Source: a virus. Taken from it: a DNA stretch of 42,797 nt. The notes below the pieces were generated by a model, which saw only the letters and a list, made by a program, of their open reading frames with translations, was not told the DNA's origin and made no database searches. The first letter of the stretch is position 1. The number at the start of each line of letters is the position of its first letter. Made by a program: the position numbers and the translations under genes. The stretch is from IMG/VR virus record IMGVR_UViG_3300042731_001127, positions 1 to 42,797 of that record. One strand, 5' to 3'. Positions 1 to 42,797 of the stretch are shown piece by piece.

Positions 1-277
1 CTAGCATTAAATTAGGATTATGATATGTCCATGCAAATTGATAATTTTCTGCATTTTTATTATCATATCTTCCTATCATACTAAACGCTTCAATTTTATC
101 ATTATCGTAGTAAGCTATAATATCATTGTTGTAAAATTCGCTTTCGAACAATGGCATTACACTTTTAAATTTCTTATATTCACAATAGGTCTTATAGATA
201 CCTTGTAAATATTCAACGTCTATTTCATCATTAGTTAATATTTTTGCATTCATCAAACCGCTATAGTTTGTTTGCAT
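1..277 (-). CDS. Unrecognised protein, 3' end cut by window edge
   Basis: An open frame of 92 codons runs off the left edge. Its ATG at 277-275 shares one base with the TGA stop of the upstream radical SAM gene (TGATG), so translational coupling supports this start. A second in-frame ATG lies at 253-251, and neither has a clear Shine-Dalgarno sequence. The visible part is rich in Tyr, Asn and acidic residues. It contains a stretch reading roughly 'IIAYYDNDKIEAFSMIGRYD' followed by an aromatic FAWTYHNPN motif. The alternating hydrophobic pattern could belong to an acetyltransferase-like (GNAT) fold, but that is a weak guess from an incomplete protein. It is the last visible gene of the glycosyltransferase/radical SAM operon. 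The + strand frame over the same bases is most likely a shadow. Confidence 0.6.
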   Translation of the reverse strand, partial: MQTNYSGLMNAKILTNDEIDVEYLQGIYKTYCEYKKFKSVMPLFESEFYNNDIIAYYDNDKIEAFSMIGRYDNKNAENYQFAWTYHNPNLML

Positions 278-1809
278 CAAATTAATTCTACAGAAACGCA
301 ATCGTATTCCTCCTCTTCATCATATTCGAGGATGTTGTCTGGTAATTTTTTTCCAGTAATGTTTTCATATTCGTCCATCAAATTTTTATTTCTACGTTTA
401 ATCATCCACCATTTTTCATCATAATTTAATTGTTCTAGTTTTGCGTATGCTTGTAGTAATCGTACAATACGTACTCGTATATTATTATTTTTATAAACCC
501 AATTTTTTGTTGCATCATCTCTTATACCCATATCGTGTGCCATGGCAGTAATAGGAGTGCCGCTGTATAATTGCATAGTTGGGCCGAAACTAATTCTACG
601 CATATATTTAAATCCGTTTAGAGGATTTATTTCAAAAAAACCTCTTTCTTTTAAATTATCAAGCATAGTAAGTGTTTCCTGAAAATCTTTTTTAGTTTCT
701 GTAGGATAGCCTACAAGCATCATAATGCCAATTTTTACATTATTAGCTTTCAGTTGCTCAAAAGTATACCACATGTCTTCGTTTGTAAAACCCTTTTGCA
801 TATGGTTTCTTACAGCTTCGCTTGCAGATTCAATACCTATAGATACCATATTAGCTCCGCCGCGTTTCATAAGTGTAAAGTCTTCCGGCGGCATTTGTGT
901 TTTACTACGAGCAATAAATTGGCTTTGCCAACTCCAGTCTTTGTCTCCTGTTTCTTTTCTATAGTCGGCTAGCGTTTTACACATATCTCTAAATGCCTTC
1001 ATGCTTCCGTTTACAAGACTATCTGTAAATTCAAATGCTTCAATATTATTGTTTTTACGAACATCAATAATTTCTCCAGCAATATGTTCTCCGCTTCTAA
1101 ATTTATATTTAGGCCACATTGCTGCAACATCACAAAAAGTGCAATTTCTTACACAACCTCTGCTACCAGTAATATAAGCAATTCTTTCAGGACTTTGTTC
1201 TATACTATAATCGTCCCAATTAATATCTTCATAATTAGGATAAAGGATTGTATCTAAGTCAAGTATTTGATGACTGCTGCCGTCTATTCCGGGATGATCA
1301 AAATTTTCATTTAATAAACTAATTAAACTTTCTTCGCCATCTCCTTTAATAATATGGTCAGCATAATCAGCAATTTGACGTTTAATATTACTATCAGTGC
1401 CTAACTCCATATTAAAGGTTCCTGCACCTCCAATAATAATCTTTTGTTCTGGACATATTTCTTTAATGCGTCTGCCTAAAAATTTTGCAAATAACGCCGA
1501 GTAATTACTGAAAATACTTAAACCTATATACTTTGTATTGTAAGATACTAAAGTTTCTGCCCAATAGTTTACTCTAGACTCTATATTAGGATAAAACTCT
1601 AACCATTTATCAAGTTTATACCAGACTTGATCTGCTGCAAACCAATGATGTTCATAATCTTTTCCTAAATGATGAAACATATCTATATTGATATCCATCA
1701 CAGTTGCATCAAATCCATTCTCTTCACAATGTGCCTTTAACACAGAAGGCCCTACAGTAGGAGCATCAGGCTGAATTTTTGGCAGTATGCAGATTATAAT
1801 ATCTTTCAT
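277..1809 (-). CDS. Radical SAM enzyme with B12-binding-like N-terminal domain
   Basis: The protein has 510 residues. Residues about 1-170 look like the Rossmann-type B12-binding domain that precedes many radical SAM cores: a hydrophobic first strand, an IGLSIFS strand, an IIIGGAGTF strand and a KGDGEESL segment. The cobalamin-ligating DxHxxG motif is not visible. The radical SAM core follows, with C219, C223 and C226 in the CxxxCxxC arrangement that binds the 4Fe-4S cluster, a 'FTDSLVNG' strand typical of this class, and GIESASEAVRNHMQKG. Family knowledge predicts SAM-dependent radical chemistry such as methylation, rearrangement or thioether formation; the substrate cannot be read. It starts at ATG 1809, overlapping the TGA of the upstream radical SAM gene by four bases (ATGA), so the two are probably co-translated. 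The glycosyltransferase-rich operon suggests a sugar or glycan substrate (inference). Confidence 0.88.
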   Translation of the reverse strand: MKDIIICILPKIQPDAPTVGPSVLKAHCEENGFDATVMDINIDMFHHLGKDYEHHWFAADQVWYKLDKWLEFYPNIESRVNYWAETLVSYNTKYIGLSIFSNYSALFAKFLGRRIKEICPEQKIIIGGAGTFNMELGTDSNIKRQIADYADHIIKGDGEESLISLLNENFDHPGIDGSSHQILDLDTILYPNYEDINWDDYSIEQSPERIAYITGSRGCVRNCTFCDVAAMWPKYKFRSGEHIAGEIIDVRKNNNIEAFEFTDSLVNGSMKAFRDMCKTLADYRKETGDKDWSWQSQFIARSKTQMPPEDFTLMKRGGANMVSIGIESASEAVRNHMQKGFTNEDMWYTFEQLKANNVKIGIMMLVGYPTETKKDFQETLTMLDNLKERGFFEINPLNGFKYMRRISFGPTMQLYSGTPITAMAHDMGIRDDATKNWVYKNNNIRVRIVRLLQAYAKLEQLNYDEKWWMIKRRNKNLMDEYENITGKKLPDNILEYDEEEEYDCVSVELI

Positions 1810-2720
1810 CTTTTCTTCTTTTTCAACTTTTTTGTTATTCTTAAATCAGTACCGCAGTTACACCAGTCTCGAGGACATATTTGCATTTTCTTTTCAAGTT
1901 TATAACCTGTGTTAATATTTCCTATTTTACCAAATGCTTTACATTCAGATCCGTATATATCTCCATTAGCTTCTATACCAATGTAGTCTATTCCTGCAGC
2001 ACATAGCCAACCTTTAAAATTATTTTTCTTTTGGCTTATGAGTTTTCTAGTGTCAATTTCTTTACCAAACAATCTTGTACTTTCGTCCCAAATTTTATTA
2101 TACTTGCCAACATGCTTACTATTACTTATATAGTTCAATTGTTTTTTATTGTATGCTGATAGTACTTTTCCTGAACCTGTCCAGTCAGACACTACTTTCA
2201 TCCACATTATACAAGGTATGTTTTTTTCTAAAAAATACTGATGTACTTTTTTAACTTTTGTAAAATATTCTGGAGGACACATAAGATAAAGAACTATATT
2301 ATAGCCTTTTTCTGACAGTATATTTATTACTTTTTCAATATGTAAATAGTCTGCAAATTCAGGATGGTAACTAATAACTACTTCAGATACGTTTGCTCTC
2401 CAATCTTGCCAGTAACGCAACGTCCTACTTGCATTTGTAGAAAAAGTAATAAAAGTATTATCACCGGTTGTATTTAAATCATTACAAAATTCTTCAAATT
2501 GCGGCCAAAGAGTAGGCTCGCCTCCCATGATATCAAATTTCAATGGAAGATCTTCTCTAAATTCTTTTGCTATTTTTATAATTTTACTATAATCCGACTT
2601 CCATCTGTCGTACCCTGCATTTAATTCAGGAATACAATAGCTACACTTATAATTACAATATGTATGTGATACCCAAGTAATACTTTTATATCTAGGTATT
2701 GTATCGAGTCGTAAACCCAA
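1806..2720 (-). CDS. Radical SAM protein with SPASM/twitch-like C-terminal cysteines
   Basis: The protein has 304 residues. C22, C26 and C29 form the CxxxCxxC cluster motif, followed by the GGEPTLWP signature (usual GGEP strand of radical SAM barrels) and FSTNAS. The C-terminal part holds C240, C260, C282, C287 and C289 around a 'GIEANGDIYGSEC...GKIGNI' pattern. This resembles the SPASM/twitch auxiliary Fe-S domain of peptide- or sugar-modifying radical SAM enzymes. The tail is strongly basic (KKLKKKKR). No ATG fits: the start is TTG at 2720-2718, with GGAG five bases upstream; an ATT one codon earlier is possible. The upstream small gene ends two bases before, and the next radical SAM gene overlaps by ATGA. 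The pair may act in sequence on one substrate (inference). Confidence 0.88.
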   Translation of the reverse strand: MGLRLDTIPRYKSITWVSHTYCNYKCSYCIPELNAGYDRWKSDYSKIIKIAKEFREDLPLKFDIMGGEPTLWPQFEEFCNDLNTTGDNTFITFSTNASRTLRYWQDWRANVSEVVISYHPEFADYLHIEKVINILSEKGYNIVLYLMCPPEYFTKVKKVHQYFLEKNIPCIMWMKVVSDWTGSGKVLSAYNKKQLNYISNSKHVGKYNKIWDESTRLFGKEIDTRKLISQKKNNFKGWLCAAGIDYIGIEANGDIYGSECKAFGKIGNINTGYKLEKKMQICPRDWCNCGTDLRITKKLKKKKR

Positions 2721-2722
2721 AA

Positions 2723-2944
2723 TTACTCCAATAACAAATTAACATTTTTTCCAGGGCCTACTTTACTTGGCAAATCGCCATATTTTTCAATGTACCATTC
2801 AATTACTGCTTTGTACCAATTTTGACTATTATGGTGTGCTTGTTTATTAAATTGCCATATATTATTATTTGTAGCCTGTATGGTATTTAGTGCTCTTGCA
2901 CTTTCTAATTGTAGATCTCTGAGAGACAACTTATCTAAGTTCAT
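2723..2944 (-). CDS. Small unrecognised protein, 73 residues
   Basis: I do not recognise this protein. It is 73 residues, mostly predicted helical, with a Leu-rich amphipathic N-terminus (LDKLSLRDLQLESARAL), a polar Asn/Gln-rich middle and a Trp/Tyr-rich segment (NWYKAVIEWYIEKYGDLP). No membrane segment or signal peptide is visible. It overlaps the upstream methyltransferase-like gene by ATGA and ends two bases before the TTG start of a radical SAM gene. This position in a coupled operon argues that it is a real gene. It could be an accessory subunit of one of its neighbours, but nothing in the sequence proves that. Confidence 0.65.
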   Translation of the reverse strand: MNLDKLSLRDLQLESARALNTIQATNNNIWQFNKQAHHNSQNWYKAVIEWYIEKYGDLPSKVGPGKNVNLLLE

Positions 2945-3891
2945 GGTCTTCCTATCATCATAAAACGTTTGTATCCATATAATTCTTTTTCACCTGCATA
3001 CTCAATTCTGCCCATAGGAAATTTTTTCTTCATATGATCTAAACTATGTACACATAAGTGGTGTTCTGGTATATCAAATAGATTATTTGTTTGAATTACA
3101 AATAATGGATCTGTTTCCATAGGACGATTAATAAATTTATGATACCAAAGACTACTCATGTGTTCTGCGCTTGTATTTACAATCAAATCTGGAACGGTTT
3201 TTTCTTGAAAGGATGTATCCTTTGAATAATTTTTTACTTCGTATTCTACACCTGTTCTGTTTACCCAAGACATGTTTTGTAATTCTTCTGAATCAGTATT
3301 TAATGGTAATCTCACATTTCCCGACTTTACACAATAATTATCAATACAGTCTAAATTAAAAATGCTATCACTAACTTCTGCTGCGACTGGATCGCATTCT
3401 AAAATTCTTAGTTTATCATATTTTATTCCTGCTTTATCAAAATACAATCGACTTTGACCAAACCATCCTGCGTGAACATGAATCATTTTAAAATTATTTT
3501 TTATTTTAGAAAGTTCGTTTACCATCCAAACTTTACTTTTTACTTGTCCTCGACTAAATGCATCTGCTAAAATATTCATATCATAGTTGTTACGCCCGTA
3601 TTTGTGAAAAATATCTAAAATAGGCACATTTTTTAATCTTTTCCTCATAATACTAATTGTTTCTACAAAATCTATAGGATCGCTGTCTAATAATTTAAAA
3701 TAAAAATTAAACCTAGATAATCGTTCATTATTATCACCTACATCAGATAAACATAAATTTTTTACACTATTTGCTCTGTTATCACTAAAATATACACTTA
3801 TTAGCTGATCTATAAAGAGTTTACTTTCTGTATCTCTATCAAAGTCAAAATATTCTTGTAGCCCGTATAACCAACTAGGAGGTTGACTCAT
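2941..3891 (-). CDS. Rossmann-fold protein, probably SAM-dependent methyltransferase-like
   Basis: The protein has 316 residues. The N-terminal 110 residues are helical and unrecognised. From about 135 a class I methyltransferase-like order can be seen: a first strand with a Gly-containing turn (IHVHAGWFGQSRLYF), a second strand ending in an acidic residue (LRILECDP), then PDLIVNTSAEHM at the usual motif IV position, and a late strand FVIQTNNLF. The canonical GxGxG of motif I is not intact, so SAM binding is inferred from the fold pattern only. It starts at ATG 3891 with AAAGGAG seven bases upstream, inside the end of the duplicated glycosyltransferase gene (17-base overlap). It ends in an ATGA overlap with the small gene downstream. 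A role in methylating a glycan or intermediate would fit the operon; an unrelated Rossmann-fold enzyme is also possible. Confidence 0.6.
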   Translation of the reverse strand: MSQPPSWLYGLQEYFDFDRDTESKLFIDQLISVYFSDNRANSVKNLCLSDVGDNNERLSRFNFYFKLLDSDPIDFVETISIMRKRLKNVPILDIFHKYGRNNYDMNILADAFSRGQVKSKVWMVNELSKIKNNFKMIHVHAGWFGQSRLYFDKAGIKYDKLRILECDPVAAEVSDSIFNLDCIDNYCVKSGNVRLPLNTDSEELQNMSWVNRTGVEYEVKNYSKDTSFQEKTVPDLIVNTSAEHMSSLWYHKFINRPMETDPLFVIQTNNLFDIPEHHLCVHSLDHMKKKFPMGRIEYAGEKELYGYKRFMMIGRP

Positions 3892-5488
3892 TATATTTCT
3901 CCTTTAACCACTCAAAATCATTAATTTTTTTCAACGCTTCGATATTACCTTTATTTGATTCTCCGTACTCTCTGCCAGAAAGTGCTCCTGCAATAGCATA
4001 GTTGCCAAAAGGTCTATCTTTACCTACACTACACCATACATCTAACCTATCTTCGGTTTCTTTGTCTTTTTGTCTATCGATAACTTTTGAAGATAGTTTA
4101 CAACATTCTCTAAAAGCACTACGCCAAGTATTAAAAGAATCTGTATTAAAAGCAGTAATATTACTTACTTGATGTATCTTTTTAAATTTTGTACTAATAC
4201 TTGTTGTCATATCAGGTTTAGTGGTATCCATATCAGCTGTTAGTTTTCTAGGTAATAACTTAACTGCTCCATAGCCGTATACTAAATCATTTATTGGATT
4301 TATACTATCACAAACATGTACTACATCTAAATCCCATTTTGAAACTTCATAACTAAAATCAAAATTATCATCTATTATAGCATCTCCATCTACGACCCAA
4401 AACATCTCAGTATCGCACATATTTGCAGCAATCTGATGTGCTTGATGGATACCTTTAATATTGTTTAATCTTTTTGCTTCTGGATACTTTTCTTTTAATC
4501 TTTTAAAGTTTTCGTCTGCATTAGATTCTCCGTAAGTAATCATTACAATATCATACTTAGAATTTTTTAAGATATCTTTACTTGAATCGATTACTAAACT
4601 ACTCTTTAATCTAGGTGGATTCCTATAAACTGTTTTAAAGAAAACACTTTGCTGTGCATCTAACGGTTTTGCAGATATAGGAACATTTAATTCGTTAATA
4701 AGTAAACTGCCTAAATTTTCTGTTTGCTTGTCTATGTCAGCAATATCTTTATTATCCCAATAATTGTTTAGCCATTCAAAATCACGTACATTAATATAAT
4801 CCCAGTCTGTACACATAGTCTTATATAAACCTTCTCTTGCACCGTGTATTGCCCAACGTCCATTTTTAACATCTATTCCTACCATTAACCAAATATACAA
4901 TCTAGTTAAATTTTTCCAATGACTAGTTAAAAGTTCTTCTTTAGATACTTTTGCGCCTTCTGATAAAGCCATTTTAACACCTTCACGAAATCCTGCTCGC
5001 CAGGCTTGTTGAGGAGTTTCGTTGTTATGGACTGTAGAAAAGCATCCGTCTTGCTGAATATATTGCATGTCCCAACAAAAATCTACTTGAGCACGAATGT
5101 TATTAACCTCTGCATTTTCGTGTGTTTTCATATCTAAAACATGTTGTTTAGGCCAACATTTTATTCCACCATTGCCATAAGTTAATCCATTTATAATATT
5201 TTTTCCGCACCAACTTATTACTGCTTTAGATAAATCAGCATGATCATAAAATATAATTTCTTGATTTAAAAAATCCGAATTAATAATGTTGTCGCCGTCG
5301 ATAGTAATAAATCTTTCAGTTTCTGAAAGTTCTGCACAGGCTTTGTGTGCTGAATCAGATCCCTTTACTCCATGTACTCGTTTAGCCCATGGAACTTTAG
5401 AGCATAAATCTGCATAATTTTTTTCAGCATTTGGCTCGTCATAACTAAGATATATAATATCATAATCTTTAATCTTTAAAGTCTTCAC
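3875..5488 (-). CDS. Internally duplicated glycosyltransferase-like protein
   Basis: The 537 residues consist of two full copies of one domain, about 9-245 and 312-535, offset by 303 residues. Both copies contain a first strand followed by SYDEPNAEKN or TYGESNADEN, then VKG..xAH and a DGD motif (D64-D66 and D367-D369). Later they share YGxGxxKxxP, a WRxxFREgxKx segment, a Gly/Ala-rich 'YAIAGA' or 'WAIHGA' segment and a terminal DFEWL. The strand plus DxD-like DGD resembles metal-dependent GT-A nucleotide-sugar transferases; similar proteins are known in T4-like cyanophages. The start is GTG at 5488-5486, one base after the upstream stop, with AAGGAG six bases before it. Both DGD motifs are intact, so both domains may be active. 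Donor and acceptor are unknown. Confidence 0.75.
   Translation of the reverse strand: MKTLKIKDYDIIYLSYDEPNAEKNYADLCSKVPWAKRVHGVKGSDSAHKACAELSETERFITIDGDNIINSDFLNQEIIFYDHADLSKAVISWCGKNIINGLTYGNGGIKCWPKQHVLDMKTHENAEVNNIRAQVDFCWDMQYIQQDGCFSTVHNNETPQQAWRAGFREGVKMALSEGAKVSKEELLTSHWKNLTRLYIWLMVGIDVKNGRWAIHGAREGLYKTMCTDWDYINVRDFEWLNNYWDNKDIADIDKQTENLGSLLINELNVPISAKPLDAQQSVFFKTVYRNPPRLKSSLVIDSSKDILKNSKYDIVMITYGESNADENFKRLKEKYPEAKRLNNIKGIHQAHQIAANMCDTEMFWVVDGDAIIDDNFDFSYEVSKWDLDVVHVCDSINPINDLVYGYGAVKLLPRKLTADMDTTKPDMTTSISTKFKKIHQVSNITAFNTDSFNTWRSAFRECCKLSSKVIDRQKDKETEDRLDVWCSVGKDRPFGNYAIAGALSGREYGESNKGNIEALKKINDFEWLKEKYNESTS
3920..5465 (-). repeat. Intragenic duplication of a GT-like domain (two copies)
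   Basis: Two diverged copies of a roughly 230-codon domain lie in one reading frame, copy A at about 5465-4750 and copy B at about 4555-3880. They are recognised from matching protein motifs in the same order (strand-SYDEPNA / TYGESNA, DGD, YGxG, WRxxFRE, DFEWL). They are separated by about 65 residues of unrelated linker. Boundaries are approximate. Confidence 0.75.
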
Positions 5489-6091
5489 TTAAAACTCCTT
5501 TATTGTATAACTATCAAATTTTTTATTTGTGTATATACTATAATTCTTATTTAAAAAGTCATTATTATCAAAAGGTATTATAACAGTATTATCTAAAAGA
5601 TCCTTAATATTAACAATTAATGTTCTATATAGCAAATGCGGATCTCCTTTACTAGTTATACTAAAGTATAAATAATCCGAAGCTACTGATTCTATTTTAT
5701 CATATTGCTTATACAAATCTTCTGTAACACAAATTTTCCAAATTTTGTTTTGGAAATCTTTTATAATATGTATTTCTGCATCGTCATGACTGCATGTTAT
5801 TTCAACAAAATTATTTTTTAAATTTTCTATTTTTGCACTATCTTTTTTTTCTAGTTTGTATTTTTTTTCTTGCTTATTCCAAACTACAAAATAATTTATT
5901 ATGTGTTCTTTACCTGAATTAAATTCTGCTGCTACATTATTTGTAATTTCAAAAAAATCGTCACTATCGTTTGTGTGATTTTTTATTGCAAGAACACTGC
6001 CTGTTTTTTTATCGTAATGACAATACCAAGCTGGTTTTTGATGTGCTATAGCATTTAATCTAGCAAATTTCTTTTTAAAGTTTGTCGGCAC
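5489..6091 (-). CDS. Unrecognised protein, 200 residues
   Basis: I do not recognise this protein. The N-terminus is basic (KKKFARLNAIAHQKPAWYCHYDKKTG), followed by alternating beta-strand-like segments that often read like 'FVVWNKQEKKYKLEK'. The HQKPAWYCHYD/TGSVLAIKN opening looks like a compact beta domain. No membrane span or signal peptide is visible. The start is GTG at 6091-6089 with only a weak GAGA upstream, overlapping the preceding glycosyltransferase-like gene by 17 bases. Its stop abuts the GTG of the duplicated glycosyltransferase-like gene, whose Shine-Dalgarno lies inside it. The position argues for co-expression with, and perhaps a structural role alongside, the transferases. 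No function is claimed. Confidence 0.65.
   Translation of the reverse strand: MPTNFKKKFARLNAIAHQKPAWYCHYDKKTGSVLAIKNHTNDSDDFFEITNNVAAEFNSGKEHIINYFVVWNKQEKKYKLEKKDSAKIENLKNNFVEITCSHDDAEIHIIKDFQNKIWKICVTEDLYKQYDKIESVASDYLYFSITSKGDPHLLYRTLIVNIKDLLDNTVIIPFDNNDFLNKNYSIYTNKKFDSYTIKEF
5495..5500 (-). promoter_or_regulatory. Ribosome binding site that fixes a GTG start for the duplicated GT-like gene
   Basis: AAGGAG on the - strand lies six bases before GTG at 5488 and inside the last codons of the preceding gene. It makes GTG the most likely start, and the conserved first domain strand begins nine codons later. Confidence 0.8.
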
Positions 6092-6935
6092 TTAAATATC
6101 TCTCATACTTGTTTATAAGTTCATCTGTTACAAAGCTATCTTCTACATAATGAAAAATTGTACTTTGTTTGTAATTTCCAATTTTTAAATTTAAATCATC
6201 ATCCATATATGCATTTACATACTCTTGCCAACTATCTCTTACATTACTAAATCCTTGATGAAATGTTTTCATGTGTGTAAAATTAACATCTTTTATAAAA
6301 TTGTTTGTTACTTGATGTTTAAGGCCTAACATTTGTATTGCTAATGCTGCACTTACGTCAATACTCGCCCATTTTTGAAAAGCATTTCCGCCAATATGTT
6401 CAGCATAAATCATTTGCCAATTATTGTTAATATGTTTTAAACATTTGTAGAATTTTTCTGTAATATTAGATTTTTTAAAATAGTGAACTCCTACATAGAT
6501 GTTAGGCAGAAAATATCTTAAAAACGCTTTCCTATAATGCCACATACCTTCTTTTATTTTTTCATTCCTAAAAGTTTTAACATTAGTTGTAAAAAATAAA
6601 TCGTAAGATTTGAAATGATCCCACCAGTGAGTAATATCTTCTAATACTAGCATATCTGTATCTAATACAATAGTTTCTTCAAAAGGAGTACACGTATAAA
6701 TTTTCCAACGATTTTCAATTTTCCATACAGAATCTTTTGCATCGTCTGAACCAGGTATATCTATTATATAATCAAATACTTTTTTATATTCTTGCGGTAC
6801 TACTTCGTTTGTTATTAAACAAGTTTTATTAAATTCTTTTTGTGTTGCTTTTATACTACATGCTAGAAGATATGCTTGTTTTACATAATTTACTTTTTCG
6901 TTATTTTGGGCTAGAAATACAAATCCTTTAGACAT
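6075..6935 (-). CDS. Glycosyltransferase-like protein with DxD motif (GT8/GT-A type)
   Basis: The protein has 286 residues. An N-terminal strand GFVFLAQNN is followed by a helix (VKQAYLLACSIK), then TCLITNEVV and the hydrophobic-flanked motif IVLDTDMLVLED with D92 and D94. This is the arrangement of GT-A enzymes that bind a nucleotide sugar through a metal. The 'YVKQAYLLA' pattern before a 'T.LITN' strand is typical of glycogenin/GT8-like proteins. Later aromatic segments (WWDHFKSYDLFFTTN, HYRKAFLRYFLPNIYVGVHYFKKS) would form the acceptor side. No signal peptide or membrane anchor is visible, so cytoplasmic action is expected. It starts at ATG 6935 with AAGGAA six bases upstream and overlaps the paralogous gene before it by eight bases. 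The sugar and acceptor are unknown. Confidence 0.75.
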   Translation of the reverse strand: MSKGFVFLAQNNEKVNYVKQAYLLACSIKATQKEFNKTCLITNEVVPQEYKKVFDYIIDIPGSDDAKDSVWKIENRWKIYTCTPFEETIVLDTDMLVLEDITHWWDHFKSYDLFFTTNVKTFRNEKIKEGMWHYRKAFLRYFLPNIYVGVHYFKKSNITEKFYKCLKHINNNWQMIYAEHIGGNAFQKWASIDVSAALAIQMLGLKHQVTNNFIKDVNFTHMKTFHQGFSNVRDSWQEYVNAYMDDDLNLKIGNYKQSTIFHYVEDSFVTDELINKYERYLSADKL

Positions 6936-7791
6936 TTTTAATTCCTTTGTATAATCTATCTAAACTAAACTTATTCATAACATGTACATCTAATGTATCT
7001 GTCTTATGTAACACATAATCTGTTGACTTAGGTTTTCCTGTAAGAAAAGTTAATCTTTCATTTTCTAGATTATGTAAAATATCTCTGTCTAAAGTATAAA
7101 ATATCTTACTTGGCATAGACTGAAATAAATTAAAATTACCGTAATCATTCATGATATGTATGGCTATACTAAATGCATAATCATTTCTATACATTGTTCT
7201 AGGTAAATTATACAATAAAACGTAATGATACCAGTTAGCTTGTATATGTTTTATCAAATCAAAAAACACTTTATTTTTTTCAGTTTTTTCAAAATATACA
7301 ACTGTAGCCCAGTAAAAGGGTATTCCGCCATCACTTACATATGAAAACTCTTTGTTATATTTTTCATCTAAATCTGTACCTAAATATTTACTATCTTTAA
7401 ATATTAAAAAATCATAAGACTGATTAAAACAATTTTTTAATTTATCACTACAAATAATATAATCTACATCCATTAAAAGAGTATTATCATACGGAGAATA
7501 ATCATAAGCAAAAGGACGTTTGTTATTTTTAAAATTAAGAATTTTTTTATCTGTTAATCCGTCATGATATACTCTATTATTAGAAATTAGATCATCATCT
7601 ATTTCAATAATTTTATCAAATACTCTAGTAGCATCATTAAAATTATTTAAGAGATATTCTTTATCTTTTGTTACAATAGAAGTTGGCAAATTTAAATATT
7701 TGTTAATACGCTTTGCAAGTTCATAGGCCTGTAAAACATAGTCAACATCTTGATTATTATCTGCAAATAATAAAACACCATTAGTCATCAA
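6928..7791 (-). CDS. Second glycosyltransferase-like protein with DxD motif
   Basis: The protein has 287 residues and is a diverged paralogue of the next gene. It shares the opening strand (GVLLFADNN), the helix beginning DYVLQAYELAKRI, a TSIVTKD strand, the metal-site motif LLMDVDYIICSD (D108, D110), and a conserved YVSDGGIPFYWATVVYFEKT segment. GT-A fold and nucleotide-sugar transfer are inferred from these. Two starts are possible: TTG at 7791 (nine bases after GAGG) or ATG at 7788 (twelve bases after it); translation would differ by one residue. It overlaps the 117-residue gene upstream by up to 11 bases and the paralogue downstream by eight, so all three are probably translated together. 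The duplicated pair suggests two successive sugar additions (inference). Confidence 0.72.
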   Translation of the reverse strand: MMTNGVLLFADNNQDVDYVLQAYELAKRINKYLNLPTSIVTKDKEYLLNNFNDATRVFDKIIEIDDDLISNNRVYHDGLTDKKILNFKNNKRPFAYDYSPYDNTLLMDVDYIICSDKLKNCFNQSYDFLIFKDSKYLGTDLDEKYNKEFSYVSDGGIPFYWATVVYFEKTEKNKVFFDLIKHIQANWYHYVLLYNLPRTMYRNDYAFSIAIHIMNDYGNFNLFQSMPSKIFYTLDRDILHNLENERLTFLTGKPKSTDYVLHKTDTLDVHVMNKFSLDRLYKGIKNV

Positions 7792-8134
7792 AAACTATGT
7801 CCTCAACACTTCTTTTTTTTGTTAGACTAGAATATTTTTCATAATAATTTTTAGATTCAAAAAGATATATTTCTAATATTTCATTATAAAATTCGATAAG
7901 ATTTTCAATTAGAATAGGATCTTCATTTTCGTCTATCAAAACTATATTTTGTGATTGATTATTATCAACTAGTATTTTACAAAATGTAATTAGATTATAC
8001 GAAATTCTAAATGTACCTTTGTTTTTATAAAATAAACAACTTCCATTAAAGGACTCTCGGGCTTGATGCTTTTCTTTCTCGAGTGTTAGATGATAATTTG
8101 TAAATTCGAGTGCTTTTTCTAATTTAGAATCCAT
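7781..8134 (-). CDS. Unrecognised protein, first gene of the cassette, 117 residues
   Basis: I do not recognise this protein. It is 117 residues: a charged helical N-terminus (LEKALEFTNYHLTLEKEKHQ), a beta-like centre with CLFYKNKGTFRISYNLITFC, and an acidic, Leu/Ile-rich helix (ENLIEFYNEILEIYLFES). The C-terminus ends with charged residues VEDIVFDD. The start is ATG 8134 with AGGAG seven bases upstream. It is the first gene behind the perfect sigma70 promoter at 8158-8186 and overlaps the first glycosyltransferase-like gene. Being first in the operon is compatible with an accessory or regulatory role, but no DNA-binding motif is evident. Confidence 0.7.
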   Translation of the reverse strand: MDSKLEKALEFTNYHLTLEKEKHQARESFNGSCLFYKNKGTFRISYNLITFCKILVDNNQSQNIVLIDENEDPILIENLIEFYNEILEIYLFESKNYYEKYSSLTKKRSVEDIVFDD

Positions 8135-8157
8135 AATTATACTCCTGTTTTAATTAT

Positions 8158-8186
8158 ATTATACAGGAATACTTTCTAGTTGTCAA
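8158..8186 (-). promoter_or_regulatory. Consensus sigma70 promoter for the glycosyltransferase/radical SAM operon
   Basis: On the - strand, TTGACA lies at 8186-8181 and TATAAT at 8163-8158, exactly 17 bases apart; both hexamers match the bacterial consensus fully. The -35 box begins six bases after the stop codon of the tail-structure gene at 8192. The first gene of the cassette starts 24 bases beyond the -10 box, which leaves room for its AGGAG. No TATAAATA-type late box and no hairpin-plus-T-run terminator is visible between the two operons. Confidence 0.9.
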
Positions 8187-8191
8187 GAGTT

Positions 8192-9244
8192 TTATAGAGT
8201 GGTTCCAGTAGCATTTGAGCTTGTAGTTGGCGCATCAATCTCAATCACATTGTTAGCATCTTGGGCTCTAAAAATTTGAATAGTGCTTGTTAATGTTCCG
8301 TCAACTGATGGGTCAACGGCTGGTTCTACTTTACCATCTGCGAATGTTGCTCCGCCATAGTCGTCGTCGGCATCAGTAAATGTTGCTCTTAAAGTAATGA
8401 TAGTAGGATTAGTTGCATCATCAACTTTTGCCGTTAATGTTAAAGTGTTAACTGCATATGTACTACCTGTAACACTAAGTATAGTTTGTTCTGTTGTGGT
8501 TAGATCAAAAAATCCAATATTAGAAGTGGTTACACCTGTGCCATCACCTGTAATTGTTGTTGCAGTTCTATTCATTTTAACTGTGCCAATATATGTTGAT
8601 AACATATTTGTCCAGTCAGTATTTTTTGTGTGAGATGCGCCGCCAGAACGAGAACCATACCAACGAACTTCGCCGCCTGTATTAAAAAATGCTCTAGCAT
8701 GATTAGCTGCTGTAAGAGTAGCAGTGTTCCCACTATCAGACGTTTTAGATTGTCCTGCAAAAGTAACTGTCATGTAGTGATCTAAAGTTTCAAATGCCCC
8801 GTATCCCCAATCTGTTGTACGTTCTTTAGAACTTGCTGCGTCTGCTGCAATATATCCGCTATCTACTAAATTTCTATCACTTACAGCATTTGCAGCTTCA
8901 GAAATATAATCGTTCCAACCTTGTTGTAACAATGTAAGACTTCCAACATCTGTTCCGCTTGCATCTGCACCAATGATATTACCTACACTTACTTCTTGCA
9001 CAGCAAATCCAGTTCCGCCTACTTGATGTAATCTACATGTATAAATGTCTAAATAAAGTTTGTTTAGATCATCCGCTGTAACAGTTGCACCTTCTGCTAC
9101 TGCGTTACTTTCTAAAGGTTGACCATACCCTTGATTAGATGCTGCATTGCCTTGTGTTCCTTGTGGTACTCCTAACACATTGTTTATATCATTTCTAATA
9201 TTGTTATAGTCTGTATCTTGGATTATTCCGCCAACTGCTACCAT
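8192..9244 (-). CDS. Virion structural protein, probable tail-fibre component
   Basis: The protein has 350 residues rich in Thr, Ala, Gly and Asn, with almost no Lys. The N-terminus (VGGIIQDTDYNNIRNDINNV) is a short domain common in marine T4-like structural proteins. It is followed by a helical VTADDLNKLYLDIYTCRLHQ segment, a Gly/Ser-rich linker and, from about residue 200, beta-sandwich-like strands (TTEQTILSVTGS, TLTLTAKVDD, TIITLRATFTDAD). The composition and context are those of an adhesin-like fibre or decoration protein. It starts at ATG 9244 with AAGGAA upstream, nine bases after the third fibre gene, and no promoter is evident between them. It is the last gene before the sigma70 promoter of the cassette. 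Specific receptor function cannot be read. Confidence 0.68.
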   Translation of the reverse strand: MVAVGGIIQDTDYNNIRNDINNVLGVPQGTQGNAASNQGYGQPLESNAVAEGATVTADDLNKLYLDIYTCRLHQVGGTGFAVQEVSVGNIIGADASGTDVGSLTLLQQGWNDYISEAANAVSDRNLVDSGYIAADAASSKERTTDWGYGAFETLDHYMTVTFAGQSKTSDSGNTATLTAANHARAFFNTGGEVRWYGSRSGGASHTKNTDWTNMLSTYIGTVKMNRTATTITGDGTGVTTSNIGFFDLTTTEQTILSVTGSTYAVNTLTLTAKVDDATNPTIITLRATFTDADDDYGGATFADGKVEPAVDPSVDGTLTSTIQIFRAQDANNVIEIDAPTTSSNATGTTL

Positions 9245-9253
9245 ATTTTTTCC

Positions 9254-10801
9254 TTAACACTTAATAAAACATTCAACCAGTCTAGGAGTGTCACTCGTTC
9301 CGGCATCTTCTTCTAGTATATATCCAACACGCTTTAATTGCAATGACATATTTGGTTCTGTAGTTCCAATTCCATCTTCTTCATCTAAATATACTATTCC
9401 GCCCATTTTTGCTTGGCCTTTTACAAGTACAGGTACTCTTCCTACTAAACCAACAGCTTGTCCGTCAGCTTCTGAATTCATTAAATAAGCAGGTGCAGCA
9501 CTAATAATACCTATAGGATCAGCACCCATTACATGCGCTGGGCCAATTTCAGTGTTACCAGGGCCGCCAGTAATTGCAACAATAGTTCCGATTGGTAAAT
9601 CATTGTTTTCGCTTTTGTAAATTTCTGCAAGGTCTGCATATTTTGCTTGTGCAGCTATACCAAATAGTGTATTAGCAGCAATATTACCGCTATCGTCTCT
9701 TGCTACAATAGTATTTTCGTCAACTCCTGGATTGTAAGTGTATGTAGCGCCGATATATTCTCCATTAGCTACTGCTCCTACAAGCATTTCGTTTGATCTA
9801 TCGGCTACACCTTTAAATGCTTCGGCATGTACTTCGTTCCATTTATTTGCAACTGTGCCAATATTTCTATTACCTTGATCACCTGGATTAGAAGTATAAC
9901 CTGGTTGTAAACTATTATTGTCTACACGTAAAATATTAGTATATCCATTACCATTATATGTACTAAATTTAAGCAACTGTTGATTCATACGAATGTGGCC
10001 TTCATTGCCACCTGCGCCGTCAATAAAAATAGATAAATCTTGATCGTTACCTATTGTAATACCACTATCATTAAAGTTTACAAGTGCATTAAAATTAGCT
10101 TGATCAGATCTAATATAATTACTTGCATCGATGCCGCCTAACTTTTGTGCATTAGTTGCTGTTCCATAGAAAAAGTATTCTGAATTAATGCCGTTTTGAT
10201 CGTTACCTTTTAGTGTAATACCTTTTTTAATACTTCTGTTTTCGTCAACAAACCCATTATACTCGGCAAATTGTGTGCCGACGTCTTTAATTGTAAAGTT
10301 TTCGTTACTAAAAATTGCAATTTCTTCGTTATTAACAACAGCAACAACAACCGGTTTAGATGTGTTATCGTTTGCAATTATTTCTTTAGATTGCATTTGT
10401 GTAAGACCTTCACCTGCATCTTGGGGTCCGATAAAGGAAAAGTCTACACCGTTGTAAACATATAGCTGTTTGTTCTCTGTGTCAAACCATAAATCGCCTA
10501 GTGCTAATCCTACAGGTTGACTATTTGCAGTAGTTGTACCGCCTGTGGTTTTCCAAGCGCCGCCGTCATAGAATTTTAATTTATTTTCTCCGCTATCATA
10601 CCAAATCTGACCTGCAATTGGTCTAGGCGGTTGTTGCGCACTTGCAAAATTCTCTAACAAAAATACAAAGTTTTCGTTTTGTATTTCTCCATATCCTGCA
10701 AAGTTTTTACCAATTAATTTAATATCAGTAGAATTATCTACTGTACCGTCGGCAATGGTTGTTAGTGTTGCCCCGTTTGTTTTTTGTATGCTATATGCCA
10801 T
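9254..10801 (-). CDS. Tail-fibre protein 3 with Peptidase_G2-like C-terminus
   Basis: The protein has 515 residues. Its N-terminal 130 residues repeat the domain of fibre proteins 1 and 2: two tandem 'GxxWxDTxxxxLxxYNG' units (GQIWYDSGENKLKFYDG and GDLWFDTENKQLYVYNG) and the 'ENFVFLLENFA' helix. The middle is Asn/Gly-rich, beta-helix-like and has ADRSNEMLVGAVANG. The C-terminal 130 residues (LAEIYKSENNDLPIGTIV, IGIISAAPAYLMN, VGLVGRVPVLVKG) resemble the intramolecular-chaperone/Peptidase_G2-type ends that trim themselves off some phage appendages. That is inferred by pattern and needs a profile search. It starts at ATG 10801, with AGGGG six bases upstream and a CATAAATA box 23 bases upstream. 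Confidence 0.8.
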   Translation of the reverse strand: MAYSIQKTNGATLTTIADGTVDNSTDIKLIGKNFAGYGEIQNENFVFLLENFASAQQPPRPIAGQIWYDSGENKLKFYDGGAWKTTGGTTTANSQPVGLALGDLWFDTENKQLYVYNGVDFSFIGPQDAGEGLTQMQSKEIIANDNTSKPVVVAVVNNEEIAIFSNENFTIKDVGTQFAEYNGFVDENRSIKKGITLKGNDQNGINSEYFFYGTATNAQKLGGIDASNYIRSDQANFNALVNFNDSGITIGNDQDLSIFIDGAGGNEGHIRMNQQLLKFSTYNGNGYTNILRVDNNSLQPGYTSNPGDQGNRNIGTVANKWNEVHAEAFKGVADRSNEMLVGAVANGEYIGATYTYNPGVDENTIVARDDSGNIAANTLFGIAAQAKYADLAEIYKSENNDLPIGTIVAITGGPGNTEIGPAHVMGADPIGIISAAPAYLMNSEADGQAVGLVGRVPVLVKGQAKMGGIVYLDEEDGIGTTEPNMSLQLKRVGYILEEDAGTSDTPRLVECFIKC

Positions 10802-10823
10802 TGTTGACCCCTAGTTAATAATG

Positions 10824-10831
10824 TATTTATG
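10824..10831 (-). promoter_or_regulatory. Late-promoter-like box (CATAAATA)
   Basis: In the 42-base gap before the third fibre gene, the - strand reads CATAAATA, one base from the T4 late consensus TATAAATA. It lies 23 bases upstream of the ATG. A gp55-type sigma factor is encoded in this window, so recognition is plausible. The one mismatch makes it weaker evidence than the box at 40468. Confidence 0.5.
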
Positions 10832-10843
10832 CTAATATTATAA

Positions 10844-12562
10844 TTATGGCTGTGACACAACCTCTGTTGATTGGAACGCCCATACTTTGTTTCCTAATCC
10901 GTCATCTTCTACTCTATATACTCTAACTTCTCTTTCTACACCTGTGCTTAAATGAAAGATGCAGTGTATTCTTGCAGCAGTATGAATGTTTCTGTCACTA
11001 GCAGGCGCAATTTGTTCAATCCAGGTAGCTGTTATAGACTGATCGTATTTGCTGTCTTGTCCGTAATTTGTCATGTCTATTGCCAGAGATACAACTGTAT
11101 CTCTTGTTTTTATATCTACATAAGATTTGTTAGCAGCACTATTAGGTGCAGTAGGTGTAGCAACTCCGCTTACTTGTATATCAGCACTGTTATTTGTCAG
11201 TATTAAACTGCCATTAATATCCATTGTAAAAGAACCATTTGTACTAAGCGTATTACCTACAATATTTGGACCGTTTTGAATAGTAAGGTCTACAAGATCT
11301 CCTAATTGTTCTAAATTACTTTCAGTTACTGTTGTTCCTATTGTTGTTTGGTTTATGATAGGCAGATTTTGAATCTTGTAACCTTTTCCGGCAGTTAAAT
11401 TCCAATGATCGTTTGCAGTCCAATAATTTCCGTTTATAACATCAACTGTCCAAATAATTGTATGATCAGAATTGCCTTTTAAAGTAATGCCGCCACCGTT
11501 TGCAAATGCGTCTGTAGGCGTTTCTGTGGCCGCTAGATCTATATTTTTATCATCAACTTCTAAGGTTGCTGTATTAACAATTGTACTTGAACCATTAACA
11601 ACTAGATTGTTTTCTACTGTAAGGTCACCATTGACTGTAACATCTGCTCCGCCGACCGAAGGATAAAATTCTATTGATTTATTGCCAGGATTTATATCTA
11701 TTGCAATTTCATCAGTAGCACTACTACCTCTTAATGAAAACTGCATTTTTCTATTAGAGTTGTTATTTTTAAATACAGTATCTCTAGAACTATTTACAAA
11801 TAATTTAAAATATTCTTGAGCGTTACCTACTGAAAGGCCTCCATCATTTTTTATTCGTATAGTACCTGTTGTAGTGTCATTACTGTCTGCTCTTAATAAG
11901 CTGTTGATGTTTACGCCAGAAATACTTGTTGCATCAGTAGCTGTACCGCTAAGAACAGGATTTGTAGATCCTAGAGTGTTTAAAAAGTTTATACCTGCTA
12001 AAATATTTTCTGTTGTTAGACCGACAATTGTTTGTAGTGGTTTAAATTCTTCTTTGCTTGCAATAGCAAATCTTTGACCAGCAACATATAAAGAAGATAT
12101 AGTTTTAATTTCTCCACCATCATTAAGTATGTCTTCTGTAATAAATCCTGATTTACCTTGAGCTGATGTATAACTAGGTCCAACTAATGTAGGTTCGTTT
12201 ATGCCGTCACTAAAATAAAATTGTTTATCAGCAGTGTTTATCCATGTATCTCCTGCTACCATTACCGGTGTTGTTGCAGAAAGTATCGGTCCTCCACTTG
12301 TTCTCCATGATTTTGTAGTACCGTCATATACTTTTAATCTAGATTCCCCAGTGTCCCACCAAATTTGTCCTGGTAATGGAGATGTAGGAGCACTACTATT
12401 AGCAAAATTTTCTAATATTTTAATAAAATTTTCATTTATAGTTTCTCCAAATCCTGTATAATTTCTACCAATTAATCCGATACTTGTAGTTGTACTATCT
12501 AACAATCCGTCTGCTAGTGTAGTCAGTATAGATCCATTTGATGTATTGAGGATATAGCTCAT
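10844..12562 (-). CDS. Tail-fibre protein 2 (paralogue of 1 and 3)
   Basis: The protein has 572 residues. It starts with the same N-terminal module as its neighbours: a beta segment 'SYILNTSNGSILTTLADG', the 'ENFIKILENFA' helix, and two WxDT/YNG-type units (GQIWWDTGESRLKVYDG and GDTWINTADKQFYFSDG). Residues about 300-480 contain Gly/Asn-rich strands such as GDLTVENNLVVNGSSTIVN, typical of trimeric phage fibres in marine T4-like phages. The C-terminal 100 residues are a small beta domain rich in Arg and Val and may be the distal tip. The start at ATG 12562 overlaps the preceding gene's stop by four bases (ATGA), so it depends on that gene's translation. The function is a fibre subunit by composition and context; receptor specificity is unknown. 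Confidence 0.8.
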   Translation of the reverse strand: MSYILNTSNGSILTTLADGLLDSTTTSIGLIGRNYTGFGETINENFIKILENFANSSAPTSPLPGQIWWDTGESRLKVYDGTTKSWRTSGGPILSATTPVMVAGDTWINTADKQFYFSDGINEPTLVGPSYTSAQGKSGFITEDILNDGGEIKTISSLYVAGQRFAIASKEEFKPLQTIVGLTTENILAGINFLNTLGSTNPVLSGTATDATSISGVNINSLLRADSNDTTTGTIRIKNDGGLSVGNAQEYFKLFVNSSRDTVFKNNNSNRKMQFSLRGSSATDEIAIDINPGNKSIEFYPSVGGADVTVNGDLTVENNLVVNGSSTIVNTATLEVDDKNIDLAATETPTDAFANGGGITLKGNSDHTIIWTVDVINGNYWTANDHWNLTAGKGYKIQNLPIINQTTIGTTVTESNLEQLGDLVDLTIQNGPNIVGNTLSTNGSFTMDINGSLILTNNSADIQVSGVATPTAPNSAANKSYVDIKTRDTVVSLAIDMTNYGQDSKYDQSITATWIEQIAPASDRNIHTAARIHCIFHLSTGVEREVRVYRVEDDGLGNKVWAFQSTEVVSQP

Positions 12563-14574
12563 TCTAATTCTCCATGATATATAATATAGTTTACAGTCTG
12601 ATACGGAGGCATTATATTAATTGGTTCATTAACAGGTTCGTTAATATTATCTCTATAAATTATACCAGTTCTATTTAAACCAGAGGTTGTTGCTGCAATG
12701 TCTTGGGCTAATCCTAAGGTGTTGCTTACACCTTCAGCTGTTGTGTTTGCTTCTGTATCCGTTACAGCATAAAATTGATCGACACCTACATTACTATCGG
12801 CATTTGTTGATTCAAATTTGTGACGGTGTTCTGGTAAATTACGTTGTCTAATAGTTAGTTCACTGGTTTTTGCATTGCTCAATCCTAATGTATCTGCAGA
12901 TGTATCTAAAGTTCTATTAGCAGACGATCCTCCCATGTTATCTGCACCTAACGGTAATCTCCCTCTTAAATCAGGTAATTTAAAATTACCCGAAGTTACA
13001 GTGCTAATAGGACCATAATTATATCCTATAACAAGAAAGAGAGATTCGTAATCTATAATTAATACTTCGCTACCGTCGCATAATTTCCAACCATCAGGAG
13101 CAGTTGGGCCACCAAAAGGAACGATTGTACCTACCGGAATTTGCGGCAATGCTGCTCTAATTATATTAAATGGTACTTTGAAAAGTTGTCCACCACGCTG
13201 TATAAGATATGTATCAGTATCAGCAGCCGTACTTACAGTATCTTTATTAGTAACAAACGTACCAGCAATATCTGCAGATATAGTAATATTTTGTGTGCCA
13301 TCTATTTCAAATGGCTCACTACTGATATCACTATTAGCACCGCCAAACTGCACCTGTATAGGAGAATCCCATCTTTGCGCACTTGTAGCTCTACCTTGGA
13401 AATTTCCTAGTAATGTTTCTGCAATAACTGTATTTGTATAAACAGTATTGTATGGACTATTAACAGATCCTATTTCACCTTGTGTTGTACTCGGAGTAAT
13501 AGAATTACTAATAACAGAAGAAGTGTTTAGTGTACCAGCTGTAATCTCACCTGTAAATGTACTAGTGCCTGTAACGTCTAAGTTTCCAGTAATGTCTGCA
13601 TCACCTTGTAGAGATAAATCTCCATTTTCTCCTTGCACATCAGTTCCTGTAACTTTAATGTTTCCTGCAACATGTAGTGCTTCGTCTGGATTTGTATTGA
13701 TACCTACTCTTTCAGTGCCCTGTACTCGCAATACTTGTTTTGTATTACCGTTTGCATTTGTAACACTTATATTAATATTACTGTTTTGGCTGCTATGTTT
13801 AATGTTACCGGTAACACCGCCGACTTCTAAACGCATAGAACTATCTAATCCTACACTTAATCCTTGGTTGCTTCTAATAGTTAATGCTTCGTTGCTTATA
13901 TTAGCTTGATCTTTTCGCATAAATTGATTGCCGGGGACACTTGTTCCGTCTACAACTAAATTATTAGACCTATCTGCAATACCGTTTATAATTACATTAG
14001 ATGAAACATTTAATCCTGCTTTGATTGTTGTAAAACCTGGAATAAAGTTTTTTGGCGTAAATGTTTCAGTACTAACAATACCAATAGGTTGGCCTGCTGC
14101 ATACAAAAACAATACTGTTTTTTCTAAATTACTAACATCAACGATAACATCAGCTTTAGCACCTGTAATCAAACCTTCTGAATATTCAGGACCTATTAAG
14201 ACCCAGTTAGTTCCATTCCATAAATATAATTGTTGTGAACTTGTGTCGCTCCATAAATCTCCAGGAGAACTAATAGCACCTGCTGGACGTACTGCACCAG
14301 ATTTTAAACCGCCTGCATCTAACCAGTTTGCACCATTATAAACTTTTAATCCGCCTGCTGCACTGGTGTCGTACCATAATTGTCCTATACTTGGTTCTCT
14401 AGGTGCCGTTGTAGCTGCAAAATTTTCTAAAAGATGTAGCAAACTTTCATCAATTTTTACACCGTAGCCTGGATATCCTCTACCTGGTAAATCTAAACTT
14501 GTTTGCTGGTTAATGGTATTATCTTCAATTGTTAAACTTTTGATTCCATCACTGTAAAAAACTTGAATTGCCAT
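12559..14574 (-). CDS. Tail-fibre protein 1 with phage tail-collar domain
   Basis: The protein has 671 residues. The N-terminal module (ESLLHLLENFAATTAP, GQLWYDTSAAGGLKVYNG, GDLWSDTSSQQLYLWNG) is shared with fibre proteins 2 and 3 and probably attaches them to a common baseplate site (inference). A Gly/Asn/Thr-rich shaft of short repeats follows (GNLDVTGTSTFTGEI). The C-terminus, about residues 495-671, is a tail-collar (Pfam Phage_tail_collar type) domain: PVGTIVPFGGPTAPDGW, then CDGSE, FKLPDLRGRLPLG, LPEHRHKFE and NIMPPYQTVNYIIY. In T4-like phages this domain trimerises fibre ends such as gp12. The start at ATG 14574 has GAGGG seven bases upstream inside the previous gene's 3' end. No promoter box is evident immediately upstream. 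Confidence 0.87.
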   Translation of the reverse strand: MAIQVFYSDGIKSLTIEDNTINQQTSLDLPGRGYPGYGVKIDESLLHLLENFAATTAPREPSIGQLWYDTSAAGGLKVYNGANWLDAGGLKSGAVRPAGAISSPGDLWSDTSSQQLYLWNGTNWVLIGPEYSEGLITGAKADVIVDVSNLEKTVLFLYAAGQPIGIVSTETFTPKNFIPGFTTIKAGLNVSSNVIINGIADRSNNLVVDGTSVPGNQFMRKDQANISNEALTIRSNQGLSVGLDSSMRLEVGGVTGNIKHSSQNSNINISVTNANGNTKQVLRVQGTERVGINTNPDEALHVAGNIKVTGTDVQGENGDLSLQGDADITGNLDVTGTSTFTGEITAGTLNTSSVISNSITPSTTQGEIGSVNSPYNTVYTNTVIAETLLGNFQGRATSAQRWDSPIQVQFGGANSDISSEPFEIDGTQNITISADIAGTFVTNKDTVSTAADTDTYLIQRGGQLFKVPFNIIRAALPQIPVGTIVPFGGPTAPDGWKLCDGSEVLIIDYESLFLVIGYNYGPISTVTSGNFKLPDLRGRLPLGADNMGGSSANRTLDTSADTLGLSNAKTSELTIRQRNLPEHRHKFESTNADSNVGVDQFYAVTDTEANTTAEGVSNTLGLAQDIAATTSGLNRTGIIYRDNINEPVNEPINIMPPYQTVNYIIYHGELE

Positions 14575-14577
14575 TTA

Positions 14578-15192
14578 TTAACCCTCACTAAACCCTGTTA
14601 AACTTTGAACTCTTACAGTATAATCAATTTGTATCAGTCTGTTTAAACTCTTTTGTACAGGATGGAAAATGACATGTGTTAATAGTCTACCTGTACCGTT
14701 TGGAGAATAACTTTTTAATCCTAGCTCGTCAAATACATAAAGACTTTCTGTATTTGTAGCATTATCAAAAGCGTCTTGTCCGTCTGGTTCGCCGTAATCT
14801 AACAAACAACTAATGTATACATCTGTATAGTTTGTTCCACTTACGTGTCTTGTTTCTATTTTGTTGCGTATAGGATCAAGATTATTTACACTTCTATCGT
14901 CTACAACTTTACTGAATGTTTCTTTGTATAGGCTTGCATTTGTTCCAGTACTGTTAGGAGTAAGATATGTAATTATTCCTGTTGGATCTACACTTGTTCC
15001 GCCATTTCCAAAGGCCATTTCATATATAAACCCTTGACCTGCATTTCCTAAACTTTCTGCAAGTGCAATACTCATATTCTCATAATGGATTGCATTTGGT
15101 TTATCGATTAGAACTTCACCCGATGTAGGATCATGTATTTTTATATGGCCTTTGACATAAACGCCGCTATGTTCATTTGTTTGTTTCATCAT
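14578..15192 (-). CDS. Virion structural protein, 204 residues
   Basis: The protein has 204 residues, with the opening SGVYVKGHIKIHDPTSGEVL and a later 'FIYEMAFGNGGTSVDPTGII' segment. The Gly/Thr-rich strands and a C-terminal LTHVIFHPVQKSLNRLIQID segment suggest a beta-rich structural protein. Proteins of this size and style are usual near the fibres of marine T4-like phages, but I do not match it to a T4 gene; it is shorter than T4 gp8 or gp9. The start is ATG at 15192, and a second ATG is the next codon (MMKQTN). A late-promoter-like AATAAATA lies 19 bases upstream, overlapping the stop of the giant gene. It probably belongs to the baseplate-fibre junction (inference). Confidence 0.7.
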   Translation of the reverse strand: MMKQTNEHSGVYVKGHIKIHDPTSGEVLIDKPNAIHYENMSIALAESLGNAGQGFIYEMAFGNGGTSVDPTGIITYLTPNSTGTNASLYKETFSKVVDDRSVNNLDPIRNKIETRHVSGTNYTDVYISCLLDYGEPDGQDAFDNATNTESLYVFDELGLKSYSPNGTGRLLTHVIFHPVQKSLNRLIQIDYTVRVQSLTGFSEG

Positions 15193-15210
15193 TTTCCTTG
15201 TCCTATACTA

Positions 15211-15218
15211 TATTTATT
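15211..15218 (-). promoter_or_regulatory. Late-promoter-like box (AATAAATA)
   Basis: The - strand reads AATAAATA, one base from TATAAATA, 19 bases upstream of the 204-residue structural gene's ATG. It overlaps the TAA stop of the giant gene. The spacing is close to the 18 bases seen for the perfect box upstream of the gp48-like gene. Confidence 0.55.
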
Positions 15219-18200
15219 CAGGTAAGTCCTGAGTTGTAGATCTTATAAATTGCGGTATTATACCTTCTGCATTTGCAAGTTTTTCACCGTTTGGCACCCA
15301 GGTTTGGCCTGTTTTCTTTATAATCTTTACATCTAATCCGCTATCATAAGTTTTAGTAATTCTTACTCTTCCTACAGGATTATCCTCAGTACCATAATTG
15401 TAACCGTTTACACTAAATTCTGCTTCATATGTGATATTTGTTTTTGTTTCTGGATTATATTCAACGTGTGGAACCTTACGTAATCTCTTACCGCCAACAA
15501 AAACTTCTATTTCGTTACACTGTCCATAACTCATAGGAATTGTTTCTCTATACCAATCAGTTGTAAGTGTAGTCGAATCAAGTGTAGGCACATATGCAAC
15601 TTCAAATTCAATAGTAGTGTCGTCTGTTTTGTATGTTGTTACATTTATATTATCATTATATGGAACAGTATGGCTGATACTTTGATCAATTACAGGAGTA
15701 TCAATCGGATATAAAGATTTTACTCCAGTACCTTTTGTGCCTCGACGAATTTGTCTTAGTGTATTTCCTATTTTAATAAAGTATTCTATACGTTCACCAT
15801 CAATATATATTACGCCCGGTGCGTTTTCATCTTTTGAAGGTGTTGCAAGTCCTGCTGTTGTGTTTAGCACAATATTTTTATCAAAATAATTTAAATCTTG
15901 CGCTAATTTATATGTTCTGTTGTTTGTTAAACGCTTATACTCGCTTCTATTTGTAATATCTTTAAATATTCTATATCCAAAACGTGTACCGACTCTATCA
16001 CCAGCAAATTCTAATACTTCGATGCTATCATTATCATTTAAACTTTCTTTGTAAATTAAAGTTTGTTTGTTATCAGATAACTTGTAGTCATAATTAGGAA
16101 TTTGTAGTTTTCCATTTACAAATAACCAAACGTACTCTGCTCCATTAGCCTTTTCTCTAAGATCAATATTGCCTGCTTTTAATCTTTGATAAAGAGCATA
16201 CTGATCACTTTCAACAGCAATATTTTGATCAAGTGCAATATCATAGTGGTATCTTTCGAATAATTGATTTCTATCATCACCTAAAGTGTAAACTTCGATC
16301 AAACTATTTTGTGCTGGAGCAGATCCTAACACAAGATTAATACCGTCAGCTGACGTTATACTAAACTCTTCTTCTCCTAAGATAAAGATTTTTAAGATAT
16401 CGCCATTAGATGCTACTCCTGGAATCAAACTAAAGATATTAGTTTGCTCGTCCCATAAAAATCCTTGTTCGTATTCTAGTAAAACATTATTCAAAAATAC
16501 CTTTGCATTTAGTATATCAAAACTTCCTGTAGGTATTTGCCAATTATCAATTTGATATTGGTTTACTGAGTTGTTTACTACAAATCTTTTATTATAACCT
16601 TGGTTTAAAAATACTCCATCTTTAGATACAAGAGTATTTGTATAAATCGGACTAGTAAGTGTAAACGGTAGTGGATTTAATTCAAATTGTAAACTTGATC
16701 CGTCACCTACTAATGTCTGTATGTTAATTTGCGATACTGGAATATCATCTGAACTTAGTATTGCATAGTAGATATAATCGTCTGCGACAGGTGGTTCGCC
16801 AAATTCAATACCCACTAACCCTGCATCTCTTCCGTATTCGTTAGTTGTTTTAAATAATCTATGCGGAACTGTAACACCATTAACACTTACTAATGCACTT
16901 ATACCATCTTGATACTTGACATTAGTAATATACTCGCTAGTACTACCGTCTGCTGTGAAGTTATCAACATCTAATATATTGCTTAAACCGCTATCAATTG
17001 TAAAGATCGATATTCTATCGCCTGCAGTTAATTCTGTAGAAATAGATACTTGTCTTTGTTTATAATTAATTTCAAAATCGTCATCACTTAAAATATTATT
17101 GTTTACCTTTATTAAACAGCCTTTTGTACTACTTGGATTAAACCCTATATCAAATATTGTTGTACTATCGTCATAATAATAAGTTCTGTTAGCAATGATA
17201 CTTCCGCCATCATCTGGTCTATGGTAAACGCTTATATCTAAAGTGTCTGCTACATGTCCAGGTAATACTTCTTCAGGTCCTTTACTTGTATTAATAGTAA
17301 CAAATCCATCACCATCTATAACAATATCTTCAGCTAATAATCCGCTTGCTGAAGAGTATGCTAAATCACCACCAGACAGTAATGTATCATAACTAGATGA
17401 TTCTGGCAACTGACTGCCGTCACTAGTAGACTTTCTTAGTATTATTTTTGCATCAGGCAAATTGTTAATACCACTTTGTGTGTGTTTTTTAACAAAAGAT
17501 TCAAATAAAGCTACATCAGGAAAAGTAAATGTGCTAGATCCGTCACCTATAACCGGTGCCATAAAGGCCTTAGGATTATCTGTTAATAACAGAGAGCTTG
17601 TACCGTCAAACCTTGGGTCATCAACTCTAATACCGTCTATATAAACATTATATTCTTGATCTTGTTCAAGTGTTTGACCTTCCGGAAGATTAAATGTGCT
17701 TGTGCTTCCGTCTGTGTAAAATACAAAATCTTCGCCAGTTTCGACATAATTACTCCATGCAAATGTATCCCAAGTAGACTGATCCCAACCTGTAACTGTT
17801 TCTTCTTCAAAATTAAACGAACTTACTTCTACACCACCATAATCTATGCCGTCCATCAATTGACTTACGTCTTTACCTAGCATACCAGATTCTGGTTTGT
17901 AGAAATTGTTTATTCTATCTACTATGTTAAGACTATTTGCAGACTTTTTATAAGTTACTGTCAGTACACTATTGTGTGTAGGAACTGTAGTAAGTTTAAT
18001 AAATCCTACTGAATCTACAAATCCATCTCTAAGTTGACTGTAAAAGTTTTGATAGTATTGATCATTTACAACTAAACCATAAGTGTCTTGAGATGCTACT
18101 ACATTGTTAATTTCTACATTTCCGTAAGTGTATTCACTAGATAGTAATTCAACTCCGTCTAACAATACACTAACATTACTTTTACGTAAATCCATTTCAA

Positions 18201-21200
18201 ATTTTAGATTGTAAGTAGATTGCGAATCTATAGCAGTTATATTTTCTATAACTTCTATATTATTTGTTTCGCTTGCACTAGTAATTCTATCAAATTTTAC
18301 TACATCAGTAAACGACCTTACTACGCTGTTTCCAATGTGTGCAACTACACGAGGTTTTCTATTGTTATCACCTGTAGGGTCTTCTACAAACACTGTTGGC
18401 GTTGTTAAGTATCCCAAACCTGGATTAGTCACTTCTATTGATACAATTTCGCCATTTCTCATATAAGCAATGGCTTGTGCTTGGACCTTTGCGTTACCTA
18501 CAATTGTAACTTTAGGTGTATATGTGTATCCTGCGCCGCCGTCCACGACGTGGATATTAGTTACTTCGAAACCTACATTTTCTAACCAATTTTGATTAAC
18601 TGTGGTAGTAACATTACTTTCTCCAAATAATTCTCCATCTCGCAATTGGACGATAGGCGGTGTTATAACACCTTGTTTTGCATCATATCTTGCAACTATA
18701 TCAAAATCTGTAACTAAAGTATTAGTATTAGTAACTTTTTCATACGTGCTTAAATATTCTCTTATTTTTGTTTTGTAAGGTTTTACTTCTCTTACATAAT
18801 CTTCGTAGCTTTCTAAATTATCGTTTTGGAAGCTAATCTTTTGTTCTAGCTCTCCTAACCTATGCTCTGCTTTGACAAAACTAGTTTTAAATACCCAATC
18901 TATGTAAGGTTGTTCTGTAAATGCATATCTAATAGACGCAAGGAATAATTGATTCCATTCAAGTAATAAGTCGTCAACAAAAATATTATCTGCAAGAGCT
19001 CTAAATATATTTCTTAGTTCTGTTACAGGCTCACTATCATAAACTTGTGTATCATAGCTTTCTACATCAAATCCAATTTGTTCAGAACTATAATCCCACA
19101 AAGTATTTAAAAATTCAATTGTACCATTTTCTCTGCCTACTGTTTGATAATCAACACTAACATCATCACCAGTGTTATCAACTTTTTTTAGTAATATCCA
19201 ACCGCCTGTGCCTACTGATTCAATTTTAACTAAATTTCCTATTTTATCATCTATAGTTTGTAGTGAATATGTGTTAGGTAAAGTATAGTCTACAGAAGAT
19301 AGCTCATTATAGCCTTGTGCATACCAGTCTTTATAATTCCAATATATAGTATTATCAAATAATTGCGATTTACCTTTTTTCCATAAACTTTCTGAATAAT
19401 CATATGTATATAACGACCATTTGTTGTTTACTTCTGTATCATTTACAATTAAAACTGTATACGGTCTAACGTCAGCACTTATTGAATTATAATTAATACC
19501 TTTATTAATTATACGTACATCAACTACACTACCATTTTCAATTACAGTTTCGAGCTCTGCATCTTGACCGTCGCCGCCTATTATAACAGTTGGTGCAGTT
19601 ACATAACCTTTACCTGGGTTTGTAATTTGCACTCTGCTTATAGAACCTTCAATAAGTGTTACATTTAAAGTAGCAGTTTCTATTTGATCAAGACTTACAT
19701 TTGCAAGTTCAAGATTTGTGTCAATAGACAAGTCATATAAATTAGACTTAATATTAGGAATTTCATCTTTTGCCAAAAGCGCAGTAAAATCATAATCATC
19801 TATTATCACTCTTTGGTTTAAAACTAGATTTACTCTTTCAAAAAACTGTTTTCTTGCTTCAAACCTATTTTTAAACATACTTTGTCTTGGTACATTAAGA
19901 GTACCGTACTTTTGTTTTTCAGAAAGATCTCTGTCAGGTACTGTTCTAAAGAATTTATCAACACCTGTAAGACTATCAAACCATTTTTCTTCTAGATAAT
20001 TATTAGGTATACTTGTTTCTAATCCGTCTGTGTAAATTTGATACTGTGTGTGAATATTTGTTTGTGTATTATCTGCTACATAGTAACTAAAGTTTAGTGC
20101 ATTTTCTTTTCCACTAAACAAATTCTTCATATTATACATTGCAAATTCGTCATCACCTAAAAGTGCTACAAATCTATAGCCTTGTCCTGCAGGATCTTCG
20201 ATCATAGCAGCTATTTCTCTAGCAGTCAATAACCTATAATTATTGTTTGTTGGCAATGTATCTTTGTTTGCTACCCAGTAGTAATATTTGTTACTAAAAG
20301 ATTCACTCTCTGGATTGTATATTCTTCCGGTAGCGTATACATCGTCACCGTATTTGGTAGTACCTGTTACGCCTTGTACAAACCCTGCATTTGTTCCACT
20401 AAGTGCATTCCACTCACTAGGTAGTAAAGTAGTTTCTACCCACTCGCAAACTTCAACAGCGTATCCTGGAAATATCTTATTCCAGTAATTAGTTTTGTAT
20501 AATACATCTCCTTGGTAAGGATTATAAAACTTGCTAGACTCTAAGTTCCACCATGTCTTACCTACAAATTTTTGCCCCCAACTTTGATCACTATCAACTA
20601 CAACATTTTCGTTGCCTGCGTCATAGATTGCAGGATCGTAGTATGTCTTAAAATCAAGTTCTTGCTCTAATGGTGCTGCAATTTTACCTTGCAATACATC
20701 AATATAATCTACATTGCCGATAAAATCTTTTGTTCTTGTATTGTAAACAAAACTTGTTTTAATTTTTTGTGTATCTACTATTGGAGATGCTTCTGAAATA
20801 ATTTTCCAGCTTTTTGAATTTGGTTGTTTCCTAATATCATAAACTAGGCCTTTGTCATTTACTGCACCGCTATAAGGTAAACCTACATAGACATGATTAG
20901 CGCCAGCAGTTAATTCAAAGTCTGTAAGATTTGCGCCGTCTAAAACTATTTGTCCTGCATATAAAAATCCGTCTTCGAATTCTTCGTAGATATTTAGGTT
21001 AGTTGTATCATAATTTTTTGTACCAAATCTTGTAAAGGATCCGTCTAGTGTAAAGTCTAAATTTAACTCATCAAATCTATAAGTTCCGTTTGTTAATACA
21101 AACAAGTTTCCATTAGTATATGTAAAGTCTAATCCAAACTCTTGGTCTCTTAAATCTTGGGGTGCTTCAATTGTTTGAGTTAATGTCCACTGCAAATTCT

Positions 21201-24200
21201 TCCATTTGTATACATAGATTTTACCAGTATTTTGTAAAGATCCTATGTCAGCATAAGGAGCACCGATTAGCAAAGTGTTGCCATCATCGCTGATTTGAAT
21301 TTGACTGCCGAATCCTTGATTTTCTGTCGTGCTGCTTATAGTTTCACTTAATACAATTCTTGAATTGTTTTTTCTGTACACAGCAACCTTTTCTGCTGAT
21401 ACTTTCTCCCATTTACTTGTGTCAGTCGTAGTATCTGCACTAGGCAGATCAACTACTTCTTGTATCCAAAAGCCTTCAGGTTCGTTGCTTGTTAAATCGT
21501 CAATTAATATTTGACCGTCTGTGTTTGTTACTGTTACGCTTGCTATATCTGAAAATATTGGGGAGCTATCTTCTCTGACTAGATCGTATTCAGTACCAAA
21601 ACGGCCACCTTCTAATCCAAAAGTAAGTGTTGCAGTTTTTGCTACATCATCTATCGAAACATCGGTCAACACATTTATTATTCTTTTACCATCTTGATGA
21701 TCGTTATAGAATTTTTGTCCTACAGCTATAGCAGATTCAGGAGGAATATTTTCGCTAGGATAATTATTTACAACTACTACTTGCTTAGGCGAGCCGAAAT
21801 CTGTAAACGTTCCACTTATGTCTGTTAGAACAATTCTACTATTGTTTATTACTTCATTTTTTACAACACCTGTTGCTCCAGTTGCTGGCTGTATGATAGT
21901 AGTGCCTAGTGCTACAGAAATATTTTCTCCTATAGATAACATTAACTGATCTACAGGTGTAACATTTGTTTTTGCTTTTAACACATTTTCGCCGTTACTT
22001 ATAATATCGTCAACGGCATATGTTGCTTCTCTATCGTATGTAGGATAATTTGTAATACCTACTGCTAGTACTTCTCCGTCTGCAGATACATCAAAACTAT
22101 CTCCAAATGTATCTTTTTCATCATCAGTTAAAAATGTACTATCGTCATTTAATCTAGGTAATAGGCTGTTTGGTACATAACCTTGCAAATTTATGTCACT
22201 ATCGATTAGTTCCCAATTACTAGATACAAAAACTCCTGCACTTAAATTCATTTTTGCTTTATATAGTTGAGTACCTACAAGCTCTGGATTTAGTTGTGTA
22301 GGTTCATAAAGCACAATGTCATCTTTGTAGTATTTTACAGTATCTGAAAATACACCTTTAAACTTTCTTTCTTCTCTATATGTTAATGTATCATTTTCAC
22401 TGTTGAACTCTAAAACATAAATTCTGTTTGTATTTGTTCCAGGAGCAGTTACATAAAGTTCGTATACGTCTGATGTTTTAACAATTTTCACTGTTTTACC
22501 AAACATTTCATCAGTTTGCGGATATCTACTTACTGCTGCTGTTACAAATTCATAAAATTTCGGTGCTGTCTTTTTAAGTATAAAAATTACACCTTGATTT
22601 GTGTAAGCACTTAGAGAACCTTGTTTATCTGCAGGAATGTATCCAATTGGTAAAATATCACTACGCTCTTCATTTACTAAATCTGAGCTTACATCGCCAG
22701 AATAATCTTCGCCAAACAACCAAAGTGTATCTAATGTACTTACTATATCTCCTGATTGATACGTTTGTTGAGAGTCAAATTCTCCTCTATATTTTGTTTT
22801 AACTCCGCTAGCAGATGGATCTGCAATAACTATTATTTCTTCGTCGTCGCTAATAGCAATGCTATTACCTATATTTAAAGTTTGTGCATAATCTTCAAAT
22901 CCGCCTATCTCGCTATTAAAATCATAATTTAATGTTTCGCTGTTTCTTTGATAATAATAAACTGCGCCTTTGCCATTTCTAGCATCAGGAGCGCCAACAA
23001 GCATATTTTGATTTTTAGTTCCTACAACAATACTTTTTGCAAATTTATCTACACTAAATGTAGGATCATCTACAATATTTGTATCAGTTTTTATTACTTC
23101 CCATTGACTAGGAGTAATATCTGGCGCAGTTGTGCTTGTATGTGTTATAATTGCTAAGTACCTTTTGCTATTATAACTAACGATATCATTTAAATTATAT
23201 CTTGTAGCAACTGTCCACACACCTTTATAGTCTGCTCTATTAGTAATTGTTTGTGACAAAACAAACGGATTATCGTTTTGCACAACTTTCCATGTACTAG
23301 TTTCGGTTTGATCAATCCATACCTTGTCATCATTTGTAAGATAATTTGTATTCAGATTGTTATTGAAAGCAGTAATATCTTTTGTTCTCTGAGTTACAAA
23401 TTTATATACAAAGATACTATTTGAAGAAACTGTTTCTGGTGCTTGTGCTACACTTTTAACTGTAAATGTTTTATGTCCTACTTCAATTACACGGAAGCAT
23501 CTGTTGAGTTTATCATCAATAAATTCAGCTGTTTCTTCTACTCCGCTTATACCAATATAATCATCTACTTGAATATCGGATACGTTATCTGTTGTAAACA
23601 CAACATTAGATCCTACGTTTTCAATTGCAGTTACATTAAGTCCTAACTTAGCTGGTTTTAATACATCCCAGTCATTCTTAAAATTAGAAACCCAAACATA
23701 GCTCTGTCTAGTAATATTAGTAAAATCTAAATTTGTAATTTCATCTATATCTTTTATAGTATAAGTTATATCTGTGTCATTAACATACCCTGTATCTTTT
23801 AGATATTGATCATAATTATCTTTAAGAACAAATGGTGCATGTGTATAATCAGCTGGTTTTGTATAAACGTCTGCTTCCGGAATCTTATACGTCAACGATG
23901 TATCAGTTGCGCTTCTAAAATTTGTAAGTTTTACAGGTTGTGGTTGTAAGAGATACTGAGACTCGTCTATACTCAATTCAAATTCTCTAAAATTATCAAC
24001 AGCCCCATATTGACCTGTTCTAATTGCCCATTCTTCATAAAACTTTAGTCCAGTTGCATCTGTTCCGATTAAATTATCAAATAATTTTGTAAGACTATTC
24101 TTTGTCCCTTTTTCTCTAATCATTCCTTGATAGAATTTGTATTGACTTACTTCATCATTTATAATATTTTCGAGATATTGGCGTTTTTGATAGCCTATTA

Positions 24201-27200
24201 AATGTTGAGCTAACTTCTGTTGTTCACTATCAAAATTGTCTGTATCAAGATCATAAAAATCGCCAAACTGTAGTGTTCTATAATCCCAATTAGGTTTTAA
24301 ACCTGCTTCTGGTTTTTTAGATAGCTGTATCCATCTGCTAGGATCAAATTTTTCTTGACCTGAGATATTTGAATTAGCTATATAATAAAATTCTTTGAAT
24401 TTAACTGTATCGCCTATAAAGTAATCTTTATAACTTTCCCATGCTGTAACTTTTACATCGTCATATACAAATCCTGGTATATTAAAACCGCCCGACCAAT
24501 TATCTGTTCTGTATCCTAAAACCTTAACTCTATCTTGTCTATAACCCATTTCTGGTGCATAGATATAATCTTGGAATCTAGTTCTATTATCTAATATTAA
24601 AACATGTTCTTTTTGTACAGGATACATTTTACAGAAATATATTCCGTCTTGAGTGTTTTTTGTTTCTACAGAAAAGATGTTATCTTCTCTATTAGTGGAT
24701 AAAAAGTTACGTTCAAATACAGAACCATCAGCTGTAAAAATAAAATTTCCATAAAACGGATCAAATAAATTATCAATTACAGCAAAATCGTTTTGATACG
24801 AAAGTTTTTTTGCACTAGGACTTAAAGTGATTACACTTCCAAAATCCCAATTCTGTGTTGTCCAAAACATAAATTCTTTAACACTTGTTTTCCAGTTACT
24901 GATTTGGTCAAGTGTGGGATCATATGTATCAAAAGTAAATCCTTCAGATTCAAGATAATTTCCGTATCCTAATAAAAAGTCTACTACTTCTTGTACTGTT
25001 TCATAAACAGATCCGTAAGGTACTTCTACTACTTCCGTAGAATATCTTTTACGAATAGTTGCTCTAGATCCTCCTACAGTAGGAAGTTCTGGTAATCTTG
25101 CCCAATTTTCTGAGTTAAAACTTTCAGCAGGAATGTTATCTAATGCTCTATAGTAACTTCCGTTATATAAAACTATTGCACTCTTACTCCAGTTAATTGC
25201 TCTCCATTCACTAAAAGTTTCTGACACGCCTCCGACTACAATTGTATTATCGTCAACAGATTCTCTATATTGATTGATATTAAATACAGCTTTTTCTTTA
25301 TCATATCCACGAACACTATAACCCGCAGATGTTTTTTCTATAATAACTCCGCTGTAAACAACTTCTTTGATCGGAGAACTAGTGTTTAATGCAATTTTAT
25401 AGTTCTCTTTAGGAATAAAAACATTTCCTTTATTTAAAGGTGTTCTGCTATCTAGTATCAATCTAAAATTATCTTTATTACTAAAACCTCCTAGTTTGCT
25501 AACAATTCTAGTTTGTAGACTAGTTAGTGTATTTTGATAAGTTTCAATAGGAGATTGATTTTTACTTGCTAGATAGTTTTGAATATAATTTATTAATCCT
25601 ACAGTATTTTCTTTTGTTGTATCACTAGGTTTATTTGGAAATACTACATCCTGCAGTCTAATTCTACTATTAGTAGGTTTGTATATTATTTGATCTTGTT
25701 GATTTACAATCTGACGAGATTTATCAAATCCTGCTGCAAATATTTTATGTGGATAATTAATTAATACAGCAGTTAATAATGCAAAAGGATATTCACTACT
25801 GCGTCTCCATGCATTTTCAACAGGAGCATGATCTCCAAATGTGTAATCTATTTCCGCAAAACTGTTAGAGTAATTTTTAACAATGCCGCTGGCCAACGGA
25901 GATAAAAGATTGCCGTATTCGTCAACAGGCAAATGTTCTTTTAACCAAGATCTAATTCTATTTTTATTAACTTTAATATTAGATCCAGGCTTACGTATAA
26001 TACCTTTAGATAAATCATCCCATAATATGCCGTTACCATCTGTGTATGGTGCAGGACCGTACTGATCTTGCCACCATTCTGGTTCTATTGTAAATCCTAA
26101 CATTTCCCATGGATGTGTATGTGGGCGATCTGTGTCGTAAACATATTTGTAAATTCCTCGCCAAAATCCTAACGAAGCTTCTCCATTAAACAGACTACCT
26201 GTATTATAATTATATGTAAAGGCATTTGTACGATCGTAATATGTATTTCCTTGATAATTTACTCCGCCTGTAAATGTTAGCCACTGTCCAAAATCGTTTG
26301 AAAGTGTTTTATTTAAACTAGATGTACTAAGGCCTGATTTACGTTCTACTGATTGAGTTAACAAATCATAATCAAATAATCTAGTATTATATTTTACTTT
26401 AATATTGTTATAAATTCTTTGTTCAAATTCTAGTAATAAGAAGTCTCTATAATCATCATAGGCTTTGATAATGCTTCCGTCATGGCCTTGAATTACTTTT
26501 GTGGGCGTTTGGTATGTATTGTCAACAAATATTTTTGGCTCGAATAAAGGATATAATCCTAACTTAGTAGGTGTTGGCGGAACAAAACTACCGTTAGTAG
26601 ATTCATATTCTTCAATGCAAATATTTTGCCCACGCTGTATATCTTTTTTAATAATAACAAAATCGTCTTCAAAAGTATAATCTTTGTTGTGTAGAAGCAA
26701 TTCATTATCAATATAAACTAGAACACATTTATCGCTATTATCATTTAAGCTAAACTGGGTGCTCATAGGATAATTTTTTATTCTAGAATCTCTAACTGTA
26801 AACTCATTAGTCGTTTTTGCTTTAAATGCAATCATGTCGCTAAAATAAAACGGCATTGTGTTTGTTTTATTTTCTGTAATTTTTTGCAAAATTAAATCTA
26901 AGTGTTTTTTAGGTAAACCGTCGTACCCTAAAGAGTTTGCAGTTAATAAAATTAGTCTTTTAAATTTTGCATATTCTCTTTTCGCATATCGTAATGCTTT
27001 AACAACATTTGCTTCTTTATCTAATAAATGATATGCTGCTAAATTATACGGAGAACTATGCTGAATTACTTTTTTCCCGTAATGAATACTATCAGGTAAA
27101 TCTCTTAAATTACCTGTACCTGGAAACACACCGTCAAAGTTAGGATTTTCCTCTACAATACTAAGAGCATGATCTAAAACCTCGCCAAAAGTAAAAGAAG

Positions 27201-29487
27201 GAAGAATATCGTTATTAGGATTACGCTCTAAATTGACAGGAACTTCATATACACCTTTATCATTTTTATCAGCGTCTGCTGCAATTTTTAGTGTTACACT
27301 AGCATTTTCTAAATCAGAGGTAAATCTAATAAACAGTCTTTTATTTTCTTTAACAATAACATAATCTTTATTTTCAAATTTAATTTCGTTATCTACAAAT
27401 ACACTTACTTTTATATCTGATTTTTCTAATTCTTTGGTATAAACATCTATTTCAAAATTGTTTCTTTGATCTATATTTGCAAAATATTGTCTAACTACTC
27501 TTTGACTTTGATTAATTTTAGATTTTACCCATGCATTTTCTGATATAAAATTACCATGTCTATCATATTTGTGCAAATATGTTTTTGATGATTCTACATT
27601 TGTTAACACTAAATTATTAGTATAGTTATATACTTCGTTAAGATAATTATAATCAAAAACAATATCACCTGTATTAACAATTGTTCTATACGATAATGGA
27701 AATCCTAGATCTTCATCGTTGTCTCCAGTACCTTCTAGATAAGAAAATAGTTTATTACCATTGAACGTTGTTCCAGGATAATACAGTGTATTAGATAAAC
27801 TATTACCGTTTTCATCAAATAAATCAAACAAAGGAGCTTGATTGACAGATGTCTTTTCTTGTCCTTTTATCCAATTGTCGCCATTATAAAACCAAATTGT
27901 TCCTTCATTTTGATCACCTTTTTTAACTAATACAGTTTGGTCAATAACCGGATCTGTGTCTTCAGTTTCAACAAGTGTTAATTGGTCATTATTTCTAAAT
28001 CTAATAAATTTAACTTGATATATTTTTCCTCTTACTCGAGTGTCAGGATCATTTGTAAAAATTACACGCATACCTTCAGTAAGGTCTATACCGTCAATGT
28101 TATATCCTTGCTGTCCTTCAATAATACTAAATGCATCTTTAGTAAACGTATCTATTAAGTCAATGTTTTGTTTACTGGTAGTACCATAATTATAAAGTTT
28201 TAGTCCAGAAACAAATTCAATAATTGGTTTAAACGCTCTTGCATTTTGATCTAGTGTAAAAGTAGTCCCGTTAATTTCGGCACTTTTTTCAATGACGTCT
28301 TTATGGAACCATCTGTTGTATCTACTCCATTGTGACTTGTCTGGAGATCCTCTATTAATAAGAATATAGTCCTTTGTTCCTGCGAATGTTGCTTGATCAG
28401 AATAAGGCAGACTGTCAAAGCCATAATTATCAAACGGTATAAGTGTAGCGTCAGTATAATTTGCAGGTATTTCTAAATCCTTGTCAGAAATTAATTCTAT
28501 ACTTTTACCTACACCTTCTACATACCAATTGCCTTCTTGATAAGTTTCTGGATTTGTTCTTCCTGCAAACTTTAACTTCATACCATTTGTAATATAATGG
28601 CCGTTTGACAGTTTAAAATCTTTTTTACCTACTATTTCTTCAGCAATATCAATAAAACTTGCATCTTCTTCGTTTAGCACATTGATAGAACCTGCTTGGT
28701 TAATATCATTACCATTTACATACCACAGGGTATCAGGAGTAGTACCATCAACTGTTACTTCAATTATGCCTTCTTCTGCACCATTGTTTACTACATTTGC
28801 AAAATCATAATCGTCACTAAGATTACGTTCTGTTCTAAAAAACAAAGGAGCATCTTCACAGTCTACTTCAAATCTATATGTTTTTCCTCTATATAATGTT
28901 AAAGAAGGATTTCTAGTTAAGCCATTAGGATCAAAAATATAAGGAGTATTATCTAGATCATCACCTAAAGTAACTGTATATGTACTCTCAATAATATCTT
29001 GCTGACCTACAATTGTAATAACATCAGGCCCGTTAGGTAACCAGTAATATTCTCTAAAGTTTACAAACTTATCTAGATCAATTTTAGGATCCCAGCTATA
29101 AAACTCTTGTTGATTTAAACGATTATGGTTTTTTACATCTGCACCAAAGATTTCTAACTGGTTAATAAAATCGTTGTAATCTTTAAAAAACGAAACATTT
29201 TCTAGATCGTCAAATCCTACTATACCTGGCTCTAACTGATAGTTTTCTCTTGCAGCAGAAATATCTGGTAAAAATGTATCAGACTCTACTACGCTTTTAG
29301 CAGTTCTACGGCCAATATAATCGTTTATTTTTTCAACTTTACCATTTTTTATAAATTGGTCAAGTGTTGCATTCAAAAACTTTTTATTAAAATCAGTTCT
29401 AAAATATCTAGGAAGAAATCCTTCTGATTTCTTATCAGTATCACCGACCGGTAAAGCATTTTCTTTTTGATTTTTATCGTAAGCCAT
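15214..29487 (-). CDS. Giant virion structural protein, 4757 residues (probable baseplate/peripheral tail component)
   Basis: One intact frame fills a third of the window. Residues 1-150 are an N-terminal domain (FLPRYFRTDFNKKF...DFINQLEIFGADV) that I take as the attachment end. At about 1440, 1690, 2100, 2240 and 2390 are 'YxxGDIVxYxxxxYxA...W' units resembling CBM5/12-type carbohydrate-binding modules. At about 2150-2950 are FG-GAP/integrin-like propeller repeats (FGSQIQISDDGNTLLIGAPY, IVVGTKNQNMLVGAPDA). At about 3285, 3650 and 3690 are GxGYTxxPxVxIxG units. At about 3930-4640 are repeated 'DGSTxxFxL...VxVDGxxV' units, then IRRGTKGTG. Position suggests it replaces T4 gp7/gp8 (inference). 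The ATG shares one base with gp6's stop, with GGAGG twelve bases upstream. It ends inside a late box. No signal peptide or membrane span is seen. Confidence 0.88.
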   Translation of the reverse strand: MAYDKNQKENALPVGDTDKKSEGFLPRYFRTDFNKKFLNATLDQFIKNGKVEKINDYIGRRTAKSVVESDTFLPDISAARENYQLEPGIVGFDDLENVSFFKDYNDFINQLEIFGADVKNHNRLNQQEFYSWDPKIDLDKFVNFREYYWLPNGPDVITIVGQQDIIESTYTVTLGDDLDNTPYIFDPNGLTRNPSLTLYRGKTYRFEVDCEDAPLFFRTERNLSDDYDFANVVNNGAEEGIIEVTVDGTTPDTLWYVNGNDINQAGSINVLNEEDASFIDIAEEIVGKKDFKLSNGHYITNGMKLKFAGRTNPETYQEGNWYVEGVGKSIELISDKDLEIPANYTDATLIPFDNYGFDSLPYSDQATFAGTKDYILINRGSPDKSQWSRYNRWFHKDVIEKSAEINGTTFTLDQNARAFKPIIEFVSGLKLYNYGTTSKQNIDLIDTFTKDAFSIIEGQQGYNIDGIDLTEGMRVIFTNDPDTRVRGKIYQVKFIRFRNNDQLTLVETEDTDPVIDQTVLVKKGDQNEGTIWFYNGDNWIKGQEKTSVNQAPLFDLFDENGNSLSNTLYYPGTTFNGNKLFSYLEGTGDNDEDLGFPLSYRTIVNTGDIVFDYNYLNEVYNYTNNLVLTNVESSKTYLHKYDRHGNFISENAWVKSKINQSQRVVRQYFANIDQRNNFEIDVYTKELEKSDIKVSVFVDNEIKFENKDYVIVKENKRLFIRFTSDLENASVTLKIAADADKNDKGVYEVPVNLERNPNNDILPSFTFGEVLDHALSIVEENPNFDGVFPGTGNLRDLPDSIHYGKKVIQHSSPYNLAAYHLLDKEANVVKALRYAKREYAKFKRLILLTANSLGYDGLPKKHLDLILQKITENKTNTMPFYFSDMIAFKAKTTNEFTVRDSRIKNYPMSTQFSLNDNSDKCVLVYIDNELLLHNKDYTFEDDFVIIKKDIQRGQNICIEEYESTNGSFVPPTPTKLGLYPLFEPKIFVDNTYQTPTKVIQGHDGSIIKAYDDYRDFLLLEFEQRIYNNIKVKYNTRLFDYDLLTQSVERKSGLSTSSLNKTLSNDFGQWLTFTGGVNYQGNTYYDRTNAFTYNYNTGSLFNGEASLGFWRGIYKYVYDTDRPHTHPWEMLGFTIEPEWWQDQYGPAPYTDGNGILWDDLSKGIIRKPGSNIKVNKNRIRSWLKEHLPVDEYGNLLSPLASGIVKNYSNSFAEIDYTFGDHAPVENAWRRSSEYPFALLTAVLINYPHKIFAAGFDKSRQIVNQQDQIIYKPTNSRIRLQDVVFPNKPSDTTKENTVGLINYIQNYLASKNQSPIETYQNTLTSLQTRIVSKLGGFSNKDNFRLILDSRTPLNKGNVFIPKENYKIALNTSSPIKEVVYSGVIIEKTSAGYSVRGYDKEKAVFNINQYRESVDDNTIVVGGVSETFSEWRAINWSKSAIVLYNGSYYRALDNIPAESFNSENWARLPELPTVGGSRATIRKRYSTEVVEVPYGSVYETVQEVVDFLLGYGNYLESEGFTFDTYDPTLDQISNWKTSVKEFMFWTTQNWDFGSVITLSPSAKKLSYQNDFAVIDNLFDPFYGNFIFTADGSVFERNFLSTNREDNIFSVETKNTQDGIYFCKMYPVQKEHVLILDNRTRFQDYIYAPEMGYRQDRVKVLGYRTDNWSGGFNIPGFVYDDVKVTAWESYKDYFIGDTVKFKEFYYIANSNISGQEKFDPSRWIQLSKKPEAGLKPNWDYRTLQFGDFYDLDTDNFDSEQQKLAQHLIGYQKRQYLENIINDEVSQYKFYQGMIREKGTKNSLTKLFDNLIGTDATGLKFYEEWAIRTGQYGAVDNFREFELSIDESQYLLQPQPVKLTNFRSATDTSLTYKIPEADVYTKPADYTHAPFVLKDNYDQYLKDTGYVNDTDITYTIKDIDEITNLDFTNITRQSYVWVSNFKNDWDVLKPAKLGLNVTAIENVGSNVVFTTDNVSDIQVDDYIGISGVEETAEFIDDKLNRCFRVIEVGHKTFTVKSVAQAPETVSSNSIFVYKFVTQRTKDITAFNNNLNTNYLTNDDKVWIDQTETSTWKVVQNDNPFVLSQTITNRADYKGVWTVATRYNLNDIVSYNSKRYLAIITHTSTTAPDITPSQWEVIKTDTNIVDDPTFSVDKFAKSIVVGTKNQNMLVGAPDARNGKGAVYYYQRNSETLNYDFNSEIGGFEDYAQTLNIGNSIAISDDEEIIVIADPSASGVKTKYRGEFDSQQTYQSGDIVSTLDTLWLFGEDYSGDVSSDLVNEERSDILPIGYIPADKQGSLSAYTNQGVIFILKKTAPKFYEFVTAAVSRYPQTDEMFGKTVKIVKTSDVYELYVTAPGTNTNRIYVLEFNSENDTLTYREERKFKGVFSDTVKYYKDDIVLYEPTQLNPELVGTQLYKAKMNLSAGVFVSSNWELIDSDINLQGYVPNSLLPRLNDDSTFLTDDEKDTFGDSFDVSADGEVLAVGITNYPTYDREATYAVDDIISNGENVLKAKTNVTPVDQLMLSIGENISVALGTTIIQPATGATGVVKNEVINNSRIVLTDISGTFTDFGSPKQVVVVNNYPSENIPPESAIAVGQKFYNDHQDGKRIINVLTDVSIDDVAKTATLTFGLEGGRFGTEYDLVREDSSPIFSDIASVTVTNTDGQILIDDLTSNEPEGFWIQEVVDLPSADTTTDTSKWEKVSAEKVAVYRKNNSRIVLSETISSTTENQGFGSQIQISDDGNTLLIGAPYADIGSLQNTGKIYVYKWKNLQWTLTQTIEAPQDLRDQEFGLDFTYTNGNLFVLTNGTYRFDELNLDFTLDGSFTRFGTKNYDTTNLNIYEEFEDGFLYAGQIVLDGANLTDFELTAGANHVYVGLPYSGAVNDKGLVYDIRKQPNSKSWKIISEASPIVDTQKIKTSFVYNTRTKDFIGNVDYIDVLQGKIAAPLEQELDFKTYYDPAIYDAGNENVVVDSDQSWGQKFVGKTWWNLESSKFYNPYQGDVLYKTNYWNKIFPGYAVEVCEWVETTLLPSEWNALSGTNAGFVQGVTGTTKYGDDVYATGRIYNPESESFSNKYYYWVANKDTLPTNNNYRLLTAREIAAMIEDPAGQGYRFVALLGDDEFAMYNMKNLFSGKENALNFSYYVADNTQTNIHTQYQIYTDGLETSIPNNYLEEKWFDSLTGVDKFFRTVPDRDLSEKQKYGTLNVPRQSMFKNRFEARKQFFERVNLVLNQRVIIDDYDFTALLAKDEIPNIKSNLYDLSIDTNLELANVSLDQIETATLNVTLIEGSISRVQITNPGKGYVTAPTVIIGGDGQDAELETVIENGSVVDVRIINKGINYNSISADVRPYTVLIVNDTEVNNKWSLYTYDYSESLWKKGKSQLFDNTIYWNYKDWYAQGYNELSSVDYTLPNTYSLQTIDDKIGNLVKIESVGTGGWILLKKVDNTGDDVSVDYQTVGRENGTIEFLNTLWDYSSEQIGFDVESYDTQVYDSEPVTELRNIFRALADNIFVDDLLLEWNQLFLASIRYAFTEQPYIDWVFKTSFVKAEHRLGELEQKISFQNDNLESYEDYVREVKPYKTKIREYLSTYEKVTNTNTLVTDFDIVARYDAKQGVITPPIVQLRDGELFGESNVTTTVNQNWLENVGFEVTNIHVVDGGAGYTYTPKVTIVGNAKVQAQAIAYMRNGEIVSIEVTNPGLGYLTTPTVFVEDPTGDNNRKPRVVAHIGNSVVRSFTDVVKFDRITSASETNNIEVIENITAIDSQSTYNLKFEMDLRKSNVSVLLDGVELLSSEYTYGNVEINNVVASQDTYGLVVNDQYYQNFYSQLRDGFVDSVGFIKLTTVPTHNSVLTVTYKKSANSLNIVDRINNFYKPESGMLGKDVSQLMDGIDYGGVEVSSFNFEEETVTGWDQSTWDTFAWSNYVETGEDFVFYTDGSTSTFNLPEGQTLEQDQEYNVYIDGIRVDDPRFDGTSSLLLTDNPKAFMAPVIGDGSSTFTFPDVALFESFVKKHTQSGINNLPDAKIILRKSTSDGSQLPESSSYDTLLSGGDLAYSSASGLLAEDIVIDGDGFVTINTSKGPEEVLPGHVADTLDISVYHRPDDGGSIIANRTYYYDDSTTIFDIGFNPSSTKGCLIKVNNNILSDDDFEINYKQRQVSISTELTAGDRISIFTIDSGLSNILDVDNFTADGSTSEYITNVKYQDGISALVSVNGVTVPHRLFKTTNEYGRDAGLVGIEFGEPPVADDYIYYAILSSDDIPVSQINIQTLVGDGSSLQFELNPLPFTLTSPIYTNTLVSKDGVFLNQGYNKRFVVNNSVNQYQIDNWQIPTGSFDILNAKVFLNNVLLEYEQGFLWDEQTNIFSLIPGVASNGDILKIFILGEEEFSITSADGINLVLGSAPAQNSLIEVYTLGDDRNQLFERYHYDIALDQNIAVESDQYALYQRLKAGNIDLREKANGAEYVWLFVNGKLQIPNYDYKLSDNKQTLIYKESLNDNDSIEVLEFAGDRVGTRFGYRIFKDITNRSEYKRLTNNRTYKLAQDLNYFDKNIVLNTTAGLATPSKDENAPGVIYIDGERIEYFIKIGNTLRQIRRGTKGTGVKSLYPIDTPVIDQSISHTVPYNDNINVTTYKTDDTTIEFEVAYVPTLDSTTLTTDWYRETIPMSYGQCNEIEVFVGGKRLRKVPHVEYNPETKTNITYEAEFSVNGYNYGTEDNPVGRVRITKTYDSGLDVKIIKKTGQTWVPNGEKLANAEGIIPQFIRSTTQDLPE

Positions 29488-32400
29488 TAGTAGGTGCTTC
29501 CTCCGCTTGTTGTGCTGCTGCTTGTATTATTGCTCGAAGTACTTGTAGATAAATTAGGCGATAATTTAACTTCAATGTTACCGTTTGATCTTAACTGTCC
29601 TGCAGTATTACTAGTTATAATTTCTATGTCATCTACTGTTGCGCCGCTTATTAAGATTTCATTATTTTCACTTGTAATTTCAAACAAGCCGCCAAAATTT
29701 AGTGTTTCGTCATCTGGAACAATTACCATACTTACAATAGATGGACTAAGCTCTTTCATAATATAAGTTGCCATTTCTTGGAAATAAAATGTATCGCCAA
29801 AATCCCAATTATCAAGAGCAAAATATACATTCATAAGATCTATAATTTGGCTTTTTAAAATATTATCATTTATTGTAATTGTACTATTTTTTACTACTTT
29901 GATCTTTGCTTGATAAATTGTATTCGCTTTATTACCAAATAATACTTTATATTTTACAGGATGATAAATTATTTCGTCGCTTATGCTTTTAATTGCACTT
30001 ATGTCGGTATTAAAATTAATAAACAAACTATCGCTACTAGGTGGTTTAGGAGCAATATTAGTTGCACCTTGTAAATACTTTCTAAATTCTGTATCATAAG
30101 ACTTTGTTAACAAATATGTGTCAATAATATTACTTACACTAGGATCTATTCTTGTATTTTGATCAGCACTATGAGTATATTGTATCCTTAGATTATCTCT
30201 ACCTACATATGCCCTATAATTACTTGTGATTGTAAATGTCTGAGTAGCAGAATTTAAAATTTTAAATAGGTTATTGTCTGTAAAATAAAAAATCTGTTCG
30301 TTTTCGTACTGTGAGACAGGACCAACTTGTCCTTGGTTATTGAATACTAGTATACCTTCTGCTAACTGATTAACATACTTAAAATCTTCTAAGTTATCGG
30401 CAGTTGTATATTTCTTTTGGAAGATATATTTTGTATTAGGATTAGTTGTCTCATCAACTAATGTTTTGAAAATATCAGGATCATCTACTACTCCATCAAA
30501 ATCGCTGTCATAAAAATCTACTTTTACTTTCCTACTATCAACATATCCTTCGGCATTCTGATATGTATCTATAATTTGCCAATCGTAATCTTTAGTGTAA
30601 TTCGTTAAACTATCTGGTTTAGTATTGATACTCAATACTTTGACTAAATCACTTACAAATTGCCCAGTTTTTGTGTCAAACACTGTATTGTCTTTTTCAA
30701 AATAAAATCTTATTGCTTGCTGGCTTTCTGCAATAAAATCTAATACTCTGTTTGTAACTGTATAATTTATTTGGTTTGTTTCAAATAATATAATCCAACT
30801 GCTGTCTTGATTTGTTAAACTTGTGTCTCCAGATTTACCTAGACTGAAGTTATTAACAATATCTAAATTTTCATTTGTAATAATTTTCCATTGTCTTTGT
30901 GTTGCATCGTATCTTAAACCGAACGTTTTAAATGCAAATATCAAGTCAATTGCTTTGCTTATAATATCATTTCCTAATTCTCTTGTATACTTTTGACGCA
31001 ATCCTGATAGGATTGCACCGCTAGGAATGTTATCACTAAATGTAATCGGACCTTGTCCATTATCTAAAACACCTGTACCTAGTGCAGTTCCATCATTTAC
31101 TACTTGAACTACTCTTGTCCAAATATAACTAACTGAACCTATGTGATCTGCTTCACCTAACATTAATTTATTTTTATCATTTGTCATAAAATGATATCCG
31201 GCAGGTGCAGTAAATTTAACCATCGCGCCCGGTTCTACATATCTTAAGTTACCACTTGTAGAACCGCTTACTTTGTATACAACATCACTAAGGTCTTTAA
31301 AATATCCTGTATCTCTGTTAGTGTCAGATGTAACTTGTTCCCAGATTACATTATTTTCTGTAAAAAGTATTTCAGTATAATTTTCATAATAAAAATTTCT
31401 AGTATTACTTTGCTTAATAATAGGTTGTATAGTATTAATTAGAACATTTTCTATTTCTGTCCTATTAGTAAAACTAAAACTTCTTTTTTCAGTATTAGGT
31501 TGCTTGTATATAATTCCGTCATCTGCATAGATATTAGTATTACTATATTTTCCTGTACTGTCTCTTAGATCAAAATATCTACTTATTCCGCTACTGTTTC
31601 TGTTTACACTTTTTACTTTTACAATTTCTTGTGTAGTTGCAAGCGGGCCAATATTATAATCTTCAGCAGTAATTAATCTATTTTGAGTATAATATGCTGC
31701 TGGAGCATTTGATCTAATACTTTCATTTGTTTCAGATGCACTAGAATTATTAACAATATACTCTAGGCTGGCTACAATTGTAAGATTATGTATATTACCT
31801 GCTGAATTTACATAAGGAATTTTAAAACTAATATTTTTTATTTCACTAGGATTTATTTGATAACTTCTATTAGCACTTGTTCTGTAATATGTTTTAAATG
31901 CACCTTTTGGCAAATTACCGAATACACCATCGCCAAATACTAAATCTATTCTATCATTAGCTTTTGTAAGAACGTTATATATATTTTTACTTCCATTTGA
32001 TAGTGTATTATAAATTATGTTATTTCCTGCTAAACTATCAACTTTATTCCATAGAGCAACTTCGTTACCATTTGAATCTAATTTATACAACCATACATCT
32101 GAATTATTAATATTTGTAGCATCTATACTTACAATTTGATTTGTACTAGGATTAGTAATTGTAAAATTACCATTTTGCAAGCTACCTTGTCTAAAATGTA
32201 CAAAAAATCCATTATTAGTTGACCCAGCACCTTTGCCATCATCTTTATAAATCATAGAAAGACTGTTTCCAGGAAAAGGTTCTTCTTCAACAATTTCGCC
32301 GTTATTAATTCTACAACTTGTTACTTCAAAAGATGTGTTTATACCGCTAATAGATTTCGTAAAACTATAAACAGGAACATCTGCATTTACTGCTGCTAAT

Positions 32401-32963
32401 CTATATTGTTCTGAATTTACACCGTCTACATTATCTAAAACAATAGGATTTCCGAATTTATTATTTGTAGTAAATGCACTGTTTAACACTTTAATAAATT
32501 GTTCATACCAATCAAGGTTGCTACTGTCATTCCATATTATTGTTTGATTATTTAAATTAATATTATTACTATCTATAATGTCTTCATTAGTGCTAATGCT
32601 TTTAATTTTCAAAAAGCCATTGCCTGTTTGATTACGCTTTGGATTATAATTTATTAATCTTGCAAGTTTTAATAAACTTTCTCTACGTTCTGCTAATTCT
32701 AAAAAGTTTTCTCTTGCATTCAAATCGATACGGAAACTAATATTTTGTCCTAGATAAGCAATTAAGTCAATAAGTGCAAGATACTCACTAGATTCAATAT
32801 AATCATTAAAGTCCTCAGGATAGTTTTCTCTAAGGTATGCGATCATTGTTCTTCTCAAGCTATCAAAATCATAACTCTGGAAGTCTGCATTTCTATATGA
32901 TTGGTAAATTCGCTTCCAATCTTCTGCTATAATAAGTCTGTTTTGCCTATCAGTAACTGACAT
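29487..32963 (-). CDS. gp6: Baseplate wedge protein gp6
   Basis: The 1158 residues are longer than T4 gp6 (660). The N-terminal conserved gp6 pattern is clear: FDSLRRTMIAYLRENYPEDF, YLALIDLIAYLGQNISFRID, then an ARENFLELAERRESLLKLAR stretch and 'LINYNPKRNQTG'. Baseplate_J-type segments follow, with ITAEDYNIGP near the middle. The C-terminal domain (ILKSQIIDLMNVYFALDNWD, FYFQEMATYIMKELSPSIVS) is the usual baseplate J end. The final 30 residues are a Ser/Thr/Gly-rich tail. In T4, gp6 dimerises to build the wedge ring and contacts gp7, gp25 and gp53. The start at ATG 32963 has AGGAG six bases upstream and an AATAAATA box. The long insertions may hold lineage-specific domains. Identification is secure from the N-terminus, gp25 neighbour and length class. 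Confidence 0.9.
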   Translation of the reverse strand: MSVTDRQNRLIIAEDWKRIYQSYRNADFQSYDFDSLRRTMIAYLRENYPEDFNDYIESSEYLALIDLIAYLGQNISFRIDLNARENFLELAERRESLLKLARLINYNPKRNQTGNGFLKIKSISTNEDIIDSNNINLNNQTIIWNDSSNLDWYEQFIKVLNSAFTTNNKFGNPIVLDNVDGVNSEQYRLAAVNADVPVYSFTKSISGINTSFEVTSCRINNGEIVEEEPFPGNSLSMIYKDDGKGAGSTNNGFFVHFRQGSLQNGNFTITNPSTNQIVSIDATNINNSDVWLYKLDSNGNEVALWNKVDSLAGNNIIYNTLSNGSKNIYNVLTKANDRIDLVFGDGVFGNLPKGAFKTYYRTSANRSYQINPSEIKNISFKIPYVNSAGNIHNLTIVASLEYIVNNSSASETNESIRSNAPAAYYTQNRLITAEDYNIGPLATTQEIVKVKSVNRNSSGISRYFDLRDSTGKYSNTNIYADDGIIYKQPNTEKRSFSFTNRTEIENVLINTIQPIIKQSNTRNFYYENYTEILFTENNVIWEQVTSDTNRDTGYFKDLSDVVYKVSGSTSGNLRYVEPGAMVKFTAPAGYHFMTNDKNKLMLGEADHIGSVSYIWTRVVQVVNDGTALGTGVLDNGQGPITFSDNIPSGAILSGLRQKYTRELGNDIISKAIDLIFAFKTFGLRYDATQRQWKIITNENLDIVNNFSLGKSGDTSLTNQDSSWIILFETNQINYTVTNRVLDFIAESQQAIRFYFEKDNTVFDTKTGQFVSDLVKVLSINTKPDSLTNYTKDYDWQIIDTYQNAEGYVDSRKVKVDFYDSDFDGVVDDPDIFKTLVDETTNPNTKYIFQKKYTTADNLEDFKYVNQLAEGILVFNNQGQVGPVSQYENEQIFYFTDNNLFKILNSATQTFTITSNYRAYVGRDNLRIQYTHSADQNTRIDPSVSNIIDTYLLTKSYDTEFRKYLQGATNIAPKPPSSDSLFINFNTDISAIKSISDEIIYHPVKYKVLFGNKANTIYQAKIKVVKNSTITINDNILKSQIIDLMNVYFALDNWDFGDTFYFQEMATYIMKELSPSIVSMVIVPDDETLNFGGLFEITSENNEILISGATVDDIEIITSNTAGQLRSNGNIEVKLSPNLSTSTSSNNTSSSTTSGGSTY

Positions 32964-32980
32964 ACTAATCTCCTATAATG

Positions 32981-32988
32981 TATTTATT
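32981..32988 (-). promoter_or_regulatory. Late-promoter-like box (AATAAATA) before gp6
   Basis: The - strand reads AATAAATA 18 bases upstream of gp6's ATG, the same distance as the perfect TATAAATA before the gp48-like gene. It differs from the T4 late consensus by one base. It sits in the 45-base gap after gp25, so gp6 and the giant gene may have their own late start. Confidence 0.6.
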
Positions 32989-33008
32989 TGAGTATAAAAT
33001 ATACGCAG

Positions 33009-33452
33009 TTAACTAATGAGGCCATTAGTCTGATCAAAATCAAAACGCATTTTTTCTGAAATATTATAATTTAAATATCTAAGGGTGCATTCTATATTAA
33101 TGCCACTTTCGTATTCTTCTACAAAAACACTGTCTACTTGTACCCTAGGATCTGCATTGATAATATCTGTAACATTATCTAGTACAGCTTGTCTCAAATC
33201 TTCAGTAAGAGGCTCAAAAAGAATATCCCAAATTATTGTACCAAATGTTGGATTTTCTAGTTTTTCGCCTTGCCTTATATGAAAGTGGTTAATAATATCT
33301 TGTTTTATTAAAGCAATATCATACAAGGTTTTACTATCAGTTTCATTGTTTACTGTACTGATTCCTTTATATCTTTTTGATACAACAGGATTAGGATCTT
33401 CATAACCAATGACTTGTATATTTTTATATAAATTGTTTTCTGTGCTTGCCAT
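33009..33452 (-). CDS. gp25: Baseplate wedge protein gp25
   Basis: At 147 residues it is close to T4 gp25 (132). The gp25/gpW-family pattern is clear: IKQDIINHFHIRQGEKLENP followed by TFGTIIWDILFEP, then LTEDLRQAVLDNVTDIINAD, and VQVDSVFVEEYESGINIECT. These are the residues that in the family form the wedge core binding gp6 and the sheath-nucleating site. The N-terminus carries a charged extension. It starts at ATG 33452 with GAGGT eight bases upstream, six bases after the peptidase gene. Gene order before gp6 agrees with marine T4-like phages. Confidence 0.92.
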   Translation of the reverse strand: MASTENNLYKNIQVIGYEDPNPVVSKRYKGISTVNNETDSKTLYDIALIKQDIINHFHIRQGEKLENPTFGTIIWDILFEPLTEDLRQAVLDNVTDIINADPRVQVDSVFVEEYESGINIECTLRYLNYNISEKMRFDFDQTNGLIS

Positions 33453-33458
33453 TATTTT

Positions 33459-34232
33459 CTACCTCGTACTTGCATAACTTTCTAAATTACCTGATGCAAG
33501 ATTTTCGTCAATTATAGGAAAATCAAATCTTGAAGGTATTGTCCAATTTCTTTTAACACTTGTAACTTGTAGAGTATTTCCTCTTACTAGAAAATTACTT
33601 AATTTTACTGTGTCACTTTGATTACCGCCTAATATCTGCACCCTTCCTGTTCTAGGATTGTATCCTCTAAAAAATCCTACATGTCCTCTACTAGGACTAT
33701 TTCTATTAGTCAAAATAACTATGTCATTAGCCCTTACGTTTTCCCAAGTTCTCCAGTCAATCTCTGAACCGTATCTTTTGTATGCTTGGCTACTTAGAGA
33801 TCTTAGACTTTGTAGACCTGCGGCGTTAAGTACATAACTTACATAACCTGCACACCACGGAGTGTTATCTCCTCTATAACTTTGATTACATACTTCATAA
33901 CATGCAAGTATGTTTGGATTTCCGGGTGTGCCTGCTTCTGACCAATTTTGTCTTAAATTTTGCTCAAGAACACTGTTTATAGCATCAAATCCTTCACCTT
34001 CGGGTAATACCCGATCTGGTTCTGTGTACTGAACAAAATTTCCTTCGCCGCTGGCGCCACCGCCTGCGCCGTAAAACCCGCTAGCAGGATCTGACACTCC
34101 TGCTATATCTCCAAATCCTTCTCCAGTATTTCTAGTTGCTCTTAGACCTTGTGCAAAAGCTGCTGTATCTGTTTCAGTAATTGTAATACTAGGATTTACT
34201 ACTGGACTTGATGGTATAACTACTTGACACAT
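33459..34232 (-). CDS. TIGR02594/CHAP-like cell-wall peptidase
   Basis: The protein has 257 residues. After about 95 Gly/Ser-rich residues comes a cysteine-peptidase-like domain: NTPWCAGYVSYVLNAAG with C127, WENVRANDIVILTNR, SRGHVGFFRGYNPRTG with H184, and VQILGGNQSDTVKLS. The PWCA...GHVG...GGNQSD order is that of TIGR02594-type proteins, NlpC/P60-CHAP relatives that cut peptide or amide bonds in peptidoglycan. C127 and H184 would be the catalytic pair. It starts at ATG 34232 with AGGAG six bases upstream, nine bases after gp5. T4 gp5 carries only a muramidase, so this phage may bring two wall-cutting activities with its hub. A lysis role cannot be excluded, but no holin is next to it. Confidence 0.83.
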   Translation of the reverse strand: MCQVVIPSSPVVNPSITITETDTAAFAQGLRATRNTGEGFGDIAGVSDPASGFYGAGGGASGEGNFVQYTEPDRVLPEGEGFDAINSVLEQNLRQNWSEAGTPGNPNILACYEVCNQSYRGDNTPWCAGYVSYVLNAAGLQSLRSLSSQAYKRYGSEIDWRTWENVRANDIVILTNRNSPSRGHVGFFRGYNPRTGRVQILGGNQSDTVKLSNFLVRGNTLQVTSVKRNWTIPSRFDFPIIDENLASGNLESYASTR

Positions 34233-34241
34233 TTTATTCTC

Positions 34242-36599
34242 CTAAACAACATTTGTTGATCCGCCTATCACTGCTGCTCCAATTTGGAAGTATTCGTCAC
34301 CGGTAGTTCCGTACGCATCTCTACCGCCTTCACCATTTCTCCAATTCTTCATTCCTGTTGGTCCTAATAGATGTGCTCCTGCTAGCATACCCATAATGGT
34401 TGCATTATCATCACCATCTCTAATACCTCCATTATTTCGCAAATATTGTAAATTTTTATTGGTATAACTTATCATTGCAGCTTCTTGAACATCAGGTGAT
34501 TCTAGCCATGCTTGTTGGCTAGTTATTCCGTCTTTGCCTGTCCAGTTAGCAGAATTAGTAATTACTTCAGTATTTGTACCGTTTGTTGTGCTTAAATATC
34601 CTTCTCCTGCTAGTGCAAATTTACCAAACTGATATTTTCCGCTAAAGCTAAGACTATTAACTGCATCGTAAGCTAGATTACTTTCACGTTGTCCTATTGC
34701 ATTTAAATAAGCAGTTGTTTCAGCAGCTGAAAATCCTTCAATAATACCAGGAGCACTAGTTAATGGTGGAGTAGTTGTTCCAGATGTACTTGTTTGATTT
34801 GTTGTAGTAGCAGATCTTGCTCCTGTAGTAGCATCATATCCGCCTTGATAAGCACCTGTTCTTTGTACAGATCGTTGTGCATCTGTACGAGCAACATTTT
34901 TTCTAAATGTATCGTATACTTCAGGAGGATATACAGATTCTTGAGGCATTCCTGCTCTTGTTTTATCAGGAGTATATAGATTTGGATCTGTATTTTCGTG
35001 CTGCGGCCACGGCTCGTGCTCTGGAACTCTTGCTGTTTGTGCAGCACGTAACGGAGAAATTGGATCAGTAGGATCAGCAATAGGAGGTAACATTGCTTCT
35101 GTCGCAGAAGGAGCAGTAGGTCCGTTTAAGTGGATATCACTACTACCAGTTACAAGTACATTTGCACCTGTACTTTTTATACCCATAACCTGTCCACTTG
35201 TAATTTTTGTTGCTAGTCCAGATAAAGAATTTATTTCTAAATCTGCTTGTGTGTTCATATTTCCTAACGCTTTATTATGAAAATTTCCATCTGTACTTAA
35301 TTTTAAATCACCACATGCTTCAATGCCAATTTGTGCTGTAGACCCAACATTAATGTTGTCGGCAGCAAGAATAGCTATTTTTCCTTGTGCTGTACAAGTA
35401 ATACTATCAGCAGCATAATTGTTTATAAAAGTTCCGGCATTGTTTGTAATTGCTTCAGCTGCGTTTTGTGAAATATAATCACCCGATGTTACGTTTATAT
35501 TTGAACCTACATCTTGTTTCCATTCATTACCTACAACCCAATTTACGTTTTGTCCAGCAGTAAAATTAATATCTCTATCAGCAGTAAAATTCATATCTTG
35601 GTTAGTATGCACACTTATACTATCTTGAGCATAAATGTCTATTTTACCGTTACTAGACATTTCTATCCAACTAGTACCTCTAGCATTACCTATATAGATT
35701 AAGTCCTCTGTATTATGTAAAAGTATCTGATGTCCAGTTCTAGTTCTTAACCGTACCAATTCGTTGTGAGGTAAACTAGGATCTCCGCCTGTTTCTCCAC
35801 CTTCAACATTTACATATTCTGAAGGTCCTTGATTAGGGCCGCCTGCTGGTGTTTTTCTAATTAAACTTACATCGCCGTCGTCCATTACAAAACTAGAACC
35901 ACCTAATCTGCTGGTATATCTAGTAGCTCTAATATCACTTGTACCAATAGGTGTTTGCGGGCCGTTTTTATCTAATGGACCAGGTGTGCTTATTCCAAAT
36001 ACCATACTAGGAACTTCGCGCCGAGCACTAGAACTAGTTAATCCTCTAATTTCGTCTAGATCTAACCCTTGCTGAATTAATCTATTTAGAAAAAATGTAT
36101 TAACCGGCTTAATGTAACGTGTTGCATCAGATTGAGCAGGTTGCTCAATCTTTTTGTTATATTCTCCTACTGGATATTTGTCACCTTGAACATTAAATTC
36201 TGTGGCAGGAGTTGCGCCAGGAACCATCATGTTCATAAATTCATCTTGAACACAGCCTACCCAATATCCTCTACTTAAATCTCCTTCAACAAAAAAGCAA
36301 AGTACTTTTTGTCCTACATCTGGAGGTACAAACCACATTCCGTAACTTTGCTGACTAGCACTATAACTTTCTGATGGTAAGTTTCCGCTTAAAGGAGTTA
36401 CTCCATAAAATGGATTCAAATATCTTACAGTAACACTTTCTCCGTATGCATCTGGAGTATTTCCACTAGAATCTATTTTTAATAATTGTACTTGAAGATT
36501 ACCCATATAACTAGGATCTAAGTGACTTATAACCTTTGCTAAAAAAGGCCCCGGATTACGTATTCTTCCATCATTAAGTGTACGTCTAGAAACTGACAT
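34242..36599 (-). CDS. gp5: Baseplate hub needle protein gp5 with C-terminal muramidase-like domain
   Basis: The protein has 785 residues. The N-terminal 125 residues are the gp5/VgrG OB-fold (GPFLAKVISHLDPSYMGNLQ, MWFVPPDVGQKVLCFFVEGD, GYWVGCVQDEFMN). Residues about 320-500 contain the short repeats of the triple-stranded beta-helix needle (NFTADRDINFTAGQNVNW and similar). After a Pro/Thr-rich linker, residues about 620-785 form a lysozyme/transglycosylase-like domain: IGQRESN with E639 as likely catalytic acid, then a GKYQFGKFAL motif and GMLAGAHLLGPTG. In T4 the lysozyme lies between OB-fold and needle; here it follows the needle. The ATG at 36599 shares one base with the previous stop (TAATG), with a GAGGA-type ribosome site. 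Confidence is high for gp5 and good for the hydrolase. Confidence 0.9.
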   Translation of the reverse strand: MSVSRRTLNDGRIRNPGPFLAKVISHLDPSYMGNLQVQLLKIDSSGNTPDAYGESVTVRYLNPFYGVTPLSGNLPSESYSASQQSYGMWFVPPDVGQKVLCFFVEGDLSRGYWVGCVQDEFMNMMVPGATPATEFNVQGDKYPVGEYNKKIEQPAQSDATRYIKPVNTFFLNRLIQQGLDLDEIRGLTSSSARREVPSMVFGISTPGPLDKNGPQTPIGTSDIRATRYTSRLGGSSFVMDDGDVSLIRKTPAGGPNQGPSEYVNVEGGETGGDPSLPHNELVRLRTRTGHQILLHNTEDLIYIGNARGTSWIEMSSNGKIDIYAQDSISVHTNQDMNFTADRDINFTAGQNVNWVVGNEWKQDVGSNINVTSGDYISQNAAEAITNNAGTFINNYAADSITCTAQGKIAILAADNINVGSTAQIGIEACGDLKLSTDGNFHNKALGNMNTQADLEINSLSGLATKITSGQVMGIKSTGANVLVTGSSDIHLNGPTAPSATEAMLPPIADPTDPISPLRAAQTARVPEHEPWPQHENTDPNLYTPDKTRAGMPQESVYPPEVYDTFRKNVARTDAQRSVQRTGAYQGGYDATTGARSATTTNQTSTSGTTTPPLTSAPGIIEGFSAAETTAYLNAIGQRESNLAYDAVNSLSFSGKYQFGKFALAGEGYLSTTNGTNTEVITNSANWTGKDGITSQQAWLESPDVQEAAMISYTNKNLQYLRNNGGIRDGDDNATIMGMLAGAHLLGPTGMKNWRNGEGGRDAYGTTGDEYFQIGAAVIGGSTNVV

Positions 36600-39259
36600 T
36601 AAAATCCTCTCCTAATACCTCTTGCTAAATCACTGAGTGTATTTTCAACTTTATTTGTAACATTTGCAATATCAAAATTGTTTATTGCATCTTGTGCCTG
36701 CTGTGCAATACGTAATTTTTCTGCTTCTAACTGTTTAGCTGCTTGGAGTAGTTTTGCGTCTACTTCACCTATGTCAAACCCAGCTACCGTATTTTCTAAT
36801 CTTGCTAGGTTTGCAGTTGCTTGCTGAATAATCTCTGCAGGCGGGGTGGTGTTTAATTCTCCAATAGGTGTAGTAGCTTCTGTAAACAATCTTTGATCTG
36901 TAACTGTTCCTTCAACTTCTTGATTAGGCCTACGAATTAAATCTAATGTTTGAGTAAACTTATTACCTTCCCATTTATTTCTTACAAAAATAACTCTATA
37001 AAGTCCGCTAAATGGAGTAAGTTCTACAGTTTCTTCAGGAAATAACATTCTACCACTGTCGTCGTCTTTGTAATCAATAGGTGTTCTAAAATTTAATAAA
37101 ATATCAACTTCACTGTTTTGATATTCCATTGTGCCGTCGGCATTAATATTAAGAACACCAATATTTTGACTATTGTAATTCCCCATTCCACTGTCTGCAA
37201 TAAAATAAGGATCTCCTAAGATATCTAATTTAAGTGTAATTAAGTCTACATCACTGTTAACAATTGCATCATGGAATTGTCTTGCAATCCTTATTTTTTG
37301 ACTGTCTAATTCTGTTCCGGGAGTTACTTGTGCTGTGCCTGCAAATACATTTTGTCTTGGACTTTGTCCATCTCTTTGGAAGTCTCCAGTAGGATCTGAT
37401 TCGTCTAAAATGGTTGGGGTTTCTGATAGTGCAGCATCGGCACCGCCTTGTACAATTTCTGCAGAACCTTGGCCTCTATCATCTTGTAATCCAGTAAAAA
37501 AAGCAAAGTTAATATCTATATCAAAATTAATAATATCTTTATTTTTTCCTGTATAGATATAGTTGTATTCTTTGGCAACTTTTTGACGTAGATTATTATA
37601 GTTTGCTCCGCCGGTACTTGCTTTATTAAAAATACTGCTGTGTACTTTGTACGGTACTACTTTATAAACATAAACTAATGCAGGTCTGCCAATACGAGCT
37701 TCATTTGCTAAATCTTGATTTACATATACATCTGTTTCTATTTTAAACCAATCAACCATTCCGTTTGTATCAACATTATAATCTACAATATTTCTTGCAT
37801 ACTCACTTGTTAATACAATACTTTCAATAATGTTTTGCATCTTCATGCCTTGACCAAATGTAAAAGTCCTAAGGTCGGCTGATATACTTATTTTTCCTCT
37901 TGAATAGTTTCCTGTATTTTCATCTAATACAAATGCATCTATTCCCATAGGCGAAATGCCTCTTGTAAGAATACTTTCTACAATTGTACTTGTACCAATA
38001 GAATTTGAATTTTGTGTGCTTAATCCTACCAAACGATCACTTATACTATTTCTACCTATACTTGTTCCTCTATTTTGTTGTAATTCTGCTATTCTATCTA
38101 TATTTGCAGCATTTACAAGATTGACTTGACCAAGACTGCGAGCTACATCTTCAGGACGTTGTGTTGCTCTATCTACTTGTTGCGAAGATATTGCTTCACT
38201 TAAATCTAAGTTAGCATTTGGAAAAATAATTATATGCTCGTCAGGAGTACTAATCTGTCCTGCTTCTGCCTGTTCTCTTGATCTACGATTAATTATACTA
38301 GTAAGGCTATTTTCACCTGTCTGTAATAGTTCTTGTAGTGTAGAACCTGTAGGTGATATATCTGTTTTTAACCGCTGTACTTCATCGCTTAACGCTTGTT
38401 CGTTATAAGGAATAGCTTGTACTTGATAAACGCAACCGCCTTGATTTACATTAAATTTTACGTCTACAAATTTTAAAGGATAATATCTTGTGGTATTTTC
38501 AATCTTTTTTTGGTTTCCGAAATCGTCCCAACCTATAAAATCTATTTGTAAAACATATGCTGCATTTATATAGTTTGCGTAACCTGCATTTAGTGCTGCT
38601 TCCATTAGAGATTGCAAAAATAATCCCATACTATATGGTTCAACAACTTCAAAATTTATAATAGTTGCATTAGTAGTGCCTGTTCCTGGTCTAGGAGTAA
38701 TAATACTGTCTATGTCTAAATTATCAATAAAATATTCAACTCTACCTTGAGATTCAAAAGCAGTAGTAACTTTACTAGATCCTAGCCCTCCTCCAGATCG
38801 TAAGATATTAATTGTAGGACCATTTCTTCTATAAGTTCTTTCAGGAAAATTTACTTCTTCAGGAGTAAGAGCACCTAAAGTAAAAATATTATTGTAACTT
38901 GCATACTCTTCTAACGGATTAGGTTGAATTGTATTCGATGCTGTCCCAATTGCTGATCGTAAAAAAGCAGATCCAGGAATGCTTGCTGTTGCCCTTGATG
39001 TGCTTGTTGCTCCTATATTAGGTAATCCTCCTACGCTTATATTATCTGATACAAAAGACTGTAAATTATTTGTAATTTCTTCACCTAATGCTGATGGATT
39101 AGAAAATTGATTAGCAATCCTTGATATATTATTTGATACATCAGAAAATTGGTTTTCTATAGACGATATTTGAGATGTAAAATTATTAACAGTATTGCTT
39201 ACTGCATTAGAAACTTCACTTTCAATTTTTTTTACAAGTCCAGGTATTCTTAAAACCAT
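36599..39259 (-). CDS. Large baseplate-hub-like structural protein (gp27 position)
   Basis: The protein has 886 residues. The N-terminus, about 1-55, is a coiled-coil-like VSNAVSNTVNNFTSQISSIE segment. The C-terminus, about 830-886, is another (LLQAAKQLEAEKLRIAQQAQ). The middle contains virion-like domains: NFEVVEPYSMGLFLQSLMEA, YYPLKFVDVKFNVNQGGCVY, MKMQNIIESIVLTSEYARNI and YRVIFVRNKWEGNKFTQTLD followed by LIRRPNQE, a pattern seen in hub-type proteins. Position directly before gp5 suggests the gp27-equivalent hub, but I cannot match it to T4 gp27 by eye. T4 gp27 is 391 residues, so this would be more than twice as long. It starts at ATG 39259, one base after gp53's stop. Alternative: a large tail-tip protein unique to this lineage. 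Confidence 0.6.
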   Translation of the reverse strand: MVLRIPGLVKKIESEVSNAVSNTVNNFTSQISSIENQFSDVSNNISRIANQFSNPSALGEEITNNLQSFVSDNISVGGLPNIGATSTSRATASIPGSAFLRSAIGTASNTIQPNPLEEYASYNNIFTLGALTPEEVNFPERTYRRNGPTINILRSGGGLGSSKVTTAFESQGRVEYFIDNLDIDSIITPRPGTGTTNATIINFEVVEPYSMGLFLQSLMEAALNAGYANYINAAYVLQIDFIGWDDFGNQKKIENTTRYYPLKFVDVKFNVNQGGCVYQVQAIPYNEQALSDEVQRLKTDISPTGSTLQELLQTGENSLTSIINRRSREQAEAGQISTPDEHIIIFPNANLDLSEAISSQQVDRATQRPEDVARSLGQVNLVNAANIDRIAELQQNRGTSIGRNSISDRLVGLSTQNSNSIGTSTIVESILTRGISPMGIDAFVLDENTGNYSRGKISISADLRTFTFGQGMKMQNIIESIVLTSEYARNIVDYNVDTNGMVDWFKIETDVYVNQDLANEARIGRPALVYVYKVVPYKVHSSIFNKASTGGANYNNLRQKVAKEYNYIYTGKNKDIINFDIDINFAFFTGLQDDRGQGSAEIVQGGADAALSETPTILDESDPTGDFQRDGQSPRQNVFAGTAQVTPGTELDSQKIRIARQFHDAIVNSDVDLITLKLDILGDPYFIADSGMGNYNSQNIGVLNINADGTMEYQNSEVDILLNFRTPIDYKDDDSGRMLFPEETVELTPFSGLYRVIFVRNKWEGNKFTQTLDLIRRPNQEVEGTVTDQRLFTEATTPIGELNTTPPAEIIQQATANLARLENTVAGFDIGEVDAKLLQAAKQLEAEKLRIAQQAQDAINNFDIANVTNKVENTLSDLARGIRRGF

Positions 39260-39260
39260 A

Positions 39261-39557
39261 TTATAATCCTAAAACTTCTTTAATGCGACTGTTTTTTGGA
39301 AGATATATAGAAGTTCCAACTTTGAAATCAAAAATTGGATCAAATAGAGTATCTAAGTTTCTTTGTGTAAATACCCACCATAATTTAGAAGTGCCATACA
39401 AATCGTATGCTAACAGATCCGGCCTAAAATTATATTGAGCTTCTATTGTATATAAAATGTCATCAGGATCAGCAGGCACAGGTCGAATATTTAAAATATC
39501 TAAATATTCTCCGTTTACCTTTTTAGTTTTGTAATAGGGACTTGTGTTTGCTGCCAT
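39261..39557 (-). CDS. gp53: Baseplate wedge protein gp53, short form
   Basis: At 98 residues it is about half of T4 gp53 (196). The conserved core of the LysM-like gp53 family is visible: VNGEYLDILNIRPVPADPDD, YTIEAQYNFRPDLLAYDLYG, SKLWWVFTQRNLDTLFDPIF and a terminal 'GTSIYLPKNSRI' strand. The domain order agrees with marine T4-like phages, where a compact gp53 is usual. In T4, gp53 clamps neighbouring wedges into the baseplate ring. It starts at ATG 39557, sharing one base with the stop of the upstream gene (TAATG), and is followed after one base by the large hub-like gene. Confidence 0.82.
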   Translation of the reverse strand: MAANTSPYYKTKKVNGEYLDILNIRPVPADPDDILYTIEAQYNFRPDLLAYDLYGTSKLWWVFTQRNLDTLFDPIFDFKVGTSIYLPKNSRIKEVLGL

Positions 39558-40450
39558 TAGATAAATCCATCTCCGCCTTTAATATAAGACCCATTCATAA
39601 AATCATTTAAATTAAATGTTTCTATTTTTCTTCTACTGTATATAGGCTGTAACGTAATGCTTATCAAACTCTGTGTTGGTACCCAACTTATTGCTTTGCC
39701 GTTAGCACTATTAGTATCTACTCCTTGATTCTCTAAAGAAGTACTAATATAATCTACTTCAGAAGGCAAGTCTATTTGAAAATTTGTTATAACTACTGGA
39801 ATATTATTGAATACAAAATCTCCGTACCCGTTAAGTCTAGATATAGGCGGAGGCGAACCTGATCCACCATAATCCATCTTAGTTATTGTTCTTAAGAAAT
39901 GTACAGCCGCAACCCAATACTCTGCCTCAAATGATGTTTCAATAAGAAATTCTCCACTAATTGTAAACTGATCAGTTCTACTGCTTTCATAAACAGGAAA
40001 TGGATAGTTTGTATGCACTGGCTGTAAACTATTATAATCTGCACTATGCTGAATATAAATTGTAGGTGTATATGGAAAAACAAATCCAAATGTCCTTTTG
40101 AGAGGAGCAAACATAGGGCTTCCTGACATTGATCCTGGTATACTCAATCGCACACGCCAATCTCTTTCTTGTCCGCCTGCAATTTCAGCACTTACTCTTG
40201 AACTTTGTTCAGGTTCCGCGCCTGGAAAAATATTCCTAGATCTAAACTGTGCAATAAGTTGACTAGGATCAGACAATCCATTTGCAAAGTCTGCAACTCC
40301 TTGTGCAATACCTTGTAAAGATCTTGCACCTTGCAATACATTGCCAAAATTTGAATTGCTAATTTTGTTTACAAATTCACTTCCGATACTTTGTTGTAAA
40401 CTTTCGAATTGATTTGCAACCCTATTTACTGTGTTAAAAAAACCTGCCAT
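39557..40450 (-). CDS. gp48: Baseplate tail-tube cap, gp48-like (or gp54-like)
   Basis: The protein has 297 residues. The N-terminal 90 residues are helical and Gln/Ser-rich. The rest is beta-rich with segments typical of the tail-tube/cap fold: DWRVRLSIPGSM, FGFVFPYTPTIYIQHSADY, SRTDQFTISGEFLIETSFEA, EYWVAAVHFLRTITKMDYG and TLQPIYSRRKIETFNLNDF. In T4, gp48 and gp54 share this tube-like fold and start tube growth on the baseplate. I choose gp48 because it precedes gp53 and the family's C-terminal pattern fits better, but gp54 is not ruled out and no second cap gene is visible here. It starts at ATG 40450 with AGGAG five bases upstream and a perfect TATAAATA box 18 bases upstream. Confidence 0.68.
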   Translation of the reverse strand: MAGFFNTVNRVANQFESLQQSIGSEFVNKISNSNFGNVLQGARSLQGIAQGVADFANGLSDPSQLIAQFRSRNIFPGAEPEQSSRVSAEIAGGQERDWRVRLSIPGSMSGSPMFAPLKRTFGFVFPYTPTIYIQHSADYNSLQPVHTNYPFPVYESSRTDQFTISGEFLIETSFEAEYWVAAVHFLRTITKMDYGGSGSPPPISRLNGYGDFVFNNIPVVITNFQIDLPSEVDYISTSLENQGVDTNSANGKAISWVPTQSLISITLQPIYSRRKIETFNLNDFMNGSYIKGGDGFI

Positions 40451-40467
40451 AGCTACTCCTATGTTAA

Positions 40468-40475
40468 TATTTATA
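40468..40475 (-). promoter_or_regulatory. T4-type late promoter (TATAAATA) for the baseplate block
   Basis: On the - strand the perfect T4 late consensus TATAAATA lies 18 bases upstream of the gp48-like ATG. The gp55 late sigma factor that recognises this box in T4 is encoded divergently 108 bases away. It is the only perfect late box I found in the window, though I did not scan coding sequence exhaustively. Confidence 0.88.
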
Positions 40476-40530
40476 TGATAAAATTAACTACGCATATTTC
40501 TAATACAACTAAATACAATGTATTTTTTAC

Positions 40531-40558
40531 TTGACTTTTTAAACATTTTGTGTATAAT
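40531..40558 (+). promoter_or_regulatory. Sigma70-type promoter for gp55
   Basis: TTGACT at 40531-40536 and a consensus TATAAT at 40553-40558 are 16 bases apart, directed at gp55, whose ATG lies 25 bases further on. One mismatch in the -35 box and good spacing predict host RNA polymerase use. It lies back-to-back with the late promoter at 40468-40475. Confidence 0.85.
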
Positions 40559-40582
40559 AGTTAGTAAACAACAGGAAAATAA

Positions 40583-41404
40583 ATGCGCAAAGTCAACTAC
40601 TTAAACAACAAAGATATTTTAAAAGAAATACACAAATCAAAAAGCACATATTGTAGTTTTATTGACCCAGATTATCATCAATTTGACATAATTTTGCCTA
40701 GTATAGAAAAAATTAACATTAGAACTATTGCCGAAGCAAAACGAAACAAAGCAAAACGTCTAAGTGTACAAGCATACGACGATGCTAAAGCAGCTGGCCA
40801 AAAAGTAAAGATGGCAGAATGTGAAGTTGATTATAAAAAGATAACAAAAGAAGAATTAATCTTTAGAATTTATACTTTTGACCACATTCCAGAAGAACCT
40901 GGACGTAAAAAGAATCCTAAAACAATTGCAGATACCAAAATTAAACTAAATTTTCCTCCATTTCAGCACTATAAGTTTAATGATGACGGTGAACTTTTTT
41001 GTGTAGGTAAAAGCCACTGGATAGGCGGTATGGAAAACGGCAGTTTTAGCTTAACAGGCGGGAAAGCAACTAATAAACTTGCTATGATGTGGATGAAACT
41101 GGTTGATAGATACGCTACACGAGGCAATGTTCGCGGTTATACTTATAATGACGAAATGAAAGGCCAAGCAATATTACAATTAGCACAGATTGGTTTACAA
41201 TTTGATGAATCAAAGTCAAATAATCCGTTTGCATACTATACTGCTGCTGTAACAAACAGTTTTGTTCGAATTATTAACATAGAAAAACGTAATCAAAATA
41301 TTAGAGACGATATTTTAGAAATGAACGACTTAAATCCTAGTTATACAAGACTACACGCTGGAGAATGGGAAGCAGCAGTCAAAAGAGAATCCGAAAAGTC
41401 TTGA
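40583..41404 (+). CDS. gp55: Late-transcription sigma factor gp55
   Basis: The protein has 273 residues. The conserved gp55 core lies at about 184-250: RGYTYNDEMKGQAILQLAQI, then FDESKSNNPFAYYTAAVTN and SFVRIINIEKRNQNIRDDIL. This sigma-2-like region binds core polymerase and the TATAAATA box in T4. The first 130 residues, a NNKDILKEIHKSK opening followed by a Lys-rich segment (AEAKRNKAKRLSVQAYDDAK), have no counterpart in T4's 185-residue gp55. It starts at ATG 40583 with AGGA six bases upstream and sits behind a sigma70-type promoter. Its TGA overlaps the -35 box of the gp47 promoter. Role: switching the host polymerase to the late baseplate/fibre genes facing the other way. Confidence 0.92.
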   Translation: MRKVNYLNNKDILKEIHKSKSTYCSFIDPDYHQFDIILPSIEKINIRTIAEAKRNKAKRLSVQAYDDAKAAGQKVKMAECEVDYKKITKEELIFRIYTFDHIPEEPGRKKNPKTIADTKIKLNFPPFQHYKFNDDGELFCVGKSHWIGGMENGSFSLTGGKATNKLAMMWMKLVDRYATRGNVRGYTYNDEMKGQAILQLAQIGLQFDESKSNNPFAYYTAAVTNSFVRIINIEKRNQNIRDDILEMNDLNPSYTRLHAGEWEAAVKRESEKS

Positions 41405-41429
41405 CTTTTGCATAATTTAATGCTATTCT
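41401..41429 (+). promoter_or_regulatory. Sigma70-type promoter with extended -10 for gp47-gp46
   Basis: TTGACT at 41401-41406 is followed after 17 bases by TATTCT at 41424-41429, with TGC directly before it, an extended -10 (TGn). The -35 box overlaps gp55's stop codon. The -10 box has one mismatch to TATAAT, partly compensated by the extended motif. It would let gp47-gp46 be transcribed apart from gp55. Confidence 0.65.
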
Positions 41430-41440
41430 AGTAAAAAAAT

Positions 41441-41444
41441 GAGG
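41441..41444 (+). promoter_or_regulatory. Ribosome binding site that fixes a TTG start for gp47
   Basis: GAGG lies eight bases before TTG at 41453. No ATG is available in frame between the upstream stop at 41432 and the start of the conserved metallophosphatase strand, so TTG is the best start. Confidence 0.75.
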
Positions 41445-41452
41445 TTACTCTA

Positions 41453-42463
41453 TTGTTTAAGAAAGCAGCTGTCTTTACAGACATACATTTTGGGTTAAAA
41501 GGCAATTCAAGACAACACAATCAAGACTGTGAAGACTATGTTGATTGGTTTATTGCTCAAGCAAAAGAACATAATTGCGAAACAGGTATCTTTTGCGGCG
41601 ACTGGCACCATAATAGGAACAGTCTTAACCTTACAACTATGGATGCAACTATTAGATGCTTAGAAAAACTAGGTGCTGCGTTTGATCAATTCTTTTTCTT
41701 TGATGGAAATCATGATTTATACTACAAAGACAAGCGAACAGTAAACTCTACACGCTTTGCACCATATATTCCTGGTATAACATTTGTTGATGAAATTACA
41801 ACAGTTGATGATGTTACACTTGTACCTTGGTTAGTAGGTGATGAGTGGAAGAAAATTGAAAAAATTAAAAGCAAATATATGTTCGGACACTTTGAACTGC
41901 CATCGTTTTACATGAATGCAATGGTACAGATGCCCGACCATGGTGAACTAAAGAGCGAACACTTTAAGAATCAAGAGTATGTGTTTTCAGGACACTTCCA
42001 CAAACGTCAAAAACAAGGCAAGATCCACTATATCGGCAATGCTTTCCCACATAACTATGCAGATGCTTGGGATGATGACCGTGGTATGATGATATTGGAC
42101 CGTGAGAACGATGCAGAACCAGAGTATATCAACTGGCCCGACTGTCCTAAGTATCGTACAACAACATTAAGTAAGATATTAGATCCTGACTCAAATATTA
42201 TTAAGTCTAATATGTACTTGAGAATAACAATTGATGTTCCTATTAGTTATGAAGAAGCACAATTTATCAAAGAAACATATATTTCTACACACGGTTGTAG
42301 AGAAATAACACTTATTCCACAGAAACAAATCGAAGAAATCAGTACAGAACTTGATATTTCTACATTTGAAAGTGTAGACGAGATTGTATCTAAAGAAATA
42401 ACAGCAATAGACAGCGAAAACTTTAACAAAAAACTTCTATTGGACATATACAACGAGTTATAA
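41453..42463 (+). CDS. gp47: Recombination endonuclease subunit gp47 (SbcD/Mre11-like)
   Basis: The protein has 336 residues, close to T4 gp47 (339). The calcineurin-type metallophosphatase motifs are in order: FTDIHFG (D10, H12), GDWHHNR (D50), GNHD (N86, H87, D88), FGHFE and SGHFHKRQ. They hold the two metal ions of the Mre11/SbcD nuclease. The C-terminal third is the cap/gp46-binding part. With gp46 it makes the exonuclease that prepares 3' ends for recombination-dependent replication. It begins at TTG, read as Met, and its TAA is followed directly by gp46's ATG, so the two subunits are translationally linked. A promoter of its own lies at 41401-41429. It follows gp55 on the same strand. 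Confidence 0.93.
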   Translation: MFKKAAVFTDIHFGLKGNSRQHNQDCEDYVDWFIAQAKEHNCETGIFCGDWHHNRNSLNLTTMDATIRCLEKLGAAFDQFFFFDGNHDLYYKDKRTVNSTRFAPYIPGITFVDEITTVDDVTLVPWLVGDEWKKIEKIKSKYMFGHFELPSFYMNAMVQMPDHGELKSEHFKNQEYVFSGHFHKRQKQGKIHYIGNAFPHNYADAWDDDRGMMILDRENDAEPEYINWPDCPKYRTTTLSKILDPDSNIIKSNMYLRITIDVPISYEEAQFIKETYISTHGCREITLIPQKQIEEISTELDISTFESVDEIVSKEITAIDSENFNKKLLLDIYNEL

Positions 42464-42797
42464 ATGATTAAAATTAAAGATCTAACAGTTAAAAACTTTA
42501 TGAGTGTGGGTAATCAAACCCAAGCGGTTGACTTCAACAAGGAGCAACTAACTCTAGTGCTTGGCGAAAACTTAGACCAAGGAGGTGACGATTCTGGATC
42601 ACGCAACGGTACAGGCAAAACAACAATCATTAATGCATTGTCTTACGCTCTGTACGGTCAAGCACTGACCAACATCAAGAGAAACAATCTTATTAATAAG
42701 ACTAATTCTAAAGGGATGTTGGTCACCCTACATTTTGAAAAAGATGGAGTAGATTATCGGATTGAGCGAGGACGTTCTCCTAATGTGCTTAAATTTT
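42464..42797 (+). CDS. gp46: Recombination endonuclease subunit gp46 (SbcC/Rad50-like), 5' part only
   Basis: The frame runs off the right edge after 111 codons. The N-terminal ATPase half-domain is clear: a beta strand IKIKDLTVKNFMSVGN, then LVLGENL, and the Walker A loop SRNGTGKTT around K52. A nine-residue Gly/Asp insert (DQGGDDSGS) lies between the strand and the loop, as in cyanophage gp46, and differs from T4's shorter version. It continues with INALSYALYGQALTNIKRNN and LVTLHFEKDGVDYRIERGRS. In T4, gp46 forms a Rad50-like ATPase with gp47. ATG 42464 directly follows gp47's stop; full length would be about 550 residues, so most of the gene is missing here. Confidence 0.93.
   Translation, partial: MIKIKDLTVKNFMSVGNQTQAVDFNKEQLTLVLGENLDQGGDDSGSRNGTGKTTIINALSYALYGQALTNIKRNNLINKTNSKGMLVTLHFEKDGVDYRIERGRSPNVLKF

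Follow-up and report, generated by a model that had tools for sequence, protein, structure and literature searches.

A conserved glycosyltransferase core with radical SAM arrays beside the tail genes of T4-like phages, and its possible role in glycan modification of the infected cell

What purpose the many radical SAM genes of phages serve has been an open question since the Campylobacter phages in 2010, which carry 11–12 such genes (PMC2853527). The question is raised again by viral DNA in which two radical SAM genes share a tightly packed cassette with glycosyltransferase-like genes. An earlier note on this DNA knew of no described pathway with exactly this gene set, which is too strong: related clusters are already published, both in T4-like phages that carry several radical SAM genes (PMC2853527 and PMC5332604) and as GT8 glycosyltransferases with radical SAM genes near tail fibres (PMC7029224). 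As far as the literature searched is concerned, the new features here are a fixed core, two insertion points, a link of array size to a pair of a methyltransferase and a 73-aa protein, and a separate promoter. The conserved operon is a docking site for radical SAM arrays, and its gene set looks suited to the synthesis or decoration of an unusual glycan or of a product that carries sugars.

The window and its cassette

The window, i.e., the whole stretch of DNA analysed, is the entire 42.8-kb IMG/VR record (IMGVR_UViG_3300042731_001127). Its gene content is T4-like, with a gp55-like late sigma factor at 40583 and an SbcD/gp47-like nuclease at 41453, and baseplate proteins (33459–36599) and tail proteins (9254–14574) are also encoded. 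For the conserved gene at 14578–15192, the closest isolates, at 56%, are two jumbo phages, Sinorhizobium phage Phosso (469 kb) and Agrobacterium phage Atu_ph07 (490 kb), and phages of the GAP32/121Q type match it at 44–45%. Given that cassette-bearing relatives occur on contigs of up to 330–400 kb, the window is probably a piece of a jumbo phage. We also noticed a structural protein of 4757 aa at 15214–29487, the homologues of which have ~4450 aa in Atu_ph07 and 4555 aa in Phosso.

The cassette consists of ten minus-strand ORFs, nine complete and one partial, which fill the stretch between 8134 and the end of the contig, with neighbours overlapping or separated by 0–2 nt; the tight packing described in the earlier note is hence borne out by the ORF coordinates. 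The unit begins exactly at its own promoter (8186–8158). At the other end, the partial gene (2–301) encodes the start of a weakly ATE_C/GNAT-like protein of 141 aa that is interrupted by the contig end and is complete in a relative (L115:11503–11928; ATE_C with an E of 0.004, under the cut-off). In all seven cassette genes with a computable ratio, dN was smaller than dS (the gene of the 73-aa protein is saturated in dS), and the seven are therefore selected coding genes. An Rfam search gave no match, and a search of a defence library gave nothing beyond weak viperin-like and candidate matches.

Glycosyltransferases, methyltransferase and small proteins

Two cassette genes (minus strand, as for all those below) encode paralogues (hhalign, 99.8%) that had been noted as DxD transferase-like proteins. 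The product of 6075–6935, with the motif VLDTDM, shares with glycogenin a DxD motif and a profile match in the PDB (E of 7e-6) that spans only ~100 residues, and its D92, D94, H221 and H262 are invariant among relatives. The product of 6928–7791 has the motifs LLMDVDY and, at the C terminus, HVMNK, with D108, D110 and H270 invariant among relatives; its profile match to glycogenin is weak (E of 0.04), and its relation to GT8 is supported by the paralogy. With the conserved DxD and the C-terminal His in both, the sequences point to GT8/glycogenin-like proteins with putative transferase activity.

The third glycosyltransferase-like protein (3875–5488, 537 aa) is internally duplicated, with halves 30% identical (E of 4e-27), which agrees with its earlier description as a duplicated DGD protein, and AlphaFold models it as two GT-A domains (pLDDT 88.8). 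The top structural matches of the model are two-domain polymerases, the first being the E. coli K4 chondroitin polymerase, and the bacteriocin glycosyltransferases SunS/ThuS are also among the matches. When single domains were aligned to GT-A chains, Z was 9–11 for the second domain and up to 9.4 for the first, so that a GT-A fold is predicted in both. At the sequence level, the protein stayed below the cut-off of the curated family Glyco_tranf_2_3 (15.5 bits vs 27), and a profile search against the PDB gave no match. The two domains are joined by a linker at residues 304–307 (4568–4579), where pLDDT drops below 50. The three glycosyltransferase-like proteins that had been counted are thus indeed three, with four GT-A domains among them.

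The protein encoded at 2941–3891, which had been regarded as Rossmann/methyltransferase-like, is modelled with a class I SAM-dependent methyltransferase fold and an N-terminal helical domain (pLDDT 92.1). Its structural matches include BioC (Z of 15.9, with an rmsd of 2.5 over 162 residues) and NodS (Z of 15.4), consistent with the Rossmann methyltransferase fold.

The remaining small proteins, with 117, 200 and 73 aa, have no convincing match to anything searched. The 117-aa protein (7781–8134) is the product of the first cassette gene, belongs to no recognised family and gave no match in the isolate search. The 200-aa protein (5489–6091) evolves fast, sharing 20–31% identity with the proteins that relatives encode in this position. 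The 73-aa protein (2723–2944), which adjoins the radical SAM array, is in contrast among the most conserved in the cassette (54–84% identity among relatives), and no relative was found in the isolates or cellular genomes searched. When it was examined for a leader/core pattern of RiPP precursors, none was seen; the protein is cysteine-free and conserved over its full length.

Recurrence of the core and its radical SAM arrays

The earlier note had proposed to look for the gene set in marine phage genomes, and recurrence in related phages was found for a set larger than first stated. The core, which is composed of the 117-aa protein, the two GT8-like paralogues, the tandem GT-A protein, the class I methyltransferase and the 73-aa protein, is syntenic across dozens of viral contigs of up to 400 kb, and relatives mostly keep the identical gene order. 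Scans of viral contigs gave 102 relatives of the tandem GT-A protein, 33 of the methyltransferase and 244 of the 73-aa protein. For a sample independent of the cassette, the tail gene 14578–15192 served to select contigs that had at least 9.9 kb downstream of it (n = 48). Both GT8-like genes lay next to the tail genes in 43 of these 48, and the gene of the 117-aa protein was present in 40; in the remaining five without the GT8-like pair, the cassette may be out of reach owing to longer tail genes. Searches of isolate phage DNA and proteins gave no homologue for most core genes, and genome-collection scans with the tandem GT-A and 73-aa proteins, which are sensitive to close relatives only, gave no cellular relative.

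The two radical SAM proteins reported in the earlier note both pass the Radical_SAM cut-off of Pfam, with CxxxCxxC motifs of CVRNCTFC (277–1809) and CNYKCSYC (1806–2720). The former (E of 2e-16) is of the B12-binding type, with the B12-binding domain itself (4e-5) under the cut-off. Its matches in NCBIfam to the PhpK P-methyltransferase (E of 2e-27) and the RiPP C-methyltransferase (E of 7e-26) were far under the cut-offs, with 95.6 of 600 bits and 90.9 of 281.85 bits, respectively. The latter (Pfam, 1e-9) has a MoaA/viperin-like core and a C-terminal Cys cluster but reached only 31.4 of 180 bits for the prokaryotic viperin in NCBIfam and 24.9 of 170 bits for N_Twi_rSAM (NF033640), the cut-off of which is passed by several array members in relatives (225, 422 and 317 bits). 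Close relatives of 277–1809 occur in few loci, and this gene is one sample from a variable radical SAM set.

The radical SAM genes are concentrated at two fixed points, namely 3' of the gene of the 73-aa protein and between the two GT-A domains. At the former, a radical SAM gene lies within 400 nt after the gene of the 73-aa protein in 48 of 64 distinct cases. At the latter, which falls on the linker modelled with low confidence in the tandem GT-A protein, the two halves across relatives are, as counted from best matches, fused in 17 loci, adjacent in 53 and 1.2–9.1 kb apart in 45, and all of the 45 inserts contain at least one radical SAM gene. Array size is linked to the presence of the methyltransferase and the 73-aa protein, as seen in loci that include the tandem GT-A protein and at least 5 kb downstream: those with the pair have 2–12 radical SAM genes (n = 102) and those with neither have 0–4 (n = 16), where the two groups are in part clades and the larger one is enriched by sampling, so that no p-value is given. 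The most radical SAM matches in a whole record were 17, an extreme density seen in the records behind L015 (G007, 55.9 kb) and L062 (G020, 41.1 kb). Array content differs widely among phages; cargo in some relatives includes GDP-mannose dehydratase/epimerase, UDP-glucose dehydrogenase, DegT aminotransferase and GDSL/SGNH families, and many unrelated families are also inserted. We also noticed amidinotransferase-like proteins near the cassette in two relatives (L115:13143–14354 and L007:14596–15804), the former of which matches HsvA, SxtG and GATM in the PDB with an E of 2e-10 to 1e-5.

Published systems resemble this locus in part. In pelagimyophages of SAR11, the host recognition cluster between VrlC and gp14 contains GT8 glycosyltransferases and radical SAM cassettes, which were read as O-chain modification (PMC7029224). 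Judged by its description, that cluster is likewise a variable island beside T4-like tail fibres with GT8 and radical SAM cassettes, whereas the locus examined here has a fixed core order, its own sigma-70 promoter, a constant pair of methyltransferase and 73-aa protein, and a jumbo-phage lineage. According to the available part of PMC2853527, the Campylobacter phages CP220 and CPt10 each carry five radical SAM genes in an interchangeable block, and radical SAM genes are paired there with glycine amidinotransferase, comparable to the amidinotransferase-like gene in L115; no glycosyltransferase core is described in that part. The marine T4-like virus TARA_ERS488813_N000010 has 12 radical SAM genes, the arrangement of which is not given in the available part of PMC5332604.

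In Phosso and Atu_ph07, too, a homologous tail module precedes an operon that contains several radical SAM genes, but these operons carry peptide-maturase-like enzymes and a Cys/His-tailed protein instead; relatives of the GT8-like, tandem GT-A and methyltransferase proteins were looked for in the two phages and none was detected. The tail-adjacent proteins (L277:24351–25271 in Phosso and L276:25062–25952 in Atu_ph07) are 38% identical overall and end in CHTSCHASCHSSRSRR and CHSSCHASCHNSRSRR, respectively, with CH[ST]SCHASCH[SN]SRSRR kept at the C terminus, and RiPP-maturase-like radical SAM genes flank the gene. The Cys/His-tailed protein is a likely substrate of radical SAM enzymes; a search for such tails in the relatives of the window gave none.

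Promoter, timing and target of the cassette

The cassette is preceded by a sigma-70 type promoter, TTGACA-17-TATAAT (8158–8186, minus strand), which is the sole 12/12 match in the window. A promoter with at most one mismatch was found upstream of the first cassette gene in 52% of relatives vs 0.6% of random 90-nt stretches. The late motif ATAAATA, on the other hand, is rare in the window (7 observed vs 38 expected), and four minus-strand copies (10824, 15211, 32981 and 40468) are directly upstream of structural genes, where they mark four structural transcription units. In relatives, the motif precedes 89% of the 14578-type and 75% of the 9254-type genes against a background of 0.7%, and is absent or nearly absent before the glycosyltransferases, the methyltransferase and the gene of the 73-aa protein. 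Analogy with T4 suggests that the cassette would be read early by the host polymerase. One subgroup of 15 loci has a late-type motif ahead of the first cassette gene, and this subgroup has few radical SAM genes. In L052, L061, L065, L066, L068, L074 and L078, the late-type ATAAATA replaces the sigma-70 promoter upstream of the gene of the 117-aa protein.

The reading that we favour, albeit tentatively and at somewhat less than even odds, is that this separately promoted operon of jumbo T4-like phages makes a glycan with which part of the infected cell, most likely the envelope, is decorated. Host RNA polymerase would transcribe the operon early in infection from the sigma-70 promoter, and the three proteins with four GT-A domains would assemble a short glycan, the sugars of which would be tailored by interchangeable radical SAM enzymes together with the class I methyltransferase; in relatives, the GDSL/SGNH, epimerase, dehydrogenase and aminotransferase proteins would also take part in the tailoring. 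The product would then decorate a component of the infected cell, most likely an envelope glycan, and the surface might thereby be changed, for example so that competing phages are excluded. Four GT-A domains, the methyltransferase, and the nucleotide-sugar enzymes and GDSL-type proteins of relatives argue for a glycan, so that, of the earlier proposal of an unusual-sugar cassette, action on a glycan stands as the best-supported reading of the sequences. Phage fibres as its target have become less likely, since the cassette has a sigma-70 promoter and the tail genes have T4-like late motifs; expression of the early type makes the infected cell a more likely site of the target than the virion, consistent with the reading of GT8 genes in PMC7029224. 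Some observations speak against this reading: many array radical SAM proteins are as peptide-maturase-like as sugar-enzyme-like, the subgroup of 15 loci has the late-type motif, and the GT8-like core is conserved nearly like the tail genes, above the expectation for an optional surface modifier.

That last observation, together with the position of the cassette directly downstream of the tail module, belongs equally to the strongest rival, in which glycosylation and radical tailoring by the enzymes are directed at the tail proteins of the phage itself. The upstream tail proteins are rich in Ser/Thr (22% S+T in 8192–9244), and the radical SAM operons of Phosso and Atu_ph07 encode the Cys/His-tailed protein at the same spot; nonetheless, the relatives of the window lack such a tail, the two isolates lack GT8-like genes, and the promoter of the cassette is early-type as opposed to the late motifs on the tail genes, and we consider this rival possible but doubtful. 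A phage-specific pathway in which the constant 73-aa protein or tail proteins are the shared substrate of the glycosyltransferases, the methyltransferase and an interchangeable array of as many as twelve or so radical SAM enzymes, with diversified, glycosylated and radically modified polypeptides as the outcome, appears unlikely. Modification of the 73-aa protein or a peptide in the manner of RiPPs is decidedly improbable: its gene heads the array and co-occurs with it, the closest families to 277–1809 are PhpK and the RiPP C-methyltransferases, and SunS/ThuS are among the structural matches of the tandem GT-A protein, but whole-length conservation without cysteine or a leader/core pattern differs from most RiPP precursors.

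The wide variation of array content and the insertion of many unrelated families could also mean that a hotspot beside the tail genes takes up radical SAM genes as unrelated cargo, which would share no pathway with the glycosyltransferases. This is quite unlikely, given that array size tracks the presence of the methyltransferase and the 73-aa protein, and that a radical SAM gene is in the insert at 45 of 45 separated tandem GT-A loci. Glycosylation of modified phage DNA, as in T4, would fit early expression, but no match to DNA glycosyltransferases was found and the nearest proteins are glycogenin and polysaccharide/protein glycosyltransferases, which makes this explanation highly improbable. 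With the arrays tied to a conserved core of glycosyltransferases, methyltransferase and 73-aa protein with its own promoter, the question of the radical SAM genes becomes one of testable constructs; the analogous operons of Phosso and Atu_ph07 offer laboratory hosts, and their Cys/His-tailed protein is a concrete candidate substrate.

A possible hairpin (8139–8172, minus strand) has its 5' arm in the promoter spacer and its 3' arm over the ribosome-binding site of 7781–8134. A hairpin common to the lineage was rejected, and the hairpin was dropped as a main argument, because significance under a strict shuffle was left in a subset alone (strong in 14 of 54 sequences; overall p of 0.04); the fold of the whole region has a z of only -1.4. 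In the folding model, the hairpin might close the ribosome-binding site in read-through transcripts only: the predicted unpaired probability of this site in the window is 0.02 in the read-through transcript and 0.52 in that from the predicted start.
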